A stretch of DNA of 64,000 bases, from the NCBI RefSeq assembly GCF_018070025.1, contig NZ_JAGPYQ010000001.1:4836001-4900000 (forward strand), read 5' to 3'. A program made the position numbers and the translations under genes. Shown piece by piece: positions 1 through 64,000 of the stretch. The DNA is from Streptomyces liliiviolaceus (lineage in GTDB: Bacteria; Actinomycetota; Actinomycetes; Streptomycetales; Streptomycetaceae). The notes under the pieces were generated by a model. The model did not search any database, was not told where the DNA came from, and saw nothing but the letters and a program-made list of their open reading frames with translations. Positions within the stretch are counted from its first letter, which is position 1; each line of letters starts with the position of its first letter.

Positions 1-71
1 AAGTTCCCCGTACCGAGGGCGTACTCGGAGACCCGCAGGCCGGATCGACGCCCGAATGTCGTATAGCGCAT
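1..71 (-). CDS. aldo/keto reductase, N-terminal fragment (cut by window edge)
   Basis: The first 23 codons of a leftward gene are visible, reading MRYTTFGRRSGLRVSEYALG and on. This is the usual beginning of actinobacterial aldo/keto reductases, with the first beta strand followed by the G-T-G-x-F-G turn. An AGGAG ribosome-binding site lies 8-9 bases upstream of the ATG. The family reduces carbonyls with NADPH in a cytosolic TIM barrel. The gene is divergent from a MerR regulator with a MerR-type operator between them, so it is the probable regulated target. The catalytic residues are outside the window. Confidence 0.8.
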   Translation of the reverse strand, partial: MRYTTFGRRSGLRVSEYALGTGN

Positions 72-401
72 GAAGCTCTTCTCCTGAATGAGTTGATCGT
101 CTTGAAGCGAGGGGCAGAGGTCGGTGGTGGTGCGGCTGCCGGAGCTACGTGTGGCGCATGTCCCGCACGACGCTCGGGACAGGACGGGAAGCCTGCGCAC
201 CTGTCCAGCCGATCGAGGGCCGTGACCCCGTCCCGCTTCGGACGACGGTTGACCTTCCTGTAGGGGGAAGGTCAACTCTTGTCGCGGTGACCGTGACGTG
301 ACAGACCTGGGTCGGTCACTCCGCTCGCTGCCGTGGGCCAGGGCCTGCCGCCCCTACCCTTGGGTCCCCGAGCCCCGCAGCATGTTCGCGAAGGAGAAGA
401 C
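72..401. other. divergent promoter region between aldo/keto reductase and MerR gene
   Basis: This 330-base spacer holds no convincing gene. It carries the perfect inverted repeat at 248-276 and the AAGGAG ribosome-binding site (391-396) of the MerR gene. The rest is the untranslated leader of the two divergent genes. Confidence 0.6.
248..276. promoter_or_regulatory. MerR-type operator
   Basis: GTTGACCTTCC and GGAAGGTCAAC form a perfect 11-base inverted repeat around a 7-base spacer. Both arms contain TTGAC, a -35 element. MerR family operators sit in over-long promoter spacers with exactly this kind of GTTGACC-to-GGTCAAC dyad. It lies between the aldo/keto reductase (start 71) and the MerR gene (start 402), so it probably controls one or both. 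Confidence 0.75.
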
Positions 402-1205
402 GTGACGGCACGCCTCACCATCGGGGAGTTCGCCTTCGTAACGCATCTGAGCAAGAAGGCGCTGCGCCACTACCATGAAGTCGGCCTGCTGGAACCGGCT
501 CACACCGACCCGCACACCGGATACCGGCACTACGGCACCGATCAGGTCGCCCAAGCACAGATCATCCGGTGCTACCGCGGGCTGGACATGCCGTTGCCGG
601 ACGTGAAGGCAGTGCTGGGGGCGGAAAGCGCGGAGGACCGCAACGCGATCATCGCCGCGCATCTGACGCGCATGGAGGACCAGCTCCGCGAGACCGGCGA
701 AGCCGTCCGGACACTGCGTGAACTCCTGACCGCGGAGACCACGGAGATCGACGTCGAGTTCCGCACGCTGCCCGCCGTACGAGTGTGGGCCCTGACCAAC
801 ATGATCGCTCTGGGCGATTACCACACGTGGTACGCCGACGCTCTGCAAGAGATCCGGGCGGCCCTGGCCGGTGTCGATCAGGCCCCGCTCGGCCCACTGG
901 GCGGGCTCACCACACGAGAGCTGTTCACCGAGGACACGGGAAGGGCTACGCTCTTCGTCCCCACAGACCTGTCGGTGCCGTCCGGTACCCGGCTGGTGGA
1001 GAGCCACCTGCCGCCCGCCCGCTATGCGATCGCGGTGCACGACGGTGACCGCGCGAGCTCGGATCTGACGTGCGGTGCCCTGGGCAGCTACGTGACGGAA
1101 CGGCACATCGGTGTCTCGGGGCCCGTCCGCGAGCACTACATGTCGATGGACGGCTCCAGCCCTTCGACCACCGAAATCTGCTGGCCTGTCATGGCGGACG
1201 CGTAG
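402..1205 (+). CDS. MerR family transcriptional regulator with GyrI-like effector domain
   Basis: This is a 267-residue regulator. Residues 1-70 form a winged helix of MerR type (LTIGEFA, then LSKKALRHYHEVGLLEP, then the GYRHYG wing). Residues 75-115 form the dimerisation helix. The rest resembles the GyrI/BltR-type ligand-binding domain, starting near VEFRTLPAVRVWAL. The GTG at 402 was chosen because AAGGAG (391-396) is correctly spaced and translation begins exactly at the HTH; an upstream in-frame start at 333 has no such support. BltR-like members sense small hydrophobic ligands and activate efflux or detoxification genes. Here the divergent aldo/keto reductase is the likely target. The ligand is unknown. 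Confidence 0.88.
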   Translation: MTARLTIGEFAFVTHLSKKALRHYHEVGLLEPAHTDPHTGYRHYGTDQVAQAQIIRCYRGLDMPLPDVKAVLGAESAEDRNAIIAAHLTRMEDQLRETGEAVRTLRELLTAETTEIDVEFRTLPAVRVWALTNMIALGDYHTWYADALQEIRAALAGVDQAPLGPLGGLTTRELFTEDTGRATLFVPTDLSVPSGTRLVESHLPPARYAIAVHDGDRASSDLTCGALGSYVTERHIGVSGPVREHYMSMDGSSPSTTEICWPVMADA

Positions 1206-1352
1206 TAGTCCCAGGACGTCCGCGGATGGGCCGCAGACTCTGACGCACGCGGGCCTGCCCCGAAACACCCGCGAACATCACCACCTGACCAGAAGTGTGA
1301 CAGCACTCAACCGGCAGACATCTCCTACCGTCGGTGATGGGCGCAGAAGGAG

Positions 1353-1436
1353 CTACTCAGGGCGCTCACAGACCGCTTCGATGTTGTTGCCGTCCGGACC
1401 GCGTGCGAAGGCGGCGTAGTCCTCCTCCAACCGTCC
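1353..1436 (-). pseudogene. VOC/glyoxalase-family C-terminal remnant
   Basis: The last 27 codons before a TAG read GRLEEDYAAFARGPDGNNIE and then AVCERPE. This closely matches the end of VOC (glyoxalase/bleomycin-resistance fold) proteins, where YAAFxxDPDGNNIEAVxH carries the final metal-ligand Glu and last strand. No upstream part of such a protein is present; the next bases on this strand are the end of an ANTAR gene. It is a stump of a deleted gene, probably lost when the ANTAR block was inserted or rearranged. Confidence 0.6.
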
Positions 1437-1446
1437 GGCACGAGCG

Positions 1447-2760
1447 TCACCGATGCGGGCCCGGGTCCTGCGGGTACTGGGAGAGGATGGCGCGGGCGAG
1501 GTCGGCGAGGGGCAGGTTCTGTGCGCGTGCCATGGTCTGCAGCCAGGTGACGGCTTCACTGGGGCTGATGTGTTGGGTCGCGGCGACGATACCGATGGCT
1601 GTGTTCAGGTCGTCCCGGTCGGCGGTCGCTCTGATCTCCTCGATGATCTCGCCGTCCATGTCGGCCAGCAGCACCGCCGTCGTGATCTCCGCGAAGGCCT
1701 GCGCGTCGGCGGGCGGTCCCGCGGGGGCGGTGGCGCCGCGCCTGCGGTAGAGGGTGAGGGTGCCGAGGGTGGCGGTGGCCGTGCGCAGGGGGTAGGCGAA
1801 GACTGCGCCGACAGCGATACCGGCCGTGGCTTCGGCGAACAGCGGCCACCTGGCAGCGCCGTGGTCCAGGTCGGGCACGAGAACGCGTTCACCCGTGTCG
1901 AACGCGGTCAGGGAGGGCCCCTCGCCGGTGATGTACTGCAGTTCTTCGGCACGTCGGCCCCACGAGGAGCTGACGGCGAGCTGAAAATTCTCCGGGCCCT
2001 CACCGTGCAGGGTGATCACGGCGGCATCGGCTGCTGACAGTTCCCGCACGGCGGCCTCACACACCGCACCGGCGCAGTCGCGGGGGCGGGTGTGGCGGGC
2101 GGCGTGAAGGACCGCGTGCCACAGCCCGTCACTGCGGGCGACCTCGGCGACCGGCAGGACTGCGGAGGGAGACGGCCCGCCGGGGTTGGCGCGACCGGCG
2201 GCGACGGCCCGGGCCGCGCGCTCGTAGCGGGTGAGGGCCAGCATGGCGCGGCGCAGCACCACGGCCGGCGGGCGCGCGGTGTCCGTCCTGTCGTCGCGGT
2301 GGGCGCGGTACAGAGCCTCGTGCACCGCGGTGACGTCCTCGACGTGGTGCAGGGCGCCGACCACGTGGCCGTCGGCGTCCGTCAGAGGGGAGTTGACCGG
2401 GCTCCAGGCCCGGCGTTGGAAGGCCCCGGCGACGCGGATGTCGGGGATGTCGTAGCGCTGGATGCCCATGTCGTCCGGTGCACCGCGGCGCAGGACCCGT
2501 TCCAGGGAGGCGGTGAGGTTGCGTACGCCGGTCGCGTCAGCGTCCCGGGGGTCGTCGGGGAACGCGTCGAACATGTACGCGCCGAGCAGTTCCTCGCGCT
2601 CGCGTCCGGTGGCGTGCAGGTAGGCCGCGTTGACCCCGCGGATCCGGAAATCCGTGTCGAGCACCACGTAGGGGGCGGTGGTCACTTCGAACACAGGGCT
2701 GTCCGTTGTGACACGCAGCACTTCGTGCACGGGCATGCACCTGCCGAAATTCGGGACCAT
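1447..2760 (-). CDS. PAS-GAF-ANTAR regulator
   Basis: This 437-residue protein has three domains. A PAS domain covers about residues 15-125 (YVVLDTDFRIRGVNAAYLHA). A GAF domain covers about 205-370. A C-terminal ANTAR domain covers about 385-435 (DDLNTAIGIVAATQHISPSE, then AVTWLQTMARAQNLPLADLA). ANTAR domains bind paired hexaloop hairpins in nascent RNA and prevent termination. PAS and GAF domains would supply the signal. The start is uncertain: ATG at 2760 and at 2736 are both in frame and neither has a strong ribosome-binding site. It is one of four ANTAR genes clustered at 1.4-6.1 kb. It has no histidine kinase domain, so it is signal input fused directly to RNA output. Confidence 0.85.
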   Translation of the reverse strand: MVPNFGRCMPVHEVLRVTTDSPVFEVTTAPYVVLDTDFRIRGVNAAYLHATGREREELLGAYMFDAFPDDPRDADATGVRNLTASLERVLRRGAPDDMGIQRYDIPDIRVAGAFQRRAWSPVNSPLTDADGHVVGALHHVEDVTAVHEALYRAHRDDRTDTARPPAVVLRRAMLALTRYERAARAVAAGRANPGGPSPSAVLPVAEVARSDGLWHAVLHAARHTRPRDCAGAVCEAAVRELSAADAAVITLHGEGPENFQLAVSSSWGRRAEELQYITGEGPSLTAFDTGERVLVPDLDHGAARWPLFAEATAGIAVGAVFAYPLRTATATLGTLTLYRRRGATAPAGPPADAQAFAEITTAVLLADMDGEIIEEIRATADRDDLNTAIGIVAATQHISPSEAVTWLQTMARAQNLPLADLARAILSQYPQDPGPHR

Positions 2761-3094
2761 GACGGGTGTCCATCGCCAGCGTAGTCCTGCCCGCTGACCG
2801 GCCGTCAGCACTTTGCGGGAGGGCGTCCCAGGCCTGCCGTCACCCGCCCGTAGCACGTGGCCCGTGGCCCGTGGCCGTCGCGTCGGCGGTGCCGGCGCCG
2901 GTGCACGGCAGCGCGCCGCCCTCGTACAAGGTGGGGGCTGCGCAGCGGCTGCAGGGGGCAGGGGCGTCAGTCGGTCTCAGGGGTGCCGGTCTGGGGCTGG
3001 CCGGGAGCGGTGGATGCGAGCGATGCGCTCCTGCCTGCTCATGGGTGTACTCCCTGGCGCGGCCCCACCAGGCCGGCCGCTGGATCCTTCGCTG
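2761..3094. other. spacer between two leftward ANTAR genes
   Basis: No supportable gene is seen in these 334 bases. Short open frames exist on both strands but lack ribosome-binding sites and recognisable motifs. The region should hold the promoter of the PAS-GAF-ANTAR gene and any 3' end signal of the upstream GAF-ANTAR gene. No clear ANTAR target (two hexaloop hairpins) was identified by eye. Confidence 0.4.
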
Positions 3095-3766
3095 TCATCC
3101 TGGCAGCTCCCGCGCGATGACAGCGCGGGCGGCGTCCGCCAGAGAGCGGCCCGAGGTGTAGGCCTGGGCCCGCAGTCGGTCCAGCGCTTCCGCGAGCGGA
3201 ACACCGAGGCGCACGCTCAGCACACCGGTCGCCTGGTGCACCTCGGCCCGGTGCAGGTCGACGGCCCCCGCATGGCCGGGACCGTCCACGGCCTCGCCGG
3301 CAGAGGGCCACAGGCGCACCACCCGCTGGGCGAGCGCGTCGGCGACCAGCCAGCCCTCCGTCGACGCCCGGCCGGTCAGCGGGCCGGTTGTGCGGCGATA
3401 GCCGGTCATCGTTCCGACCTGTACGGCACCGATGTGCACCGGCCAGACAAACACGGCCGCCACCCCCAGCACCTCCGCCTCCGCGGCGAACTGCGGCCAC
3501 TGCCGCAGCAGCAGCCGCTCCAGGTCGGGCACCTCAACCGTCGTCTCGTCCTGGAACAGCAGGCCGGGCCCCTGCCCCAGGACGAACTGCAGATCCTCCA
3601 GCCGTTCACTGGTCGCGTCGCTGAACCACACCAGTTCCCGGCCCACCGAGACGGCCATCCCGTCCAGACCCAGAGCCCGCGCGCAGGCCACCGCCCACCG
3701 CCGGTGCTCCTCCTCGGTCGCCGCCGTATGCAGGGCGTCCAGAAGATCCCGGACCGAAGGCCCCAT
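3095..3766 (-). CDS. GAF-ANTAR regulator
   Basis: This 223-residue protein has a GAF domain (about residues 10-150, including LEDLQFVLGQGPGLLFQDE and the LGVAAVFVWPVHIGAVQVG core) and a C-terminal ANTAR domain (about 170-222, EVHQATGVLSVRLGVPLAEA). The ATG at 3766 is preceded by GGAAGG at 8 bases; the longer open frame upstream lacks support. It resembles the rightward GAF-ANTAR gene at 5340-6065 in both domains (shared LEDLQ-xxxGQGP and EVHQATGxLS blocks), so the two look like paralogues. The likely role is RNA-binding antitermination controlled by a GAF-sensed signal. Target and signal are unknown. Confidence 0.85.
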   Translation of the reverse strand: MGPSVRDLLDALHTAATEEEHRRWAVACARALGLDGMAVSVGRELVWFSDATSERLEDLQFVLGQGPGLLFQDETTVEVPDLERLLLRQWPQFAAEAEVLGVAAVFVWPVHIGAVQVGTMTGYRRTTGPLTGRASTEGWLVADALAQRVVRLWPSAGEAVDGPGHAGAVDLHRAEVHQATGVLSVRLGVPLAEALDRLRAQAYTSGRSLADAARAVIARELPG

Positions 3767-4535
3767 CCCTACACCCTTCCGCCGCTCCCGCAAGCTTTCC
3801 GCGCCGTGCGGCCGGCGCCAGCCGCACACCGGCAGCGTAGTACGACCACCACACACCGTGACAGGCGGACCGTCACAGATCTCACCGCACTGCCCGCCTC
3901 ACGCGCTAGGCCTGCCACGCCAGGAGGTCGATGCCTGCCTCAGCGGGCCGGGCGGCAGAGTGTCTCGGTTCGGGGGCGGACAGGCCGAGCCCAAGGTGAG
4001 ACGCTGAAGGTGCCGGCCGCCGCCCATCGGGTGCGGCGGCGGCCAGGAAGCGCGAGGGGTCGGGAGCCCCCTCCTCGATCGGTTCCTCGCGCGGGCATGC
4101 CCTCCCGGCGATGCGAGGCCGCGGGAGTTGCCTCGCCGGGTGTGCCGGGCCGGGCGGAGGCTGGAGCTGCGTTGTCGGCGGCGCGGCTCCAGCCGGCTCT
4201 GTGTGGTCGTCACGGCTCAAGGGCTGGGAGCCTGCGGCATGGGCATCGCGCCCAACGTCACCTGCTCATGAGCGTAGAAGGAAAGCCGGATGATCGGAAG
4301 GCCGCACCCCACCACATGCACGGCGGGACGGCATAGCTCTCGCCCTCCGCCACGGGACCGGGCAGCCAAGGGCCGGGAACACGGGGCGACCCCACCGGGA
4401 TGGGACGTCGGGGGCAGTGAAAATGAGGCCGGGGTTCTCTAGCTACGGTCCGGAGTCTTGACGATACTGGGCGGTGTCAGTAAGGAGAGGACGCCTGCTG
4501 AAGGGGTGTCCACGCGACTTGGGAGGCGAGTGGGC
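3767..4535. other. 769-base divergent spacer in the ANTAR cluster
   Basis: This separates the leftward and rightward ANTAR pairs. Several overlapping open frames are present on both strands (for example a 22-codon frame at 4268-4336), but none has a recognisable domain or convincing translation start. An upstream in-frame TTG at 4458 could extend the next ANTAR protein but has no ribosome-binding site. The length is unusual for two divergent promoters and could hold leader RNA. Confidence 0.4.
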
Positions 4536-5276
4536 ATGCCGGACAGGTCGCGTGACGATCGGTTGGCTGCCGCTTTCGTCGAGCTCTCCGACACGCTGGT
4601 GCGGGACTTCGACGTGATCAGTTTCCTGCACACGCTCACCGAGCACTGTGTGGGACTGCTGGAGGTGCGGGCCGCGGGAGTCCTGTTGGCCACCCCGCAA
4701 GGACAGTTGGTGGACGCGGCCGCCTCGGACGACCACACCCGCCAACTGGAGATGGACAGCATCGAGTGGGACGAGGGCCCCTGCCGGGACTGCTACCACT
4801 CCGGCGTCCAGATGCCCGATATGCCGCTCGACACCGAAGCGGCCCGCACCCGCTGGCCCCGGTTCGCGCCCCGGGCCCTGGAGATGGGCTTCACCTCGGT
4901 GGTGGCAGCCCCGCTGCGGATGCACGAACAGGTGATCGGCGCCCTCAACCTGTTCCGCGACCAAACCGGCCCGCTGGATCCTTCCCAACTGCGGCTGGGC
5001 CAGGCCCTGGCGGACACCGCGACCATCGGCATCCTCCAACAGCGGGCGGTGACCGAGCAGATGAACATCACCGTGCAACTCCAGGCGGCCCTCGACAGCC
5101 GCGTCATCGTCGAACAGGCCAAGGGTTCCCTCTCCCAGCGCCGCCGGGTCAGCGTCGAGGAGGCGTTCACGCTGATGCGGGTCCACGCACGTGAACACCA
5201 GGTCCGGCTCACCGACATCGCCCGCCAGATCCTGGACGGCACCGCCGACGCCTCCCTGCTCGATCCCGGACACTAA
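4536..5276 (+). CDS. GAF-ANTAR regulator
   Basis: This 246-residue protein starts MPDRSRDDRLAAAFVELSDT. The GAF domain covers about residues 15-165 (LTEHCVGLLEVRAAGVLLA, then VVAAPLRMHEQVIGALNLF) and the ANTAR domain about 180-235 (SRVIVEQAKGSLSQRRRVSV, then EEAFTLMRVHAREHQVRLTD). The ATG at 4536 follows GGGAGG by 9 bases, better than the upstream TTG at 4458. The ANTAR part is the most canonical of the four (VIVEQAKG signature). It stands 63 bases upstream of a second ANTAR gene in the same direction and is probably co-transcribed with it. It contains Cys-rich WDEGPCRDCYHSG in the GAF domain, which could bind metal or respond to redox (inference). Confidence 0.87.
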   Translation: MPDRSRDDRLAAAFVELSDTLVRDFDVISFLHTLTEHCVGLLEVRAAGVLLATPQGQLVDAAASDDHTRQLEMDSIEWDEGPCRDCYHSGVQMPDMPLDTEAARTRWPRFAPRALEMGFTSVVAAPLRMHEQVIGALNLFRDQTGPLDPSQLRLGQALADTATIGILQQRAVTEQMNITVQLQAALDSRVIVEQAKGSLSQRRRVSVEEAFTLMRVHAREHQVRLTDIARQILDGTADASLLDPGH

Positions 5277-5339
5277 ACAGCCGCGCCCGGCCGCTCTCCG
5301 AGCTGCCGGGCCGACGAGCAGAGCGGAGGGGTGAGCACC

Positions 5340-6065
5340 ATGGTGCTGTCGGCGATGGCCTCCTACCTCCGGGCTCTGCACGTTCACCCGGGACCGGAAC
5401 TCGCCCCGCTGCCGCTTCAGGCCTGCGCCGCGGCACTCGGCCTGGACGGCCTGGGTTTCCTGCTCGCCCCCGCCCAGGGGCCCGTCGAACTGGTGCAGTC
5501 CTTCGGCCCCCGCACCCTCGCCCTGGAGGACCTGCAACTGACGCAGGGACAGGGACCCAGCCTCGACGCCGCCCGAGACGGCACACTCCTCCTGCTGCCC
5601 GACCTCAGCGATCCCACCGCCACCGCCGCAACCCGCTGGCCCACCCTGCCCGGCGCCATCCAAGACCTGGGCATCGCCGCGGTGTTCGCCTTTCCCGTAC
5701 GCATCGGCGTCATCACCCTCGGCGCGCTCACCGGCCACCGCACCAGCCCCGGCCCCCTCAGCGCCGACCGGCTCGCCGACACCTTCGCCCTGACCACCAC
5801 CCTCGCCCAGGTCATCATCGACCAGGCCGCCCGCCCCGGGGCCATGAGCAGCCTCCTCCTCGACGAACCCGGCCTGCACTTCGCCGAGGTCCACCAGGCC
5901 ACCGGCATGCTCTCCAACCAACTCGACATCACCTGCGCCCAGGCCTTGGTCCTCCTGCGCGCCCACGCCTACAGCCAGAACCGGTCCATACTCACCTGCG
6001 CCCGCGACATCCTCCATCACCGGCTCCAGCTGAAGAAGGATGGCAGCCGAGACCACGGTACGTAA
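5340..6065 (+). CDS. GAF-ANTAR regulator
   Basis: This 241-residue protein has a GAF domain (about residues 10-160, LEDLQLTQGQGPSLDAARDG, then IAAVFAFPVRIGVITLGAL) and a degenerate ANTAR domain at the C-terminus (about 180-230, FAEVHQATGMLSNQLDITCA). GGAGGG ends at 5330, directly against the GTG at 5331, too close to use; the ATG at 5340 has correct spacing and was chosen. It is paralogous to the leftward gene 3095-3766. Both are about the same length and keep the EVHQATG block. It is probably the second gene of an operon with 4536-5276. Confidence 0.85.
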   Translation: MVLSAMASYLRALHVHPGPELAPLPLQACAAALGLDGLGFLLAPAQGPVELVQSFGPRTLALEDLQLTQGQGPSLDAARDGTLLLLPDLSDPTATAATRWPTLPGAIQDLGIAAVFAFPVRIGVITLGALTGHRTSPGPLSADRLADTFALTTTLAQVIIDQAARPGAMSSLLLDEPGLHFAEVHQATGMLSNQLDITCAQALVLLRAHAYSQNRSILTCARDILHHRLQLKKDGSRDHGT

Positions 6066-6347
6066 CAGGGTGATCATCGGCGTGGGGTCACTGGAGGGGA
6101 TGCACCACGGCCGCGTCGCCCCCGCCGAGGAGCGAAGCGAGGCTGCGCGCCAAGCAGGAACGACCGTGCATCGCCGCCAACTGCACGACGTGATCTGATC
6201 TGTCCCCCTCCCCCCTCACTCGGGCGAATGTGCCTGATCCTCTCGCCACATCAGTTATGGGGAAGACGACCAGGGATGCGCGATGGACGTCCGGGATGCG
6301 GGCAGTCAGGCTTCGACCCCGCGGACGCATGAGGTAAGAAGACATCC

Positions 6348-7025
6348 GTGACCGAACCGCCCCGGACCGCCACCCAGCACGCGTTCATCGCGCTCGCCCC
6401 GCCCGACGAGGCGAAGGTCGAGCTGGCACACGCGCTGAGCCCGGCCTACGCCGCCTACCCGGACCTGCGCTGGAACCGCATCGAGGACTGGCACATCACC
6501 CTGGCCTTCCTGGGCGAGCTGCCGGTGCAGGCCGTCCAGCGGCTGCGTGCACCCCTCGCCGACCTGGCGGCTGCCAGCTCCCCTCTCGAACTGGCACTGC
6601 TCGGTGGCGGACACTTCGACGAGCGGGTGCTGTGGAGCGGCATCGAGGGCGATCTCGACGGACTGCACGAGCTGGCCGACACGGTACGGGCGCGGGTCAA
6701 GGACTGCGGCATCGCCTTCGTCGAACGTCCGCTGCGTCCCCACCTCACGCTGGCCCGCGCTCGCCGCTCCGACACCGCGTCCATAACGGCGGCGACCGCC
6801 TGCCTCGACGGCTTCACCGGACGCCCCTGGCGGACCGAACGCCTCCACCTGGTCGGCAGCACGGAACGAGGCCACCCAGGCCCGCGGCGCTACCAGGACG
6901 TCGACGCATGGCCCCTGGCCGCGGGGCAAAGGCGTCCCGATCCGAAACCGCCGCAGGCTGCTCCGCGTGAACAGCGGGGCGGTTCGGGCTCTGCGTTGAC
7001 GCCGCCGCAGCCCCACGCACCCTGA
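6348..7025 (+). CDS. thpR: RNA 2',3'-cyclic phosphodiesterase (2H superfamily)
   Basis: This 225-residue protein has the two His-x-Thr motifs of the 2H phosphoesterase family: HITLAFLG with His49 and HLTLARAR with His132. The pair forms the active site that opens 2',3'-cyclic phosphates on RNA or tRNA ends to 2'-phosphates. The N-terminal HAFIALAPPDEAKVELAHAL block is typical. The GTG at 6348 is the likely start. Beyond residue 185 the protein has a low-complexity tail rich in Pro, Gln and Arg (QRRPDPKPPQAAPREQRGG), which is longer than in usual family members and may be a frayed end next to the mobile-element scar that begins about 100 bases later. Confidence 0.85.
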   Translation: MTEPPRTATQHAFIALAPPDEAKVELAHALSPAYAAYPDLRWNRIEDWHITLAFLGELPVQAVQRLRAPLADLAAASSPLELALLGGGHFDERVLWSGIEGDLDGLHELADTVRARVKDCGIAFVERPLRPHLTLARARRSDTASITAATACLDGFTGRPWRTERLHLVGSTERGHPGPRRYQDVDAWPLAAGQRRPDPKPPQAAPREQRGGSGSALTPPQPHAP

Positions 7026-7122
7026 ACCCGGCGGGCCGGTCGCCCCGCCGGTGAAGCCCGCCGGTTAAGGAGGCGCGCACTCAGGGCCAACTACACAATC
7101 GTGACTGGTCTCTGGTCCTCAG

Positions 7123-7490
7123 GGTCCGCCGTACAGGGCACCGACAGAAGAAGCGACAGCCTTCTGGGACTGGGCAACCGGCGAAACCCTTCGCCACTCA
7201 GGCGCCCGCATCGAGGAGATGTGCGAGATCAGCCACCTCAGCATCCGCCACTACCAACGCGACAACGGTGAGACGGTCACCCTCCTGGTCATCAGCCCGA
7301 GCAAGACCAACCGCGAGCGCGTCATCCCGATGTCCGGCGAACTGTTCCACGTCATCGCGTCCGTCATCCGCCGGCACACCCGCGACGGCAGCCCGGTCCC
7401 GATCCTGCGGCGCTTCGACCCGCACGACAAGGTCTGGAGCCCGCCCATGCCGTTCCTGTTCCAGCGCAAGATCGTCTCCACCCGCAGCGT
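7123..7490 (+). pseudogene. tyrosine recombinase (integrase/transposase) internal fragment
   Basis: An uninterrupted frame reads YRAPTEEATAFWDWATGETL, then RHSGARIEEMCEISHLSIRH, then SPSKTNRERVIPMSGELFHV. This is the catalytic-domain region around the first conserved Arg of large site-specific tyrosine recombinases found in actinobacterial transposons. It lacks the N-terminal SAM-like domain and the distal HxxR...Y box. After VWSPPMPFLFQRKI the frame loses similarity. Both ends are missing, so it cannot be active. It marks the left edge of a mobile-element scar that runs to about 12 kb. Confidence 0.75.
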
Positions 7491-7677
7491 GATCAGTCCG
7501 GCATCCGTTCCGTCAAGGATTCGGCCGCCGTCGGGTCCAATCGCATCAGGGCAACGGCCAGAAGCGCAACGTGGGTGACACGAGCGGACCGACGCATGAC
7601 CTGGTCGGTGACACTGCGGACGGTCAGCTGAAGGCAGAGGAGCATGCGTCGGGCTCAGCCCGGTGCGATGAATAGCT

Positions 7678-7817
7678 CCGAGTGCCGCCGAACGCGCCCG
7701 GTTGAAGACGATGGCCTACAACCACAAGACCAAGTACCGCCTGCGGGTGCGTGCACAGTTGGTGCTGCACGCCGCGCGCGGACGCTCCAACGCGCGTCTC
7801 GCCCAGGAGACGGGGCT
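7678..7817 (+). pseudogene. IS630-family transposase N-terminal remnant
   Basis: The frame reads SAAERARLKTMAYNHKTKYR, then LRVRAQLVLHAARGRSNARL, then AQETGL. This is the first helix-turn-helix of IS630-type transposases (RAQIVLxAARGxSNxxIAxxTG). Similarity stops abruptly at 7817, where RHS-repeat coding begins in another frame. The element therefore seems to have inserted into the rhs gene and been largely deleted, taking the 5' part of rhs with it. Confidence 0.7.
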
Positions 7818-10452
7818 ACGACGGCCTGGAGCGCCAGGTCCGCCAGTCGACATACCACGACGGCGACTACATGTACGCGACGTACCTCACGCACAGCGAC
7901 ACCAGCACCTACGTGAACCCGGCCGGCTCGACCGTTCCCCGGACCCGGACCTCCACCGACGCGCTCGGCCGCGTCACCTCCGTCAAGCACTACAGCAACG
8001 ACGACTCGAGCTCGGACAGCGGGCACGTGACCGCCTACGAGTACGACGCCCGCGGCTATCGCACCAAGGTCACCGACCCGGCAGGCAACGCCTGGACGTA
8101 CACCTACGACGCCCGCGGCCGCATGACGTCCACCACCGATCCCGACGTGGGGAAAACGGATACCGGCTACGACGACGCGGACCGGCCGAACAAGGTCACG
8201 GACGCCAAGTCCCGTACCACGTACACCGAGTACGACGAACTCAGCCGGATCAGATACATCCGGGAAGGTTCCGCGACCGCCACGCCCGTCAAGTCGTTCA
8301 CCTACGACACGCTGCCCGGCGCGCTCGGCCAGCCCGTCGCCGCCACCCGGCACACCACCAACGGCGACTACACCAACCGCGTCCCGGCTACGACACCGAA
8401 TACCGGCCCACCGGCAGCGAGACGGTCATCACGTCCAACACGATGACCACCGGCCTGGCCGGCACCTACGCCTCCACCTACACCCCCACCGGCTACAGCT
8501 ACGGCTACAACAGCCCGCAGCCGCACACCATGAAGTGGATCAGCTCCACCCCCTCCGGCAAGGACAGCAGCTACACCTACGACGCCGTGGGAAACACCGA
8601 AGTCCGCGACCTCCCCGACGCCACCCAGAACCTGACCTGGACGGCCGAGAACACACTCGACACCATCACCGACGACGGCAAGAAGACGACCTACGTCTAC
8701 GACGCCGACGGCAACCGCCTCCTGGAGGCCTCGCCCTCGGGCTCCACCCTCTACCTGGGCGAGACCGAGGTAACCACCAACGCCTCCGGCGCCATCACCC
8801 GCGCTTCCCGCACCTACACCCACCCCGGCGCCCCGGCCGTCACCCGCACCACCACCAGCAGCGCCACGGGCCACACCCTCACCGTGCTGCTCACCGACCA
8901 CCTCGGCACGGCCAACACCACGGTCGGACTCTCCAGCGGCCAGCCCGTCACCCGCCGCGCATTCAAGCCCTACGGCGAAGTCCGCGGCACCAGGCCGACG
9001 ACGTGGCCCAACAAGCGCACCTTCCTCGGCGTCGGCATCGACGACAAGGCCACCGGACTGACCCACATCGGAGCCCGCGAGTACGACCAGAGCACGGGCC
9101 GCTTCCTGTCGGCCGACCCGATCATCGACGTCGCCGACCCGCTGCAGATGAACGGATACGCATACGCCAACAACAGCCCGGTGAGCAAGAGCGACCCGAC
9201 GGGCCTGAAGGTCGCCTGCGGCGCCGGATTCGACACACCCTGCGCAAAGGACGACCACAACGGCGACGGAGTCCTCGACAAGACGTCATACGGCTCCAAC
9301 ACCACCAACAGCTCGGGAAGCAGCTCAGGCACCGGAACAACATGGGTGGCCAGCCAGACGCCCAAGACGAACAACATCCAAGACCTGCTGCGCTACTTCT
9401 CCATGAGCAGTCCGAACGGGGACTCGCCGGACACGAATTACTGGATCACCCCGGCCCATGAGAACAGCGGAGACAGCAACTCATGCTTCGGCAGGGAGGG
9501 CTGCCGTCAAGCCCTGAAGTACCTTTTGAAGCACAGTGACGCAGCGAAAGCCAAACGTATCGCCGCCAACTACTGCGTCGAAAACTTCAACAAGTGCGTG
9601 TCGGACGCCAAGGGATTCGAGCGCGCCAAGCTGATCGAAGATTTCATCGGGACCCTGGTCGCCGGCGGGAAAGCAGGAAGCAAGGCAGCGAAGTCAGTAA
9701 GGGCGATCGGCTGCAAGTGCTTCCTCGCCGGCACGGACGTTCTGATGGCCGACGGCTCTACCAAGAACATCGAGGACATCGAACTCGGTGACGAAGTCCT
9801 GGCAACTGACCCTGAATCCCGCGAATCCGGGCCCCGAAAAGTCACCCGCCTCATCGTCACCAACAGCGACAAACAGTTCAGTGAACTGTCCATCGCCACC
9901 GACGACGGCATCGATAAACTCACCGCCACTCACGAGCACCCCTTCTGGTCACCCTCCGAGGACGACTGGATCGAGGCCGGTGCCCTGACCGCGGGCATGA
10001 CCCTGCTCACCGACGAAAAGGACACGGTCCTCGTCACCGGCAACCGGTCCTTCACCAAGCACGCCCGCACATACAACCTCACGGTCGCCGACCTGCACAC
10101 CTACTATGTGCTAGCCGGGCACACACCCGTCCTGGTCCACAACTCCACCTGCCCGATCACGATGGACGAGGCAGTCTCCCGGGCGGCCGACTTCGTCGGC
10201 GGCGAAGGGCGCATGATCGTTTCGAAGAGCGGCGGCTGGCAATTCATGAGACAATTCCGGGATGCCCAGGGCAGCAGAATCACCCAGATAGCGCGCTTCG
10301 ACATCAACCCCAAGTCACCGCATGTGCAAAACGAAGGCCCGCACCTGAACCTGGAGACACAGATCAACGGCAGGACAGTACGCGGAGGGCCATTGAAGGA
10401 CCCGCACACTCCGATCGATCCAAGCACAGCCAGAACCGGAGACATTCCGTGA
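7814..10452 (+). pseudogene. RHS-repeat polymorphic toxin with Hint domain, 5'-truncated and frameshifted
   Basis: From 7814 to about 8385 one frame encodes YD-type RHS repeats (YEYDARGYRTKVTDPAGNAW, YTYDARGRMTSTTDPD). The frame then shifts by one base: GTCCCGGCTACGAC at 8381-8394 would read V-L-G-Y-D with one extra T. It then stays open to 10452. The second part holds more repeats, the RHS core signature (GAREYDQSTGRFLSADPIID, YAYANNSPVSKSDPTG), an intein-like Hint domain (KCFLAGTDVLMADGSTK, TATHEHPFW, ending VLVHNS) and a C-terminal domain of about 100 residues with FDINPKSPHVQNEGPHLN and DPHTPIDPSTARTGDIP. The tail resembles known polymorphic-toxin tips, probably nuclease-type; I cannot name the family. 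The N-terminus, with export region and most repeats, is gone. Reinitiation at ATG 8443 could still give a Hint-toxin fragment. The stop overlaps the immunity gene by 4 bases. Confidence 0.8.
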
Positions 10453-10850
10453 TTTCCATCGATGCGACCATCCGCTACTCCGCCGCCACCAACGAGGTGG
10501 ATATAGCAGGATCGGCAGCCGCTCTCGAGGAGTTGGGGAACGCTCTGCTGCAGGACGGCGCAGAAGTAGTCATGTCCGTAGGGTCTGACCCTTCTCCGTA
10601 CACGTCCTATCTCTCCGGCATTCGAATAGAACTACGCGAAGACCGGATGGTCCTCATGGCTGTAGATGAGGGCCAGAAGATGCTGACCTTCACAGGCTCC
10701 GAAGAGTCCATGACCGTGTTGGCAGACAATATTCGGGACCTGGGCCGAGAAGGAGATCCAGGAGAGCATCAGCATATTGAGCACCACGAGGGCCACTATT
10801 ACCTGGCAGAGTCACCCGTCTCGCTTGTAGTTTCCCGCAAGGACCGATGA
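10449..10850 (+). CDS. immunity protein for the RHS toxin (Imm32-like)
   Basis: This 133-residue protein starts with a GTG whose GTGA overlaps the stop of the rhs toxin, a classic toxin-immunity junction giving translational coupling. The sequence has the pattern I recall for Imm32-type immunity proteins: an N-terminal beta-rich part (NEVDIAGSAAALEELGNALL), DPSPYTSYLSGIRIELREDR, MTVLADNIRDLG and a His-rich GEHQHIEHHEGHYYLAESPV segment. It should be cytosolic and bind the C-terminal toxin domain. It is intact although the toxin gene upstream is broken, as expected for an immunity gene kept to protect against siblings. Family assignment is from memory of motif layout. Confidence 0.7.
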   Translation: MISIDATIRYSAATNEVDIAGSAAALEELGNALLQDGAEVVMSVGSDPSPYTSYLSGIRIELREDRMVLMAVDEGQKMLTFTGSEESMTVLADNIRDLGREGDPGEHQHIEHHEGHYYLAESPVSLVVSRKDR

Positions 10851-10990
10851 CGTTGACCGACTACGCTCTCACTCCTCTGACGTGCGGCCTCATTCACTGA
10901 AGGCATCTCAAGAAGGTCCACCCATGATCACGTTAAGTCACCCCGAGAAGTGAGGTAGATCCTTGATTGGCGGCGGCTCGTTGTCTCGGC

Positions 10991-11805
10991 ATGGGCATAG
11001 TTGAGCGGCTGGTGTCGAACGGACTGTGGGAGATCTTCCAGAATGTGGCGCCGGGACCGCCGGTGCGCGCACAGGGCGGCGGACGGCAGAGGTGTGATGA
11101 CCGCGCCGTGCTGGCCGCGATCATCTTCGTTGCGACATCGGGCTGCACCTGGCGGCAGTTGCCGCCAGTTTTCGGCGCCTCCTGGCAGACCGTCCACCGA
11201 CGCTTCACTGACTGGTCCAGGGCTCGGGTATGGGCGAAGCTACACCGGGTCGTGCTGGACCGCCTCGGTGCAAACGGCGAACTCGACTGGTCGCGTTGCG
11301 CGATCGACTCAATCAGTATTCGGGCGGTCAAAGGGGGCCCTTGACCGGACCGAATCCGACCGATCGCGGGAAGCTCGGGTCAAAGATCCATGTCATCTGT
11401 GACCGCAACGGACTCCCGCTCTCCATCGGCATCTCCGGCGCCAACCTCCACGACAGCCAAGCGCTTGCGCCAATGATGCTAGGCATCCCGCCCATCCGCT
11501 CCCGGCGCGGCCCCCGGCGTCGTCGACCGGCCAAACTGCATGCGGACAAGGCGTACGACTTCGACCACCTGCGCAGCTGGCTGCGCCGCCGACAGATCGT
11601 GCCAAGAATCGCCCGTCGTGGGGTTGAAGCCAGCGACCGTCTTGGCCGGCACCGCTGGGTGGTCGAGCGCACGATGTCGTGGCTGAACGGATGCCGTCGT
11701 CTGCACCGCCGCTACGAACGCAAGGCTGAGCACTTCCTGGCCTTCGTCGGTATCGCCAGTACCCTCATCTGCTTTCGCCGGAGCACCAACGCGGACCAGT
11801 TCTGA
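10991..11805 (+). mobile_element. IS5-family insertion sequence (coding span; ends not resolved)
   Basis: The interval covers the two overlapping transposase frames. I searched the flanks at about 10900-10990 and 11806-11870 by eye for terminal inverted repeats and a short target duplication and found no convincing pair, so the true ends are undefined. The element sits directly behind the toxin-immunity pair and may have brought in or truncated neighbouring DNA. Confidence 0.75.
10991..11805 (+). CDS. IS5-family transposase, two frames joined by -1 frameshift
   Basis: Frame A (10991-11344) encodes MGIVERLVSNGLWEIFQNVA and continues to WSRCAIDSISIRAVKGGP before a stop. Frame B (open from 11230) continues the protein as LTGPNPTDRGKLGSKIHVIC through HADKAYDFDHLRSWLRRRQI to the DDE Glu region RHRWVVERTMSWLNGCRRLH. 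The change of frame is -1 and occurs at AAAGGGGG (11330-11337), a slippery run in the same place as in other two-frame IS5 elements. It joins AVKGG to PLTGPNP without loss of conserved residues. Catalytic Asp residues are in AIDS and HADKAYD; the Glu is in VVERT. It is probably functional if frameshifting is programmed. Confidence 0.82.
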
Positions 11806-11881
11806 CGCCAGGTCCTCTGGACGTACCACGGGAGAAACCTGGACTGCACTACTGTCAGTGGCAGAAGGAATCATGCTGGGT

Positions 11882-12190
11882 ATGACCGCCGAACTGATCA
11901 CCTGGCTGCATGAGCAGATCAACGTCGACGAGGCAACAGCCGCAGACCAGCCCCCCGAGCTCTGGCTACCCGATGGGCTGACCCCCGAGAGCCCGCTCGC
12001 CGCGCTCTATGCTCCGGCACGCACAATTGCCATGAAGCGCGACGTTCTCGCCGCCTGGCGCGACCCGGATCACGCTGACCTCGGGGACTACGAGGCTCTC
12101 CACAGTGACTGGGCTGTGCGGGTTCTCGCGTTGACCAGCTACTCCGATCGCCCGGGATATCGAACAGAGTGGGCTCCTGACGACGAGTAG
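11882..12190 (+). CDS. DUF6221-like small protein
   Basis: This protein of about 102 residues reads MTAELITWLHEQINVDEATA at the start and VLALTSYSDRPGYRTEWAPD near the end. The N-terminal helix and the C-terminal LALxYxDxPxYxxEW block match a family common in Streptomyces mobile regions (DUF6221). The cysteines and histidines usually found in the middle of that family are absent, so this is a shortened variant. Starts at 11858 (GTG), 11873 (ATG) and 11882 (ATG) are all in frame; AAGGA at 11865-11869 does not decide between the last two. Function unknown. Confidence 0.6.
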   Translation: MTAELITWLHEQINVDEATAADQPPELWLPDGLTPESPLAALYAPARTIAMKRDVLAAWRDPDHADLGDYEALHSDWAVRVLALTSYSDRPGYRTEWAPDDE

Positions 12191-12536
12191 GCCCCTACAG
12201 GCCATCGAGGGCTTGCTGAGCGCGTCCACTACCACTCGGCGGCCTACTGCGATTAGCTCGTCCGCGAGGCGCAGCGCCGACGCGGTAGCCCTCCGCCCTT
12301 CCGCTCTCATTCTTGTCCACAACTCGCCTACGAGACCGGCCGTCAAAACACCAACTGAGACGACCTCTTACTCACACAAAGGATTTCCAAGGACATCGAG
12401 ACCGGCAGCGCGGCTGCGGCCAGCCGTGTCCTCCAGAGCATCAAGGTCGGCTTCGGAGGGTTGCCTGACGCGCACGTCGACCAGGCCGAGGGTCGGACGT
12501 AACAGCTCCAGCTCTGCGGCTGACGCACCGCTGTCA
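12191..12536. other. spacer with possible leftward coding remnant
   Basis: No complete gene is seen. On the minus strand one frame ending at 12368 reads AAELELLRPTLGLVDVRVRQ, then PSEADLDALEDTAGRSRAAG, which looks more like protein than chance and could be the tail of a lost gene. It is out of frame with the neighbouring hypothetical gene at 12537-13064 and has no start of its own. Confidence 0.35.
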
Positions 12537-13064
12537 TCAGAGTTGCGGCAGTCGGTCCGCAACAGTGGGAGTGCGTCGCTCCTCAAGCCAGAAGAGATAG
12601 ACACGCAGGTGCGACGCCAGCTCGCCGTCGAGGTAGGCGGCGTAGTCCAAGGCCGCGTCGCCCACGCCCTGCCCGGCCTTCGCGTCGTCGGCCTCCCAGT
12701 CGGCACGCCTGTTCACCAGGTACTCCCTGATCCGCCCTCGGTCACACCACCACTCCCGGACCGCTGTCGGCGTCCATTGAGCGTCACCGTCACAGCCGTA
12801 GCCGGAGAAGGCCTCAGCCTCCGCTGCGTCAACCAGCTGCTGAAGCTCCTCCGGCGTCCGGGGCTGCCGGTACACGTATTCGGTGAAGTGGTCGGCCTCG
12901 TAGAGCACGAGCTCCGGGGCGTGGATACGGCCGGTGCCGCAGTTGTCGGTTCCAGCGCCGTAGAACGGTCCGGGCACGTTGAGCCACTTCCGATCCGACC
13001 ACTGTCCCAGGAACGCTCCGCGCGCATCGCCGAGCACAGGCACCGGATCGAAGTAGAGGTCCAC
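12537..13064 (-). CDS. conserved actinobacterial hypothetical protein
   Basis: This 175-residue protein has no signal peptide or membrane segment. Recognisable blocks are KWLNVPGPFYGAGTDNCGTG near residue 26 and FSGYGCDGDAQWTPTAVREW near residue 91. I recall these as a widespread Streptomyces family of unknown function, with cysteines and tryptophans conserved. The GTG at 13064 is assumed to be the start, with no obvious ribosome-binding site. C-terminal residues about 145-175 (YLDGELASHLRVYLFWLEER) form an amphipathic helix. It lies alone between the mobile scar and the redox block. Confidence 0.6.
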   Translation of the reverse strand: MDLYFDPVPVLGDARGAFLGQWSDRKWLNVPGPFYGAGTDNCGTGRIHAPELVLYEADHFTEYVYRQPRTPEELQQLVDAAEAEAFSGYGCDGDAQWTPTAVREWWCDRGRIREYLVNRRADWEADDAKAGQGVGDAALDYAAYLDGELASHLRVYLFWLEERRTPTVADRLPQL

Positions 13065-13263
13065 GGGACAAGGTTAGCCATGTGATGATCGATCCACCGG
13101 ACAGGCTTTAGGTCCTCGTACTCTCCGCACGCCATCGACCCCGGGCTCATCTCACGGACCGCCCCGTCCGCACCGAGCTCCCGCTGCGCGCCCCCGCGCC
13201 CGGCGTGTATCTCCCACTCCGCATCGGGAGCCGGGGCCGGTCGGCACCGAAGCGCTCCTGCGC

Positions 13264-13989
13264 CTACTTCTTGAGTCGGCGGCTTCCCGCGTGCCAGTCC
13301 TCGGTCCTGCCCGTCCGCCCTGGCGTCACCCCGAACGACGGCAGTTGCGGCCGCTCACGCAGACTGCGCTTGAGCTCGGCGAAGCCGGGGAATCGGGCGA
13401 GACCGATGACGTGATCCCACAGCACCCCCGCCTGCTCCTCGCCGGGCAGCCGACTGATCACCGGCCCGAAGAAGGCGACGCCCTCGGGCGGCTCGAAGTG
13501 CACGATCGGTGTGCCGACGTCCTTGCCCGTCAGTGACAGCGCTTCGTCGGACTCGGCCTGGATCTCGACATCGCGGGCCGTGTCGTCGAGTGCGTCGACG
13601 AGCGAGATCGGGAGGCCGGCCTCCGCGAGGGCCTCCGAGACGAGGGCAGGGTCGGCCTGCCACCCGGGGGCCCGCCCTTCGTCGGGTCCGACCTCCATGA
13701 TGCGCGCGCCAAAGGCCTGGTAGAGCGGTCCGGTCACGTCGCGACCGTGTCTCTCCCGGGCCGCCGAGGCCACTCTCAGCAGCCGCAGGCCCGCCGGGTG
13801 CTGGGCCTCGTACTCCGAGGGGAAGTGGCTGTCGTAGTCGAGGTGCGAGTTGATCAGGCGCAGGGAGATGAACCGCCACTCGACGGTGTAATCGCGCTGT
13901 GCCTGAACCAGCCGAATCCACTTGCTGGTCATCCACGCGAAGGGACAGACGGGGTCGAAGTAGAAGTTGATGTCGGCTTTCTTCGTCAT
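13264..13989 (-). CDS. DsbA-fold reductase, Rv2466c (mycothiol-dependent nitroreductase) family
   Basis: This 241-residue thioredoxin-fold protein aligns along its length with mycobacterial Rv2466c: FYFDPVCPFAWMTSKWIRLV, GPLYQAFGARIMEVG, AEAGLP, GKDVGTPIVHF, GVAFFGPVISRLP and FPGFAELKRSLRERPQLPSF. Rv2466c uses a CPWC active site and mycothiol to reduce nitroaromatics. Here the motif is C15-P-F-A18, so the resolving cysteine is missing and only a monothiol mechanism is possible. The ATG at 13989 is 11 bases from AGGA; the upstream GTG at 13998 is too close to it. It lies 60 bases downstream of an old-yellow-enzyme gene and probably shares its transcript. Confidence 0.82.
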   Translation of the reverse strand: MTKKADINFYFDPVCPFAWMTSKWIRLVQAQRDYTVEWRFISLRLINSHLDYDSHFPSEYEAQHPAGLRLLRVASAARERHGRDVTGPLYQAFGARIMEVGPDEGRAPGWQADPALVSEALAEAGLPISLVDALDDTARDVEIQAESDEALSLTGKDVGTPIVHFEPPEGVAFFGPVISRLPGEEQAGVLWDHVIGLARFPGFAELKRSLRERPQLPSFGVTPGRTGRTEDWHAGSRRLKK

Positions 13990-14049
13990 CGTGTCCACAA
14001 TCCTGGGTCGGGTGATTTCCTGTGCGATGAGTGCTGGAACGGTGCCGGT

Positions 14050-15126
14050 TCAGTAGATCAGGGTCTGCCATCCCTTCACGTAGTTGATGAAGCGCTCGCT
14101 CAGTCCTCCCTCCCGCAAGTACTGCGCCGTCACGGGAAGTTCCGGACTCTCGTACAGCGGGTCAGCCTTCACCTGTCGGGGGAAGTCCCGCTGGAGAATG
14201 CCGGCCCGGCCGATCAGTACGAAGTCACAGCCCTCGTCCAGCAACTGCCCAGCACGCCGGGCGCTCCTGACCTTTCCCGCGGCCCCCACGCGCACACCCT
14301 TTCGGGGAAGGTCCGTGAAGACGCTGAGCATCGTCTTTCCGCGGAACTCCCCCTCCTGCACGATCTGCGCGGAGTCCCACAGGGCCAGATCGAGGTAATC
14401 GATCAATTCCTGATCAAGGATCTCGGTGACGATCTCGCGCAGTTCCGCCAGACGCAGCCCGTAACGCTCGACCGACAGACGCCAGCCGATCTGGAATTCG
14501 GGACCGCACGCCTTGCGAATCCCTTCGATCACCTCGATGGTGAGGCGTGCTCGATTCTCAGTATTTCCGCCATATTTGTCCGTACGGTCGTTGAGCAGGG
14601 GGGACATGAACTCTGACAGGATCCATCCGAACGCGCCGTGCACGGAGACGCCGTCGAATCCTGCCTTCTCCGCTCTGACCGCGGCCGCGACGAAGCTGTC
14701 GCGGATGCCCTCGACCTGTTCCGTTGCGAGTGCTTTGACACCCGGCACCGTGTTGCTGGAAGCCGGAGCCGGAACGCCTCCCAGTTCCGGGCGGGCGCGA
14801 TGGCCGGCGTGGTGCAACTGCACTGCCGACAGAGCCCCTCCCTCCCGGACCGAAGTGGCCATTTCGGCCAGGCCGGGAAGATGCTCATCACTGTGGATTC
14901 CGAGCTGGCGCACGAATGCCTTTGCGCCGGGTTCGACGGTGGCGGCAGCGGTCTGGATCAAGGCGTAATCGCCTTGCGCGAGTTGCCTGATCCACTCCTG
15001 ATCGATTGCGGACGCGGAACCGTCATGTTCACTCTGCTGATTGGTGAGCGGCGCCAGCATGAACCGATTTCGCATGGCAGGGCCGTGCGAAAGGGTGAGT
15101 GGATTGAACAGATCTGGGACTGACAT
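14050..15126 (-). CDS. NADH:flavin oxidoreductase / old yellow enzyme family
   Basis: This 358-residue FMN-dependent TIM-barrel enzyme starts at an ATG with GGAG 5 bases upstream. Family hallmarks are RNRFMLAPLTNQQ (FMN site), VQLHHAGHRA, the AEKAGFDGVSVHGAFGWILS block, ENRARLTIEVIEGI and the C-terminal phosphate-binding GCDFVLIGRAGI. Such enzymes reduce activated alkenes, nitro compounds or quinones with NAD(P)H. It is strongly similar over its whole length to the gene at 18085-19173, so the two arose by duplication. In both, the second catalytic His/Asn position reads VHGAFGWILS. It is followed by the Rv2466c-like reductase gene, suggesting a joint role in electrophile or nitro reduction. 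Confidence 0.88.
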   Translation of the reverse strand: MSVPDLFNPLTLSHGPAMRNRFMLAPLTNQQSEHDGSASAIDQEWIRQLAQGDYALIQTAAATVEPGAKAFVRQLGIHSDEHLPGLAEMATSVREGGALSAVQLHHAGHRARPELGGVPAPASSNTVPGVKALATEQVEGIRDSFVAAAVRAEKAGFDGVSVHGAFGWILSEFMSPLLNDRTDKYGGNTENRARLTIEVIEGIRKACGPEFQIGWRLSVERYGLRLAELREIVTEILDQELIDYLDLALWDSAQIVQEGEFRGKTMLSVFTDLPRKGVRVGAAGKVRSARRAGQLLDEGCDFVLIGRAGILQRDFPRQVKADPLYESPELPVTAQYLREGGLSERFINYVKGWQTLIY

Positions 15127-15512
15127 CAAGACTCCAGGTGGTCGTGGGTGCGAGGGCACAGGCCGGAGGGATGTACTACGACGCGCCCAACGTCATGCGA
15201 CATAGAGGGCGTCATGGGCGGCCGCCGCGCGGAGCTGGCATCCGGTCGCCTCGTCTCGCGTCGCCGGTACCTTCGCGGGGCCTTGCCCAAGGGACTGAGA
15301 GACCGAGGGGCTGAGGGAACCGTTCGGGTGGCCGTCCCGCAGCGTGCGGGACGGCCACCGATAGCAAGGGAGCGCGCCCTTCCCCCGCATGGGCCGGGTG
15401 AGGCGATCGGCCGCAGCCCTTTCCCTGTTCCGGCTACTCCGGCCACTCCGGCTGTTCCCGGGGGTTCACAGCGCCCTGCCGCGCTCCATGAGCGGCGGAA
15501 GGCGCCGCGGCA
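15127..15512. other. spacer between OYE promoter and DsrE gene end
   Basis: No gene is seen in these 386 bases. The left part must hold the promoter of the leftward old-yellow-enzyme gene; the middle carries a strong terminator-like hairpin at 15327-15359 that follows the leftward DsrE gene. Confidence 0.5.
15327..15359 (-). terminator. hairpin terminator downstream of DsrE gene
   Basis: GGTGGCCGTCCCGCA and TGCGGGACGGCCACC form a perfect 15-bp stem around a 3-base GCG loop. There is no U-tract, as often in Streptomyces. It lies about 150 bases beyond the DsrE stop and shields the next leftward gene. Confidence 0.65.
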
Positions 15513-15893
15513 TCAGAAGGTCAGGATCCGGTAGCCGGACTCCACCAGTTCCCGGATGCTCGCGACCCCCGGGGTGCCGGGCGCCTGGTTCTGGCCGATC
15601 TGCTTGATCCCCTCGCCCTCGATGCCCTTCTCCGCGCCGAAGACGGTCGTGCAGCCCGAGGAGGCCACCGTGGCGACCTGCTTCTTCACCGCCGTGTAGA
15701 GCTCGTGGGCGGGGTGATCCGAGTCGGCCAGCACGGCCGGCCAGCGCGTGCCGGTCCCCTGGAACAGCACCAGGGCCTCGCCGTCCTGCGCGAACTCCCA
15801 GGCAGTGGCGAGGGCGTCGAAGACCCGCCCCAGCGCTTCGTCAGTACCTGTCGACGGGTCGGACAGAACCACGACTGCGGTCTTGCTGCTCAT
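15513..15893 (-). CDS. DsrE family protein
   Basis: This 126-residue protein has the DsrE/DsrF-like alternating beta-alpha fold: AVVVLSDPSTGTDEALGRVF, GEALVLFQGTGTRWPAVLAD, the cysteine segment TVASSGCTTVFGAEKGIEG and RELVESGYRILTF. In sulfur-relay members a cysteine at the SSGC position carries persulfide, and it is kept here (about Cys80). GAGGAG precedes the ATG by about 9 bases. A TetR-type operator at 15938-15955 lies 45 bases upstream, nearly identical to the one at the tetR gene 16235-16801. The gene is therefore predicted to be repressed by that TetR protein. Role in sulfur or thiol stress is inferred. Confidence 0.75.
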   Translation of the reverse strand: MSSKTAVVVLSDPSTGTDEALGRVFDALATAWEFAQDGEALVLFQGTGTRWPAVLADSDHPAHELYTAVKKQVATVASSGCTTVFGAEKGIEGEGIKQIGQNQAPGTPGVASIRELVESGYRILTF

Positions 15894-16234
15894 TGCACAT
15901 GCTCCTCAAGAGTCGTACGAGGTGGACGATTTCATTTTTACCGTACGTTCGGTAACTTTCCAAAAGTGACCTGCGCCACACTCTCGAAGGCATGGGTCGC
16001 GTTCCTGGGCTCAGCCCTTGCGGCGCGTTCGGTGGAGTGCGGCCAGCGTCCGCAGGGTCGGCCGTGCACGACTCGGAGGCCGCTCATCGACAGCAGCGCA
16101 GGGCCGATCAACGCATGGGCAGCCAGTGGGTGGACAGCCACCGTGCGGCAGCTGCCGAGGGGTTACGGGAGAACGGCCAGTGCCGGAATCCCGCTAACAG
16201 CGGCGCTTGACTTCCAGCCCTGCCCGGACAGGAC
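15894..16234. other. spacer with TetR operator upstream of DsrE gene
   Basis: This 341-base region holds the DsrE promoter and the operator at 15938-15955. The rest (about 15960-16234) has no ribosome-binding site, domain or repeat that I could support. Confidence 0.5.
15938..15955. promoter_or_regulatory. TetR-type operator (copy 1)
   Basis: TTACCGTACGTTCGGTAA is a perfect 6-base dyad with a 6-base spacer (centre TACGTT). It shares both arms with the site at 16811-16828 in front of the tetR gene, so both are probably bound by the same repressor. Confidence 0.75.
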
Positions 16235-16801
16235 CTAGACCCGCTCGGGCGTCAGAAGGGTCGGCAAAAGGGCCACGGCTTCCGTGAAGGGCTCCGTGTC
16301 ACCCAACACCCGGGCAAGCACCAAGGCCCCCTCGATCCGCAGGAACACGTCTTTCGCGACGCGCTGCGCGTCATCGGGGCCTCGACCCGCGCGCTGCGCG
16401 GCTTCGGCCATCGCCTCGATCCACGTCACGGCGAGCGAGCGGGCGTGTTCGCGCACCTTCGCCGGAGCGCCCGCCAGCGTCATCGTGTCGAGGACGCACG
16501 ACAACGCCCCCGCCCCGTAGAAGTCACTCAGCCGGCGAGCGGTCTCGTCCATCCCCTGCGAGACGTCGGACTCCGTCCGCAGCGGTTCCAGGATCCACAG
16601 GAAACGCTCACCCACGGCGGTGAGGACCGCCTCCGCGATCCCTTCCTTCCCGGCGGGGAACCGGTGGTAAAGGCTCGCCCGCTGCAGGCCCGAGGCCGCC
16701 GAGAGGTCGCCGATCAGGGCTCCTTCGAAGCCCTTCTCCCGGAAGACAGGCATGAGCAGGTCGAGTAGTTGAGCCTCGCCGATGGAGGGGGGACGCGCCA
16801 T
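16235..16801 (-). CDS. TetR/AcrR family repressor
   Basis: This 188-residue protein has a TetR helix-turn-helix in residues 8-55 (LLDLLMPVFREKGFEGALIG, then DLSAASGLQRASLYHRFPAG) and an all-helical ligand domain of the type that follows LKGAAFYHRF-like regulators (ETARRLSDFYGAGALSCVLD). The start is ATG 16801, with GAGGA almost touching it. The operator at 16811-16828 lies only 10 bases upstream, so it autoregulates. A matching site precedes the DsrE gene about 0.9 kb away. The combination suggests a small thiol- or electrophile-responsive regulon. Confidence 0.82.
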   Translation of the reverse strand: MARPPSIGEAQLLDLLMPVFREKGFEGALIGDLSAASGLQRASLYHRFPAGKEGIAEAVLTAVGERFLWILEPLRTESDVSQGMDETARRLSDFYGAGALSCVLDTMTLAGAPAKVREHARSLAVTWIEAMAEAAQRAGRGPDDAQRVAKDVFLRIEGALVLARVLGDTEPFTEAVALLPTLLTPERV

Positions 16802-16810
16802 TCCTCAATG

Positions 16811-16828
16811 TTACCGAACTTTCGGTAA
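16811..16828. promoter_or_regulatory. TetR-type operator (copy 2, autoregulatory)
   Basis: TTACCGAACTTTCGGTAA has the same arms as the site at 15938-15955; only the 6-base spacer differs. It sits 10 bases in front of the tetR start codon and 53 bases in front of the divergent MerR gene, so it could also influence that gene. Confidence 0.75.
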
Positions 16829-16881
16829 TGTTGAAGGCGAGGCCGACGCCGGCCGACGTGTGACGTTCAACCGCAGGGGCG

Positions 16882-17259
16882 ATGATGAGGATCAAGGAGC
16901 TTTCGGAGCGGGTCGGTGTGTCCACCCGTCTTCTGCGTTACTACGAGGAACAGGGTCTCCTCGCCCCGCGTCGTGAGGAGAACGGCTACCGGTGCTACGA
17001 AGAGACGGCCGTGGAGAGGGTCGAGCACATCCGCGGTCTGCTGGGGGCGGGTCTCACCACCGAGATCATCCGTGAGGTCCTCCCGTGCTTGGCCGCTGCC
17101 GCGTGCTCGCAGTACGACGACCCCGATTTCGTTCGCCGGATCGCAGCGGAACGAGACCGGCTGCGCGAGCGCGTCACCCTCCTGACACGGAACCTGAACG
17201 CTCTGGACGACTATCTGAGCGCTGTGTCCGGGGGTGAGTCGTCCGCCGATGCCGCCTGA
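16882..17259 (+). CDS. MerR family regulator
   Basis: This 125-residue protein is of the short MerR type: winged helix in residues 1-70 (MRIKELSERVGVSTRLLRYY, EEQGLLAPRREENGYRCYEE) and a dimerisation helix to the end (RERVTLLTRNLNALDDYLSA). It has no separate ligand domain. The segment LPCLAAAACSQYDD contains two cysteines in the place where metal- or redox-sensing MerR proteins carry ligands. Tandem ATGs at 16882 and 16885 are both possible. It is divergent from tetR. Its 3' end overlaps the convergent hydrolase gene by 49 bases. Its target is unclear, perhaps the flanking oxidoreductases. Confidence 0.82.
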   Translation: MMRIKELSERVGVSTRLLRYYEEQGLLAPRREENGYRCYEETAVERVEHIRGLLGAGLTTEIIREVLPCLAAAACSQYDDPDFVRRIAAERDRLRERVTLLTRNLNALDDYLSAVSGGESSADAA

Positions 17260-18044
17260 CCGTGCACGAACCCATCCTTACCGTGCACGAACTCACCGAG
17301 CACACGGTTGAACGTCGCCGGCTCCTCCAGATAGGGCAGGTGTCCACTGCCGGAGAGACGACTGATCGTCACCTCACCGGTGAGCGAGGCCAGTTGATCG
17401 GTGGACGACGACGGGACGAGGTGGTCCCGCTCCCCCACGATCAGCTGCACGGGAACGGTCAACGCACGGAACTCCTCCAGCTGATCGGACTGGTCGACCT
17501 GATGGAAGACGGCGTTCACGTGTGCGGGATCGATGCGGTCGGCCGACTTCAGAAAACCTCTCGTTATGCCGGCGTGTCCGTGCACGCCCATGCCGTCGAG
17601 CAGCAGCTCCGCCCATGTGCGGGCGCCACCCGGGCGCAGGAGCAGGTCGTAGAGTTCGGCGCGTTGCCGGCGCTCGTGCGGCGGGAGCTCCAGGTACCCG
17701 TTCACGATCGTCAGACGCCTGACACGATGCGGTGAGCGTGCCGCGAGCATGATGCCGACCCTGGCCCCCATCGCCAGTCCCACGACTGAGACCTGGTCCA
17801 CTCGCAGATGGTCGAGCACCGCGTGAGCGGCGTTCGCGTAGTGCCCGAACGGGACTTTCGTTCCCGTGGATCGCCCGTGACCGGGCAGGTCCAGGGTGAT
17901 CACGCGATGATGCCGTGCGAAGGCCCGGCGCTGATGCAGCCAGTTGTTCGCGTTGCCGCCGAGACCGTGGAGGAACAGGATCGCGTCGCCTGCGACGCCC
18001 TCGTCGGTGTAGTGAAGTGTCTCTCCGTGCCAGTCCAGTTCCAT
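17211..18044 (-). CDS. alpha/beta-hydrolase-fold protein lacking the nucleophile serine
   Basis: This 277-residue protein has the full alpha/beta hydrolase layout: oxyanion region LFLHGLGGNANNW, LDLPGHGRS, the nucleophile elbow, the acid region GERDHLVP and the His region SGSGHLPYLEEP. At the elbow the sequence is VVGLAMGARVG, so the residue normally Ser/Asp/Cys in G-x-Nu-x-G is Ala91. It is therefore predicted to be inactive as a classical hydrolase, or to work as a cofactor-free or binding protein. GGAAGG stands 10 bases before the ATG. It follows the second old-yellow-enzyme gene by 40 bases in one transcript. The last 49 bases overlap the end of the opposite-strand merR gene. Confidence 0.82.
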   Translation of the reverse strand: MELDWHGETLHYTDEGVAGDAILFLHGLGGNANNWLHQRRAFARHHRVITLDLPGHGRSTGTKVPFGHYANAAHAVLDHLRVDQVSVVGLAMGARVGIMLAARSPHRVRRLTIVNGYLELPPHERRQRAELYDLLLRPGGARTWAELLLDGMGVHGHAGITRGFLKSADRIDPAHVNAVFHQVDQSDQLEEFRALTVPVQLIVGERDHLVPSSSTDQLASLTGEVTISRLSGSGHLPYLEEPATFNRVLGEFVHGKDGFVHGQAASADDSPPDTALR

Positions 18045-18084
18045 CGCTTCGCATCCTTCCAGCCTGATCCGGTCAGTCCCCCTC

Positions 18085-19173
18085 CTAGAGGCTGCCGGGC
18101 CGTACGAAGTCTCCCCAGCCGCGCAGATGGTCGATGAAGCGCTCGCTCATTCCGCCTCTCCGCAGGAAGTCCGCGGGCACGGGAAGAGCCGGGCTCCGGT
18201 GGGAGAAGTCCGACTCCACCAAAACGGGGCAGTTCCGCTCCAGGATGCCGGCCCGGCCGATCAGTACGAAGTCGCATCCCTCGTCCAGCAGTCGCGCGGC
18301 ACGCTCGGCGCTCCTGATCCGGCCCGCCGCGCCCAACCGGACGCCCTTGCGCGGCAGATCGGCGAAGACGCTGAGCATCGTGCGCCCGCGGAACGCACCC
18401 TCCTGGACGATCTGGTCGTAGTCCCACAGGGCCAGATCCAGGTAGTCGATCAGCTCTCGGTCGAGGATCTCCGCGGTCATCTCCCGAAGTTCTCCGAGGC
18501 GCAGGCCGTACCATTCTATCGACAGACGCCATCCGATCTGGAAGTCGGGTCCGCATTCCCGGCGGATCCCCTCGATCACCTCGATCGTGAAACGTGCGCG
18601 ATTCCCAAGACTGCCGCCGTACCTGTCGGTCCGGTCGTTCAGCACCGGGGACATGAATTCCGACAGGATCCAACCGAAGGCGCCGTGTACCGCGACTCCG
18701 TCGAACCCGGCCGCCTCGGCTCGCTTGGCGCCTACGACGAAACTGTCCCGGATGCGCTCCACCTCTGCCGTCGACAGCGCCGAGACGTCGGGGATCGTCT
18801 TGCCGGAGGCGGGCGACGGCACACCGCCGAAGCGCGGGTTCGCGCGGTGACCCGCGTGGTGGAGCTGGACGGCGGACAAGCCACCGTTCCCGCGGATCGA
18901 AGCGGCCACCTCCGTCAGCCCGGGCAGGTGCTCATCGCTGAAGATGCCCGGCTGTCGAGCGCACGCGATCCCACCGGCTTCTACGATCGTCGCGCCCGTC
19001 TGGACCAGCCCGTAGCCGCCTCGGGCCAGCTGGCGCATCCAGTCCTTGTCGAACTCGGACAGGAAACCGCCCGGCTCGCTCTGCTGACTTGTCAGCGGCG
19101 CCATCATGAACCGGTTTCGCATCGCAGGGCCGTGCAGAAGAGGGAGGGGCTCGAAGAGGTCTGAAACGGTCAC
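18085..19173 (-). CDS. NADH:flavin oxidoreductase / old yellow enzyme family, second copy
   Basis: This 362-residue FMN enzyme is paralogous to 14050-15126, sharing RNRFMMAPLTSQQSE, SDEHLPGLTEVAASIRGNGG, VQLHHAGHRANPRFGGVPSP, VHGAFGWILSEFMSPVLNDR, LPRKGVRLGAAG and CDFVLIGRAGILERNCPV. The GTG at 19173 is chosen because GGAG lies 7 bases upstream; the open frame continues to a TTG at 19191 without support. It forms an operon with the downstream hydrolase-fold gene and is divergent from the MFS exporter gene, sharing a 267-base intergenic region with two operator-like sites. Confidence 0.88.
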   Translation of the reverse strand: MTVSDLFEPLPLLHGPAMRNRFMMAPLTSQQSEPGGFLSEFDKDWMRQLARGGYGLVQTGATIVEAGGIACARQPGIFSDEHLPGLTEVAASIRGNGGLSAVQLHHAGHRANPRFGGVPSPASGKTIPDVSALSTAEVERIRDSFVVGAKRAEAAGFDGVAVHGAFGWILSEFMSPVLNDRTDRYGGSLGNRARFTIEVIEGIRRECGPDFQIGWRLSIEWYGLRLGELREMTAEILDRELIDYLDLALWDYDQIVQEGAFRGRTMLSVFADLPRKGVRLGAAGRIRSAERAARLLDEGCDFVLIGRAGILERNCPVLVESDFSHRSPALPVPADFLRRGGMSERFIDHLRGWGDFVRPGSL

Positions 19174-19265
19174 GGACAGTCTCCAGTTCAAGAGCGGTCA
19201 TTCAGCGGACGGGTGCGGCCGGCTCGTCGTTCACCCGGACCGGCGGCGCGTGACCCACGTTCACA

Positions 19266-19346
19266 CCTTCACATCAATGAGAAGGCAAGCCGCCCACCCT
19301 TCCGAAGAGCCGCCGACTGCCCTGTTTGCCTTCACATTGATGTCAA
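19266..19346. promoter_or_regulatory. paired operator-like sites, 63 bases apart
   Basis: CCTTCACATCAATGAGAAG starts at 19266 and CCTTCACATTGATGTCAAAG at 19329. The first nine bases are identical, and each site is itself an imperfect dyad around CAT-NN-ATG. The two starts are exactly 63 bases apart, six helical turns, so bound dimers would face the same side. In addition, 19271-19288 and 19326-19343 are inverted repeats matching at 17 of 18 positions. The sites lie between the divergent old-yellow-enzyme operon and the MFS gene. Confidence 0.65.
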
Positions 19347-19440
19347 AGTTGCAGGATCCTCCACGTCCCGCAAACGCGGTGCACGCAGACACGTTGCAGG
19401 CCGTCGAGCTTTGGCTCCGGCATGCCGGGAGGAAGAAGAA

Positions 19441-20643
19441 ATGACCAAGGTTCAGGACGCGATCCCGCATGCGCAGAGAGAGGACCGCCTACCCGTCGCG
19501 GCTCTCGTCGCGCTCTTCACAGCAGGTTTCATCACCACGCTCACCGAGGCGCTGCCCGCGGGGGTGCTCCCCGAGATGAGCCGTGCACTCGGTGTTTCCG
19601 AATCGATGGCCGGGCAGACGGTGACCATCTACGCCGTCGCCACGATGCTCACGGCGATCCCCGTGGCGGTCGCCACGACGAACTGGCCCAGACGTCACCT
19701 TCTCGTCGTCGCGCTCATCGGATTCCTCGTCGCCAACCTCGGCACGGCGATCTCCGTCGACTACACGGTCACGATGGTGGCGCGGTTCGTCGCGGGCGCG
19801 GCGTCCGGTGTCACGTGGAGCATCCTCGGCGGCTATGCGCAGCGCATAGCTCCGGAGGCGTTGAAGGGCAGGGCCATGGCCTTCGCTTTCGCCGGTACGC
19901 CCGTCGCGCTCGCCCTGGGTGTTCCCATCGGGGCGTTCCTCGGTCAGATGGTGGGCTGGCAGGTGACCTTCGGCCTCATGTCGGTGCTGAGCGGGCTGCT
20001 CATCGTCTGGGCGATGTGGAAGCTGCCGAACGTCCCCGGCCAGGAGGCCGCCGAGCGGTTGCCCCTGCGCCGCCTCCTGCGCATCGGAGGCCTTCGCACC
20101 ATCCTGGCCGTCACGGGCGTGTACGTGCTCGCTCACACCATCCTCTACACATACATCGCGCCCGTGCTGGCGGGAGTCGGGCTCGCGGACCAGGTGCAGT
20201 GGATCCTGCTCACCTTCGGTATCGCCTCGATCCTGAGCATCTGGCTCACCGGCGTGTTCGTCGACCGGCACCACCGGCGCCTTGTCATCCTCAGCACGGT
20301 GTTCTTCGCCGCAGCGGCGGTGGCGCTGGCCCTCTGGTCCGGGAACGTGGTCGTGGACCATGTCGCGGTGACCGCTTGGGGACTCGCGTTCGGCGGGGCC
20401 GCGACCCTGTTCCAGGGCGCACTGATGACAGCATCGCGCGAACACGCTGACGCCGCGCAGCCGTTGATGGTCACGATGTGGAACGGCGGCATCGGACTCG
20501 GCGGCCTGATCGGCGGCATCCTCCTGGCCGGCCTCGGATCCGCGTCGCTCATGATCGCGGTTGCGGTCCTCGTCGTCTTCACAGTGATCGTCGTGATCCT
20601 CGCGCGCACTCACGCATTCCCCGGGCCCCGTGCACGGAGTTGA
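19441..20643 (+). CDS. MFS transporter, drug:H+ antiporter type
   Basis: This 400-residue membrane protein has 12 predicted hydrophobic segments and belongs to the DHA1 group of arabinose-efflux/chloramphenicol-type exporters. The first segments read VAALVALFTAGFITTLTEAL and TVTIYAVATMLTAIPVAVAT; the loop-2 region is replaced by NWPRRHLLVVAL; motif C-like stretches GTPVALALGVPIGAFLG are clear. GGAGG lies 8 bases before the ATG; the longer upstream frame is ignored. It is divergent from the old-yellow-enzyme operon. It probably exports a toxic compound or a reduction product handled by the adjacent enzymes (inference). Confidence 0.86.
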   Translation: MTKVQDAIPHAQREDRLPVAALVALFTAGFITTLTEALPAGVLPEMSRALGVSESMAGQTVTIYAVATMLTAIPVAVATTNWPRRHLLVVALIGFLVANLGTAISVDYTVTMVARFVAGAASGVTWSILGGYAQRIAPEALKGRAMAFAFAGTPVALALGVPIGAFLGQMVGWQVTFGLMSVLSGLLIVWAMWKLPNVPGQEAAERLPLRRLLRIGGLRTILAVTGVYVLAHTILYTYIAPVLAGVGLADQVQWILLTFGIASILSIWLTGVFVDRHHRRLVILSTVFFAAAAVALALWSGNVVVDHVAVTAWGLAFGGAATLFQGALMTASREHADAAQPLMVTMWNGGIGLGGLIGGILLAGLGSASLMIAVAVLVVFTVIVVILARTHAFPGPRARS

Positions 20644-20662
20644 CGGCCCGCCGAACCGGCAC

Positions 20663-20790
20663 TCCCGGAGCCGTCGCCGACTGCTCGCGCAGTAGTTCAA
20701 GCCGCCGGTCATTGACCTGACCGGCCTCCCAAGGAGACTCGGGCAAGAAGAACTGAACCGCTCCGGGAATCGGTGGAGGCTCTAGGGCCG
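20663..20790 (-). pseudogene. IS701-like transposase remnant
   Basis: One frame reads IPGAVQFFLPESPWEAGQVN, then DRRLELLREQSATAPG. This resembles the part of IS701-type transposases just before the DDSGDRK catalytic block. Nothing of the remainder is present; the sequence runs straight into the end of the MFS gene. Confidence 0.5.
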
Positions 20791-21056
20791 AGGACGCGCT
20801 TCGGCTTCTCCACCCCCGTGTCTGGCGGGATGTAGCAACGAGCACGACAAACTGCCGAAGTCGCTTCGCCTGGAGCTGGTACACAGTTGGAAGCTGGTCC
20901 ACCAGTTCGTCGGACAACCGCAAGGCGGGCTGGGTCAAACACTGGCGGCAGCTCGCTGCCGAGCACTCTAACGGCTGACTGCCGTCGCCTGTCCTGGCGG
21001 CGACACCGGACCCGGGTCCTGGTCTTCCGAGCCTTTCCGACCCGGGATCGTTGGCC

Positions 21057-21158
21057 GACCATGCCGAGTTCGACCGCGGTCTGCCTGGCCCGCGTGCCGA
21101 CGCGGACCAACGCGACGGCACGCGCCCGGAGCTCCGGAGGATTGGGATGACGAATGAC
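21057..21158 (-). pseudogene. IS3-type orfA remnant
   Basis: The frame reads HPNPPELRARAVALVRVGTR, then ARQTAVELGM, matching the N-terminal helix-turn-helix of IS3-family orfA proteins (PxELRxRAVxLVR...xxVAxELGV). It breaks off after about 34 codons. Confidence 0.5.
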
Positions 21159-21549
21159 TGCCAGCCTTCCGTGAAGGGCTGTCAGCCGGCCACCAGAACT
21201 GGAACCCAGGACGTGGGGCGGGTCGAGAATGTCACCCGGTCGTGCGACAGATCCCATGGTGGTCGTCGTTGCACGGCGTCGGCCTTCGGGGCGATCTCGC
21301 TGTGGCTGGTGGGATCACGGCCTCCGAGCCCTCCTGGGCAACCCCGTTCACGGGGCTGATCCCCCGTGGGCAGAAGAGCAGGCCGGTCAAGGCCGCTCCG
21401 CGGTCGGGGGCGCGCGGTGGGCGATCAGCGCGCCGCGGCGACAGCCGGGCGACGGAGATTCGCCACTGGTGGTTCACCACTCACAGTTTGTCACTGACAG
21501 TTTGTCACTGACGGTTCGTCACTCACCGGTGTGTGACTCCGCGGTCGTG

Positions 21550-22848
21550 TCACTCCGCGGCAGTCACGCCCCGCTTGCGCAGGTCGGTGACCTCGCCGGC
21601 GCGGCGGAGGGCGTCCTCGTCGGTGCGGGCGTCATAGCTGAGGAGCTTGGGCAGCACGGCCGCCAGCACCCCCACCGTGGCGACACAGGCGAGCCCGCCG
21701 GTCCAGATCGCCGGGCGGGCGCCGGTCCAGCCGGCCATCGCTCCGGCGCGGACCTGACCGAGCTGGGGGCCGACACTGTAGGAGAGGACCTCGATGCCGG
21801 CGAGCCTGCCGCGGATCCGGTCGGGAATGGTCTGGTTCCAGATGGTCGAGCGGCCCAGACCGCTCAGCATGTCCCCCGCTCCCGCCAGGCCGAGGCACAC
21901 CAGCACCAGCCAGATGTTCGAGGTCCAGCCGGCCGCCGCGACAGCCACGCCCCACCCTGCGGCACCGAACACCACCAGCAGGCCGTGGCGCCGGGTACGG
22001 GACACCCAGCCGCTGGTCAGGCTGACGAACAGTGAGCCGACAGAGCCTGCCGCGTACATCAGGCCGAGCGACCATTCGGCGTCGAGTTCGTCGGCGAGAA
22101 AGGGGAAGATCGTGTTCGGGAAGGCGAAGAACATCGCGGCGAGGTCGATGGCGTACGTGCCGAGCAGGACCGGCCTCGACCAGGCGTACCGGGCTCCTTC
22201 GAGGATGCCGCGCCAGGAGGGCCTGGCCGCGTGCTCCACGGGCGGCACGGCCGAGAGGCGACGGCACATCAGGACCGACGCGGCGAAGCCGGCCACGGTG
22301 GTGGCGTAGGCGGGAACGTTGCCCGCGTACGCCACCACCAGCCCGGCCGCCGCGGGGCCGGCGATGGCCCCGATCTGCCAGCGCAGGGCGTTCAGTGCGG
22401 CCGCGGCGGCGAGCTGGTCGTGCGGGACGATGCGGGCCAGCAGCGAGTCCATGGCGGGCCGTTGGAGACCGGCGAGTGCGGCCACTCCCGCGGCGACCAC
22501 GTACAGGGGCCACAGCATGGGGCTGGGCAGCATCGCGTTCACCAGCAGGACGACCGCGAGCAGTCCCAGGCCCGCTTCGGTCAGCAGGATGACCTTGCGC
22601 CGGTCCACCGCGTCGGCGAGGGCGCCGCCGTACAGTCCGAACACGACGAGGGGTACGAGTTCGACGGCGCCCATCGCGCCCACGGCCAGCGGTGATCCGG
22701 TCAGGTCCTTGATCTGGAGCGGCAGCGCGATCAGCGCCATCACGCTGCCCAGGTAGGTGACCAGGCCCTGCACCCACAGGAGGCGGAAGTCCCGGGAGGT
22801 GCGCCAGGGCGAGAGGTCGGGCAGCAGTGCGGTGAGTCTCGATGTCAC
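21550..22848 (-). CDS. MFS exporter of the siderophore operon (EntS-like)
   Basis: This 432-residue protein with 12 membrane segments is of the EntS/enterobactin-exporter type: FRLLWVQGLVTYLGSVMALI, then ALPLQIKDLTGSPLAVGAMG, then GGALADAVDRRKVILLTEAG (motif A) and LGLAGAGDMLSGLGRSTIWN. The GTG at 22848 overlaps the ATPase stop in GTGA, so translation is coupled. It is the last gene of a five-gene iron-siderophore operon and is expected to export the unloaded siderophore. The ORF continues further upstream in frame but that part lies inside the ATPase gene. Confidence 0.86.
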   Translation of the reverse strand: MTSRLTALLPDLSPWRTSRDFRLLWVQGLVTYLGSVMALIALPLQIKDLTGSPLAVGAMGAVELVPLVVFGLYGGALADAVDRRKVILLTEAGLGLLAVVLLVNAMLPSPMLWPLYVVAAGVAALAGLQRPAMDSLLARIVPHDQLAAAAALNALRWQIGAIAGPAAAGLVVAYAGNVPAYATTVAGFAASVLMCRRLSAVPPVEHAARPSWRGILEGARYAWSRPVLLGTYAIDLAAMFFAFPNTIFPFLADELDAEWSLGLMYAAGSVGSLFVSLTSGWVSRTRRHGLLVVFGAAGWGVAVAAAGWTSNIWLVLVCLGLAGAGDMLSGLGRSTIWNQTIPDRIRGRLAGIEVLSYSVGPQLGQVRAGAMAGWTGARPAIWTGGLACVATVGVLAAVLPKLLSYDARTDEDALRRAGEVTDLRKRGVTAAE

Positions 22849-23711
22849 CGGTCGGCTGCCTTCCGCGCGTTCACGGGCGGCTCCGCCCGGTGTCCGGCAC
22901 CGATTCCGTCGGCCTTCGAGTGGTGACGCCCGATGGGCAGGACGAGGGGTTTGCCGGAGAGCGGGTCCTCGATGACGCGGCTCTCCATGCCGTACACGGC
23001 CTGGACGGTGTCCTCGGTCATCACTTCTTCGGGGGTCCCGGCGGCGTGCAGCGCGCCGGATGCCAGGGCGACGAGGCGGTCGGCGTAGCGCGCGGCCAGG
23101 TTGAGGTCGTGCAGGACCATGACGATCGTGGTGCCGCGGGTCCGGTTCAGGTCGGTCAGCAGGTCGAGTACCTCGATCTGGTGGCTGATGTCGAGGAACG
23201 TGGTGGGCTCGTCGAGCAGCAGGAGGTCGGTCTGCTGGGCGAGCGCCATGGCGATCCACACGCGCTGGCGCTGGCCGCCGGAGAGTTCGTCGACCGACCG
23301 GTCCACCAGTTCGGTGGTCCTCGTGGCTTCCAGCGCGACGGCCACCGCCTCGTCGTCCTTGGCCGTCCAGCGGGAGAACGCGCGCTGGTGCGGGTGGCGG
23401 CCCCGTCCGACCAGGTCGAGCACCGTGATGCCCTCGGGGGTGACCGGCGCCTGCGGCAGCAGGCCCATCGTGCGGGCGAGTTCCTTGGCGGGGGTGCGGT
23501 GGATCTCCCTGCCGTCCAGGACGACCCGCCCGGTACGCGGGGTGAGCAGCCGGGACATCGAGCGCAGCAGGGTCGACTTGCCGCAGGCGTTGGCGCCGAC
23601 GATCACCGTGATCCGGCCGGCCGCGAGGGTCAGGTCCAGTCCCTCGATGACGGCACGGTCGCCGTAGCCGAGTGTGAGGTTCTCGGTGGACAGGGTGTGG
23701 GACGCGGTCAC
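22845..23711 (-). CDS. ABC transporter ATPase for ferric siderophore
   Basis: This 288-residue FecE/FepC-type ATPase has Walker A GANACGKS (the usual GPNGCGKS with Ala at the third position), Q-loop LLPQAP, signature LSGGQRQRVWIAMALAQQ, Walker B LLLLDEP with TTFLDI D-loop and H-loop VLHDLN. GGAGG stands 6 bases before the GTG at 23711. The start overlaps the upstream permease stop by 4 bases, and the stop overlaps the exporter start by 4. It energises uptake of the ferric siderophore through the two upstream permeases. Confidence 0.92.
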   Translation of the reverse strand: MTASHTLSTENLTLGYGDRAVIEGLDLTLAAGRITVIVGANACGKSTLLRSMSRLLTPRTGRVVLDGREIHRTPAKELARTMGLLPQAPVTPEGITVLDLVGRGRHPHQRAFSRWTAKDDEAVAVALEATRTTELVDRSVDELSGGQRQRVWIAMALAQQTDLLLLDEPTTFLDISHQIEVLDLLTDLNRTRGTTIVMVLHDLNLAARYADRLVALASGALHAAGTPEEVMTEDTVQAVYGMESRVIEDPLSGKPLVLPIGRHHSKADGIGAGHRAEPPVNARKAADR

Positions 23712-24769
23712 AGTGAGCCTCCGGCCCGGTTGGTGCGGACGATCAGGTAGACGAGGTAGGGGGCACCGAGGACGCCGGTGACGACGCCGACGGGGTAGCG
23801 GATGTCGAAGGCGTACTGGCCGGTGAAGTCGGCGACCAGGACGAGCAGGGAGCCGACCAGGCCCGCGGGTATCAGCAGCGATCCGCTGTTGCCGACCAGC
23901 CGGGCGGCGATCGGACCGGAGAGGAAGGCGACGAAGGCGATGGGCCCGGCAGCGGCCGTCGCGAAGGCGATGAGCCCGACGGCCGCGACGATCACGATGA
24001 CGCGGGTGCGTTCGACGCGGACGCCGAGTGCGGACGCCGTGTCGTCGCCGAGGCTCAGTGCGTTCAGGTTGCGGCCCTGGGAGAGCAGCACCGGACTGAG
24101 CACGAGCACGGCGAGGACGGCGGGCACGGTCTCCTGCCAGGAGGTGCCGTTGAGACTGCCAGTGAGCCAGCGCATCGCCTCCTGGAGGTCCCATTCGGCC
24201 GCCTGCGACAGGACGTACGAGGTGACGCTGTCGAGGAGGGCGGAGATACCGATGCCGATCAGGATGAGCCGGGTGCCGGCGACCCCGTCCCGGAACGCGA
24301 GGGTGTAGACGAGCAGTGCCACCCCGAGCGCGGCGGCGATGGCGAGGACCGAGACCTCGGTCTCGCTCAGTGAGAGGACCACGATGGCGATGGCCGCGGC
24401 GGCGCTCGCGCCCGCGCTGATGCCGATGATGTCGGGGCTGGCGAGCGGGTTGCGGAGCATCGTCTGGAAGGTGACGCCGGCGATGCCGAAGCTGAATCCG
24501 GCGGTCAGGGCGAGTACCGCGCGCGGCAGGCGCAGCGTACCGACGGTGAAGGAGGCGCCCGGCACCTGCTCCCCCATGATCACGCGCAGTACGTCGCGGG
24601 CCGGATAGTAGGTGTGCCCGGCCATGAGGGTCGTGGCGAACGCGGCGGCGACGAGGACCAGCAGCACGAGGACGAGCAGCCGCCTACGTCGGGCGCGGCC
24701 GACCCGGGTACGGGCGACCCGGGTGACGGTCCGCGCCACGGACTGGCCAGGGACGGCGGGGGCAGTCAC
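23708..24769 (-). CDS. FecCD-family siderophore permease 2
   Basis: This 353-residue permease has the FecCD pattern of about ten segments: RLPRAVLALTAGFSFGIAGV, FQTMLRNPLASPDIIGISAG (contact with the ATPase and the NPLAsPdilGis signature), GPIAFVAFLSGPIAARLVGN. It has a basic N-terminus RVARTRVGRARRRR before segment 1. The GTG at 24769 overlaps the stop of permease 1 by 4 bases; the upstream open frame lies inside permease 1. It pairs with 24766-25809 to form the membrane channel. Confidence 0.9.
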   Translation of the reverse strand: MTAPAVPGQSVARTVTRVARTRVGRARRRRLLVLVLLVLVAAAFATTLMAGHTYYPARDVLRVIMGEQVPGASFTVGTLRLPRAVLALTAGFSFGIAGVTFQTMLRNPLASPDIIGISAGASAAAAIAIVVLSLSETEVSVLAIAAALGVALLVYTLAFRDGVAGTRLILIGIGISALLDSVTSYVLSQAAEWDLQEAMRWLTGSLNGTSWQETVPAVLAVLVLSPVLLSQGRNLNALSLGDDTASALGVRVERTRVIVIVAAVGLIAFATAAAGPIAFVAFLSGPIAARLVGNSGSLLIPAGLVGSLLVLVADFTGQYAFDIRYPVGVVTGVLGAPYLVYLIVRTNRAGGSL

Positions 24770-25809
24770 AGGGATCTGACCTTCTGTCGGCGGACGATGT
24801 GGATGAAGAAGGGGGCACCGACCAGCGCGGTCACGATTCCCACGTCGATCTCGGACGGCCGTGCCACGACCCGGCCCACCACGTCCGCGGCCGTCAGCAG
24901 GACGGCGCCGCTCAGCGCGGAGAACGGCAGCAGCCAGCGGTGGTCCACGCCGACCAGCAGGCGGCAGGCGTGCGGTACGACGAGTCCGACGAAGCCGATC
25001 GGTCCGGCGACGGCGGTGGAGGCGCCGCACAGGACGACCGCCCCGAGTGCGGCGGTGGCCCGGACGAGGGCGACGCGCTCACCGAGCCCGGCGGCCAGGT
25101 CGTCGCCGAGGGCCAGCGAGTTGAGGGCACGGGCGGAGGCCAGGGAGAGCACGAACCCCACGGCGAGGAACGGCAGGACGCTGCCGAGCTGCTCGTACGA
25201 GGCACCTCCGACTCCGCCGATCTGCCACAGCCTGAAGGTGTCGGCGATGTCGTTGCGCGGCAGGACGACGGCACTGACCAGGGAGGCCAGCGCGGCCGAG
25301 ATGGCGGCGCCGGCGAGGGCCAGCTTCAGCGGGGTGGCGCCGCCCCGTCCCAGTGAGCCGACGCCGTAGACGAAGGCGGCGGTCAGGGCGGCGCCGAGCA
25401 TCGCCACCCAGATGTAGCCGGACGCCGAGGCAAGGCCGAAGGAGGCGATGGCGGTGACCACGGCGAGGGAGGCGCCCATGTTGACGCCGAGGATGCCGGG
25501 GTCGGCCAGCGGGTTGCGGGTCACCCCCTGCATCACCGCGCCGGCGAGGCCGAGGGCGGCGCCGACGACGACGGCGAGGAGGGTACGCGGAATGCGTTTG
25601 GCGACCGCGGCCTGTTCCAGGGTGTGGTCCGCCCCGCCGAGCGCCGACCACACGTCGGACCAGGCGACATCGCGGGAACCGAAGGCGAGGGAGGCGGTCA
25701 TGACGGCGATCAGGACCGCGGTGACGGCGAGGAGCGAACTGACGCGCACACGCGCCGAACGCCGTAGCGGGACGGCGTCCGGCGCACGCGGGATGTCGGT
25801 GACGCTCAC
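24766..25809 (-). CDS. FecCD-family siderophore permease 1
   Basis: This 347-residue permease has signature MQGVTRNPLADPGILGVNMG, segment VAGPIGFVGLVVPHACRLLV and C-terminal IVTALVGAPFFIHIVRRQK. The GTG at 25809 overlaps the stop of the binding-protein gene by 4 bases (GTGA). It forms a heterodimeric channel with the next gene. Confidence 0.9.
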   Translation of the reverse strand: MSVTDIPRAPDAVPLRRSARVRVSSLLAVTAVLIAVMTASLAFGSRDVAWSDVWSALGGADHTLEQAAVAKRIPRTLLAVVVGAALGLAGAVMQGVTRNPLADPGILGVNMGASLAVVTAIASFGLASASGYIWVAMLGAALTAAFVYGVGSLGRGGATPLKLALAGAAISAALASLVSAVVLPRNDIADTFRLWQIGGVGGASYEQLGSVLPFLAVGFVLSLASARALNSLALGDDLAAGLGERVALVRATAALGAVVLCGASTAVAGPIGFVGLVVPHACRLLVGVDHRWLLPFSALSGAVLLTAADVVGRVVARPSEIDVGIVTALVGAPFFIHIVRRQKVRSL

Positions 25810-26855
25810 GCGGCCTTGTCCGCGGCCTTGGCGAGTGCTGCCACGTAGTCGTCCAGGACGTACGGGATGGAGAGCGGGGTCGGGTTCGCGGCGGTGGCCA
25901 GCGGGGTGCTGCCGGGCAGCAGATAGATGGAGTCCCGTCCGACCGCGGCCAGCTTCGACGTGAGCGGGTCCTGCTTGAGCGCCTTCAGCAGCTCGCCCTT
26001 GTCGTCTCCGTAGCCGGTGATGATGTCGACGTCGTTGAAGTCGTCGATGCGCTCGGCGCTCTTGGTGAGCACGAACTTCTTCGTCGACTTGGACGGCCCG
26101 GAGACGCTGGCCGGGATCTTCATGCCGAGGTCGGTGAAGAACTGCGTGCGGGTGTCGTAGGTCGTGTAGTAGCCGACCTCACTGACGTCCTTGGACGACA
26201 CGTGGGTCATGAACATCGCCGACTTCCCCTTCAGCTGGGGGTACTTGGCGACGGTCTTGTCGATCTGCCCCTCAAGGTCGCCGATCAGGTCGTCGCCCTC
26301 GTCGGCCAGTCCGATGGCCTTGCTGTTGAGACGGATGATGTCGCGCCACGGGGTCGCCCAGGCGGCCTCGGGGTAGGCCACCACGGGGGCGATCTGGCTG
26401 AGGGTCTCGTAGTCCTGCTTTGTCAGCCCGGAGTACGAGGCGAGGATGACGTCCGGCTCGGTGTCCGCGACGGCCTCGAAGTCGATGCCGTCGGTCTCGT
26501 CGAACAGGACCGGTGTCTTGGCGCCGAGTTCCTTGAGGCGCGCCTCGGTCCAAGGCAGCACCCCGTTGTCGTCGTCGTCGCCGAAGTTGGCCTTGGCCAT
26601 ACCCACGGGAACGACACCGAGGGCCAACGGCACTTCGTCGTTCGCCCAGTTCACGGTGGCGACGCGCTTCGGCTTGGCGGGGATGGTGGTGGTGCCGAGC
26701 GCGTGCTTGATCTTCACGGGGAACTGGCCGGAGCTTTTCGCGCCGGCGTCCGAGGCGCCGTTGTCGTCCGTGTCGTCGGACTGGCCGCCGCAGGCGGTGA
26801 GTCCGAGCAGGAGTGTCGCCGCGAGGGCGAGCGCGCGAAGGCGTGGGCTTCTCAT
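25806..26855 (-). CDS. ferric siderophore-binding lipoprotein
   Basis: This 349-residue protein begins MRSPRLRALALAATLLLGLT with lipobox LGLTAC and an acidic linker (DDTDDNGASDAGAKSS). It then has the two-lobed FepB/FhuD-type periplasmic-binding fold (KRVATVNWANDEVPLALGVV, DVILASYSGLTKQDYETLSQ, TGYGDDKGELLKALKQDPLT). The ATG at 26855 gives a normal lipoprotein signal; a GTG 15 bases upstream adds five residues and has no better ribosome-binding site. It is the first gene of the operon. An iron box lies about 100 bases upstream, so expression should rise on iron limitation. Confidence 0.9.
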   Translation of the reverse strand: MRSPRLRALALAATLLLGLTACGGQSDDTDDNGASDAGAKSSGQFPVKIKHALGTTTIPAKPKRVATVNWANDEVPLALGVVPVGMAKANFGDDDDNGVLPWTEARLKELGAKTPVLFDETDGIDFEAVADTEPDVILASYSGLTKQDYETLSQIAPVVAYPEAAWATPWRDIIRLNSKAIGLADEGDDLIGDLEGQIDKTVAKYPQLKGKSAMFMTHVSSKDVSEVGYYTTYDTRTQFFTDLGMKIPASVSGPSKSTKKFVLTKSAERIDDFNDVDIITGYGDDKGELLKALKQDPLTSKLAAVGRDSIYLLPGSTPLATAANPTPLSIPYVLDDYVAALAKAADKAA

Positions 26856-26957
26856 CGACCCTTGTTCCACTTTCCATCAGGAGTTCCGGGCGGGCTCGTA
26901 CACGAGGGCCCGCGGTCCGGGGGCCTTGGAGCGGGGCGCCACGAACACACCAGAAAC

Positions 26958-26976
26958 TTAGGTAAGGCTTACCTGA
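26958..26976 (-). promoter_or_regulatory. iron box (DmdR/IdeR-type operator)
   Basis: TTAGGTAAGGCTTACCTGA is a 19-base dyad matching at 8 of 9 arm positions and close to the actinobacterial iron-box consensus TTAGGTTAGGCTAACCTAA. It is 102 bases upstream of the binding-protein start and downstream of the AraC gene, so it most likely covers the operon promoter. Confidence 0.88.
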
Positions 26977-27103
26977 TGAGCGTATGGATTCGGAGAGTGC
27001 GAATCAATCGAGCTTTTTCGACAGCCCTTGTTGCGATCGGGACATGCACCGGCCCTGTACGAGGCTGTCGCTGCCGTGAGCCGGGCCGCCTCTCCGGCCT
27101 GCG

Positions 27104-27874
27104 TCAGTGCGCCCGGAAACGACCCGGAGTCATTCCCGTCGTACGCCGAAAGGCCACCCCGAACGCGCTCGCCGAGCGGTAGCCCACCGCGTCGGCGACC
27201 ACGTCGACCTCGAACCCGAGGGACAGCAGCCGCACGGCGTGCTGGGCCCGGACCGAGGCCACCCATCGAGCGAAACTCGTGCCTGTCTCCGCCCTGAACG
27301 CGCGGGTCAGCGTGCGCGCGCTGCATCCCAGGGCGGCGGCCCAGCCGGTCAGCGTCCGCTGGTTGGAGGGATCCGCCCGGACCGCGTCCACGATCGGTCG
27401 CAGCAGCGCGGAGGTCGGCAGCTGGACCAGCAGCGCGCGGGGTGACGGCCGCAGTACGTCGAGGACCATCGCCTCGGTCACGGACCGGGACCGCGGTGAC
27501 AGGTCCGCCTCCCCCAGCCTCTCCAGCAGGAGGCGGAGCAGTGGCGTGATCTCCACGGCCACGGGCTCGTCGGCCAGCGCCGACAGCGTTCCGTGACGGA
27601 AGAAGTGGGCGCGGTAGGAGGTGCCCGCGGTCGCGGACGCGGAATGCAGCTGCCCGGCCGGCATCCACAGCCCCAGGGTCGGCGTGATGCACCACACCTG
27701 GGAACCCACCACTGCCGTGGATGCCCCGCGCTCGTTCCAGAGGAGTTCGTGCCAGGAGTGCGAGTGTTCGTTCCACGCCATGTCGGCGGTGACGATCTCC
27801 TCGTAGCCCTGGATCACGAACGGCACGTCCACCTCGCCCGCGGCGAGCGTGGGCAGCTCTCTGGTGACGCGCAT
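27104..27874 (-). CDS. AraC family regulator
   Basis: This 256-residue protein has an N-terminal cupin sensor (HSHSWHELLWNERGASTAVV, LGLWMPAGQLHSA) and a C-terminal double helix-turn-helix (LTGWAAALGCSARTLTRAFR, VDVVADAVGYRSASAFGVAF, ending TTGMTPGRFRAH). It is read in the same direction as, and ends 250 bases before, the siderophore operon, with the iron box between. It may respond to the ferric siderophore as some AraC regulators next to siderophore operons do; this is inferred from position. Confidence 0.85.
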   Translation of the reverse strand: MRVTRELPTLAAGEVDVPFVIQGYEEIVTADMAWNEHSHSWHELLWNERGASTAVVGSQVWCITPTLGLWMPAGQLHSASATAGTSYRAHFFRHGTLSALADEPVAVEITPLLRLLLERLGEADLSPRSRSVTEAMVLDVLRPSPRALLVQLPTSALLRPIVDAVRADPSNQRTLTGWAAALGCSARTLTRAFRAETGTSFARWVASVRAQHAVRLLSLGFEVDVVADAVGYRSASAFGVAFRRTTGMTPGRFRAH

Positions 27875-27988
27875 CCCATGAGGCTAACCGGCACCGATCC
27901 AGCACGCGGAAGCAGTACCACCGGGAACCGGCACCGCCCGGCTGCGGCACATACTCTGCCGAAATCCACCTCGCCCCGACGTGGCGCC

Positions 27989-28741
27989 TCAGATCTGGTT
28001 CGTGCCACCGTCGACGTAGAGGTTTGCGCCGACGACGTAGCTGCTCTGTTCCGAGGCCAGGAAGGCCACGACCGCGGCGGCCTCCTGCGACGTACCCATG
28101 CGGCCCTTGGGCACGGTCGTGGCGACATGCTCCCTGATGGCCTGGAAGGCTTGGTCGTCGCCGAATGCGGCGGTGCCGCCGGGAGTCTCGATCCATGCCG
28201 GGGAGACCACGTTGACCCGAATGCCGCGGCCCTTGAGTTCGACGGACCACGTCCGCGCGAAGGACCGGACGGCCGCCTTCGACGCCGCGTAGGCGCCGAA
28301 CGCCTCCATCCCGCGATCAGCGGCCGTCGATCCGACCAGGACGATCGAGGCTCCGTCGTTGAGCAGTGGCAACGCCTTCTGCACGGTGAACAGCGTGCCT
28401 CGGGTATTGACCGCGAAGATCTCGTCGAAGTGCTCCTCGGTGGTCTGTTCCAGCGTCATGAACGAGCCGATCGCCGCGTTCGCCACGAGCACGTCCAGAT
28501 TCCGTCCTCGCGCCCGGACCGTGTCGTAGAGCCGGTCCAGGTCCTCCGGCTTTCCGATGTCCCCGACGACCGCGGTGGCCCGGTCCGTTCCGATGGCCTT
28601 GACGGCGGCTTCCAGCTCGGTCTCCCGTCGCCCGGTGACGAAGACGTACGCACCCTCGTCCGCCAGTCGTACGGCGGTGGCCAGACCGATACCGGTGCTG
28701 CCTCCGGTGACGACTGCCGTCTTGCCTTCCAGCTGTCCCAT
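27989..28741 (-). CDS. short-chain dehydrogenase/reductase
   Basis: This 250-residue classical SDR has the cofactor motif TGGSTGIG, the NAAIG strand-4 motif and catalytic Ser138-Tyr151-Lys155 (VGSTAADRGMEAFGAYAASK). C-terminal IxYVDGG-like VGANLYVDGGTNQI closes the substrate pocket. Arg38-Arg39 (VTGRRE) after strand 2 suggests NADP(H). GGAG is 9 bases before the ATG. It is divergent from an AraC regulator (28863), which is its likely controller. Substrate unknown. Confidence 0.88.
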   Translation of the reverse strand: MGQLEGKTAVVTGGSTGIGLATAVRLADEGAYVFVTGRRETELEAAVKAIGTDRATAVVGDIGKPEDLDRLYDTVRARGRNLDVLVANAAIGSFMTLEQTTEEHFDEIFAVNTRGTLFTVQKALPLLNDGASIVLVGSTAADRGMEAFGAYAASKAAVRSFARTWSVELKGRGIRVNVVSPAWIETPGGTAAFGDDQAFQAIREHVATTVPKGRMGTSQEAAAVVAFLASEQSSYVVGANLYVDGGTNQI

Positions 28742-28862
28742 GTGGGCGTCTCCGTAATGCTCTCGATGCGATCCGTTTCACCTCCACCCTGGGGGACAGC
28801 GGCAACATCATCCATAATGCGAAGTCCAGAATCCTTTACGCATCGTCCAGGAGGTGTCACTG

Positions 28863-29813
28863 ATGCTCGGCTTCCGGGACCCCGTGGCTGACGCGATCGG
28901 CCTGCTCCGGCCCCGCACGGTGATCGGGCCCAGCCTCCGAGCCGCAGGGAAGTGGGCGTTGCGCTTCGACACGTTCCTGCATGTGCGGATCGGGGGCCTC
29001 GTGCGCGGCACGTGCTGGCTGATCCTCGAAGGGCACGAACCTGTGCTCCTGCATGAGGGCGACACCTTCATGATGGGTAACCCGCCTCCCTACGTTCTGG
29101 CCGGCACGCTCAACGCAAGCCCACGTCCTGCGAAACAGGTACTGGCGGGCGCCGTGGACGGGTTCGTGCGGATCGGCCCGGAATCCGAGGAGGATCTCTA
29201 CCTCTGCGTCGGGCACATCACTTTCGACGACAGGAACGCGGCCCTCCTGACCGATCTCCTGCCGCCGCTCGTGATCGTCCGCGTGGACGATCCCCATGGC
29301 GGCAGGCTCGCCCAGTTGATCGATCTGCTGGCCACCGAGGTCGGCCTCACCGCAGCCGGTGGTCCACTGGTGCAGAACCACCTTGCGCAGATCCTGCTCG
29401 TCCACATGCTGCGTGCTCACGCCGCCCGGACGGACCGGCCCACCGGCTGGCTGGGCGCCCTGAACGAGGACGGCATCGGTAGCGCCCTGCGCGCCCTGCA
29501 CGCGGACGTGGCCCACTCCTGGAGCCTCAAGGAACTCGCCCAGATCAGTAACATGTCGCGTTCCGCGTTCGCCCACGCCTTCAAGAACCACGTCGGGGTC
29601 CCGCCACTGGAGTACCTGATCCACTGGCGCATGAGTCTGGCGCGCGACGCCCTCACCCGCGACACCCTGTCGATCTCCGAACTCGCACGGGCCACGGGTT
29701 ACCGGTCCGAGAGCGCATTCAGCACGGCATTCCGCCGCGTGGTCGGCTCGTCTCCCGCACAATTCCGGAACCAGGTGAGGCAGCCAGCACACTCGGCCGC
29801 GAACGAGAACTGA
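28863..29813 (+). CDS. AraC family regulator with cupin-type N-terminal domain
   Basis: This 316-residue protein has the AraC cupin_6-type sensor in residues 1-190 (LGFRDPVADAIGLLRPRTVI, HVRIGGLVRGTCWLILEGHE) and a C-terminal AraC DNA-binding domain (SWSLKELAQISNMSRSAFAH, AFKNHVGVPPLEYLIHWRMS, LSISELARATGYRSESAFST). A perfect AGGAGG at 28849-28854 fixes the ATG at 28863 (8-base spacing); a GTG at 28854 overlaps the ribosome-binding site and is rejected. Divergent from the SDR gene, it probably activates it in response to a small metabolite. Confidence 0.88.
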   Translation: MLGFRDPVADAIGLLRPRTVIGPSLRAAGKWALRFDTFLHVRIGGLVRGTCWLILEGHEPVLLHEGDTFMMGNPPPYVLAGTLNASPRPAKQVLAGAVDGFVRIGPESEEDLYLCVGHITFDDRNAALLTDLLPPLVIVRVDDPHGGRLAQLIDLLATEVGLTAAGGPLVQNHLAQILLVHMLRAHAARTDRPTGWLGALNEDGIGSALRALHADVAHSWSLKELAQISNMSRSAFAHAFKNHVGVPPLEYLIHWRMSLARDALTRDTLSISELARATGYRSESAFSTAFRRVVGSSPAQFRNQVRQPAHSAANEN

Positions 29814-30605
29814 AGACGGCGTCGGCGTTCAGCAGTGATCACACGCCCTTCAGCGCTGAGCCTCCCAGCCGTACACGGACATCCCCGGGCCAACTCACCC
29901 CCCTTCAACGAATCGTCGTCACTCAGTTCGGGCAGCTTCGTCCGTCGGTGACCGCCTCCAGGAGGGAGAGGGCGGTGACCGCCTGGAACCAGTCCGCCCG
30001 CGCCGGGGTGAAGAGCTTTCCGGACTCTCGCGACTGGCGCGCCCGCAGCCAGGCTGGCGGCCTGGCTGGGGGCTTGTCCCCACGAAGCCCTGCCCCCGCG
30101 AACCTCCCTCTCACCGGCGGGCGCTTCCGGGCAACGATTCAACGCGGCGGACAGGGTCCGGCAGCTTGCGGAGGAGGCGTTGAGGAGGTGGGTCAACAGC
30201 GCGTTCGCGCCGGTCGACGAAGTGGTCCGGGAGCAAGGACAGAAGCCGCCAGGCATTCGCGGGCTGGTGACGGCCGCGCCCCTGCCCACGGATGCGAGCA
30301 CGGGCGTTGCGGGACGCGGCCGTACGTCTGCATGCCCCGGCTCAGAGGTGGGACTTGAACCACCGAGAACTCCTTCACGATCGCCTCTCCCGGCCGGACG
30401 AACGACCACAACATCCGTCCGCTCATCGGCCTCTGCTGCTACAAATGCCTCCTCAAACTGACCATGTAGGACACGGTGTTAGCCGTTGTCAGCCGTGGGT
30501 GATCGTCACGTGGTCCATCCGGGTACTGGCAAGTCCAGGCCCGGCGATCCCGGTCACAGTCCGGGGTGGCAGGAGCTTGCCGACAGTTCTGCACGAGGAG
30601 ACATC
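29814..30605. other. 792-base region without a supportable gene
   Basis: Several fragments look coding-like, for example the minus-strand frame SGKLFTPARADWFQAVTALS ending at 29923 and the plus-strand frame NIRPLIGLCCYKCLLKLTM ending at about 30471. None has a start, ribosome-binding site or recognised family. They are best read as decayed genes. Confidence 0.4.
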
Positions 30606-31064
30606 GTGGTCGACCGCTCGAAGCATGACCACTCCGGCTGGGAGGCGGTCGTGCTCGCGGCTCGGGAGCGCGCCCGCTCGCGTCAGGCACTCATGGTCGA
30701 GCGCTTCGGTCTGGCCGGAGACGTGCCATACGCGTGGTCGATGGACGACGCGCAGATCACATGGTCGCGCGACGGCAAGGTTTTCCTCGCAGGCCGGCTC
30801 ACAGTGATCGGCAGCGTCAGCGTGGCCCAGCAGACCTGGCTGTGGTCCTGGGCGAACGAATCACTCCCGCCCACCGCCCTGGGCGACATGGAGAGGGTGC
30901 GGCAGTTCGGCGAGGAGAACGACTACCCCGTCCTTCCCTGGCCAGGCTTCAAGTACGATCCCGAACTCGTCGCTGAGGCTCGGATGGTCGCGGCCTCCGT
31001 GCTCGACGCCGAGGGACTGTGGGCGGAGTCGATGGACGACGCAACTCCACTTCATGATTCATGA
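30606..31064 (+). CDS. DUF6882-like protein
   Basis: This protein of about 152 residues starts VDRSKHDHSGWEAVVLAARE. The core is DDAQITWSRDGKVFLAGRLT, then VIGSVSVAQQTWLWSWANES, a pattern I associate with DUF6882 (beta-sheet part ending in TWLWAWAN). GGAG lies 5 bases before the GTG at 30606; the frame is open 40 codons further upstream without motif support. No signal peptide is seen. Function unknown. It is isolated between two gene-poor stretches. Confidence 0.62.
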   Translation: MVDRSKHDHSGWEAVVLAARERARSRQALMVERFGLAGDVPYAWSMDDAQITWSRDGKVFLAGRLTVIGSVSVAQQTWLWSWANESLPPTALGDMERVRQFGEENDYPVLPWPGFKYDPELVAEARMVAASVLDAEGLWAESMDDATPLHDS

Positions 31065-31835
31065 CCTGGCGCCCGCTGCGGAGCGGCAGTGACGGTTGCC
31101 CGGATTCCCAGGCAACTGGTGCTGGCCATCGGACGCTGAACGGCAAACTCAACGTTCCTCGGCCTCCAGGCCGTAAACGCGTCCGGTGTCGTCGACGCAT
31201 GAGCACCGAGCAGCACAACGCCAACGCATGCGGCCAAAACCTGGCGCTCATCAGCACGAAGCCACGGCAGCGCGGTTCACGGTCTTCCAAGCTCCGGCCG
31301 CCGCCGGGACCGGACACGAGCAGGCCTTCGGCAATGTGTCGAAGCTGGACGCAGGGTGGTGGCCGGCGCCCACACCTGGCTCTCCGGGACCAGCACCCTG
31401 CACGGGTCCGAGCCGCGGATCGGGGAGGGCCGGCGCGCCGGTGATCGAAGGCGGCGGCGCTGCCGCCTCGCGATCGTGTCCTCCTCGTCAAACTCGGCGG
31501 GGCGACCAGGGCGGGCTGCTGCGCACGGTCCCTTCGCGCCTTCGCAGCGGGAATGTGCCACCAAGCAGGGCCCTTGCACTGGGCTCGCCCGGATCCCTGT
31601 CCGAGGTCAAGATCCGGACCCTTTCCGGGCCAGGTCACCGTCCACCGCCGCCCACGGCTCGCCCCACAGTTCGCGAGCACCCGGAGCACACGGCCCGGGC
31701 CAGGCTGGTCGGTGTCCGTAGGACTACGCAATCGGCTACGGAATTGCGCTGCAAGGAGCCTTGCGACGCGTGCGCGGGTCCGCTGCGTGTGTGACTCTGT
31801 GGCCGGCAGCAGTCTCTACGCAGGCAAGGTAACTC
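31065..31835. other. 771-base region without a supportable gene
   Basis: Open frames on both strands are Arg/Pro-rich shadows. One plus-strand stretch near 31286-31395 (RFTVFQAPAAAGTGHEQAFG, NVSKLDAGWWPAPTPG) may be a gene remnant but has no start. The last 60 bases should hold the promoter of the lipoprotein gene. Confidence 0.4.
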
Positions 31836-32522
31836 ATGCGAAGTGCACGGAAGTTGCTCGTACCGGCCGCTGCCGCAGCAGCGCTGTTCGCCGTCTCGGG
31901 GTGTTCGGACGATGAACCAGCCAAGGACAAGCCGGCCGCCCGGTCCTCGCCCTCTGAGCTCGCTCAGTACACGGCCGCTCCCGACACGGCCCCTGCGACG
32001 CAGAGCCCGACGACGGACACGTCGACGAAGTGCGTGAAGACGGCGGGTATGAACGTCGAGCAGCTCACCGAATATCTCAAGGAACTACCCAACAGCAGCG
32101 GCGCACACCAGTCCCAGGGACTGACACTGGACTCCGACGGACTGAACTTCACCCCGGACCCGACCCAGAGACCCTGCAAGGCGGTCAAGGTGAAGCTCGC
32201 CCGCTACTGGGTCGACCTCAAGCAGACGAGAGAGGAGACCGCCGTCAGCGCGGCCCGATTCGAGTACGAGTACACGCTCATCGACGTCACTTCCCACAAG
32301 GCCGGTCCGCAGAACGGCAGAGTCCCCGATTCCGCGCCGGCGGCGGGCTCCGACTGCCAGGGTTCGGTCTCGGTGGTCTATCTCGGCGACGACATTCCGC
32401 TGCGATCCCTGCCGTCCGACTTGGAACTGACCGACACGACAGCCCCGGTCCCGGTCGAAGTGAACGAAGACGGAGTGCTGTCCGCGATCTACGTCTCGCC
32501 GGTCAGCGTGGTGTCCTGCTGA
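31836..32522 (+). CDS. secreted lipoprotein of unknown function
   Basis: This 228-residue protein has a lipoprotein signal (MRSARKLLVPAAAAAALFAV, lipobox AVSGC at Cys23), then a Ser/Pro/Ala-rich linker to about residue 65. The globular part contains cysteines in TKCVKTA, TQRPCKAVKV, GSDCQGS and a terminal Cys (VSVVSC). The four cysteines suggest two disulfides outside the cell. AAGG lies 6 bases before the ATG. I do not recognise the family. The gene is convergent with the LuxR-type regulator that ends 38 bases away. Confidence 0.72.
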   Translation: MRSARKLLVPAAAAAALFAVSGCSDDEPAKDKPAARSSPSELAQYTAAPDTAPATQSPTTDTSTKCVKTAGMNVEQLTEYLKELPNSSGAHQSQGLTLDSDGLNFTPDPTQRPCKAVKVKLARYWVDLKQTREETAVSAARFEYEYTLIDVTSHKAGPQNGRVPDSAPAAGSDCQGSVSVVYLGDDIPLRSLPSDLELTDTTAPVPVEVNEDGVLSAIYVSPVSVVSC

Positions 32523-32559
32523 CCGGGAGAGGTGATGTGCGCACCGGCTGCCGGTGAGA

Positions 32560-35484
32560 TCAGGTGGGCCCCGCCGTCCCGGTCGTCGTGTCGCGCAGTT
32601 CCGATCTGGTCTGGAGGACGGCGAGGGCGGCCCGTGAAGTGACTCCGGTCTTGCGGTAGATGCGAGCGAGGTGGGACTCGACCGTGCGGGGGCTGAGGAA
32701 GAGACGGGCGGCGATGGCCGGGGTGGTCAGGCCGACGGCGACCAGGGAGGCGATCTCGCGTTCACGGGCGGAGAGAGCCGCGAGTGGGGGCTCGGCCGAA
32801 GGCTGGGGCTGAACCGAGGATTGGGGCTGGGCCGGAGGTGGGGGCTCGGCGTACACGAGGGGATGGATCATGTCCGCCAGGCCCGTGAGCTGACGCGCGC
32901 CGCCGGTCGTGGCGAGTTGCCGGGCACGGGTCCACATGGCTCGGGCGCGGTCCGGATCGCCGACGGCCGCCAGGGGTGCGCCGAGCAGCAGGCTGAACGC
33001 TTCCCACAGCACCGCTCCCCCGCGTGCCGTCCTGTCCACAGCCTTCTCCAACAGCTCGGCGGCCGCTGCCGTGTCGCCGCCGGCGGACAGACAGTGGGCG
33101 GTGCTGCGCAGCGCCGATGCCTGCTGTGACGGCAGGTCCAGCTGGTCCGCCTCCCTGCGTGCCCGCTCGGCCCAGGTCACGGCGGCATCCGTGTCCCCGG
33201 TCAGGACGGCGGAGGTGACGAGGATCTCCAGGATGAGCGGACGCATGGACGGGTGGAGCCCGTTCAGGTCCTTGCCTCCGCCGCGCAGCACCGCGTCCCG
33301 GGCGCGCTGAGGATCGCCTGCGTGGATCGCCGCCTGGGCGAGTACGCACCAGGCGATGGACGCCCACCAGTTGGTGCGCGTGCCCGCTGCCGCGACGGCT
33401 TCCTCGGCCACCGCGAGTGCGGCCTGGTCGGCGGGTGGGAGCGCGAACAACTGGACATACGCCTTGTTGGTCAGGACGAAGGCCAGCAGTTCGTCGCTGC
33501 CGATGCCTCGGGCGATGGTCTCGGCCTCATCCGCGAGCTCCATGGCCGTCTCCAGCCGCAGGGTCTGCAGATGCACGTACGACTTGCAGAGCAGGAGGTG
33601 CGGCAGGACGTAGAGCTGGCCGCCGCGCCGGGCGATGGCCAGGCCGCGATCGGCGTGCCGTTCGGCATCGGCATACCGCTCCAGGAACGCCTCCGACCAG
33701 CCGAGCCGGGCCAGCGGCTCGCACAGACCCGCCAGGTCGCGATCGGTCAGGGCGTCCACCAGCGCGGCGGCCCGGTCGGTGGCCTGCCGCGCGGCACTCA
33801 TATTGCCTTCGTAGGTCTCCCCGAGGGCGGCGATCGCGAGGGCACCGGCCTGGGCGACCTCGTCGCCCAGCGACCGGGCCAGGTCGAGGGTCGCGACGAC
33901 GTCGGCACGCATCTGCGGGTAGGAGGTGGCGTGCGGCGCGGACGAGCCGAGTTCCAGGCCGAGTTCCACCCTGTCGGCATCGGACGGGCCCCGTGTCCGG
34001 GCGAGTTCGCGGCGCAGCAGGGCGACCGCCTCCGCGTACCGGCCGAGGTGACGTTCCATCACCGCGCAGAGTGTCACCGCGGACGCCCGCACGCTGTGCG
34101 ACGCGCTCTCCTCGTCGGGCGGTGACATGGCGATCACCTCGTGCAAGAGGTCGCGGCTCTCCCGCAGTCCACCGCACACCCCCAGGGCTCGCGCCCGTCG
34201 CAGCATCAGATCGCGGCGCAGCAGGGCATGTTGAGGCTGGTCGGGCAGGTGGGTGAGGGCAACGCCGAGCCAGTGGGCGCTGCTCGCGGGTGCGGTGGAG
34301 GCGAACCGCTCGGCCGCTTCGGACAGTACGGCGACGGCTTGTGGGTCCCAGCCGGTCAGTGACTGCTCGACGTGGTGGGCGCGTTCGGTGGCGGGGGCTC
34401 CGGCGGCGGTCAGCGCGTCCGCGGCGAGGCGGTGCATGCGTACGCGCTCCACGGGGTGGGTGTTCTCGTGCACGACCGCCCGTAGCACCGGGTGGCGCAG
34501 GGTCCACCGCCCGCCCGGTTCGGAGCGCAGGAGGTCACGGTCCGTCAGCACCGCTAGATCGGCGCCGACTTCGGCCTCGTCCCGGGCGGTCACCGCGGCC
34601 AGCAGCGAGGTGCTGCCACGGTCGCCCAGGACGGCCACCGCTTCGGCGGTACGACGCTGTGGCGCGGTCAGCGGAGTCAGTTCGTCCAGCAGGACGGAGC
34701 CGAGTCCGGTGGAGGGCGGTGGGACGTCCTGCCCGGCGTTCCGCTCTGCTTGTCCGGCGTGCAGGAGAGCGAGAAAGTACAGCGGGTTGCCGTCGCTCGC
34801 GGCGTACAGTTCGGCGGCCCGGGCGGACCGCACGGCGGGCGCCAGTCGGGGGGCGAGGACCTCGACGCAGGCCCGCTCGGCGAGGGGGCCGAGGTGCAGT
34901 CTCAGCACCGTACCCAGGTCGATGCCACGGGTGAGGGCGGCGTCCAGGGAGGCGGTGGTCTGACGGTCGCGGCGGGCCACGACGATGATGACAGGGGCGT
35001 TCGGGGGATGGCGGACGACGTGGTCGAGGAGTTCCAGGGACGCCGGGTCCGCCCAGTGCAGATCGTCCATCGCCACGAGGAGCCCGGGGCCGGTCCGGGC
35101 GATCCGGACGAACAGCTTCGCGATGGACCGCTGCAGACCGAACCGGTCGCCGCGCGCGTCCTCGGCACCCGGCTCCGTCAACTCCAGGTCGTGGTCGGCG
35201 AGTGCGTCACTGAACGGCTGGTACGGGATGTGCTGTTCGTACTCGGTGGCCCTGCCTCGCAACACCGTCATTCCCCGGGCCTGTGCGCGTCGGCAGAACT
35301 CGGCCATCAGCCGGCTCTTGCCGATGCCCGCGGGCCCGGCGAGGTCCACGACGCACGAACCGCCGTTCTCCCCCAGAGTCCGGTCGAGGACCGTGTCCAG
35401 AAGTTCCAGCTCTGTCGCCCGGCCCACCAGCGGAGTCACATCGCCACCCAATCCGTCCATGTCCCGCGCGACTGTCCGGGACAT
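32560..35484 (-). CDS. LAL-type LuxR family ATPase regulator
   Basis: This protein of about 974 residues is a large ATP-binding LuxR regulator. It has an N-terminal AAA/NACHT-like ATPase (Walker A GPAGIGKS near residue 40; Walker B LLVAMDDLHWADPAS), a central helical repeat region of TPR type, a Pro/Gln linker (PPPPAQPQSSVQPQPSAEPP) and a C-terminal LuxR helix-turn-helix (LSAREREIASLVAVGLTTPA, then LSPRTVESHLARIYRKTGVT). The start is uncertain between ATG 35484 and ATG 35460; neither has a clear ribosome-binding site. LAL regulators often control secondary metabolism or sugar use. No biosynthetic cluster is adjacent, so the target is unknown. Confidence 0.86.
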   Translation of the reverse strand: MSRTVARDMDGLGGDVTPLVGRATELELLDTVLDRTLGENGGSCVVDLAGPAGIGKSRLMAEFCRRAQARGMTVLRGRATEYEQHIPYQPFSDALADHDLELTEPGAEDARGDRFGLQRSIAKLFVRIARTGPGLLVAMDDLHWADPASLELLDHVVRHPPNAPVIIVVARRDRQTTASLDAALTRGIDLGTVLRLHLGPLAERACVEVLAPRLAPAVRSARAAELYAASDGNPLYFLALLHAGQAERNAGQDVPPPSTGLGSVLLDELTPLTAPQRRTAEAVAVLGDRGSTSLLAAVTARDEAEVGADLAVLTDRDLLRSEPGGRWTLRHPVLRAVVHENTHPVERVRMHRLAADALTAAGAPATERAHHVEQSLTGWDPQAVAVLSEAAERFASTAPASSAHWLGVALTHLPDQPQHALLRRDLMLRRARALGVCGGLRESRDLLHEVIAMSPPDEESASHSVRASAVTLCAVMERHLGRYAEAVALLRRELARTRGPSDADRVELGLELGSSAPHATSYPQMRADVVATLDLARSLGDEVAQAGALAIAALGETYEGNMSAARQATDRAAALVDALTDRDLAGLCEPLARLGWSEAFLERYADAERHADRGLAIARRGGQLYVLPHLLLCKSYVHLQTLRLETAMELADEAETIARGIGSDELLAFVLTNKAYVQLFALPPADQAALAVAEEAVAAAGTRTNWWASIAWCVLAQAAIHAGDPQRARDAVLRGGGKDLNGLHPSMRPLILEILVTSAVLTGDTDAAVTWAERARREADQLDLPSQQASALRSTAHCLSAGGDTAAAAELLEKAVDRTARGGAVLWEAFSLLLGAPLAAVGDPDRARAMWTRARQLATTGGARQLTGLADMIHPLVYAEPPPPAQPQSSVQPQPSAEPPLAALSAREREIASLVAVGLTTPAIAARLFLSPRTVESHLARIYRKTGVTSRAALAVLQTRSELRDTTTGTAGPT

Positions 35485-35646
35485 TTTCGTGACGATCTTA
35501 CGTAAGGACGAAGGCCCGATTGCTCTGCCCTGGACGACCTGCGCCGCGGGCACCTTCTTGCTCGGCCTCTTCCTCGCTTGGTGGCTCGACGCACTGGGCG
35601 CGATCGCGCTCGACGCGCCGTCCGGCACACATGTCCCCTACGTCTG

Positions 35647-36414
35647 CTACCAGTTGATCTCAGTCGCCAGGAAAGGTTCGTTCTCCGGAGCCTGCTTGCG
35701 GGCCGCCAGGACGCGCTCGGCAGCCGCGCCGACCGGTACGCGCAGGGGAGGTTCGTTCTGTTCGACGGTGTCGGCCACCGCGGAGGCCACGTCTTCGGGG
35801 GTGACCGACTCGCCGCGCAGGGCGCCCAGTGCGTCGAGCAGCGGAGCGTACGGGTCCTTCTCCTTCACGTACGCCTTGGCGCGTTCAGCGCCACCGGAGG
35901 AGACCGCGCCGGGCTGGATGAGACTCACCTTGACGCCGAAGTGACCCGTCTCTATGGCGAGTGTTTCGGCGAGCGCCTCCAGTGCCCATTTGCTGGCGCC
36001 GTACGGGCCGATCATCGGCAGCACCAGGCGCCCCTGGATGCTGGAGACGAAGATGAGACGGCCCGCTCCCTTTTCCCGCATCGCGGGAAGCACGCCCTGC
36101 ACCACCCGCAACGCCCCGAGGGTGTTGAGCTGGAAGAGCCGCTCGACCTCCGCGAGCGGCACGCTCTCCAGGGGCGCGCGCACGGTGTCCCCCGCGTTGC
36201 TGATCAGTACGTCGATGTCGCCGGCGTCGCTCATGGCCTGGTCGACGCTCTGCTGATCCGTGACGTCGAGGCGCAGCCGTCGGTCGACGGGGAGGTCCGC
36301 CAGCTGTTCCGGGCGGCGTGCGGTGGCGACCACCCGGTGGCCGCGCCCTGCGAGTTCGACGGCGACGGCCCGGCCGATACCTCTGGACGCACCGGTGACG
36401 AGTACGGACGACAT
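35647..36414 (-). CDS. short-chain dehydrogenase/reductase
   Basis: This 255-residue SDR has cofactor motif TGASRGIG, NAG motif ISNAGD, and catalytic VSS and Tyr138-Gly-Ala-Ser-Lys142. Arg residues in ATARRPEQ indicate NADP(H). AGGAG lies 7 bases before the ATG at 36414. It is 65 bases downstream of the monooxygenase-type gene 36480-36785 and probably co-transcribed with it. The divergent HxlR regulator with its two operators is the likely controller. Confidence 0.88.
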   Translation of the reverse strand: MSSVLVTGASRGIGRAVAVELAGRGHRVVATARRPEQLADLPVDRRLRLDVTDQQSVDQAMSDAGDIDVLISNAGDTVRAPLESVPLAEVERLFQLNTLGALRVVQGVLPAMREKGAGRLIFVSSIQGRLVLPMIGPYGASKWALEALAETLAIETGHFGVKVSLIQPGAVSSGGAERAKAYVKEKDPYAPLLDALGALRGESVTPEDVASAVADTVEQNEPPLRVPVGAAAERVLAARKQAPENEPFLATEINW

Positions 36415-36479
36415 GTTGGAACTCCTGATTCGTCGGGGTGGAGCGACCCGGCCGGGGTCGACCGGGCCGAGGTTCCGGC

Positions 36480-36785
36480 TCAGGCGGCGGCCTTGCCGCC
36501 GACGAGGTTGCCCTTCATGAGCCACGTCGGGCCTTCGGCGTAGGCGCTGGCCCGCGCGAAGAACGCGGCGAAGTAGGGGCCTCCGGCGTGCGCGTCGAAG
36601 GCCTCGACGTCCGCGTAGGCCTCGTTCAGATAGAAGACGTCGGGGTTCTCCTCGTCGGCGATGATCTCGAATCGCCGCGAGCCTGGCTCGTTGGCGAGGG
36701 AGTCGCGCGCGGCCCGCCCGGCCGCTTCCACGAAGTCGTCGCGATGCTCCGGCTGGACGGTGAAGGAAACCAGGAATTGGTACAT
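36480..36785 (-). CDS. antibiotic biosynthesis monooxygenase (ABM) family protein
   Basis: This 101-residue ferredoxin-like ABM protein reads MYQFLVSFTVQPEHRDDFVE, AARDSLANEPGSRRFEIIAD and FYLNEAYADVEAFDAHAGGP. The family is cofactor-free and includes quinone-forming monooxygenases such as YgiN. It is the first gene of a two-gene operon with an SDR under the HxlR operators. Quinone or aldehyde handling is a reasonable inference because HxlR regulators commonly sense such electrophiles. Confidence 0.82.
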   Translation of the reverse strand: MYQFLVSFTVQPEHRDDFVEAAGRAARDSLANEPGSRRFEIIADEENPDVFYLNEAYADVEAFDAHAGGPYFAAFFARASAYAEGPTWLMKGNLVGGKAAA

Positions 36786-36819
36786 GAGGCCGCTCTCCTC
36801 GAAGCTCGACGCCTTGAGC

Positions 36820-36836
36820 AGTTCACTGACTGAACT
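36820..36836. promoter_or_regulatory. HxlR operator 1
   Basis: AGTTCACTGACTGAACT is a dyad (AGTTCA-n5-TGAACT, arms perfect). It lies 34 bases upstream of the monooxygenase gene start and pairs with the site at 36864-36880. The centres are 44 bases apart, about four turns. Confidence 0.75.
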
Positions 36837-36863
36837 ATCCTGCTCGTCACCGTAGCACGCGCC

Positions 36864-36880
36864 AGTTCAGTGAGTGAACC
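36864..36880. promoter_or_regulatory. HxlR operator 2 overlapping the hxlR promoter
   Basis: AGTTCAGTGAGTGAACC is the second copy of the dyad. It overlaps TTCAGT (36866-36871), which with TAGAAT (36889-36894) at 17-base spacing forms a good -35/-10 promoter. Transcription would start at about 36901, the A of the hxlR ATG, so that mRNA is probably leaderless and directly autorepressed. Confidence 0.72.
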
Positions 36881-36900
36881 AGCTCTGTTAGAATCGGCGT

Positions 36901-37437
36901 ATGACGCTCCCCAAGACCTACGCGGACCGGAACTGCCCGCTGGCGCGAACACTGGAGGTCGTCGGAGAGCGCTGGACGCTGCTGATCGTCCGGGACGCGT
37001 TCTACGGGGTGCGGCGGTTCGGGGACTTCGCCACGCAGCTCGGGATCCCGCGCGCGGTCCTGACCTCGCGACTCAAGTCCCTCGTGCAGGAGGGCGTACT
37101 CACCCGTGACGACGACAGTGCGGGCGGCGTCGAGTACCTGCTGACCGCCAAGGGAATCGCCCTGTGGCCGGTCGTCCACTCCCTGATGAACTGGGGCGAG
37201 GCCTTCTACTCCCCCGACGGACCGAGGCGCGTCCTCCGCCACGACCAGGACGGGGGCCTCCTCGACGCCCAGGGGCGCTGCCAGGAGTGCGGTTCGGTCG
37301 TCCCCGTTCCGGCGATCCGGGTGGAGACCGGCCCCGGATTCCAGCCGTCGGACTCCGTTCAGGATCCGGTGTCGACCGCGATCAACACGCCGCGCCGCCT
37401 GCTCGAACCGATCACGACACCGCGCGCATCCCGCTGA
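36901..37437 (+). CDS. HxlR family regulator
   Basis: This 178-residue winged-helix regulator has the N-terminal Cys and core NCPLARTLEVVGERWTLLIV, then RDAFYGVRRFGDFATQLGIP and RLKSLVQEGVLTRDD. The C-terminal extension has a second Cys pair (GRCQECGSVVP), a small zinc-ribbon-like element. Cys13-equivalent is where HxlR/YodB/HypR proteins sense quinones, aldehydes or diamide. It is divergent from the ABM-SDR operon, with two matching operators between. It probably represses both directions until an electrophile binds. Confidence 0.88.
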   Translation: MTLPKTYADRNCPLARTLEVVGERWTLLIVRDAFYGVRRFGDFATQLGIPRAVLTSRLKSLVQEGVLTRDDDSAGGVEYLLTAKGIALWPVVHSLMNWGEAFYSPDGPRRVLRHDQDGGLLDAQGRCQECGSVVPVPAIRVETGPGFQPSDSVQDPVSTAINTPRRLLEPITTPRASR

Positions 37438-37571
37438 GGGCTTGCAGCGAAGCGTTCTCCGACAACTCCCGGTCGGGATCTTCGATTTCAGGCCCCGCTG
37501 TCCGCCGAATGGGACGCCTCGACTCACCCGGTCCGGACGCCCACGCATGAAAAGTGAACTGGATCACATGC

Positions 37572-37598
37572 TGTCACAGGGGTGGCGCAGCCGGTGTC
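37572..37598 (+). promoter_or_regulatory. ECF41-type promoter
   Basis: TGTCACA (37572-37578) and TGTC (37595-37598) are separated by exactly 16 bases. The published ECF41 promoter pattern is TGTCACA-n16-CGTC, so only one base differs. It lies 38 bases upstream of the oxidoreductase start, and an ECF41 sigma gene follows the oxidoreductase. Confidence 0.75.
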
Positions 37599-37635
37599 TT
37601 GAGCTCGAACCGGTCGAACCGAGGGAGACATCATC

Positions 37636-38839
37636 ATGGTGCAGAACACGGACGTGGTCGTGGTGGGCGGCGGATACGCCGGAGTCATGGCGGCCAATCG
37701 CCTGACCCAGCACGACGGCGTGACGGTGACACTGATCAACCCGCGGCCCACCTTCGTCCACCGGGTCCGCCTGCACCAGATGGTGGGCGGGACCGAACAC
37801 CGCCGTCGTCGACTACCAGGAGGTCCTCGCGCAGGGAGTGCGGCTGGTGGTCGACAGCGTGACGCGGATCGACGCGGCCGGGCGCGGTGTGGAGCTGGCG
37901 AGCGGTGGTGCGGTCGGCTACGACTACCTGGTGTACGCGGTGGGCAGTGGCAGCGCCGACCCGCAGGTGCCCGGGGCGGCCGAGTTCGCCTACCCGATCG
38001 CCGGCCTGGAAGAGGCGCAGCGGCTGCTGCCGGTCCTCGACGCCGCGCCCGCGTCGGCCGCGGTGACGGTCGTCGGAGCCGGTCCGACGGGCATCGAGAC
38101 CGCCGCCGAGCTGGCGGAGCAGGGCCGCAGCGTGACCCTGGTGTGCGGCGGGGTGCTCGGTCCGTACCTGCACCGGCGGGGACGGCGGTCGGTGGCCGGG
38201 CGGCTGGCGGCGCTCGGGGTGAAGGTTGTGGAAGGCCCCGCAGCGAAGGTGACGGCGGTGGCACGTGACGCGGTCCGGCTCGCCGACGGCCGGCAGCTGC
38301 CCAGCGCGGTGACCATCTGGACCGCGGGCTTCGGCGTGCCGGACCTGGCCTCCCGCAGCGGGCTGAGCACCGACGTGCTGGGCCGTGTGCTCACGGACGA
38401 GACGCTGACGAGCGTGGATGACGACCGCATCGTCGCGGCCGGAGACTCGGCGGCGCCGTCGGGCCTGCCGCTGCGGATGAGCTGCCAGACGGCGATGCCG
38501 CTCGGAGCGCGGGCCGCCGACACGGTCCTCAGCCGGCTGGCGGGGGAACAGCCCGGGCCCCTCAACCAGTCGTTCGGAGCGCAGTGCATCAGCCTGGGCC
38601 GGGGCACCGGCATCTTCCAGTTCGGCAACAGGTCCGACGTGGCGGTGTGGTTCCACATCGACGGCCGCCTCGGCGCGAGGATGAAGGAAGGCGTGTGTAA
38701 GGGCATCGTGAAGCACCTGGCCGACGAGGCGCACAAGCCCGGTGGGTACAGCCTGCACCGCGTGAAGGGCGGCGCCGTACGCCGTGAGGCGCTGGCGACC
38801 CTGCGCGCCGAGGCACCGGTCGTCGAACGGACTTCCTGA
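37636..38839 (+). pseudogene. FAD-dependent NAD(P)H oxidoreductase (NDH-2-like), frameshifted
   Basis: The first frame (from ATG 37636) reads MVQNTDVVVVGGGYAGVMAA, with the FAD GxGxxG motif, up to RVRLHQMVGG. The protein then continues in another frame from about 37790 as NTAVVDYQEVLAQGVRLVVD to the end, with the NAD-binding VTVVGAGPTGIETAAELAEQ and the AGDSAAPSGLP motif. Removing one G from GGG at 37785-37787 restores RLHQMVAGPNTAVVDYQEVL. The gene is therefore one base away from intact, about 400 residues. This could be a real recent mutation or a sequencing error. It has an ECF41-type promoter and lies 33 bases upstream of the ECF41 sigma gene. Confidence 0.85.
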
Positions 38840-38872
38840 GTACGGGGCGGACGACGGGGAGATGATCGGGAC

Positions 38873-39775
38873 ATGAGTGATGATCGCGCCGCCGCCGACC
38901 AGGCCACCGAGACCTTCATCGCGCAACGCAACCTGCTCTTCACCGTCGCGTACGAGATGCTCGGCTCGGCGGCCGATGCCGAGGACGTCCTGCAGGAGAC
39001 CTGGCTGCGCTGGGTCGACGTCGACCTCCAGCAGGTGCGCGACCAGCGCGCGTACCTGGTCCGGATCACCACCCGGCAGGCACTCAACCGGCTGCGCACG
39101 ATGTCCCGGCGCAAGGAGTCGTACGTGGGCCCGTGGCTGCCGGAGCCGCTGCTGACCACCCCGGACGTGGCCCAGGACGTCGAACTCGCCGAGAGCGTGT
39201 CGATGGCAGTGATGCTGGTCCTGGAGACGTTGTCACCGACCGAGCGGGCCGTCTTCGTCCTGCGCGAGGTCTTCGACGTCGGCTACGACGACATCGCGGC
39301 GGCGGTCGACAAGACCCCGGCAGCCGTCCGCCAGATCGCGCACCGCGCCCGCCGTCGCGTGGACGCCCGGCGCCCACGCGCAGTGGTTTCCCAGCGTCAG
39401 ACGCGGGCGGCAGTGGAGTCGTTCGCGCGGGCACTGGAGGACGGGGACCTGCAGGCGTTGCTCGACGTGCTCGCGCCTGACGTCGTCTACATGGGCGACG
39501 GTGGCGGCGTGAAGCATGCCGCGCTGCGGCCGATCGTCGGCGCCGAGAAGGTGGCCCGCCTGCTGGCGGGCGGGCTCGGCAAAAACACGATCCCGGTCAC
39601 CTTCGGCCCCACCATGGTCAACGGCAGTCCGGCGCTGGCGGTCCACCTGGACGGTGAGCTGGACAGCATCGTGGCGGCCCGCGTGGAGGCCGACCGCATC
39701 ACCGGCCTCTACGTCGTCCGGAACCCCGAGAAGCTGTCCCGCACCGCATCCGAGACTCCGCTCACCCTGCGATGA
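38873..39775 (+). CDS. ECF41-group RNA polymerase sigma factor
   Basis: This 300-residue protein has sigma region 2 (LLFTVAYEMLGSAADAEDVL, QETWLRW), sigma region 4 (LSPTERAVFVLREVFDVGYD, then DIAAAVDKTPAAVRQIAHRA) and a C-terminal SnoaL-like domain of about 110 residues. ECF41 markers are present: WLPEP in the linker, MGDGGGVKHAA (DGGGK motif with an inserted Val) and VRNPEKL near the end. In this group the C-terminal domain replaces an anti-sigma factor, and typical partners are carboxymuconolactone decarboxylase, oxidoreductase or epimerase genes. Here the partner is the upstream oxidoreductase. It is probably co-transcribed from the ECF41 promoter, giving autoregulation. Confidence 0.9.
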   Translation: MSDDRAAADQATETFIAQRNLLFTVAYEMLGSAADAEDVLQETWLRWVDVDLQQVRDQRAYLVRITTRQALNRLRTMSRRKESYVGPWLPEPLLTTPDVAQDVELAESVSMAVMLVLETLSPTERAVFVLREVFDVGYDDIAAAVDKTPAAVRQIAHRARRRVDARRPRAVVSQRQTRAAVESFARALEDGDLQALLDVLAPDVVYMGDGGGVKHAALRPIVGAEKVARLLAGGLGKNTIPVTFGPTMVNGSPALAVHLDGELDSIVAARVEADRITGLYVVRNPEKLSRTASETPLTLR

Positions 39776-39845
39776 ACTCCCGTAGTTGGTGAGCGACTTG
39801 GTTGGGTTGGGTTCGGTGAGGCGAGCTGTTTGCGACGGCAGTGGG

Positions 39846-39977
39846 GTGAAACTGGCCCTTGACGTCCTGGTGGCAGTGACCGCACTGGTGGGCATGCGCA
39901 ACAAGCGACCGCGGGCCTTCTACGCTGTGGGGTCGTTCGCGGCGGCCGCAGCGGTCGTGGCCGTCGCGTGGGAGTAG
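39846..39977 (+). CDS. possible small membrane protein
   Basis: This 43-residue frame from GTG 39846 reads MKLALDVLVAVTALVGMRNK, then a second hydrophobic stretch FYAVGSFAAAAAVVAVAW. Two membrane segments joined by a basic RNKRPR turn are plausible, and third-position GC is high. No clear ribosome-binding site and no known family. It may be a chance frame. Confidence 0.35.
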   Translation: MKLALDVLVAVTALVGMRNKRPRAFYAVGSFAAAAAVVAVAWE

Positions 39978-40102
39978 TCCCCGGCGGGCCTGAGCGCGGG
40001 CGCGTACTCGGGTGCGTACTCGGGGACGATCTCGCGCCGGCCCCGCCGCTGATCACCTTCGGCCCGACGTCGGGCACGCTCGCGTCGGCGAACCCGCTCC
40101 CG

Positions 40103-40339
40103 TCAACGCTCCTGCCGCCTACCGTGCCTGCGGCCCCGGGCCTGCACGACCTCCTGCGCGGCCGTCCACACGACGATCAGCGCTATGGCCAGCCACAGGA
40201 CATCGCTCCACGACTCCCCCAGCCAGAAGTGGGAGAAGACAGCGGCGCCGCCGAAGCCGAGCACCGCCAGACCGAACCTCACCCGGCGGCGTGGCCACGG
40301 GGTCCGCGACCGCCCGGTCGCCCGACGTTCATCCGACAT
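40103..40339 (-). CDS. small two-helix membrane protein
   Basis: This 78-residue protein has a basic N-terminus (MSDERRATGRSRTPWPRRRV) followed by two hydrophobic helices (RFGLAVLGFGGAAVFSHFWL and SDVLWLAIALIVVWTAAQEV) and a basic tail. This is typical of small Streptomyces inner-membrane proteins of unknown role. The ATG at 40339 is preferred to the longer frame (from 40474), whose extra residues lack hydrophobic or conserved character. Confidence 0.55.
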   Translation of the reverse strand: MSDERRATGRSRTPWPRRRVRFGLAVLGFGGAAVFSHFWLGESWSDVLWLAIALIVVWTAAQEVVQARGRRHGRRQER

Positions 40340-40929
40340 GCCCAACTTCGTAACACGAAGGGGCAGTTCGGATTCAGGGGCCGTGTTGTCCACGCGTCCG
40401 CCGACACCGAACCGGTCGTCGCCGTCCCTGACCGCAAGCGGAACCGCCTCCGCACTCGCCCAGAACTGGCCCACCGTCCCCCCGACGGCCCTGGTCGGCA
40501 GGGTGCGACCGGGAACGGCGCCGCTTCCTCACCGAACCGGACAGCGCCGACACGTCCGCCGCGCCACGCGAAGCCGTACGTCGGCAGTACGTCCATCGGG
40601 CACAGCACCGCCGGCCGCGCCGGGGCCGCCCTCCCTTTGCGTGAGGGAACCGGGTCGCCGCTGTCCATCCCCTCCCCCGTCAGGGCAGTGGAGACATCCG
40701 GCACGGCCGACCCCGTCCGCGTCCGGCGAGTGCCGGACATGTTCCGGACCGTCCGGGTCCCGGAACCCTGTGGAGCAGGCTCGGAAAGCGGTTCGGGCGG
40801 TGCCCGCGTGGTGAGCGCGGGCACCGCCCGAAGCGACGTCGGCGGCGAGGAAAGCGAAAGAACTTGTTTTCATTGCAGGAAATTGAGAAGGAAGCCCCTT
40901 CATGGCCTCGCCGTGATGAACGCTAGCAC
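40340..40929. other. 590-base spacer with a short AT-rich patch
   Basis: No convincing gene is seen. Around 40855-40900 the base composition drops (AAAGAACTTGTTTTCATTGC) compared with its surroundings. The minus strand there reads MKTSSFAFLAADVASGG in an open frame without family match. It could be a leader or small gene, or simply the 3' region of the large gene that ends at 40930. Confidence 0.4.
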
Positions 40930-43101
40930 TCAGCCCGGGATCACGTCGCGCAGGTTTTCGAGGGTGATGGCCGTCGAGTCCGGGTGCAGGCCCTCGGGAC
41001 GTTCGAGCCCGATGTAGAGCACGGGTTCGTCCGGGACGGGCTCGCCGTCCCACAGGTCCACCACCGTGGAGTCGTCGGACATCAGATCCACCAGGTACCA
41101 CACCGTCAACTGCTGCCGCTCCACGAGGGCGCGTACCGCTTTGGCCACCGACACCTGGTTCTCCTCGACCCGGTTGGCCGACGAGATGCCCTTCAGGTAC
41201 AGGTGCAGCCACTTCGCGCGCCACCGGCCGTCGTCCTCCCGGCGGAACACCAGCGGCAGCGCCACTCGGCCCACTCCGCGAAGCTCGGACTTCATACGCA
41301 CCGTGCGCGGCTCGAACGGCCGGCCTTTCTGCTCACCGTCCCGCAGCATGAAGCCGAAGAACGACTCGGCTGTTTCCTCGAAGCCCTCACCGGCGTAGAT
41401 GTTGACCTGCGGAACGATGAACGTGCTACGGACCCGGCCCAATGACAGGTTGATGAATTCCGAGGCCCCCTCGGGTGCCTCGGTGACATCACCCGAGTGC
41501 TCAGCTCCGGCAGCCGTGAGCGATGTGTAGGAGAGCCAGGAGTCAGTGCTGTAGTCGGCGTTGAGGAGCAGCGCCGAGAGGTCGTAGTCGGTCCGTTTCT
41601 CGGTCTCCTTCCAGTACGCGAAAAACCGCAGCTGTTCGCCGTCGACCGTGGAGAGTGACCCGCGCGGCAGGACGCCGAGCCCCGCCGTGGTGGCCCTGCC
41701 GCTGAGCGGGAGCGCCACGTCGAGGACGTCGGGGTCGAGGAGCAGTCGGCGTGGTGCCGGGAGCCTGCGGCGTATCTCGGCGTCCAGTGCACTGATCAGA
41801 CGGTCGCGGTCGGCGGCGGGGACGGGTGGCCGGACGTCAGGGGTCACCCAGCCCCGGCCGCGACTGTTGATGAAGATGCGGGCTTCGCCGGTCTCCCGTT
41901 CCCGGTTGTGGAAGTGCTCGCGGACGGAGAGCACGACCCGGCCGGAGACCTCGGGGGCGACCCGCACCGCGGCGGCCACCACCGCATCCCGCTCTTCCTG
42001 GTCGGCGGCGGTACGCAGCAGGAGGTCCAGGGAGCGGAACAGCTTGCCGGGAGCGGACTGCAGCAGCCGCACCGCGCCGAGGACGTCGAACTCGTCGAGC
42101 CGCTTCTCGACACGGCTGTCGAAGGACCACGCCGGCTTCTCGCCCCGCGCCACCGCGAACACGTCGGCGGCGTGAGGCCAGCGCGGGTACTCGTGCGGGT
42201 GCAGACGCTCACCGAGCCGCTTGAACGGCTCCCGGTGGGCGTGCACATCGGCCAGCTTGGCAGGGTTCGCCGCGATGACGGTGTCGAGGCCCGCGAGCAG
42301 GGCACGGCGGGCCGGACGTGACAGTGTGCGGAACCGGGTCGGTTCCCGCAGTGTCACGTCGCCGCCCGACAGTGCGCAGGCCAGCCGGAGCACGTCGGTG
42401 ACGGTGTCCAGCAGGAGGTCCGCGCCGACGGCGAGACGGGCGGCGTTGACAGCCGCCCGATTCTCCCGGACCGGGATCGACTCGGGCTGTGGCCCGAGCG
42501 CGCACCGCTCGGCGAGTGCCTTGAGGTCGAGCAGGTGCTCCTCGCCCAGGGGTGTCGTGGAGCCGGCCAAAGCCAGGTACAGGCTGGTGAGTTCGGTGTC
42601 CAGATCCGAGCCGAGGTGCAGGACGGTCACCCGGTCCCGTGCCGAGGCGATCAGCTCGTCCTGCGCGGCGAGCATCTCCTCGTAGGTGTGCTGATAACGG
42701 CCGTACACGGGAAGGCTGAGCAGATCCAGCATCCCGTGCGTCAGCTGCTCCACCACACTCTCGCGCGACGTTTTGTCGGCGAGCGCCTGCGTCACGCACC
42801 GCATCCAGAATTCTTCGGTGTCCGGCACGTTCGCCGGGAAGTCGATGAAATACGAGTTGTGCTGGACATGGTCGCCCACCATCTCGCTCACCGTCCGCAG
42901 GGTCCGCCTGGCGGTACGCACGACGGCGGCCTCGGACAGCCCCGACAGCCGCTCCAGCAACTGAGCGGACAGCTTGAAACCCACCGACGCCAGCGCCGCG
43001 TCGAACTGCCGCGCCACGACGGCCCCTTGACCCGCGGAGCCCTGAGGGGAGGAAAGACGGTGAGTGTGCCGAATGACCAGTGCGTCGAAATCGTGCGCCA
43101 T
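40930..43101 (-). CDS. MXAN_6230/SCO0854-family protein with TerD-like C-terminus
   Basis: This 723-residue cytosolic protein has recognisable blocks RLHPHEYPRWPHAADVFAVA, DEFDVLGAVRLLQSAPGKLF, GEQLRFFAYWKETEKRTDYD, SGDVTEAPEGASEFINLSLG and NIYAGEGFEETAESFFGFML, then RPFEPRTVRMKSELRG. These match the large actinobacterial and myxobacterial family named after MXAN_6230 and SCO0854. Its C-terminal third has the calcium-binding-like TerD pattern (TDYDLSALLL). Usual members begin with a RING-like zinc domain; here the N-terminus lacks the cysteines, so that module is absent. Function unknown, linked to stress/tellurite-type proteins by the TerD similarity. Confidence 0.78.
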   Translation of the reverse strand: MAHDFDALVIRHTHRLSSPQGSAGQGAVVARQFDAALASVGFKLSAQLLERLSGLSEAAVVRTARRTLRTVSEMVGDHVQHNSYFIDFPANVPDTEEFWMRCVTQALADKTSRESVVEQLTHGMLDLLSLPVYGRYQHTYEEMLAAQDELIASARDRVTVLHLGSDLDTELTSLYLALAGSTTPLGEEHLLDLKALAERCALGPQPESIPVRENRAAVNAARLAVGADLLLDTVTDVLRLACALSGGDVTLREPTRFRTLSRPARRALLAGLDTVIAANPAKLADVHAHREPFKRLGERLHPHEYPRWPHAADVFAVARGEKPAWSFDSRVEKRLDEFDVLGAVRLLQSAPGKLFRSLDLLLRTAADQEERDAVVAAAVRVAPEVSGRVVLSVREHFHNRERETGEARIFINSRGRGWVTPDVRPPVPAADRDRLISALDAEIRRRLPAPRRLLLDPDVLDVALPLSGRATTAGLGVLPRGSLSTVDGEQLRFFAYWKETEKRTDYDLSALLLNADYSTDSWLSYTSLTAAGAEHSGDVTEAPEGASEFINLSLGRVRSTFIVPQVNIYAGEGFEETAESFFGFMLRDGEQKGRPFEPRTVRMKSELRGVGRVALPLVFRREDDGRWRAKWLHLYLKGISSANRVEENQVSVAKAVRALVERQQLTVWYLVDLMSDDSTVVDLWDGEPVPDEPVLYIGLERPEGLHPDSTAITLENLRDVIPG

Positions 43102-43107
43102 TCAGGG

Positions 43108-43278
43108 ATGATCGCAGAGACGTACGAACACATGCACTGGGGTTTTTGCGTGGTGCAGTACGGCGTGCCCGCGGTCGCCCTGGGGAGCCTGGAGTGGATC
43201 AGCGATGCCGACATCGAGGCCCGGAAGCCCGGCGCATCATCCCATGCGCGGCGAAGATCGTCTGATGCCCGATCGTGA
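43108..43278 (+). CDS. possible small protein, 56 residues
   Basis: A frame from ATG 43108 reads MIAETYEHMHWGFCVVQYGV, then PAVALGSLEWISDADIEARK. AGGG lies just before the ATG, closer than usual. Codons have GC-rich third positions and the frame overlaps no other gene. It is divergent from the large SCO0854-family gene. I recognise no family. Confidence 0.3.
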   Translation: MIAETYEHMHWGFCVVQYGVPAVALGSLEWISDADIEARKPGASSHARRRSSDARS

Positions 43279-43374
43279 TCCACTGGCGTACAACCCCGTG
43301 TAGACCACAGCCGTCTGAAGAACGCGCCGGAGGATCGGTCTCCGGTGCGTTTGTCTACAGAGATCGGGGATCAA

Positions 43375-44139
43375 GTGGGGAAGAAGCTCTGGAGAGCTGT
43401 CGTGGCCGGTGGCGCGGTCGCGGTGTTCACCGGTGTTGCCGCGGTGCCGGCCGGTGCGGCCGAAGGCGGGGTCTCGTTCACCCGTGTCCAGGTGAACGGT
43501 GGCAAGCCGATCGTGATCGGGGTGTCGAAGGAGGTCGCGGTGCCCGCCTCCTTCCGGATGACGACCACCCACAAGTGGAAGTGGCCGGCGGTGTTCCTGT
43601 ACCGCGGCAATGCGGATGACCGGCTGTGGCACGCCATCGAGACGAGCGACTGCATCAAGGTGAGTTCGGGCGTCTGCGACTTCGACGAGACGATGTTCTT
43701 CGACCCGAGCGTATGGGACATGCACAACAGCGAGGCCGGAGCCTGGAAGGTCGCGGCCGAGGTGTACTTCCAGGGCGGCGGCGGTGACACCGACGACAAG
43801 GGCCTCACGGCCTACGTGAAGCGCAACTCCCGTCTGACCGTGAACGCCTCGCCCGAGCCGGTGACCAAGGGCAGCACGATCACCGTGACCGGAAAGGTCA
43901 CGCGGGCCAACTGGGAGACCCGGAAGTACGCCTCCTCCGGGGGCCGCCTGGTGAGCCTGCAGTTCAAGCCCACCGGGGCCGCCTCCTACACCACGGTGAA
44001 GAAGGTGTACGCGAACGGCTCGGGTCAGCTCAGGACGACCGTGAAGGCGTCCAAGACCGGCACGTGGCGCTGGGTGTACTACGGCAACACCACCACCGGA
44101 CCGTCGAACTCGGCCGGGGACAACGTCGTAGTGAAGTGA
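43375..44139 (+). CDS. secreted protein with C-terminal immunoglobulin-like domain
   Basis: This protein of about 254 residues has a Sec signal peptide (GKKLWRAVVAGGAVAVFTGV, cleavage after AVPAGA). An N-terminal beta-rich domain holds two cysteines (TSDCIKVSSGVCDFDE). A C-terminal part (about residues 160-254) is of a type common in Streptomyces (LTVNASPEPVTKGSTITVTG, then KVTRANWETRKY, LQFKPTGAASYTTVKKVYAN, WRWVYYGNTTTGPSNSAGD). This tail is an Ig-like/bacterial surface domain. GTG 43375 gives a clean signal peptide; GTG 43345 would add ten residues and has GGAGG at 11 bases. It lies upstream of a two-component system but is separated by 264 bases. Function unknown. Confidence 0.72.
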   Translation: MGKKLWRAVVAGGAVAVFTGVAAVPAGAAEGGVSFTRVQVNGGKPIVIGVSKEVAVPASFRMTTTHKWKWPAVFLYRGNADDRLWHAIETSDCIKVSSGVCDFDETMFFDPSVWDMHNSEAGAWKVAAEVYFQGGGGDTDDKGLTAYVKRNSRLTVNASPEPVTKGSTITVTGKVTRANWETRKYASSGGRLVSLQFKPTGAASYTTVKKVYANGSGQLRTTVKASKTGTWRWVYYGNTTTGPSNSAGDNVVVK

Positions 44140-44334
44140 ATGTCCCTGGGCTGCCTCTCGACCTGTTCGGCAGCCCGGCGGACGGCTTCCGGGCCGGCCG
44201 TCCCCCTGGGACCGGGCCGGTGATTCGCCCGGCCCGGTCCCCGGTCCCGGACATCCGGAACCCTGCCCCCCTCGTCCCGCATCCGTGGATCCCCCTCCTC
44301 GGCGGGCCGTGAAAAGACAGTGGCATGACCCGAC

Positions 44335-44379
44335 TGTGGGGAACCTGAAGGTTCCTGAAGGCCCTTCAGGTTCCCCACA
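44335..44379. promoter_or_regulatory. 17-bp perfect inverted repeat before the two-component operon
   Basis: TGTGGGGAACCTGAAGG (44335-44351) and CCTTCAGGTTCCCCACA (44363-44379) are perfectly complementary, separated by 11 bases. Within them CCTGAAGG recurs at 44344 and 44355, an 11-base direct repeat as recognised by OmpR-type regulators. It ends 24 bases before the response-regulator ATG, so autoregulation is likely; a terminator role is less likely in this position. Confidence 0.72.
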
Positions 44380-44403
44380 GGACCGATCGGTCATGCTGGG
44401 GGC

Positions 44404-45090
44404 ATGCGGATACTGGTGGTCGAGGACGACCGGCGGTTGGCGGAGCTGCTGGGCCGGGGCCTGGTCGGCGAGGGGTACGCCGTCGACATGGCTCATGACG
44501 GTCCACGCGGCCTGGAGCTGGCGCTGCAGAACGAATACGACGTACTCGTACTGGACGTGATGCTGCCTCGCCTCAACGGCCTGCGGCTGTGTGCGCAGCT
44601 GCGCCAGGAGGGCGTGTGGACGCCGGTCCTGATGCTCACCGCCAAGGACGGCGAGTACGACCAGGCCGAGGGCCTGGACACCGGCGCGGACGACTACGTC
44701 ACCAAGCCGTTCTCCTTTGTCGCACTCGCAGCCCGGTTGCGCGCCCTGATCCGCCGAGGCCGCCCCGAGCGGCCCAGCGTGATCCGGATCGGAGACCTGG
44801 AGATCGACCCGGCCGGCCGCCACTGCCGACGCGGTGGCCGCGAGATGGCACTGACCGCCCGTGAGTTCGCCGTTCTGGAGTATCTGGCCAGCCGCAAGGG
44901 CCAGACGGTGTCCAAGTGCGAGGTCCTCGAACATGTCTGGGACGACCGTTTCGACGGCGACGTCAACATCGTCGAGGTCTACATCAGCGCCCTGCGCCGC
45001 AAACTCGACACTCCCTTCCAGCGGCGCTCGATCCGAACCGTCCGGGGCGCCGGCTACCGCCTCGACGCCGGCGAAGGCACACCACCATGA
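44404..45090 (+). CDS. OmpR-family response regulator
   Basis: This 228-residue protein has a receiver domain with acidic pair ED at 7-8, phospho-acceptor Asp51 (VLVLDVMLPRLNG) and Lys in DDYVTKPFSF, then a winged-helix OmpR/PhoB DNA-binding domain (EMALTAREFAVLEYLASRKG, NIVEVYISALRRKLD, IRTVRGAGYRL). Its stop overlaps the kinase start in ATGA. It resembles CutR-type regulators, but I do not assign the name. The inverted repeat just upstream is the probable binding site. Confidence 0.9.
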   Translation: MRILVVEDDRRLAELLGRGLVGEGYAVDMAHDGPRGLELALQNEYDVLVLDVMLPRLNGLRLCAQLRQEGVWTPVLMLTAKDGEYDQAEGLDTGADDYVTKPFSFVALAARLRALIRRGRPERPSVIRIGDLEIDPAGRHCRRGGREMALTAREFAVLEYLASRKGQTVSKCEVLEHVWDDRFDGDVNIVEVYISALRRKLDTPFQRRSIRTVRGAGYRLDAGEGTPP

Positions 45091-46499
45091 AATGGATACG
45101 TCTGATACGGCTGATGCCCCTGCTGCGTCGGCTGTCCCCCGCAACGATCCGCCTGAGGCTGACCCTCCTGGCCGCCGTGATCGCCGCGGTGCCCCTGGCC
45201 GCGGCCGCCACCGGCACGGCGCTCGCGGTACGGGCCTCGATCCTCCAGGACGGCCAGCGGCGCAGCGCGGAGACCCAGCACTGGCTGCGCGTGGAAGTGA
45301 AGCGCGATCAAGTGACCGACAAGCACAAACCAGTACCGCGCTGCCACTCCAACCCACATACGCCCCAGGCCCCCCAGCGCGTCAGTTTCTGCAGGAAGCC
45401 CTACGACTTCAGTTCCGGCAAGCCCGGACCGTCCGGCCGCGAGGCGATGTACGACGCCCTCAACAATCAGGGAGCGCTGTCCCTCGCCCCCTGGACCTCT
45501 TCGACCCCTATCCAGCGGCCAGGCGCCTATCCCCAGTTCTCCGACTACGTCGTGCTGATCTATTCGCTCCGAGCCGAACAGGCCCGGCTGAACACCTTCG
45601 TCTGGTCCCTGGCCGGCGGAACACTGGGGCTCGTAGCCCTGATCGCGGGCAGCACATGGTTCGCGGCCGGCCGGGTGCTGCGACCGGTCGAGGCCATCCG
45701 TGCCGAGTTCGCCGAGCTCAGCGCCCGTCATCTCGACCGGCGCGTTCCCGTTCCCCGAGCGGGCAACGAGATCGCGCGTCTCGCCACCACCATGAACACC
45801 ACCCTCAACCGGCTGCAGACCGCCGTCGACCGGCAGCGGCAGTTCACCGCGGATGCCTCGCACGAACTGCGCACGCCGCTCGCCTGCCTGCGCACCGAAC
45901 TCGAACTCGCCCTCAACCGGCCTGATGCCGCCGACTGGCCCCAGGTCGTTCGCGCGGCCCACGAGGACACCATCCGCGTACAGGAACTGACCGAGGACCT
46001 GCTGCTACTGGCTCGTCTCGACGCCGAGCACGGCGACCGGCAACCGCGGCGGACCGTCGACCTCACCGACGTCGTACGGGAGGAGACCGTCCGTCGTCGA
46101 CCGCCGCACGGCATCGAGATCGACCTGCGCACGGAGCCCGGCCCGGTCGCCGTGACGGGCCACCCGGCTCTGCTGGCCCGCGTCATCGGCAATCTCCTCG
46201 ACAATGCCGAACGCTACGCGACCAGTGCCATTGCGGTCCGTCTGACCCACGACACCGACCACGGCACAGCGGTGGTTGACGTCGTCGACGACGGCCCCGG
46301 CATCCCGCCCGAGGACCACGAGCGGATCTTCGAACGCTTCACCCGCCTCGACGACGCCCGCGCGCAGGACACCGGTGGTGCCGGTCTCGGCCTGGCCATC
46401 GCCCAGCGCATCGCCACCGCCCACCACGGCACCCTTGAGATCACTCCCCGTACCCGTGGCGCGCATTTCACTCTCCGCCTTCCCGCGCGCCTGCCCTGA
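45087..46499 (+). CDS. sensor histidine kinase
   Basis: This 470-residue kinase has a membrane segment at about 25-48 (LTLLAAVIAAVPLAAAATGT), an external loop of about 120 residues, a second segment at about 173-195, a HAMP linker (FAAGRVLRPVEAIRAEFAEL), an H-box DASHELRTPLACL, N-box NLLDNAERYA, and G-boxes VDDGPGIPPED and GGAGLGLAIAQ. The external loop contains two cysteines 16 residues apart (PRCHS at 86, SFCRK at 102). They may form a disulfide and make the sensor responsive to extracellular redox or protein-folding state (inference; similar cysteine pairs are known in CutS-type kinases). The 4-bp overlap with the regulator gene indicates coupled translation. Confidence 0.9.
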   Translation: MKWIRLIRLMPLLRRLSPATIRLRLTLLAAVIAAVPLAAAATGTALAVRASILQDGQRRSAETQHWLRVEVKRDQVTDKHKPVPRCHSNPHTPQAPQRVSFCRKPYDFSSGKPGPSGREAMYDALNNQGALSLAPWTSSTPIQRPGAYPQFSDYVVLIYSLRAEQARLNTFVWSLAGGTLGLVALIAGSTWFAAGRVLRPVEAIRAEFAELSARHLDRRVPVPRAGNEIARLATTMNTTLNRLQTAVDRQRQFTADASHELRTPLACLRTELELALNRPDAADWPQVVRAAHEDTIRVQELTEDLLLLARLDAEHGDRQPRRTVDLTDVVREETVRRRPPHGIEIDLRTEPGPVAVTGHPALLARVIGNLLDNAERYATSAIAVRLTHDTDHGTAVVDVVDDGPGIPPEDHERIFERFTRLDDARAQDTGGAGLGLAIAQRIATAHHGTLEITPRTRGAHFTLRLPARLP

Positions 46500-46534
46500 A
46501 GTGCGCCGCCTCGTACGGTGCGGACCGGCAGGCC

Positions 46535-47146
46535 TTACCCGGTCCGGCTACCGGGCGTGGCAGGAGGCGCCGTTCGTAGCCTGTCCAGTCCGGCCATCTG
46601 CTGCGCCGTACTCCTCGCGATGGCCGCCGCCAGTCCCGTCGCCTCGTCGGCACGGCCTTGGTTCTGCTCGCCGGCGCACAGCATCCGGGACTGGGTGAAA
46701 TGGGCGCGCAGCGCGTCGGTGAGGATCAGGTCGAACGGCCGGCCCTTCGTGGCGGCCGCCGTGTCGAGGGTGTCGAGGCCGACCATGCCCGGCATGTTGT
46801 GCCCCTCGTGGGGGCGCGTGTCCGGTACACCCGACCGCTTCAGCGCGGCGCGCAGACGGGCGAGGTCCGTACGCAGTGCCGAACCGGTCCTCGCCGCCAG
46901 CGTGGCCACGGCCGGGTCCGCCGAGCGGGAGGGCGCCAGGTCGGTCAGCTGCCGGGCACGCTCGGCCATGGGGATCATCAGCAGGATCCAGGCGGTGTCG
47001 GTCGCGTTGAAGGCCGATGTCCGCGACGCGGCGGCTCCCGGCGACGTACCGCTGGTCGCCGGCTGCGCGGTGCAGCCGGCGACCAGCAGCGCCACAACCG
47101 CGGCGCACACCGACCACAGGGTCAGAACGTGCCGGCGGAGTTGCAC
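46535..47146 (-). CDS. DUF305-like lipoprotein
   Basis: This 203-residue lipoprotein has signal MQLRRHVLTLWSVCAAVVAL with lipobox LLVAGC. The body resembles DUF305 (ferritin-like four-helix) proteins: NATDTAWILLMIPMAERARQ in place of the usual FLxxMIPHHxxAV, then SRMLCAGEQNQGRADEATGL. The double His expected after MIP is replaced by MA. A metal-binding-like loop HEGHNMPGM occurs in the middle. It overlaps the end of the DUF1996 gene by 25 bases and starts at GTG 47146 with AGAAGG upstream, so the two form a unit. Role unknown, perhaps copper or oxidative surface chemistry. Confidence 0.72.
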   Translation of the reverse strand: MQLRRHVLTLWSVCAAVVALLVAGCTAQPATSGTSPGAAASRTSAFNATDTAWILLMIPMAERARQLTDLAPSRSADPAVATLAARTGSALRTDLARLRAALKRSGVPDTRPHEGHNMPGMVGLDTLDTAAATKGRPFDLILTDALRAHFTQSRMLCAGEQNQGRADEATGLAAAIARSTAQQMAGLDRLRTAPPATPGSRTG

Positions 47147-48492
47147 TTGGCCTTCTGGGTGATGCAGTCCTTCACTCGGTGTCCGAGAGCGGCGTTGTCC
47201 CAGGCGTTGAAGAAGTCGCCGTGGATGGACGACGCCATGCCCGAGGCCAGCCGGAAGCCCGCGCTACTGCCGCTGGTCGGATAGCTGACGACGAAGGAGA
47301 GGTTGGGGATGGCGACGGGGTAGGCGCCGCTGCACTTGCCGTCGTAGGTGAACGCCACATGCGACTTGTGGTCGGGGCTGTCGAGGTTCTTGCCGTCCCA
47401 GCAGTCGGGGAAGACGAGTTGGTGGGTGAGGTGGGCCTTCGGGGCGCAGACAGGCCAGTTGCCGTCGGCGCTGCGGCCGATCTCACCGCCCTCGCCGGAG
47501 CACCAGTACTGACCGGTCGATCCCGCCGGGGTGGGCGTCTGCGCCTTGGCGTCGCCCGCGATCATGCGGAATCCCTCAGGGAAGGGCACGGTCGCCGAGG
47601 GGTCGGTGAGCCGGGAACCGTAGTAGACGATCATGCCCTCGGCCTCGACGGCCCTGTCGCCCTCGTAGAGGGAAGGGATCCAGTACGCCGAGAGGTCGTC
47701 GGCGGGGGTGCAACTGGTCGGTTTGTTGGACAGCAGGGACTGGGTCGTGGTGAACGCGTCGGTGCTCTTGTTGCCGAAGAAGCTGTGCATGTGGGACGCG
47801 CCGGGAAGACCCGGCAGGACGATCGGGTCGTCCGGCCTGGAGTGACTGTAGGTGCAGGTGGCGTTGAACTCCGGAACCCGGACCACACCGCCGGGCACCG
47901 CGGCCGGCGTCATCGCACGGAACTGACTCAGCTGGGCGTTCCACTTGGTCTGGTCGACGGGGACCCAGCCGGGCGCCGCGCCGCCGCCCTCTCCGACGAA
48001 CGAGAACCAGTTGATGTTCACGAAGTCACCGGCCCCCGAGCCGCGCACCACGGCGAACACCGTCTGCGCACCGGTGGGGTGGCTGGAGACCTCGGTCTCC
48101 CGGGTCGCCCAGGTCTGCCAACCGCCGGTCGGGGCAACCGAGATGACCGCGAGCAGCGGTCCGGTGAGGCTGCCGGTACGCAGTTCGACCGTGCCCGAGC
48201 CGACGGCGGAGGCGATCCGGGCCGACACCGTCAGCCGGCCGGCCGTGCCGAGGTCGACGTTGTCGAACCGCATCCAGTCGCCGTCGGCGAGGAACGCGGC
48301 GTTCTGCCCGCCTCCCATGTCCGCGGTCGCCTCCAGCCCGACGCCCGACTGGGCCGCGTAGGACTCGGCCTGGACGGTGACCGTCGCGGCCTGCGCCCGC
48401 TGGGTCGACACGGTCAGGCTCAGGGCGGCGGCCAGAGCGACCACCAGGACGTTCACCAAGAGTGTGTACAGGGGGACGCGATATCTGCGCAT
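47122..48492 (-). CDS. secreted carbohydrate-binding DUF1996 protein
   Basis: This 456-residue protein has a Sec signal (PLYTLLVNVLVVALAAALSL, cleavage near QRAQAA). A CBM6/35-like beta-sandwich covers about residues 36-165 (VQAESYAAQSGVGLEATADM, FLADGDWMRFDNVDLG). A DUF1996 domain covers about 190-450 with its typical HMHSFFGN, SAYWIPSLYEGD, YYGSRLT, PVCAPKAHLTHQLVFPDCWD and SSIHGDFFNAWD blocks. Eight or so cysteines probably form disulfides. GAGGA lies 8 bases before the ATG. DUF1996 proteins are secreted in fungi and actinomycetes with undefined enzymatic role. It lies behind a GH16 gene but is separated from it by a strong terminator. Confidence 0.86.
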   Translation of the reverse strand: MRRYRVPLYTLLVNVLVVALAAALSLTVSTQRAQAATVTVQAESYAAQSGVGLEATADMGGGQNAAFLADGDWMRFDNVDLGTAGRLTVSARIASAVGSGTVELRTGSLTGPLLAVISVAPTGGWQTWATRETEVSSHPTGAQTVFAVVRGSGAGDFVNINWFSFVGEGGGAAPGWVPVDQTKWNAQLSQFRAMTPAAVPGGVVRVPEFNATCTYSHSRPDDPIVLPGLPGASHMHSFFGNKSTDAFTTTQSLLSNKPTSCTPADDLSAYWIPSLYEGDRAVEAEGMIVYYGSRLTDPSATVPFPEGFRMIAGDAKAQTPTPAGSTGQYWCSGEGGEIGRSADGNWPVCAPKAHLTHQLVFPDCWDGKNLDSPDHKSHVAFTYDGKCSGAYPVAIPNLSFVVSYPTSGSSAGFRLASGMASSIHGDFFNAWDNAALGHRVKDCITQKAKCNSAGTF

Positions 48493-48560
48493 CTCACTTC
48501 CTCACGAACATCGGGGGTGACGGAATGGTGCGACGGAGCTGCTTGAACGAACGCCGAGGT

Positions 48561-48594
48561 GGCCGGGGCCCGGTCGTCGGCCCGGGCCCCGGCC
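48561..48594 (-). terminator. terminator between GH16 and DUF1996 genes
   Basis: GGCCGGGGCCCGG and CCGGGCCCCGGCC form a perfect 13-bp stem with a loop of about 8 bases, 14 bases past the GH16 stop. It is very stable; there is no U-tract. Confidence 0.75.
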
Positions 48595-48607
48595 TGGGAA
48601 CCGACGG

Positions 48608-50326
48608 CTACTGATAGACCCGTACGAAGTCGACGAGCATCTTGGACGGGAAGGGAGTGCTCGCGTCCGTCGGACCCGGCCAGTCACCGCCGACCGCGAG
48701 GTTGAGGATCATGTAGTGCGGGTGGTCGAAGATCCACGGCCCGCGTGTCTGCTCCACCTGGTCCTTGTCGAGGGAGAAGACGGTCCGGCCGTCCAGGCTG
48801 TAGGTGATGCCCTTGCTGTTCCAGTCGGCGGCCCAGGTGTGGAAGTCGTCGGAGAAGTCGGCGTTCCCGGGCAGGGTGTACGGCGAACCGATGCCGCCTC
48901 CACCGTTGTAGGCGGGCGCGTGGACGGTCGAGTACGCGGTCTTCACGTCCTTGCCGAGGACCTCCACGATGTCGACCTCGCCGTTGTACGGCCACGGCCG
49001 GCCCGTCAGGAAGTCGGCGCCCATCATCCAGAACGCGGGCCACAGGCCGTTGCCCTTGGGCACCTTGATGCGTGCTTCGACGCGCCCGTAGGTGAACTGG
49101 AACGTCGCGCCGGTGTTCATCCGCGCCGAGGTGTACTGGCAGGTGGTGCTGCCGCTCAACGGGTCACGCGGGCACGACGATCCGGCGGTGACCTCCTTGC
49201 GGGCCTCCATCACCAGGTGTCCCGACCCGTCCAGCGAGGCATTGCGATGGTCGGTGTAGTACTCCAGCTCGTTGTTCGGCCCGGTACCCGGGTCGGCCCG
49301 CCACTTCGAGGCGTCGGGCTTGCCGCCCGCGGCGCCGTCGAACTCGTCGCTCCACACCAGCCGCGGCGGGTTAGCGGGGTCGCTCGGCAGGGGCGGGGGC
49401 GTGATCGGGTCCCCGCCGGTGCCGTACACCTGGAACTCCCACAGCGAGTAGCCGTACGGGGTGGCGCGTTCCGTGCCGAACATGCGCACGTAGCGGCCGG
49501 TGCCGGAGACGGTCAGTGTCTGCTTGAAGCCCGTGCCTGACGTCGTCGAGTAGATCGGCGTCCAGTCGGTGCCGTTCGGTGAGACCTGGATCTGGAAGGA
49601 CTTGGCGTAGGCGGGATCCCATTGCAGGACGACCTTGTCGATCTGTGCCGTCGCGCCGAGGTCGATCGAGATCCAGCCCGGGTCGGTCCAGCCGGTGGTG
49701 GAGCTGGTGGCCCAGCGCGAGGCGGGGTCACGGTCGAACGCCCTGGCCGGTGTGCACTCCCAGCAGTTCCCGTCGCTCTGGGAGGAGGAGGCCGCGCCCG
49801 GCCTGCCGTAGGAGAGCAGCCTGCCCGGGTCTCCGCCGGTACCGCCGGCGGTGCCGTACACCTGGAACTCCCACAGCGAGTAGCCGTAGGCGGTGGCGCG
49901 TTGGGTTCCGTACATGCGCACATAGCGGCCGGTGCCGGTGACCGTCAGGTTCTGGGTGCCGCCCGTGCCCGAGGCCGTCTGGTGGACGGTGGTCCATGTC
50001 TGCGCGTCGCTCGACACCTCGATCCTGAACGCGGTGCCGTACGCGGCTTCCCAGTTGAGGACGACCCGGCTGATCCCGGCACTCGCGCCGAGGTCGATCT
50101 GGATCCACTGCGGATCGGCGAAGGCGCTGGACCACCGCGTCCCGGGGTCTCCGTCGACGGCGCTGCGGGCGTTGAAGTCCCCCTCGGTACTTGAGGCGGT
50201 GGCGGTCTTTCCCTGCGAGAGCAGGACCTCCGCTGCCTGTGCGGAGGGGGCGGGCAGAGCGATGAACGTGAGTAGTGAGGCGGCGAGCGTCAGAAATAAG
50301 GCGCAGCGACGCAACAGAGCTTGCAC
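48608..50326 (-). CDS. GH16 beta-glucanase with two discoidin (F5/8 type C) domains
   Basis: This 572-residue secreted enzyme has signal LFLTLAASLLTFIALPAPSA (residues 1-32). Two F5/8 type C carbohydrate-binding domains follow (about 33-160 and 175-310, each ending RYVRMxGTxRATxYGYSLWE, FQVYG). The GH16 catalytic domain covers about 330-572. The catalytic motif EVDIVE is at 450-455 (nucleophile Glu450, acid/base Glu455), of the laminarinase type acting on beta-1,3-glucans. AGGAG lies 7 bases before GTG 50326. It is divergent from a LacI regulator, with two dyads between them, so expression is probably induced by glucan-derived oligosaccharide. The two discoidin domains are near-duplicates. 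Confidence 0.9.
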   Translation of the reverse strand: MQALLRRCALFLTLAASLLTFIALPAPSAQAAEVLLSQGKTATASSTEGDFNARSAVDGDPGTRWSSAFADPQWIQIDLGASAGISRVVLNWEAAYGTAFRIEVSSDAQTWTTVHQTASGTGGTQNLTVTGTGRYVRMYGTQRATAYGYSLWEFQVYGTAGGTGGDPGRLLSYGRPGAASSSQSDGNCWECTPARAFDRDPASRWATSSTTGWTDPGWISIDLGATAQIDKVVLQWDPAYAKSFQIQVSPNGTDWTPIYSTTSGTGFKQTLTVSGTGRYVRMFGTERATPYGYSLWEFQVYGTGGDPITPPPLPSDPANPPRLVWSDEFDGAAGGKPDASKWRADPGTGPNNELEYYTDHRNASLDGSGHLVMEARKEVTAGSSCPRDPLSGSTTCQYTSARMNTGATFQFTYGRVEARIKVPKGNGLWPAFWMMGADFLTGRPWPYNGEVDIVEVLGKDVKTAYSTVHAPAYNGGGGIGSPYTLPGNADFSDDFHTWAADWNSKGITYSLDGRTVFSLDKDQVEQTRGPWIFDHPHYMILNLAVGGDWPGPTDASTPFPSKMLVDFVRVYQ

Positions 50327-50354
50327 GGGCGACTCCTCAAGTGGGGGCGAGGTG

Positions 50355-50368
50355 AGGGAGCGCTCCCT
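50355..50368. promoter_or_regulatory. LacI-type operator 1 (CebR-box-like)
   Basis: AGGGAGCGCTCCCT is a perfect 14-base palindrome differing from the CebR box TGGGAGCGCTCCCA only at the outer bases. It lies 28 bases upstream of the GH16 start codon. Confidence 0.78.
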
Positions 50369-50453
50369 GAAGGGGAGAATGGAGGGATGCGTGAAAGCTG
50401 TCAAGAGCTGTTTCACCTTGGAAAAACAGCGGTGTTACGCGTACGAATTCTTC

Positions 50454-50467
50454 AGGGAGCGGTCCCT
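50454..50467. promoter_or_regulatory. LacI-type operator 2
   Basis: AGGGAGCGGTCCCT matches operator 1 at 13 of 14 positions. The two centres are 99 bases apart, so a tetramer or two dimers could loop or bracket the GH16 promoter. Confidence 0.7.
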
Positions 50468-50654
50468 GGAGCCGCTCGCGCGACATCGTCGGCCCGGAGA
50501 CGGCGCAGGAGGCGAGGGACTCTTGGGCATGCTCATGACGCTCCTGCCTGCGGATACGCTGCTCACAACGTCATGACGCTGAGCCGGAGGTCGCCCTGAT
50601 GAGAAAACCCGCCCCGCGCACGAACCCGGGCGGCGACACAGGGGACGGACAGGG

Positions 50655-51647
50655 ATGAAACGCCCCACTCTGGAAGTGGTCGCCGCTCGGGCGGGCGTGT
50701 CCAAATCGAGCGTCTCCCGCGTCATCAACGGCGAGACGACGGTCGCCCCGGAGATCCGGGACGTCGTCATGCGCGCGGTGCGCGAACTGGGTTACGTGCC
50801 CAACGGGGCTGCCCGCAACCTCGTCACCCGCCGTACCGACACCCTCGCCGTGGTGGTCTCCGACCCGCCGCAGGGAGTCGTCTCCGACGACCCCCTCTTC
50901 TCGGCCGTGGTCCGCGCCGTCAGCCGAGAGCTGGAGAAGGCGGGCAAACGGCTCGTGCTCATGCTCGCGGAATCGGACCAGAGCCGGACCCGGGTGGTGC
51001 AGTACATCGCCGGCGGACACGTGGACGGCGTACTCCTGGTCGCCCTGCACGGTACGGACTCCCTGCCGGCCGCGCTCGCCCGGCAGGGTCTGCCCGTCGT
51101 GTCCTTCAACCGCACCTCCGCACAGGACGTCCCGTACGTGGCGCTGGACAACGCCGGCGGAGCGGCGCTGGCCGTACGTCACCTGCTGGAGCGCGGCCGG
51201 CGCCGGATCGCCACCATCACGGGGCCGCTCGAACTCCACGAGGCACGCGAGCGCCTGGCCGGCTACCGGCAGACGCTGCAGGACACCGGTCGGCGCTCGA
51301 TCGTGGCACTGGGCGACTTCACGAGGGCGTCCGGCGCCGAAGCCATGCGCCAGCTCCTGGAGGACGATCCCGACCTCGACGCGGTGTTCGCGTCCAACGA
51401 CCTGATGGCGATCGGAGCCCTGCGCACGCTCCAGAAGGCGGGCCGGCGCGTGCCCGAGGACGTGGCGGTGATCGGCTTCGACGACATCGAGGCCGCGTCC
51501 TACACGAGCCCCGCACTCACCTCGGTACGCAGCCCGATGGCGGACCAGGCGACCGCGGCCGTCCACCTGCTCCTCAACCTGATAGACGGCGGCCCCACAG
51601 ATCCGGTGATCATGCCGAACGAACTCGTGGTGCGCGAATCGACCTGA
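50655..51647 (+). CDS. LacI family regulator
   Basis: This 330-residue protein has the LacI helix-turn-helix and hinge (TLEVVAARAGVSKSSVSRVI, NGETTVAPEIRDVVMRAVRE, LGYVPNGAARNLVTRR) and a periplasmic-binding-like sugar domain (VDGVLLVALHGTDSLPAALA, VAVIGFDDIEAASYTSPALT). The SKSSVSRVING recognition helix is that of GGGAGCGCTCCC-binding regulators such as CebR, in agreement with the adjacent palindromes. It probably represses the divergent GH16 gene until a beta-glucan oligosaccharide binds. Confidence 0.9.
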   Translation: MKRPTLEVVAARAGVSKSSVSRVINGETTVAPEIRDVVMRAVRELGYVPNGAARNLVTRRTDTLAVVVSDPPQGVVSDDPLFSAVVRAVSRELEKAGKRLVLMLAESDQSRTRVVQYIAGGHVDGVLLVALHGTDSLPAALARQGLPVVSFNRTSAQDVPYVALDNAGGAALAVRHLLERGRRRIATITGPLELHEARERLAGYRQTLQDTGRRSIVALGDFTRASGAEAMRQLLEDDPDLDAVFASNDLMAIGALRTLQKAGRRVPEDVAVIGFDDIEAASYTSPALTSVRSPMADQATAAVHLLLNLIDGGPTDPVIMPNELVVREST

Positions 51648-51743
51648 CCGCGCGGCTTGTTCCGCGACCGGTCTCGCGACTGATCTCGCGTTCCGGAACC
51701 GCCGGGACCGGCTCGGTGGCCAGGGAAGCCGGACGGCCCTCCT

Positions 51744-52115
51744 TCAGGGTTTCCAGGTGCGGAGGAAGGCCGTGATCCGTTCGGCGGTGCAGTGCGGGTC
51801 GTTGAGTTCGTTGGCGAGCGCGGTGAGTTGTTCGCGGGTGGGGTTGACGGGGATGTTGCTGGCTTCGAGGTACATGACCGCGACGGCGCAGGCGACGGTG
51901 AGGTTGGAGCGTTCCAGCCAGCGGCAGCGGCCGAGGCTGTGGACCAGGGCGGCGGCGCGGGCGTAGGGGCCGTCGTAGACGGGGGTGTCGAGGAGTTCGC
52001 CGCGATGGCGGGCCACGGCGGCGATCGGCACGCCGTAGTCGTCGGCGGCCGGGTCGCGATGGCCCGCCCGTTCGGCGACTTCGAGGATCCAGGATTCGTC
52101 GACGTGCAGGATCAC
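51744..52115 (-). CDS. Doc/Fic-like toxin, active-site motif degenerate
   Basis: This 123-residue protein reads MILHVDESWILEVAERAGHR, then YGVPIAAVARHRGELLDTPV, then YDGPYARAAALVHSLGRCRW and CAVAVMYLEASNIPVNPTRE. The layout is that of death-on-curing (Doc) toxins. The catalytic HxFxDGNKR loop is replaced by LGRCRWLERSNLTVA, so the phosphate-binding and catalytic residues are mostly missing. The GTG at 52115 overlaps the antitoxin stop by 4 bases, a typical toxin-antitoxin arrangement. It may be an attenuated toxin or use different residues. Confidence 0.72.
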   Translation of the reverse strand: MILHVDESWILEVAERAGHRDPAADDYGVPIAAVARHRGELLDTPVYDGPYARAAALVHSLGRCRWLERSNLTVACAVAVMYLEASNIPVNPTREQLTALANELNDPHCTAERITAFLRTWKP

Positions 52116-52360
52116 GCGGCGGCACCCGGCTGCGGCTGCGCGTACGGGGCGTCGAGCTGCTCCTCCAGGTCGTCGAGGAAGGCGCCGTGCTCATTGATGA
52201 GCCGCTGGGCCGCCGCCATGCCCGCGGCGCGAGCACCGGTGGTGTCCTCGATGATCAGCCGCTCCACGTACTTGTTGAAGTCGAGCCGTCGGGCGGCCGC
52301 GGCGGCCTTGCCGGCGGCGAGGACGTCCTCTTCCAGCCGGACCTGCGTCTGCTTCTTCAT
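52112..52360 (-). CDS. antitoxin, ribbon-helix-helix type
   Basis: This protein of about 82 residues starts MKKQTQVRLEEDVLAAGKAA, the N-terminal strand and helix of an MetJ/Arc-like DNA-binding fold. It continues ARRLDFNKYVERLIIEDTTG and a C-terminal tail that would wrap the toxin (LINEHGAFLDDLEEQLDAPY). A GTG at 52369 is an alternative start. It precedes the Doc-like gene and overlaps it by 4 bases. It should neutralise the toxin and autoregulate the pair. Confidence 0.74.
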   Translation of the reverse strand: MKKQTQVRLEEDVLAAGKAAAAARRLDFNKYVERLIIEDTTGARAAGMAAAQRLINEHGAFLDDLEEQLDAPYAQPQPGAAA

Positions 52361-52487
52361 GGAAGTCACACCCAGATGGTAGCAGGGTGGTAGCTGCCGC
52401 GCGGGGGATGTGGCGCGGGCGGATGCGGCGCGGGCGCTGGATGCCCCAGATTCCCTGTCGCCCTACCGGAATCTGCACTCCGACGAT

Positions 52488-52512
52488 AAAAATCGACACC
52501 GTGTAGACTTTT
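52488..52512. promoter_or_regulatory. palindromic operator before SDR-TetR operon
   Basis: A 25-base imperfect dyad is centred at 52500: AAAAATCGACAC on the left and GTGTAGACTTTT on the right pair at 10 of 12 positions. It includes GTAGACT, a possible -10 element, and ends 47 bases before the SDR start. The TetR protein encoded at 53408 is the probable ligand-controlled repressor. Confidence 0.68.
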
Positions 52513-52559
52513 GGGTGAGGGAGCAACCAGGCTCCGTCCGAGTCCCAGCTGGAGGAACA

Positions 52560-53408
52560 GTGCAGGAACAGAAGTGGCTCATCACCGGCGTCAGCACGGG
52601 CCTCGGACGCGCCTTCGCCCAAGCGGCCCTGACCGCCGGGCACACCGTCGTCGGCACCGTCCGCTCGGAGAAGGACCTGCGGGCCTTCGAAGAGCTCGAA
52701 CCCGGACACGCTCACGGCCGCATCCTCGACGTGACGGACGGCGACGCGGTCGCGCGTGTGGTCGCTGAGGTGGAGCAGAGCGTCGGAGCTCTGGATGTCG
52801 TCATCGCCAACGCCGGCTTCGGCCTGGAGGGCACCTTCGAGGAGACCCCGCTGGCCGAGGTGCGGCGGCAGTTCGAGGTCAACGTGTTCGGGGTGGTGTC
52901 CACCCTGCAGGCCGTGCTGCCCCACATGCGCCGGCGCCGTAGCGGACATCTGATGGCCGTCACCTCCATGGGCGGGCTCATGGCCGTGCCCGGCATGTCC
53001 GCCTACTGCGGCAGCAAGTTCGCGCTGGAAGGCATCCTTGAGGCGCTGGGCAAGGAGGTCGCGCAGTTCGGGATCCACGTGACGGCGATCGAGCCCGGCT
53101 CCTTCCGCACCGACTGGGCCGGACGGTCCATGACACGTGCCGAGCGGTCCATCGACGACTACGACGAGCTGTTCGCCCCCATCCGTGAAGGGCGGCAGAA
53201 GGCCAGCGGGAATCAACTGGGCAACCCGGCCAAGGCCGGGGACGCCGTCGTACACATCACGTCGGTCGACCAGCCGCCGGCCCACCTCGTCCTGGGCTCG
53301 GACGCGCTGCGACTGGTCACCGCCGCGCGCACGGCCGTGGACGAGGACATCCGCGCCTGGGAGACGCTCTCCCGTACGACCGACTTCGCCGAAGGTGCTC
53401 AGCTCTGA
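52560..53408 (+). CDS. short-chain dehydrogenase/reductase
   Basis: This 282-residue SDR has cofactor motif TGVSTGLGRAFA, NAGFG, catalytic Ser in VTSMGG and Tyr-x-x-x-Lys in SAYCGSKFALEG. GGAGG (52551-52555) precedes the GTG at 52560 by 4 bases. It is of the oxidoreductase type that often partners TetR regulators. The downstream tetR gene starts within its stop codon (TGATG), so the pair is one operon behind the palindrome at 52488-52512. Confidence 0.87.
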   Translation: MQEQKWLITGVSTGLGRAFAQAALTAGHTVVGTVRSEKDLRAFEELEPGHAHGRILDVTDGDAVARVVAEVEQSVGALDVVIANAGFGLEGTFEETPLAEVRRQFEVNVFGVVSTLQAVLPHMRRRRSGHLMAVTSMGGLMAVPGMSAYCGSKFALEGILEALGKEVAQFGIHVTAIEPGSFRTDWAGRSMTRAERSIDDYDELFAPIREGRQKASGNQLGNPAKAGDAVVHITSVDQPPAHLVLGSDALRLVTAARTAVDEDIRAWETLSRTTDFAEGAQL

Positions 53409-54022
53409 TGCCCGGCAACCACCCCGCGCGAAGCCGACGCGGCACCGAGCGCAAGGGCGACGTCCGGGAGCGGGCCATTCTGGACACCTGCGAAGCCCTG
53501 CTGGCGCAGAAGGGCTACGACGCCATGACCGTCGGCGACATCGCCCAGGGCGCCGGTATCACGCGTGGCGCCCTGTACTTCTACTTCGGCTCGAAGCAAG
53601 AAGTGGTCACGGCGCTCGTGGCCCGTACGGTCGAGCACCTGTGGGAGCGGTCGCGGGTCACCGCGCAGGCCGATGAACCGCGCCAGGCCATCGCGGCAGC
53701 CATGCGGCGCACGGTCGAGCTGTGGAACGAGCACGGCCTGGTCATGCGTACGGCGATCGACCTGTCGCTGACCGTGCCGGAGATCGGCGAACTGTGGAGC
53801 CGTACAGCTGACTTGTTCATCGCAGCCATCACGGCCGTCCTGGAACGGGCCGGCATTCGGGCCGGCGGCGAGCCGGAACAAGCGTCGGCGATGGCACGCG
53901 CTCTGTGCTGGATGATCGAGCGCACCTTCTACCACGCCTCGCAGGAGTCCCGCGAGGATCTGCAAAACGCATCCTCGACCTGTGAACACATCTGGCTGGT
54001 CAGCGCGGGCCTGACCGCCTGA
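53408..54022 (+). CDS. TetR/AcrR family repressor
   Basis: This 204-residue protein has a TetR helix-turn-helix (RERAILDTCEALLAQKGYDA, MTVGDIAQGAGITRGALYFY, FGSKQEVVTALVART) and a ligand domain of the EthR-like type. The ATG overlaps the SDR stop (TGATG). It probably autoregulates the SDR-tetR operon. Confidence 0.85.
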   Translation: MPGNHPARSRRGTERKGDVRERAILDTCEALLAQKGYDAMTVGDIAQGAGITRGALYFYFGSKQEVVTALVARTVEHLWERSRVTAQADEPRQAIAAAMRRTVELWNEHGLVMRTAIDLSLTVPEIGELWSRTADLFIAAITAVLERAGIRAGGEPEQASAMARALCWMIERTFYHASQESREDLQNASSTCEHIWLVSAGLTA

Positions 54023-54238
54023 TGCATCCGGTGTCGGGACTGCATCAGCCGCTGAGGAGGATGGACGACGGCCGTCGTCAAACCCCGTGTGTGCGCGGGC
54101 GGTCGGTAATTCCGATCACGCAGTGGCGCCGATGGGGTAGCCTGTCCGGGATTTCGTGCGGCAGGTTCGCTGCCGCCCCGTTCGGCGCGCTCGGCGTCGA
54201 CACGCACCGCGTGCCCTGCCCGGAAGGAGGCGAGAGAC

Positions 54239-54313
54239 ATGGACCGTGCTGAATGCGTTGCGGCCATAGTTGCCTCCGGCCGTGTGCCCTCCCTCCTCTG
54301 CGGCGCGCGGTAG
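54239..54313 (+). CDS. leader peptide (uORF), 24 residues
   Basis: ATG 54239 to TAG 54313 encodes a 24-residue peptide beginning MDRAECVAAIVASGRV and ending LLCGAR. It has the best ribosome-binding site in the neighbourhood, GGAAGGAGG at 54222-54230, 8 bases from the ATG. A strong start on such a short frame, followed by hairpins and a U-rich terminator upstream of a drug exporter, is the pattern of ribosome-mediated attenuation. A ribosome slowed by an antibiotic on the leader would change RNA folding. Nothing in the peptide itself identifies the drug. Confidence 0.6.
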   Translation: MDRAECVAAIVASGRVPSLLCGAR

Positions 54314-54340
54314 CTCCTCCCCCTTCCTGTTTCCTGTCGT

Positions 54341-54361
54341 CGGCATCTTCCTGAGATGCCG
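54341..54361 (+). other. leader RNA hairpin 1
   Basis: CGGCATCT and AGATGCCG form a perfect 8-bp stem around a TCCTG loop, 28 bases after the leader-peptide stop, within reach of a stalled or trailing ribosome. Confidence 0.6.
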
Positions 54362-54382
54362 CGTCACGAGATGTCCTGGCCT

Positions 54383-54441
54383 GCGCGGTTCACCGCCGCG
54401 CGGGCCGCGGGGGCGCGCGCCCGAAGACGGGCCCTTCTTTT
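54383..54441 (+). terminator. attenuator: hairpin 2 and U-rich terminator hairpin
   Basis: Hairpin 2 is GCGCGG / CCGCGC (54383-54401, 7-base loop). It is followed by GCCCG-AAGA-CGGGC (54419-54432) and CC-TTCTTTT. A run of six T in seven bases is exceptional in this GC-rich DNA and points to intrinsic termination. The GC-rich stretch 54400-54420 (GCGGGCCGCGGGGGC) could pair alternatively with CGGGCCC and act as antiterminator. Confidence 0.6.
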
Positions 54442-54664
54442 GCTGGTCATCGTGATCTCGGCGTTCCGCGCCGCACGACCGGCAAGAGCACCGGCGTGAA
54501 TGACACGCGGTTGGTGAGGCAGGCCCCGGGTGCTGTTCGCGGTTCCCGCTGCCCCACCGCCCTGCCGTGTCCCCGTGCTGCGTACACCGGCCCGTCGTCA
54601 CCACCGCGACCGTCCCTGGCCGGCTGTCTCGACAGCGCTTCGACACGAAACGTGCGTGATCGTC

Positions 54665-56275
54665 ATGAGCAAGAGTCCTCCCGAACGTCCCGGAGGGGAA
54701 TCCCGTCCCGGAGGGGAATCCCTCCCCCGCGGCCTCTCCACCCCTTCCACGGCCACCGGCCGCTCTCCGGACCGCGAGGTTCCCGCCGCGACTCCGACTC
54801 CTGTGCCGACACCGGCATTGGCAGCGGCACCGGCACCGGCACCGGATCCGAAGCGCTGGTGGGCGCTGGCCGTCATCGCCCTCGCCCAGCTGATGGTGAT
54901 CCTCGACGGCACCATCGTGAACATCGCGCTGCCCTCCGCCCAGCACGCTCTCGGCATGTCGGACGGCGACCGGCAGTGGGTGATCACCGCCTACACGCTG
55001 GCCTTCGGCGGGCTGCTGCTGCTCGGCGGCCGGATCGCCGATCTGGTGGGCCGCAAGCGCACCTTCGTCATCGGCCTGGCCGGGTTCGCCGCGGCCTCCG
55101 CACTGGGCGGCGCGGCGGCCGGTCCCGGGATGCTGTTCGCGGCGCGGGCCCTGCAAGGTGCGTTCGCGGCGCTCCTGGCGCCCTCGGCCCTGTCACTGCT
55201 GACGACGACGTTCACCGACCCCAAGGAGCGGGCCAGGGCGTTCGGGGTCTACGGTGCGCTGGCCGGCGGCGGCAGCGCGGTCGGCCTGATCGTGGGCGGT
55301 CTGCTGACCGAGTACCTGAACTGGCGCTGGTCCCTGTACGTCAACGTGCCCATCGCGCTGGCCGCCCTGCTCGGCGCACCGGCCTTCCTGCGCGACCGCA
55401 CCGGCCGTCGGGACGGGCGCCTGGACGTGCCGGGCGCACTGCTGGGCTGCGGCGGGCTCGTCGCCCTCGTGTACGGGTTCAGCGAGGCTGAACCTCGCGG
55501 CTGGGCCGACCCGTCGGTCCTCACGCTGCTCGTGGCCGGCGTGATCCTGCTCGCCGCCTTCGTGTGGTGGCAGAGCCGCGCTGCGAGCCCGCTGCTGCCG
55601 CTGCGCATCGTCAAGGACCGTGTCCGGGCCGGATCGCTCGCGACGATGGGCCTGGCCACCGTCGGCATGTTCGGCGTCTTCCTGTTCCTGACGTACTACC
55701 TGCAGGTCGTCCTCGGCTACCCGCCGGTGCGGACGGGCCTGGCCTTCGTGCCGATCTCGGCCGGCATCGTCATCGGCGCCACCCAGATCGCGGCCCGCCT
55801 GCTGCCACGCACGGCACCGCGCGTCTTGATGTCGTCCGGCATGGTGCTGGCCGCCGCCGGAATGGTGCTGCTCAGCAGCCTGACCGTGCATGCGCAGTAC
55901 GTCCCGCGCGTGCTGCCCGCCCTGCTGCTGCTCGGCCTGGGCATGGGCCTGACCTTCATGCCGGTCTACGCGACGGCCACGGCCGGCGTGCCCGCGCAGG
56001 ACGCCGGTGTGGCCTCGGCCGTGCTCAACACCGTTCAGCAGATGGGCGCTTCGCTGGGCACCGTGCTGCTCAACACCATCGCCACCGGCCGTTACGTCCA
56101 CTCGCACGTGCACGATCCGGTCCACGGCGGCGCGACCCTCGACGAAGGCATGGTGCACGGCTTCTCCGTCGCCTACCGGTGCTCGGCGGGCGTCCTGCTG
56201 CTCGCCGCCCTGGTGGCGGGCCTCACCGTACGGCGGAAGACGCCGAAGCATGCCGGAACCGACGCACGGGCCTGA
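54665..56275 (+). CDS. MFS multidrug exporter, 14-helix EmrB/QacA type
   Basis: This protein of about 536 residues has the DHA2 layout: motif D1 LDGTIVNIALP in helix 1, motif A GGRIADLVGRKR, motif C GGGSAVGLIVGG and the C-terminal HGFSVAYRCSAGVLLLAALV. Residues 1-60 are a hydrophilic, Pro/Ala-rich extension with a tandem RPGGES repeat, unusual for the family. ATG 54665 has no good ribosome-binding site, and GTG 54656 or 54530 are alternatives, so the start is uncertain. It should export cationic or amphipathic drugs by proton antiport. A predicted translation-sensing attenuator precedes it, and a FusB-like ribosome-protection gene follows. Confidence 0.85.
   Translation: MSKSPPERPGGESRPGGESLPRGLSTPSTATGRSPDREVPAATPTPVPTPALAAAPAPAPDPKRWWALAVIALAQLMVILDGTIVNIALPSAQHALGMSDGDRQWVITAYTLAFGGLLLLGGRIADLVGRKRTFVIGLAGFAAASALGGAAAGPGMLFAARALQGAFAALLAPSALSLLTTTFTDPKERARAFGVYGALAGGGSAVGLIVGGLLTEYLNWRWSLYVNVPIALAALLGAPAFLRDRTGRRDGRLDVPGALLGCGGLVALVYGFSEAEPRGWADPSVLTLLVAGVILLAAFVWWQSRAASPLLPLRIVKDRVRAGSLATMGLATVGMFGVFLFLTYYLQVVLGYPPVRTGLAFVPISAGIVIGATQIAARLLPRTAPRVLMSSGMVLAAAGMVLLSSLTVHAQYVPRVLPALLLLGLGMGLTFMPVYATATAGVPAQDAGVASAVLNTVQQMGASLGTVLLNTIATGRYVHSHVHDPVHGGATLDEGMVHGFSVAYRCSAGVLLLAALVAGLTVRRKTPKHAGTDARA
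54686..54721 (+). repeat. 18-bp tandem duplication in the MFS 5' end
   Basis: CGTCCCGGAGGGGAATCC occurs twice head to tail (54686-54703, 54704-54721), giving a repeated RPGGES in the N-terminal extension. Both copies contain GGAGGGG, so they might also act as false ribosome-binding sites. Confidence 0.85.
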
Positions 56276-56276
56276 C

Positions 56277-56404
56277 CAGCCAGGGCCACGTCCCACAACC
56301 GGCACAACGAGCCGGGGCCACGTCCCGCCACCGGCCTGACGAGCCTGGGCCGCGTCCAGCCACCGGCTTACGCGCCGAGGTCGTGTCCGGCCACCCTCCA
56401 CCTC
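56277..56404. repeat. four degenerate 32-bp tandem repeats
   Basis: Units start at 56277, 56309, 56341 and 56373, each 32 bases, with the common core GGGCCACGTCC followed by CCACCGGC. Copies 1-3 are similar to each other and copy 4 is more diverged. They fill the spacer between the exporter and the FBP-domain gene. Confidence 0.78.
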
Positions 56405-56423
56405 ACCCCTCGAAGGACCTCCC

Positions 56424-56921
56424 ATGAAACCCCTGACCGAGCACGACATCCGTACCTCGTTCGTCAACTGCTCGAAGGGCGAGGCCAAACGCCTCCCCCT
56501 GCCCAAGAACCTGGCGGACCTCGACCACTGGGACGACCTGGACTTCCTGGGCTGGTTCGATCTGTCCGCGCCCGATCGCAAGTATCTCGTCGTCGAACGC
56601 GCCGATGAACTCGTCGGCCTGTCCCTGCGCTCCTCTTCCGGCAACCGCGGCTTCCTTCGCCGCAGCCTGTGCTCGCTGTGCCTGACCACGCATCCCGGCA
56701 GCGGTGTCTCCCTGATGAGCGCCCCCAAGGCAGGCCCGGCCGGCCGCGGAGGCAACTCGGTGGGCGTCTACATCTGCGCCGACCTGGACTGCTCGTTGTA
56801 CGTACGCGGCAGGAAGAAGGCGGCGCCGGGCGGGCGGATGGAGGAGTCCCTCACCGTCGAGCAGCAGATCGAGCGGCTGCGCGGCAACCTCGACGCGTTC
56901 GTGGAGCGGGTCTTGAACTGA
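56424..56921 (+). CDS. FBP/FusB-like EF-G-binding zinc-finger protein
   Basis: This 165-residue protein has a C-terminal treble-clef zinc finger with Cys83-x2-Cys86 (RSLCSLCLTTHPGSGVSLMS) and Cys118-x4-Cys123 (GNSVGVYICADLDCSLYVRG), the FBP C-terminal module. Members related to FusB/FusC bind elongation factor G and free it from stalled ribosomes, giving fusidic-acid resistance in staphylococci. The streptomycete homologues are uncharacterised. AAGGA lies 7-8 bases before the ATG. It follows the MFS exporter by 148 bases and ends at a strong terminator, so it may be part of the same attenuated transcript. Confidence 0.8.
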   Translation: MKPLTEHDIRTSFVNCSKGEAKRLPLPKNLADLDHWDDLDFLGWFDLSAPDRKYLVVERADELVGLSLRSSSGNRGFLRRSLCSLCLTTHPGSGVSLMSAPKAGPAGRGGNSVGVYICADLDCSLYVRGRKKAAPGGRMEESLTVEQQIERLRGNLDAFVERVLN

Positions 56922-56925
56922 CGCC

Positions 56926-56963
56926 GACAGGGGCTCGACGGACGTCGCCGCCGAGCCCCTGTC
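56926..56963. terminator. bidirectional terminator after FBP gene
   Basis: GACAGGGGCTCG and CGAGCCCCTGTC form a perfect 12-bp stem, starting 5 bases after the FBP stop codon. It lies between convergent genes and can serve the I36 inhibitor gene as well. Confidence 0.78.
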
Positions 56964-57029
56964 ATCCCGACCACCGCGGCAGGCACAGCCGGCCCCGGCG
57001 ATCACCCCCGTGGGTCATGGGTGTCCGCG

Positions 57030-57407
57030 TCAGCACTCGCCTCGCCAGCGGACGCTGTAGACGACCTCCGTGTAGGGAGCGGTCCACTTGTACTGGCCGG
57101 GCCCGGGGTTGTAGTGGAGACAACTGGTGACGGTGCCATCCCCCTCGTACCAGTACGTCATGTCGACGTGGTCGGCTCCCGGGAACGCGTATCCGTTGTT
57201 GAAGACGGACCGGAAGTTCACCTGGCCGCTCCAGTTGCCTGCCGTCTTGAGCACCAGCGATCCGGTCTGATCCGGCCCGCTGTAAGCGCAGAAGTACCCC
57301 TTGGGGCATCCGGGCGGATTCGCTTCGGCGGAGGCGGTGGTGGCCGAGGCGATGACACCGAGCATCGCAGCGGCGGTTGCGAGGGTTGCCGCAGCCTTCT
57401 TGCGCAT
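57030..57407 (-). CDS. secreted peptidase inhibitor family I36 protein
   Basis: This 125-residue protein has a Sec signal (MRKKAAATLATAAAMLGVIA, cleavage after TTASAE). The mature part is of the I36/SMPI crystallin-like fold: PPGCPKGYFCAYSGPDQTGS, then NNGYAFPGADHVDMTYWY and a terminal Cys (SVRWRGEC). Four cysteines (CPKGYFC, TSCLHY, GEC) can form two disulfides. GGGGA lies 6 bases before the ATG at 57407. It probably inhibits extracellular metallo- or serine peptidases; some family members have lost this function. 16-bp tandem repeats lie just upstream. Confidence 0.82.
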   Translation of the reverse strand: MRKKAAATLATAAAMLGVIASATTASAEANPPGCPKGYFCAYSGPDQTGSLVLKTAGNWSGQVNFRSVFNNGYAFPGADHVDMTYWYEGDGTVTSCLHYNPGPGQYKWTAPYTEVVYSVRWRGEC

Positions 57408-57454
57408 ATCGTTCCCCTGTTTCTGGTCGTGGCCATCGGCCCTGGCGCCAGGAC

Positions 57455-57510
57455 GTACGGCGACCGGCCCGTACGAAGGTCGGTCCGTACGTAGGTCGGT
57501 CCGTACGCGG
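57455..57510. repeat. 16-bp tandem repeats upstream of the I36 gene
   Basis: GTACGAAGGTCGGTCC (57471-57486) is followed directly by GTACGTAGGTCGGTCC (57487-57502) and the start of a third copy (GTACGCGG). A diverged copy precedes them (GTACGGCGACCGGCCC, 57455-57470). The spacing is exactly 16 bases. They may be iterated regulator-binding sites about 50-100 bases from the gene. Confidence 0.75.
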
Positions 57511-57778
57511 ATCACGTCCACACCATGACGCAGATCGCGGGGGCAGCGCGAGACCCTTCAGCCACACCTGAAACCCGCTGCTCAGGCGCAGGAACAGGGA
57601 TACCGGCCGGGGCAGCGCCCGAGCGGCCGGGCCCTGCCCGACGGCCCCGGTCGCGTCCGAGAGCCTGAGAGACGCGCTGCGCCTGAGCACGCCCGGTACT
57701 CATGAGCGGCAGACAGCCGCACACGTCACAGCCCTTGACGCACCCCGTCGACAGGACGAAGGATTACCGCTGCCGCTT

Positions 57779-57790
57779 GACAACGTTGTC
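57779..57790 (+). promoter_or_regulatory. LacI-type operator
   Basis: GACAACGTTGTC is a perfect 12-base palindrome with the central CG typical of LacI-family operators (TGACAACGTTGTCA type); TT precedes it, giving TTGACA. It ends 25 bases before the start of the discoidin enzyme gene. The nearby LacI gene at 50655 appears to recognise a different dyad, so the regulator is probably elsewhere. Confidence 0.68.
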
Positions 57791-57815
57791 CGGCTCATGG
57801 AGAGAGGCGCCGATC

Positions 57816-60800
57816 GTGTCCCGCATACCTGCTCCCCCGGTCGCCCGGCGCCGTTTCGTCCAACTCCTCGGCGTCTCCGCGGGCTTGGCCGCTCTGCCTC
57901 TGACACTCGGGCCCGCCGCCGCCCACGCCGAGGACCGTTCCGGTGGGCTCGCGGGGCGATCCGGCGCGGCGCCGGACGACGTGGCGGCCGTCTACCATCG
58001 TGTCCTGCTGAACCACACCCGCTGGTCGGAGCAGCAATGGGACCAGGCACGCGGGTACTACACGGACAAGGACTTCGGTTTCGCCGTGGTCCTTGGCAAC
58101 GCGGTCCTCCTCACGCACGGTGCGTACGACGGCGACCGGGCCGGTGTCGACGAGCAGACGCTGCGGACCCGGACCCTGGCGACCATCAAGCACTTCGCCG
58201 CCTCCAACCGGCTGACCGGCGGCGCCCAGTGGGGCCGCAAGCTGTTCTTCGACACGACCTTCCAGTCGTACTTCGTCCTCGCCGCACGACTCCTGTGGGA
58301 CGAGCTCGACGCGGTGACCCGGAAACACGTCGACACGATCGCGCGCGAACAGGCGGCCTACACGGCCGGCCTGGGCACGGGTGACGACCCGGACTCCGGT
58401 GACTGGACCCCCCACGGGCTCTCCGGCGGCTACCAGAAGGACACCAAGCTGGAGGAGATGGGCGTGTACGCCCAGTCCCTCGCCCCCGGTGCGGCCTGGG
58501 CCGCGGACGACCCCCGGCACGCCGACTGGCTGGCCGCGTACGGCACCTGGTCGCGCAACGAAGCGGGGCTGCCCCCGGCGGACCTCGCCAACCCGGTGCG
58601 CGTCGACGGCGTTCCCGTCACCGCGAACACGGCCCGCAACCTGTACGACACGTTCATCGTCGAGAACCACGGCTCCTTCGGCCCGCACTACCAGCAGGAG
58701 TTGTGGCGTACGTCGGGGCGCAATGCCGCGCACTTCATCGCCGCCGGGCGCCCGATGCCGCAGGTACTCACCCGGCAGCCGAACGCCGACCTCCTGTGGC
58801 GCACCCTCCTCGGGGTGATGAGCGACGCCGGAGAGCCGCTGATGCCCATGGTGGCGGACCGCGAGCACCTCTACGGGCGGGACGTCGTCCCGCTCGCCTT
58901 CCTCGCCCAGATCGGCGGCGACCGGGCGGCGGCCCGTGCCGAGCGCTCGCTGGCCTCGCGGCTGGAGGCGTACCAGGCCTACCCTCCGGAGTACCGGCTG
59001 GCGAAGTTCTCGGGCGAACCGAAGTACGAGCCGGAGGCCAGGGCCGAGTTGGCCATCAGCTACCTCCTGCATGTGTGGGCTGCCGAGCAGGGGCGCACGG
59101 TCCGCCCGCTGTCCGAGGCCGACCTGTTCGCGCACGCCTCCGGCGTCACCGACTTCGGAGCCGAGCCGGGTCTCGTCTCCCACCAGTCGCCCGGAGCCTG
59201 GGCCGGTGCCGTCTCCAAGCCGGGCTTCGTGAAGTTCGCCTGGCAACCGGCGCACGACGACTGGCTGTTCAAGGTCAGCGGCGGCACTCCGATGTTCCTC
59301 CCGACCGTGTCGGGCAAGGTCGAGAGCCGCCGGGTGCGGACGTACAGCCGGGTCCGTGACGGGTTCGACGGCAGCGCGACCGTGCTGCGCCTGGGCGCGG
59401 AGTACGCCGGTTGGACGTCTCTTCCCTCGGGCGCCGTCGTCTACGCGACCACGGGCGTCGCCGCCGGCGAGGGGCATCTGGAGGTGCACAACCTCACCAT
59501 GCCCGGCGTGGCCGGGCTGTCGGGCTCCCGTACCTACCGCTTCGCGGAGGGCAGCGCCACGGTCACCGCGCAGGACGCCCGTCCGCCGGTGGCCTCCCCG
59601 CGGGTGGACGACCTCACGTTCGCGCGGACCGAGGTACGGCATCTGCGGATGGCCGGGGTCCGGCCCGATCCGACGTACGGGTACTCGCTGTTCGCGTTCG
59701 AGGCACGCGACGGGGCGGCGGGCACCGACCTCGCCCGGGCTGCGACGGCCACCGCGTCGTCCTTCGACCCCGGCAAGGAGCCGGCCCTGGCGGTGGACGG
59801 GAACCCGACGAGCCGATGGGCCGTCTCGCGGGCGGAGCGCCCCCGCACGGACAGCTGGCTCGCCGTCGACCTCGGCGGATCGCACTCCGTGGACCGGGTG
59901 AGTCTGCGCTGGGAGGCCGCCGCGGGGCGCGCCTACCTTCTGCAAGGCTCCGTGGACGGCCAGGAGTGGACCGACCTGGTGTCGTGGCCGGTCCCCGATG
60001 CGTCGAGCCGGGGTGGCTGGCTCGACGTCGACGGCCGTGCGGGACTGGTGGTGCGGGACTCGGAACACCCGCTGGCCGTGTACGGCGACACCGTGGTCCT
60101 GGCGGACGGACCGGCCGCCCCGCTGCTGGTCGAGGGACTGCCCGACGCCTCCCCCGCCGCCCTGCGTGAACTGGCCGGCCGCCCCGCGCCGCACGCCACG
60201 GACGGTGCCGTACGTGCCGCTCTCACGTACGGCCATCTCAGCCTGTTCAACCTCTCCGACCGGGCGATCGCCACGCAGGTCGCGATCCCGCAGTCCCGAT
60301 CGCACCTGTCCTTGTTCGAGGGCCGGCAGACGGTGAGCACGTCCGGCAGTTCCTACGAGGCCGCGCTCGACGCCGTCACGGCCCAGGTCCTGGCGCCGCG
60401 GCTCTCGCTGCGTCCGCTGTCCGGCGGTCGGCTTCCCGTGGGCCTGCGCGCGGAGGTCGTCGACGCTTCCACGGTCCGGCTCAGCGGTCCGTCCTGCCGT
60501 CTCCGGGTCGTCGGCCCGAGCTCCGACGCGGTGGTCGTGGTGCGCTCGGGGCGGGTCGCCACCTGCACGCTGCGGGACACTCCCGCGTATCCGCACAGCG
60601 ATCTCGCTCTGGGGCGCACCGTCTTCCCGACATCGCCTCTGCCGCCGGGCATGTCGGACCCCTCAGCGGCCGTGGACGGCGATCCGGCGACGGCCTGGAC
60701 CCCCGGCCCCGGCGGTCGGATGGTCGTCGACCTCGGTGCGACGCAGCGGATCCGCGGCATCCGCACGCGGTGGACGCGAGGGTGGGTGCCCGGGGTCCGG

Positions 60801-60965
60801 GTGGAGGTCAGCGCCGACGGGCTGACGTACACGCGGATCGGGCGGCTGACAGGCACGGGGCGGAGCCGGGATCTGGGCGCGGACACCGATGCACGCTACG
60901 TCGCCGTCGTCACCGAATCCGGAGCGGGGGCGGGGGCGCGGCTCGTCGAACTCTCGCTGCGGTGA
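57816..60965 (+). CDS. Tat-exported discoidin-domain enzyme, family uncertain
   Basis: This 1049-residue protein has a twin-arginine signal (VARRRFVQLLGVSAGLAALP). Residues about 45-440 look like an alpha/alpha-toroid of polysaccharide lyases or unclassified glycosidases (LFFDTTFQSYFVLAARLLWD, TFIVENHGSFGPHYQQELWR, YPPEYRLAKFSGEPKYEPEA). Beta-sandwich parts follow, with two F5/8 type C domains near residues 650-740 (TASSFDPGKEPALAVDGNPT) and 940-1049 (MSDPSAAVDGDPATAWTPGP, RMVVDLGATQRIRGIRTRWT). GAGAGG lies 8 bases before GTG 57816. An operator of LacI type lies immediately upstream, so it is probably sugar-induced. I cannot name the catalytic family or residues with confidence. Confidence 0.78.
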   Translation: MSRIPAPPVARRRFVQLLGVSAGLAALPLTLGPAAAHAEDRSGGLAGRSGAAPDDVAAVYHRVLLNHTRWSEQQWDQARGYYTDKDFGFAVVLGNAVLLTHGAYDGDRAGVDEQTLRTRTLATIKHFAASNRLTGGAQWGRKLFFDTTFQSYFVLAARLLWDELDAVTRKHVDTIAREQAAYTAGLGTGDDPDSGDWTPHGLSGGYQKDTKLEEMGVYAQSLAPGAAWAADDPRHADWLAAYGTWSRNEAGLPPADLANPVRVDGVPVTANTARNLYDTFIVENHGSFGPHYQQELWRTSGRNAAHFIAAGRPMPQVLTRQPNADLLWRTLLGVMSDAGEPLMPMVADREHLYGRDVVPLAFLAQIGGDRAAARAERSLASRLEAYQAYPPEYRLAKFSGEPKYEPEARAELAISYLLHVWAAEQGRTVRPLSEADLFAHASGVTDFGAEPGLVSHQSPGAWAGAVSKPGFVKFAWQPAHDDWLFKVSGGTPMFLPTVSGKVESRRVRTYSRVRDGFDGSATVLRLGAEYAGWTSLPSGAVVYATTGVAAGEGHLEVHNLTMPGVAGLSGSRTYRFAEGSATVTAQDARPPVASPRVDDLTFARTEVRHLRMAGVRPDPTYGYSLFAFEARDGAAGTDLARAATATASSFDPGKEPALAVDGNPTSRWAVSRAERPRTDSWLAVDLGGSHSVDRVSLRWEAAAGRAYLLQGSVDGQEWTDLVSWPVPDASSRGGWLDVDGRAGLVVRDSEHPLAVYGDTVVLADGPAAPLLVEGLPDASPAALRELAGRPAPHATDGAVRAALTYGHLSLFNLSDRAIATQVAIPQSRSHLSLFEGRQTVSTSGSSYEAALDAVTAQVLAPRLSLRPLSGGRLPVGLRAEVVDASTVRLSGPSCRLRVVGPSSDAVVVVRSGRVATCTLRDTPAYPHSDLALGRTVFPTSPLPPGMSDPSAAVDGDPATAWTPGPGGRMVVDLGATQRIRGIRTRWTRGWVPGVRVEVSADGLTYTRIGRLTGTGRSRDLGADTDARYVAVVTESGAGAGARLVELSLR

Positions 60966-61020
60966 GAACTCCACGGCGGTCCCGGCCACCGGCGAGGCGG
61001 CATCGCATACGGTCTGCGGC

Positions 61021-61524
61021 ATGACAGCGGAAGATTCGAAAAGCCCCAGGCCCCGGGTGCAGTTGGTCATCGGCATCGTCCGCCGCGGCCACGAGATCCT
61101 GCTCGTACGAGAGGGTCTCGGGGTCCACGGCGAGATGCGCTGGTCGCTGCCCGGTGGCGGGGTCGAGGACGGTGAACTCCTGCACGAGGCCCTGCGCCGT
61201 GAACTGCGGGAGGAGACCGGGCTGCTGGTGGGCGATCCGGTGCGGACCGCGTTCCTCATGCACATCGACTCCGAGCAGCACCCCTCGGCATTGGCCGCCG
61301 CCTTCGAGATCGACGAGTGGGCGGGGGACCTCACGCCGCAGGACGACGACATCGAACAGGCCGCCTTCTTCCCCCTGCCCGATGCCTTGAAGCTGCTCGG
61401 TGAACTCGACAGCGCGACACAGCGGGAGCCCATCGTCGGCTATCTGACGGGCGCCGTCGCGCCGGGAACGACCTGGCTGTACCGCAACCGGGGCGGGGAG
61501 GAGACGCTCGTCGCCCGCTGGTGA
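61021..61524 (+). CDS. Nudix hydrolase
   Basis: This 167-residue protein has a complete Nudix box (GGVEDGELLHEALRRELREE then TGL: G-x5-E-x7-RE-x2-EE-x-GL). RVQLVIGIVRRGHEILLVRE is the typical first strand pair. It hydrolyses nucleoside diphosphates linked to another group; the substrate cannot be inferred. The ATG at 61021 lies 55 bases after the previous gene. A long hairpin follows the gene. Confidence 0.9.
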   Translation: MTAEDSKSPRPRVQLVIGIVRRGHEILLVREGLGVHGEMRWSLPGGGVEDGELLHEALRRELREETGLLVGDPVRTAFLMHIDSEQHPSALAAAFEIDEWAGDLTPQDDDIEQAAFFPLPDALKLLGELDSATQREPIVGYLTGAVAPGTTWLYRNRGGEETLVARW

Positions 61525-61889
61525 CGACAGACCCAGGCACCGGCAGACGACCCCGTGCGGCCGGCCGGGTGCCCTGTACCCGCGATCGCGCCGCTACGGG
61601 GCACCCGGCGCGCAGCCGGCTGCGGCAGGCAGTGGCCGTCAGGTCGCGCAGCCGTCCTCCCCGGCTCCTGGTCCTCCGGAGGGGATTGAGAGGGCCAGGA
61701 GCCGGGGTCCGGGGCCCTGAACCGGCCTCCGTCCAGCGGGGGCCGTCCCTGTATGTGTCTTCCGGTACGGGCCGCGGGCCGGATGCGGTCGTAGTCGGCA
61801 TCTACGCCTGTTGCGGGGCCGTCTCATCCGTCGATGAGCGCTACCTGCCTGGACCCTTCCCTCACGGCGTGGGAGAGCGCGGGCCGTGT
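61525..61889. other. convergent spacer with terminator
   Basis: This 365-base spacer between the Nudix gene and the leftward alcohol dehydrogenase gene holds the hairpin at 61661-61705 and no supportable gene. Confidence 0.55.
61661..61705. terminator. bidirectional hairpin terminator
   Basis: CCGGCTCCTGG (61661-61671) and CCAGGAGCCGG (61695-61705) are perfectly complementary around a 23-base loop that can itself pair (CCTCC/GGAGG). It lies between convergent genes. Confidence 0.62.
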
Positions 61890-62978
61890 TCAGGAGAAGT
61901 CGGTGATGACGACCCTGGCGGTGTTGCCGTCCTTCAGCGCCTCGTAGCCTGCCGCGATGTCGGCGAGGCCGATCTCCTTGGAGACCAGGTCGTCGAGGTT
62001 CATGCGGCCCTGGAGGTAGAGGGAGGCGTAGTAGGGGATGTCCCGCTTGAGGTTGGAGGAGCCCATGTAGACGCCCTGGACCTTGTGCGAACTGCTCAGC
62101 GCCGCGATGGAGTTGACCTCCACACCGGCGTCGTTGCTGCTGACGCCGATCAGATAGAGGCCGCCGCCCCTGGCCAGCATCCCCATGCCCTGGGCGGTCA
62201 CGGCCCGCGCGCCGACGAAGTCGAAGACGTGGTCGGCGCCGTGCCCGGTGATCTCCCGTACGGCCTCGACCGGGTCGGTGGTGCGGGAGTTCACGACGTG
62301 GGTGGCGCCGAACGCCTTGGCGCGCTCCAGCTTGCTGTCCTCGATGTCGGTGACGACGATCTTCTCCGCGCCGGCGATGCGAGCGCCGCTGACCGCGTTC
62401 ATGCCGACCCCGCCGGCTCCGATGACGACGACGGTCTCGCCGTGCGCGACCTGCGCGCTGTTGAGGACGGCGCCGGCTCCGGTGAGGACGCCGCAACCTA
62501 TCAGCGCGGCCGGGGCCCAGGGCATGTCCTCGGGGATGACGGCGAGCTGGCTCTCGTGGATCAGTGCTTCCTGCGCGAATCCGCCGAGCCCCATGCCCTG
62601 TGCGACGGGAGCGCCGTTCCAGCTGATCCTCGACGGCTGGTCGGCTCCTCTGAGGGTCGCTTCGGGACGCAGGCAGATGTGAGTGCGGCCGCCGAGGCAG
62701 TTGGCACAGGTCCCGCAGTACTGGATGAGGCAGCCGACGACGTGGTCACCGACGCGCGCCTGGGTCACCCGGGGGCCGACCGCGACGACCACGCCCGCCA
62801 CCTCGTGGCCGAGCACGACGGGGAACTCCTCGCCGATGAACGTCGCGACGCTCAGGTCCGAGTGGCACAGGCCCGAAGCCTTGACCTCGATACGGACTTC
62901 GTGCCCGACGGGTTCGGCAAGGTCCACGTCCTCGACGACGAAGCCCTGACCGAGTCCCTTGGTGATGGATGCCTTCAT
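61890..62978 (-). CDS. zinc-dependent alcohol dehydrogenase (class III-like MDR)
   Basis: This 362-residue medium-chain dehydrogenase has catalytic zinc ligands Cys38 (GLCHSD) and His58-Glu59 (VLGHEVAG), structural zinc cysteines 88, 91, 94 and 102 (QYCGTCANCLGGRTHIC) and the NAD motif VIGAGGVGMNAV followed by VVTDIED (Asp indicates NAD preference). The layout is that of the Zn-ADH group used for aromatic or aliphatic alcohols and for formaldehyde adducts; mycothiol-dependent activity is possible but not shown. The ATG at 62978 is preferred to an open upstream extension. It is divergent from a TetR regulator. Confidence 0.9.
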   Translation of the reverse strand: MKASITKGLGQGFVVEDVDLAEPVGHEVRIEVKASGLCHSDLSVATFIGEEFPVVLGHEVAGVVVAVGPRVTQARVGDHVVGCLIQYCGTCANCLGGRTHICLRPEATLRGADQPSRISWNGAPVAQGMGLGGFAQEALIHESQLAVIPEDMPWAPAALIGCGVLTGAGAVLNSAQVAHGETVVVIGAGGVGMNAVSGARIAGAEKIVVTDIEDSKLERAKAFGATHVVNSRTTDPVEAVREITGHGADHVFDFVGARAVTAQGMGMLARGGGLYLIGVSSNDAGVEVNSIAALSSSHKVQGVYMGSSNLKRDIPYYASLYLQGRMNLDDLVSKEIGLADIAAGYEALKDGNTARVVITDFS

Positions 62979-63238
62979 GGTGCTGTCTCTTTTCCATGTA
63001 CGGACCGTCGGCGCCGCTCTGCTGAGGCCGGCGCCGGAGCGAGGCCGCGCTGGGGCCGGTGGGCGAGACACAGGTCTGCGGGCATCGGCGCGCGCGGTCG
63101 CGGCAGGCACCGGTCCCTGACCACCGGAAGGCTCTGCCACGTCGTCGATTGTGGCACCGAGAAACCCAAAAGAAAAGAGACACCTGTTGATCAATGCAGC
63201 TCAGAGGAGTGTGCTGTAGATCGCGATACGATGCGAAG

Positions 63239-63919
63239 GTGTCAGGAACCGATCACCCTTCCGCCGATTCCGAGCTCCCGGACGGGCCTTCTCCGGCCCC
63301 GGTGACGTCCGATGCGCCGGACCTCGACGTGCGCGCCCGAAGGACCCGGGCCAGGCTGCACGAAGCGGTCGTCCGGCTGGCGGCGGAGCGACCGGTGGAG
63401 GACATCGCCGTCGCCGACCTGGTGCGCGCCGCGCGCGTGAACCGCACGACGTTCTACAAGCACGCCACGAGTCCGGCGCAGGTGCTGGAGCAGGTGCTGT
63501 ACGCGGATCTGGACCGGGTCAGGGCCGAATGGATCGCTGACGCCACAGCCGCCCGACTGCCCGTCACCACGGTGTGGGAGCGCGCCTCCCACGCCCTGCT
63601 CGACCACCTGGAGCGCTACGAGGCCGTCTACACCGCGGGCCTGGTGGGGCGGCGCAGCGCGATCCTGCACCACCTGCTCGTCGATCACTTCGCCGCGTCG
63701 GTGCGCGCCCTGCTCGACGGCAGCCCCACCCTCCTTCCCGGGGGTGACGGGCCGGCGAGTTGGCGCATGGAAGCGCACAGTCTCTTCTTGGCGCACGGCG
63801 AGACCGGCCTGGTGGAGGCGTGGCTGTCCCTGCCCGTCCCTCGCGATCGCCGGCTCTTCGTCTCCGCCGCCTCGGGGGCCCTGCCCTCCTGGCTCATTCA
63901 CGAGCCACAGGACCGCTGA
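63239..63919 (+). CDS. TetR family regulator
   Basis: This 226-residue protein has a disordered N-terminal stretch (SGTDHPSADSELPDGPSPAP), a TetR helix-turn-helix (ARLHEAVVRLAAERPVEDIA, VADLVRAARVNRTTFYKHAT) and a helical ligand domain. The start is uncertain: GTG 63239 gives a normal length, and the frame is open upstream to ATG 63194. A short palindrome TTGATCAA (63187-63194) lies in front. It probably controls the divergent alcohol dehydrogenase. Confidence 0.82.
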   Translation: MSGTDHPSADSELPDGPSPAPVTSDAPDLDVRARRTRARLHEAVVRLAAERPVEDIAVADLVRAARVNRTTFYKHATSPAQVLEQVLYADLDRVRAEWIADATAARLPVTTVWERASHALLDHLERYEAVYTAGLVGRRSAILHHLLVDHFAASVRALLDGSPTLLPGGDGPASWRMEAHSLFLAHGETGLVEAWLSLPVPRDRRLFVSAASGALPSWLIHEPQDR

Positions 63920-64000
63920 AGGCACACGGCCGCCGCGGCCGTTCGCGCCCCGACGGGCGCGGCCCGTCCCCCGGTCCCGGCGTCAGGCGCGCGTGACCCA

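Follow-up and report, generated by a model that had tools for sequence, protein, structure and literature searches.

The window, a 64,000-nucleotide stretch of Streptomyces liliiviolaceus DNA, contains a unit that we interpret, with a probability of roughly 0.55, as an inducible, transferable resistance cassette under ribosome-mediated transcription attenuation, a kind of control that is already known and of which the cassette is a variant. A promoter, a uORF, hairpins, an exporter gene, an FBP gene and a closing hairpin are all present in the sequence from 54138 to 56963. The anatomy of the unit is as follows:

54106..54143, plus strand: predicted promoter (WblC/WhiB7-like box GTAATT at 54106-54111, 3 bp, -35 element ATCACG, 17 bp, -10 element TAGCCT at 54138-54143)
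54158..54176, plus strand: hairpin P1 (7 pairs, 2 with changes on both sides)
54201..54213, plus strand: hairpin H2, CACGC-ACC-GCGTG (100% paired in 26 rows)
54222..54230, plus strand: Shine-Dalgarno sequence of the uORF, GGAAGGAGG, ending eight bases 5' of the ATG
54226..54277, plus strand: hairpin P3 (helices 97.1% and 95.7% paired, 0 pairs changed on both sides)
54239..54313, plus strand: uORF of 24 codons, MDRAECVAAIVASGRVPSLLCGAR and a stop, from the sequence and the leader alignment
54279..54311, plus strand: hairpin P4 within the uORF, formed by segments B (54279-54288) and D (54302-54311)
54341..54361, plus strand: hairpin P5, perfect 8-bp stem CGGCATCT/AGATGCCG (pairing of 97.6% and 95.2% across 21 leaders)
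~54377-54407, plus strand: GC-rich hairpin, from the sequence
54414..54421, plus strand: segment C, CGCGCGCC, candidate partner of D in an antiterminator, overlapping the 5' arm of P7
54419..54441, plus strand: candidate attenuator terminator P7, stem GCCCG-AAGA-CGGGC at 54419-54432, then CCTTCTTTT
54665..56275, plus strand: DHA2-family MFS exporter (PF07690, E 1.7e-52; TIGR00711, 251.1 bits, cut-off 230.2)
56265..56395, plus strand: 32-bp tandem repeat, 4.1 copies, widening the gap between the MFS and FBP genes in the window
56424..56921, plus strand: FBP_C protein (PF16571, E 1.6e-63, 213.3 bits against a cut-off of 27.2)
56926..56963, plus strand: closing hairpin with a perfect 12-bp stem, from the sequence, at the right end of the cassette

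The elements listed in a preliminary description of this DNA are all in place: the 24-codon uORF with its near-perfect Shine-Dalgarno sequence, an 8-bp perfect hairpin and a second hairpin (P5 and the GC-rich hairpin), a GC stem followed by TTCTTTT (P7), an MFS drug exporter, assigned to the DHA2 family by PF07690 and TIGR00711, the FBP gene, and a strong terminator after it, found as the closing hairpin. Its "640-base leader" corresponds to the gap between the TetR stop (54022) and the MFS ATG (54665) and does not hold as a transcript length, the leader RNA being about 515 nt long because transcription is predicted to start at about 54150.

Sequence comparison indicates that the window unit is an autonomous mobile cassette with modular variants, which the preliminary description overlooked, and that leader, exporter and FBP move as a unit between Streptomyces genomes. 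Homology on the plus strand is limited to the cassette in 11/11 relatives with long flanks (11 of the 15 cassette loci, leaving out the shorter DNA of L037, L038, L039 and L042), and its right boundary lies at 56912-56963 in all 11; about 60 bases or more of the tandem-repeat zone are skipped in most alignments with relatives. Co-transfer is also evident among 80 kept MFS relatives: a DNA match to the leader occurs in 15, and the same 15 have FBP downstream. Neither element is present in the compared DNA of the remaining 65, which in a few cases ends soon after the MFS gene (a single 39-base match 3' of the MFS gene of L110 was disregarded). In 20/20 fetched loci at least one of the two genes, MFS or FBP, follows the uORF leader, and the gene content of these loci shows the modularity of the leader: 13 have MFS and FBP, three MFS only, and four FBP with no MFS match above 60% identity. 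A plasmid-borne cassette was looked for and set aside: 231 of 72,556 plasmid records match, none over more than 80% of the query, and the ten matches listed cover 43-48% of the query, all inside the MFS gene.

The uORF and the hairpins, whose lack of conservation in related leaders had been named as a finding that would count against an attenuator, are both conserved. The 24-codon uORF is open in 20/20 fetched leaders; its start, Shine-Dalgarno sequence and stop are conserved, as looked for in an attenuator, and the GGAGG of the Shine-Dalgarno sequence is unchanged across 27 aligned leaders. Of 19 relatives compared, 16 agree with the window at every third position of codons 9-17; for FBP, compared in 16 relatives, third positions show 71-95% identity. 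The mid-uORF motif (at most one mismatch) occurs once in each of 21 of the 392 genomes of the genus, and the reversed control motif gives 0 among the matches listed. No strict arrest peptide is evident, because the region where stalling is presumed is variable (A8V, A9T, A9P, A12V). L125 was dropped, as its reading frames suggest that it lies in an ordinary coding region.

The 306-nt leader folds with z = -3.9, a stability equalled by 0/100 shuffles. P1, H2 and P4 are fully paired in every distinct leader that has letters at these positions: P1 in 100% of the cells with letters (24-25 of 26 distinct rows, the rest being gapped), H2 with one pair changed on both sides (G-C in place of A-U in three rows), and P4 over 10 pairs, of which 8 are invariant and 2 vary on one side only. 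In the alignment with P1, H2 and P4, changes on both sides amount to 6 cells against 1.4 in shuffles (0/500 reach this) and to 3 pairs against 1.2 (29/500). P5 has 2 pairs changed on both sides, a value reached by 17/500 shuffles. L044, part of whose leader is duplicated, was excluded from leader alignment A6, and alignment A9 omits L060, L136 and L191 (too divergent) and L115, L183 and L195 (close copies). P3 would mask the uORF Shine-Dalgarno sequence and AUG. A long-range pairing of 54207-54215 with the uORF end, overlapping H2, is 98.7% paired and was kept out of the main model because it shows no covariation.

The P7 stem, one of two terminator-like sites found by a pattern scan (0.6 expected), is unchanged in 21 aligned leaders and carried by 27. 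The tail after it is TTCTTTT in 13 of these, has at least one change in 11, and is C-rich in three (L060, L136, L191). P7 is absent from six leaders with an intact uORF, having been lost by deletion in L011 and L040 and together with the MFS gene in L114, while L012, L119 and L137 form a separate type. Segment C is present in all 27 terminator-bearing leaders. Switch folding, carried out on 19 of the 27, supports a model in which a ribosome stalled mid-uORF would free the uORF end to pair with the 5' arm of the terminator: with B covered, D:C pairing is at least 0.88 in 17/19 leaders and P7 at most 0.06 in 18/19, so that antiterminator and P7 are mutually exclusive in silico. P7 reaches at least 0.5 in 14/19 leaders with a ribosome near the start, in 7/19 with a ribosome at the stop and in 9/19 with none (0.29 in the window), and with the ribosome edge at codon 19 the terminator refolds in L117 and L136. 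In six of these leaders the stretch from uORF to P7 was shuffled 200 times as a control. Pairing of D with the terminator arm as strong as observed arises in 2% of shuffles for the window, 0 for L007, 0.5% for L179, 5% for L060, 12.5% for L136 and 1.5% for L191; shuffles match the switch size (P7 without the stall minus P7 with it) in 12.5% of cases for the window and 2% for L179, and in 22% for L007, 46% for L060, 90.5% for L136 and 49.5% for L191. For the D partner alone, shuffle p values are weak, at 0.01-0.3. The earlier proposal of a ribosome-sensing attenuator is partly supported: folding favours a stall-dependent antiterminator, and the six leaders without P7, the decay of its U-tract, the uneven resting fold and a switch size often matched by shuffles speak against it.

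Under ribosome-mediated attenuation, a WblC/WhiB7-type promoter would initiate transcription near 54150. When ribosomes are free, the uORF would be finished or left unread, D would be covered or locked in P4, and the polymerase would stop at P7 (54419-54441). An inhibitor would stall the ribosome at about codons 9-15, where it would cover segment B; in a step that folding supports, D, thus freed, would pair with C and disrupt the P7 arm, and transcription would go on into the MFS exporter and FBP genes. The exporter would then lower the drug and FBP would act on EF-G or on stalled ribosomes, as their families suggest.

The cassette leader has homologues among uORF leaders mostly of Nramp genes, a kinship, judged from sequence, that the preliminary description overlooked. 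Nramp lies behind 17 of 24 such loci and an M-box Mg2+ riboswitch directly 5' of 18 of 24, whereas no M-box (RF00380) was found in the window, up to E 1 at 53900-57000 or up to E 0.01 genome-wide. Extended sequence is shared with Streptomyces M-box uORF leaders, which have the aptamer that the cassette lacks, and the middle segment, common to both as DNA, seems to be read in another frame by the cassette uORF. The M-box leader of the Mycobacterium tuberculosis pe20 operon is likewise structured and has a conserved uORF; according to the excerpted text of PMC12810186, an M-box controls a uORF in this species via a translational platform and Rho termination, and the uORF2 peptide of mycobacteria is specific to them. 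The shared sequence suggests that one ribosome-monitoring device may have been reused for two different stresses. More tentatively, and at less than even odds, the usual expression platform of M-box riboswitches of Streptomyces transporters may have been cut loose from its aptamer, placed behind a stress promoter and given a new frame in its middle part, so as to become a portable drug sensor that exporter and EF-G-binding genes join or leave singly, with the RNA pairing and the end kept (R-V-P...G-A-R-stop against R-V-S...G-T-R-stop).

This kinship also feeds the best-surviving rival, which we regard as rather unlikely: that, with no defined drug arrest, a general slowing of ribosomes or a shortage of Mg2+ is registered in the translation state of the uORF, as may also happen in its M-box-linked relatives. 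Hairpins and Rho access would change when the uORF RNA is untranslated or slowly translated, the U-poor P7 not being the main stop. The M-box and Nramp linkage, the part played by Rho in M. tuberculosis, the C-rich, G-poor stretch 3' of the uORF stop in window-type leaders, and the middle segment being common as DNA in an apparently different frame are all consistent with it. It fits less well with a window region devoid of an M-box, with MFS or FBP behind every one of the 20 fetched leaders, and with the four or more T found among the seven bases of the P7 tail in 24/27 leaders.

Control could instead lie mainly in the promoter: under translation stress WblC (WhiB7) would activate the cassette, while uORF and hairpins would play a minor part or affect mRNA stability only. 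The window promoter agrees with 10 of the 13 positions of the WblC consensus (GAAAWY, 3 bp, -35 TKGMNN, 16-19 bp, TANNNT, as given in an excerpt of PMC7157823, which also places MFS genes among those controlled by WblC), a score reached by 1% of 200 shuffles. Across 31 leaders, many with a WblC-like box 3 bp 5' of the -35 element, the score is 9-13 (shuffle fractions 0-0.085), with 13/13 in L137 and 12/13 in L012 and L114. However, the boxes are mostly degenerate, L008, L117, L136, L191 and L193 having just 9/13, and the uORF segment is much more conserved than the box, which makes control chiefly by the promoter improbable. The TANNNT element ends 93-96 nt 5' of the uORF in 29/31 leaders, and transcription is expected to start near 54150. 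A promoter 3' of 54441 driving the exporter, which had been named as evidence against attenuation, was not found: a pattern scan of 53900-57100 gave no sigma-70-like promoter, the same scan missing the promoter proposed here.

It is highly improbable that refolding of the leader acts on the accessibility of the MFS start and not on transcription. As translation attenuation would have it, L012, L119 and L137 show no P7-like terminator and have a long hairpin ahead of the inferred MFS start, a TTG some 120 nt past the uORF; but in the window the MFS start lies 351 nt past the uORF stop with the candidate terminator in between, and the L012-type region is no more stable than shuffles in 2/3 cases. 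An ordinary long leader with no regulation is scarcely credible given the conservation, the covariation and the linkage of leader and genes.

As a DHA2/EmrB exporter, the group of TcmA, LmrA and LfrA, the window exporter scores above the TIGR00711 cut-off; it falls below the cut-off of every named exporter model among the 25 of 46 families listed. The claim that the second protein is FusB-like stands in part. Its FBP_C domain spans residues 8-163 of 165, and the putative zinc-site cysteines C83, C86, C118 and C123 are invariant in 26 aligned homologues, so that it has the FBP_C domain (by Pfam name) and the C4 cysteine pattern in common with FusB/FusC. In contrast, the cysteine spacing is CXXC-X31-CX4C against CXXC-X23-CX5C in FusB, and the N-terminal four-helix bundle of FusB is missing, the window protein consisting of the C-terminal domain alone; in FusB, the residues considered for EF-G binding are F156, K184, Y187 and F208. 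The PDB profile match to FusC is sub-threshold (E 0.67), ranked under an unrelated protein at E 0.25, and the predicted structure (pLDDT 39.5) is of too low confidence to call the fold. A phylum-wide survey found FBP_C in 5/119 genomes, four above the cut-off and three in the genus of the window, and gave no better FBP_C alignment because these sequences are too few and alike. We infer from the family that FBP may protect EF-G.

The attenuation mechanism proposed here is already in use in Streptomyces, in lmrC and are5sc, according to excerpts of PMC8546547 and PMC12421871. Like lmrC, are5sc, tiaA (ABCF) and wblC, the cassette has a uORF and a predicted terminator/antiterminator in an antibiotic-response leader; unlike the ABCF attenuators, it has an MFS and/or FBP_C gene, a 24-codon uORF—far longer than the leader peptides of tiaA (MVGDDDISG) and are5sc (MLV), as excerpted—and movement as a unit.

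Members of the genus Streptomyces produce many ribosome-targeting drugs. If the proposed reading is true, efflux and translation-factor protection would be induced by one ribosome-sensing switch within a transferable unit. The M-box homology, if true, would mean that a single RNA device can read both Mg2+ shortage and antibiotics, with the reading frame as its adjustable part; the role of M-box uORFs would become testable, and the change of frame would part two commonly confounded things, nascent-peptide sequence and RNA pairing.

The uORF, the hairpins, the GC stem with its tail, the MFS exporter gene, the FBP_C gene (PF16571, hereafter FBP) and the closing hairpin that the preliminary description had read from the sequence are all present, arranged as follows.

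Features of the cassette and its neighbours (window positions)
53408-54022: TetR gene, left neighbour of the cassette
54138-54143: predicted promoter -10
54239-54313: uORF of 24 codons
54419-54441: GC stem, then CCTTCTTTT (putative terminator P7)
54665-56275: MFS gene
56424-56921: FBP_C gene
56926-56963: closing hairpin
57030-57521, strand opposite to the cassette: gene matching a protease inhibitor (PF03995, E 1.3e-7), right neighbour

The MFS-FBP unit and its leader form a transferable cassette. From a scan of one genome per species (84,980 species), the best 80 of at least 580 confirmed relatives were kept, the nearest named ones being Streptomyces; the leader is found in 15 of these 80, in all 15 with FBP directly downstream, and neither is present in the available DNA of the remaining 65, where some contigs (e.g., L102) stop soon past the MFS gene and a 39-base match downstream of the L110 MFS gene was disregarded. 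The 11 of 15 cassette loci with long flanks were compared with window positions 47001-64000 (same strand, E 1e-10): the left edge of homology falls at 54064-54098 (in the divergent L060, at 54192) and the right edge between 56912 and 56963, and no same-strand homology is shared outside the cassette at this threshold. The window's TetR and SDR genes are absent beside the relatives' cassettes; the one exception is L033, where a TetR of 27% identity lies several kb from the cassette. Within the window, 4.1 tandem copies of a 32-bp repeat (56265-56395) make the MFS-FBP gap longer than in relatives, and an 18-bp unit at the MFS gene start (54686-54726) is present 2.3 times, being apparently single-copy in seven of eight relatives aligned.

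The leader is itself modular. An invariant mid-uORF motif has one match per genome in 21 of 392 genus genomes, a count that more divergent leaders on other genes could escape, the motif having been picked from known cassette leaders; its reversed control has no match among the rows listed for the same 392 genomes. Twenty loci were fetched (19 of the 21 motif genomes plus G254), leaving out the window itself and G180, whose locus L034 has the leader with both MFS and FBP. All 20 carry the 24-codon uORF, followed by MFS and FBP in 13, by FBP with no MFS match exceeding 60% identity in four, and by MFS without FBP in three.

The 306-nt leader folds with z = -3.9. In a structure alignment of 31 leaders (26 distinct, L044 omitted), hairpins P1, H2 and P4 are paired in every row with letters at those positions, and slid versions of the structure are at most 59% paired. 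For the whole structure, the two-sided-change cells (6 versus 1.4 in shuffles) and the covariation score were each reached by 0/500 shuffles, the percentage paired by 3/500, while pairs with two-sided changes (3 versus 1.2) and pair types (21 versus 19.1) were equalled by 29/500 and 27/500, respectively, statistics in which kinship among rows alone can beat shuffles without any structure. P3, 95.7-97.1% paired with no two-sided changes, would mask the uORF Shine-Dalgarno and AUG. Across 21 leaders, P5, 3' of the uORF, shows 95.2-97.6% pairing and two covarying pairs (17/500 shuffles reach two), and the P7 stem is invariant in the same 21. Third positions of uORF codons 9-17 are all identical to the window in 16 of 19 relatives; eight or nine match in L186, L191 and L060, where FBP shares only 71-73% of its third positions with the window. 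Because the uORF third positions are kept while those of FBP diverge, selection on these codons appears to target the RNA. Among leaders, the encoded residue differs at codons 8, 9, 12 and 13. In the Streptomyces zingiberis record, the leader segment around H2 is apparently duplicated (L044:4457-4660).

The last uORF codons (segment D, 54302-54311) could pair either with segment B inside the uORF (54279-54288), forming P4, or with segment C (54414-54421), which overlaps the 5' arm of P7. When folding of 19 leaders began where B ends, mimicking a ribosome stalled over that segment, D:C reached a mean probability of at least 0.88 in 17 and P7 dropped to at most 0.06 in 18; with the ribosome edge moved to codon 19, P7 re-forms in L117 and L136. 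The stretch between uORF and P7 was shuffled in six leaders: D-to-P7-arm pairing was reached by 2% of shuffles for the window, 0% for L007, 0.5% for L179, 1.5% for L191, 5% for L060 and 12.5% for L136, and switch size (P7 unstalled minus stalled) by 12.5%, 22%, 2%, 49.5%, 46% and 90.5%, respectively. In these models, the control supports the whole switch less than the D-arm pairing. The resting fold is uneven: P7 reaches 0.5 or more in 14 of the 19 leaders when a ribosome sits near the start, in seven when it sits at the stop and in nine when there is none. The tail after the stem is TTCTTTT in 13 of 27 leaders, altered in 11 and C-rich in three; the terminator is deleted in L011 and L040 and gone along with the MFS gene in L114, and in the short leaders of L012, L119 and L137 its place is taken by a long hairpin close to the inferred start of MFS. 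If any uORF control remains in such leaders, it must work another way. Overall, attenuation by a ribosome stalled mid-uORF is our best account of the leader, at somewhat better than even odds (roughly 0.55).

In 29 of 31 leaders, 93-96 nt separate the end of the -10 hexamer from the uORF (75 nt in L060, 120 nt in L044). Scored against the WblC promoter consensus as it appears in PMC7157823, the arrangement matches at 9-13 of 13 positions (13 in L137, 10 in the window, 9 in five leaders), making control by this translation-stress activator plausible from promoter sequence. The exporter scores above the TIGR00711 (DHA2) cut-off and above no named exporter model among the matches listed (25 families). 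Structure prediction gave no confident model for FBP, and its PDB profile match to FusC (E 0.67) ranks below an unrelated protein (E 0.25). A second FBP in the same genome is 68% identical, and the leader model has no match in its neighbourhood up to E 1.

The main rival, that the leader senses general translation stress or Mg2+, appears unlikely, at clearly lower odds than attenuation. Searching 246 genus genomes with a sequence model made only from cassette leaders gave 12 cassette leaders and 17 places of another kind (E 1e-4 or better); 147 genomes of the order gave six cassette leaders, seven places of another kind and one apparent chance match (E 1e-3). The 24 other places have a similar uORF, typically MDxxxxSPGHSRPxxRxSSxxSGTR* (L127 and L145 deviate; the start would be TTG in L120 and GTG in L149). 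The gene that follows is Nramp in 17; L126 has MgtC, L154 a gene resembling glyoxalase (just over the cut-off) and L150, which has an M-box, one encoding a DNA-binding domain of response-regulator type (Pfam). In 18 of the 24, an M-box (Mg2+ riboswitch, RF00380) sits immediately upstream; none was found up to E 0.5 in the other six. Cassette leaders L060, L136, L012 and the window lack one, as does the window's own genome (up to E 0.01).

This SPGHSRP...SGTR family (L138-L154, L120-L124, L126, L127), usually directly behind an M-box and before Nramp, MgtC or other genes, reaches as many as six leader matches in a single genome (G191). L127 resembles L150 in its M-box and response-regulator-type gene, the Pfam check covering L150; L149 and L154 carry the same uORF type without M-box before an apparent glyoxalase/VOC gene, with Pfam support for L154 only. 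Ahead of Nramp in L138, L146 and L141, the sequence ACCTCCC, or one close to it, stands before the complementary Shine-Dalgarno GGGAGGT; this could act as a second switch, at the level of translation, beyond the uORF.

Our searches of an open-licence library of papers found no description of an exporter and FBP_C under one leader, of mobility of the leader-exporter-FBP_C cassette, or of the leader's kinship with M-box uORF leaders. Aligning 22 of the 24 non-cassette leaders together with four cassette leaders shows a common Shine-Dalgarno block, GGCCATAGT segment and uORF end; one 1-base and one 2-base gap, their placement uncertain in so short a stretch, shift the uORF middle into a different frame, the shared bases translating as SPGHSRP in the M-box type versus VAAIVAPG in the cassette. 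We infer that descent ran from the M-box form to the cassette leader.
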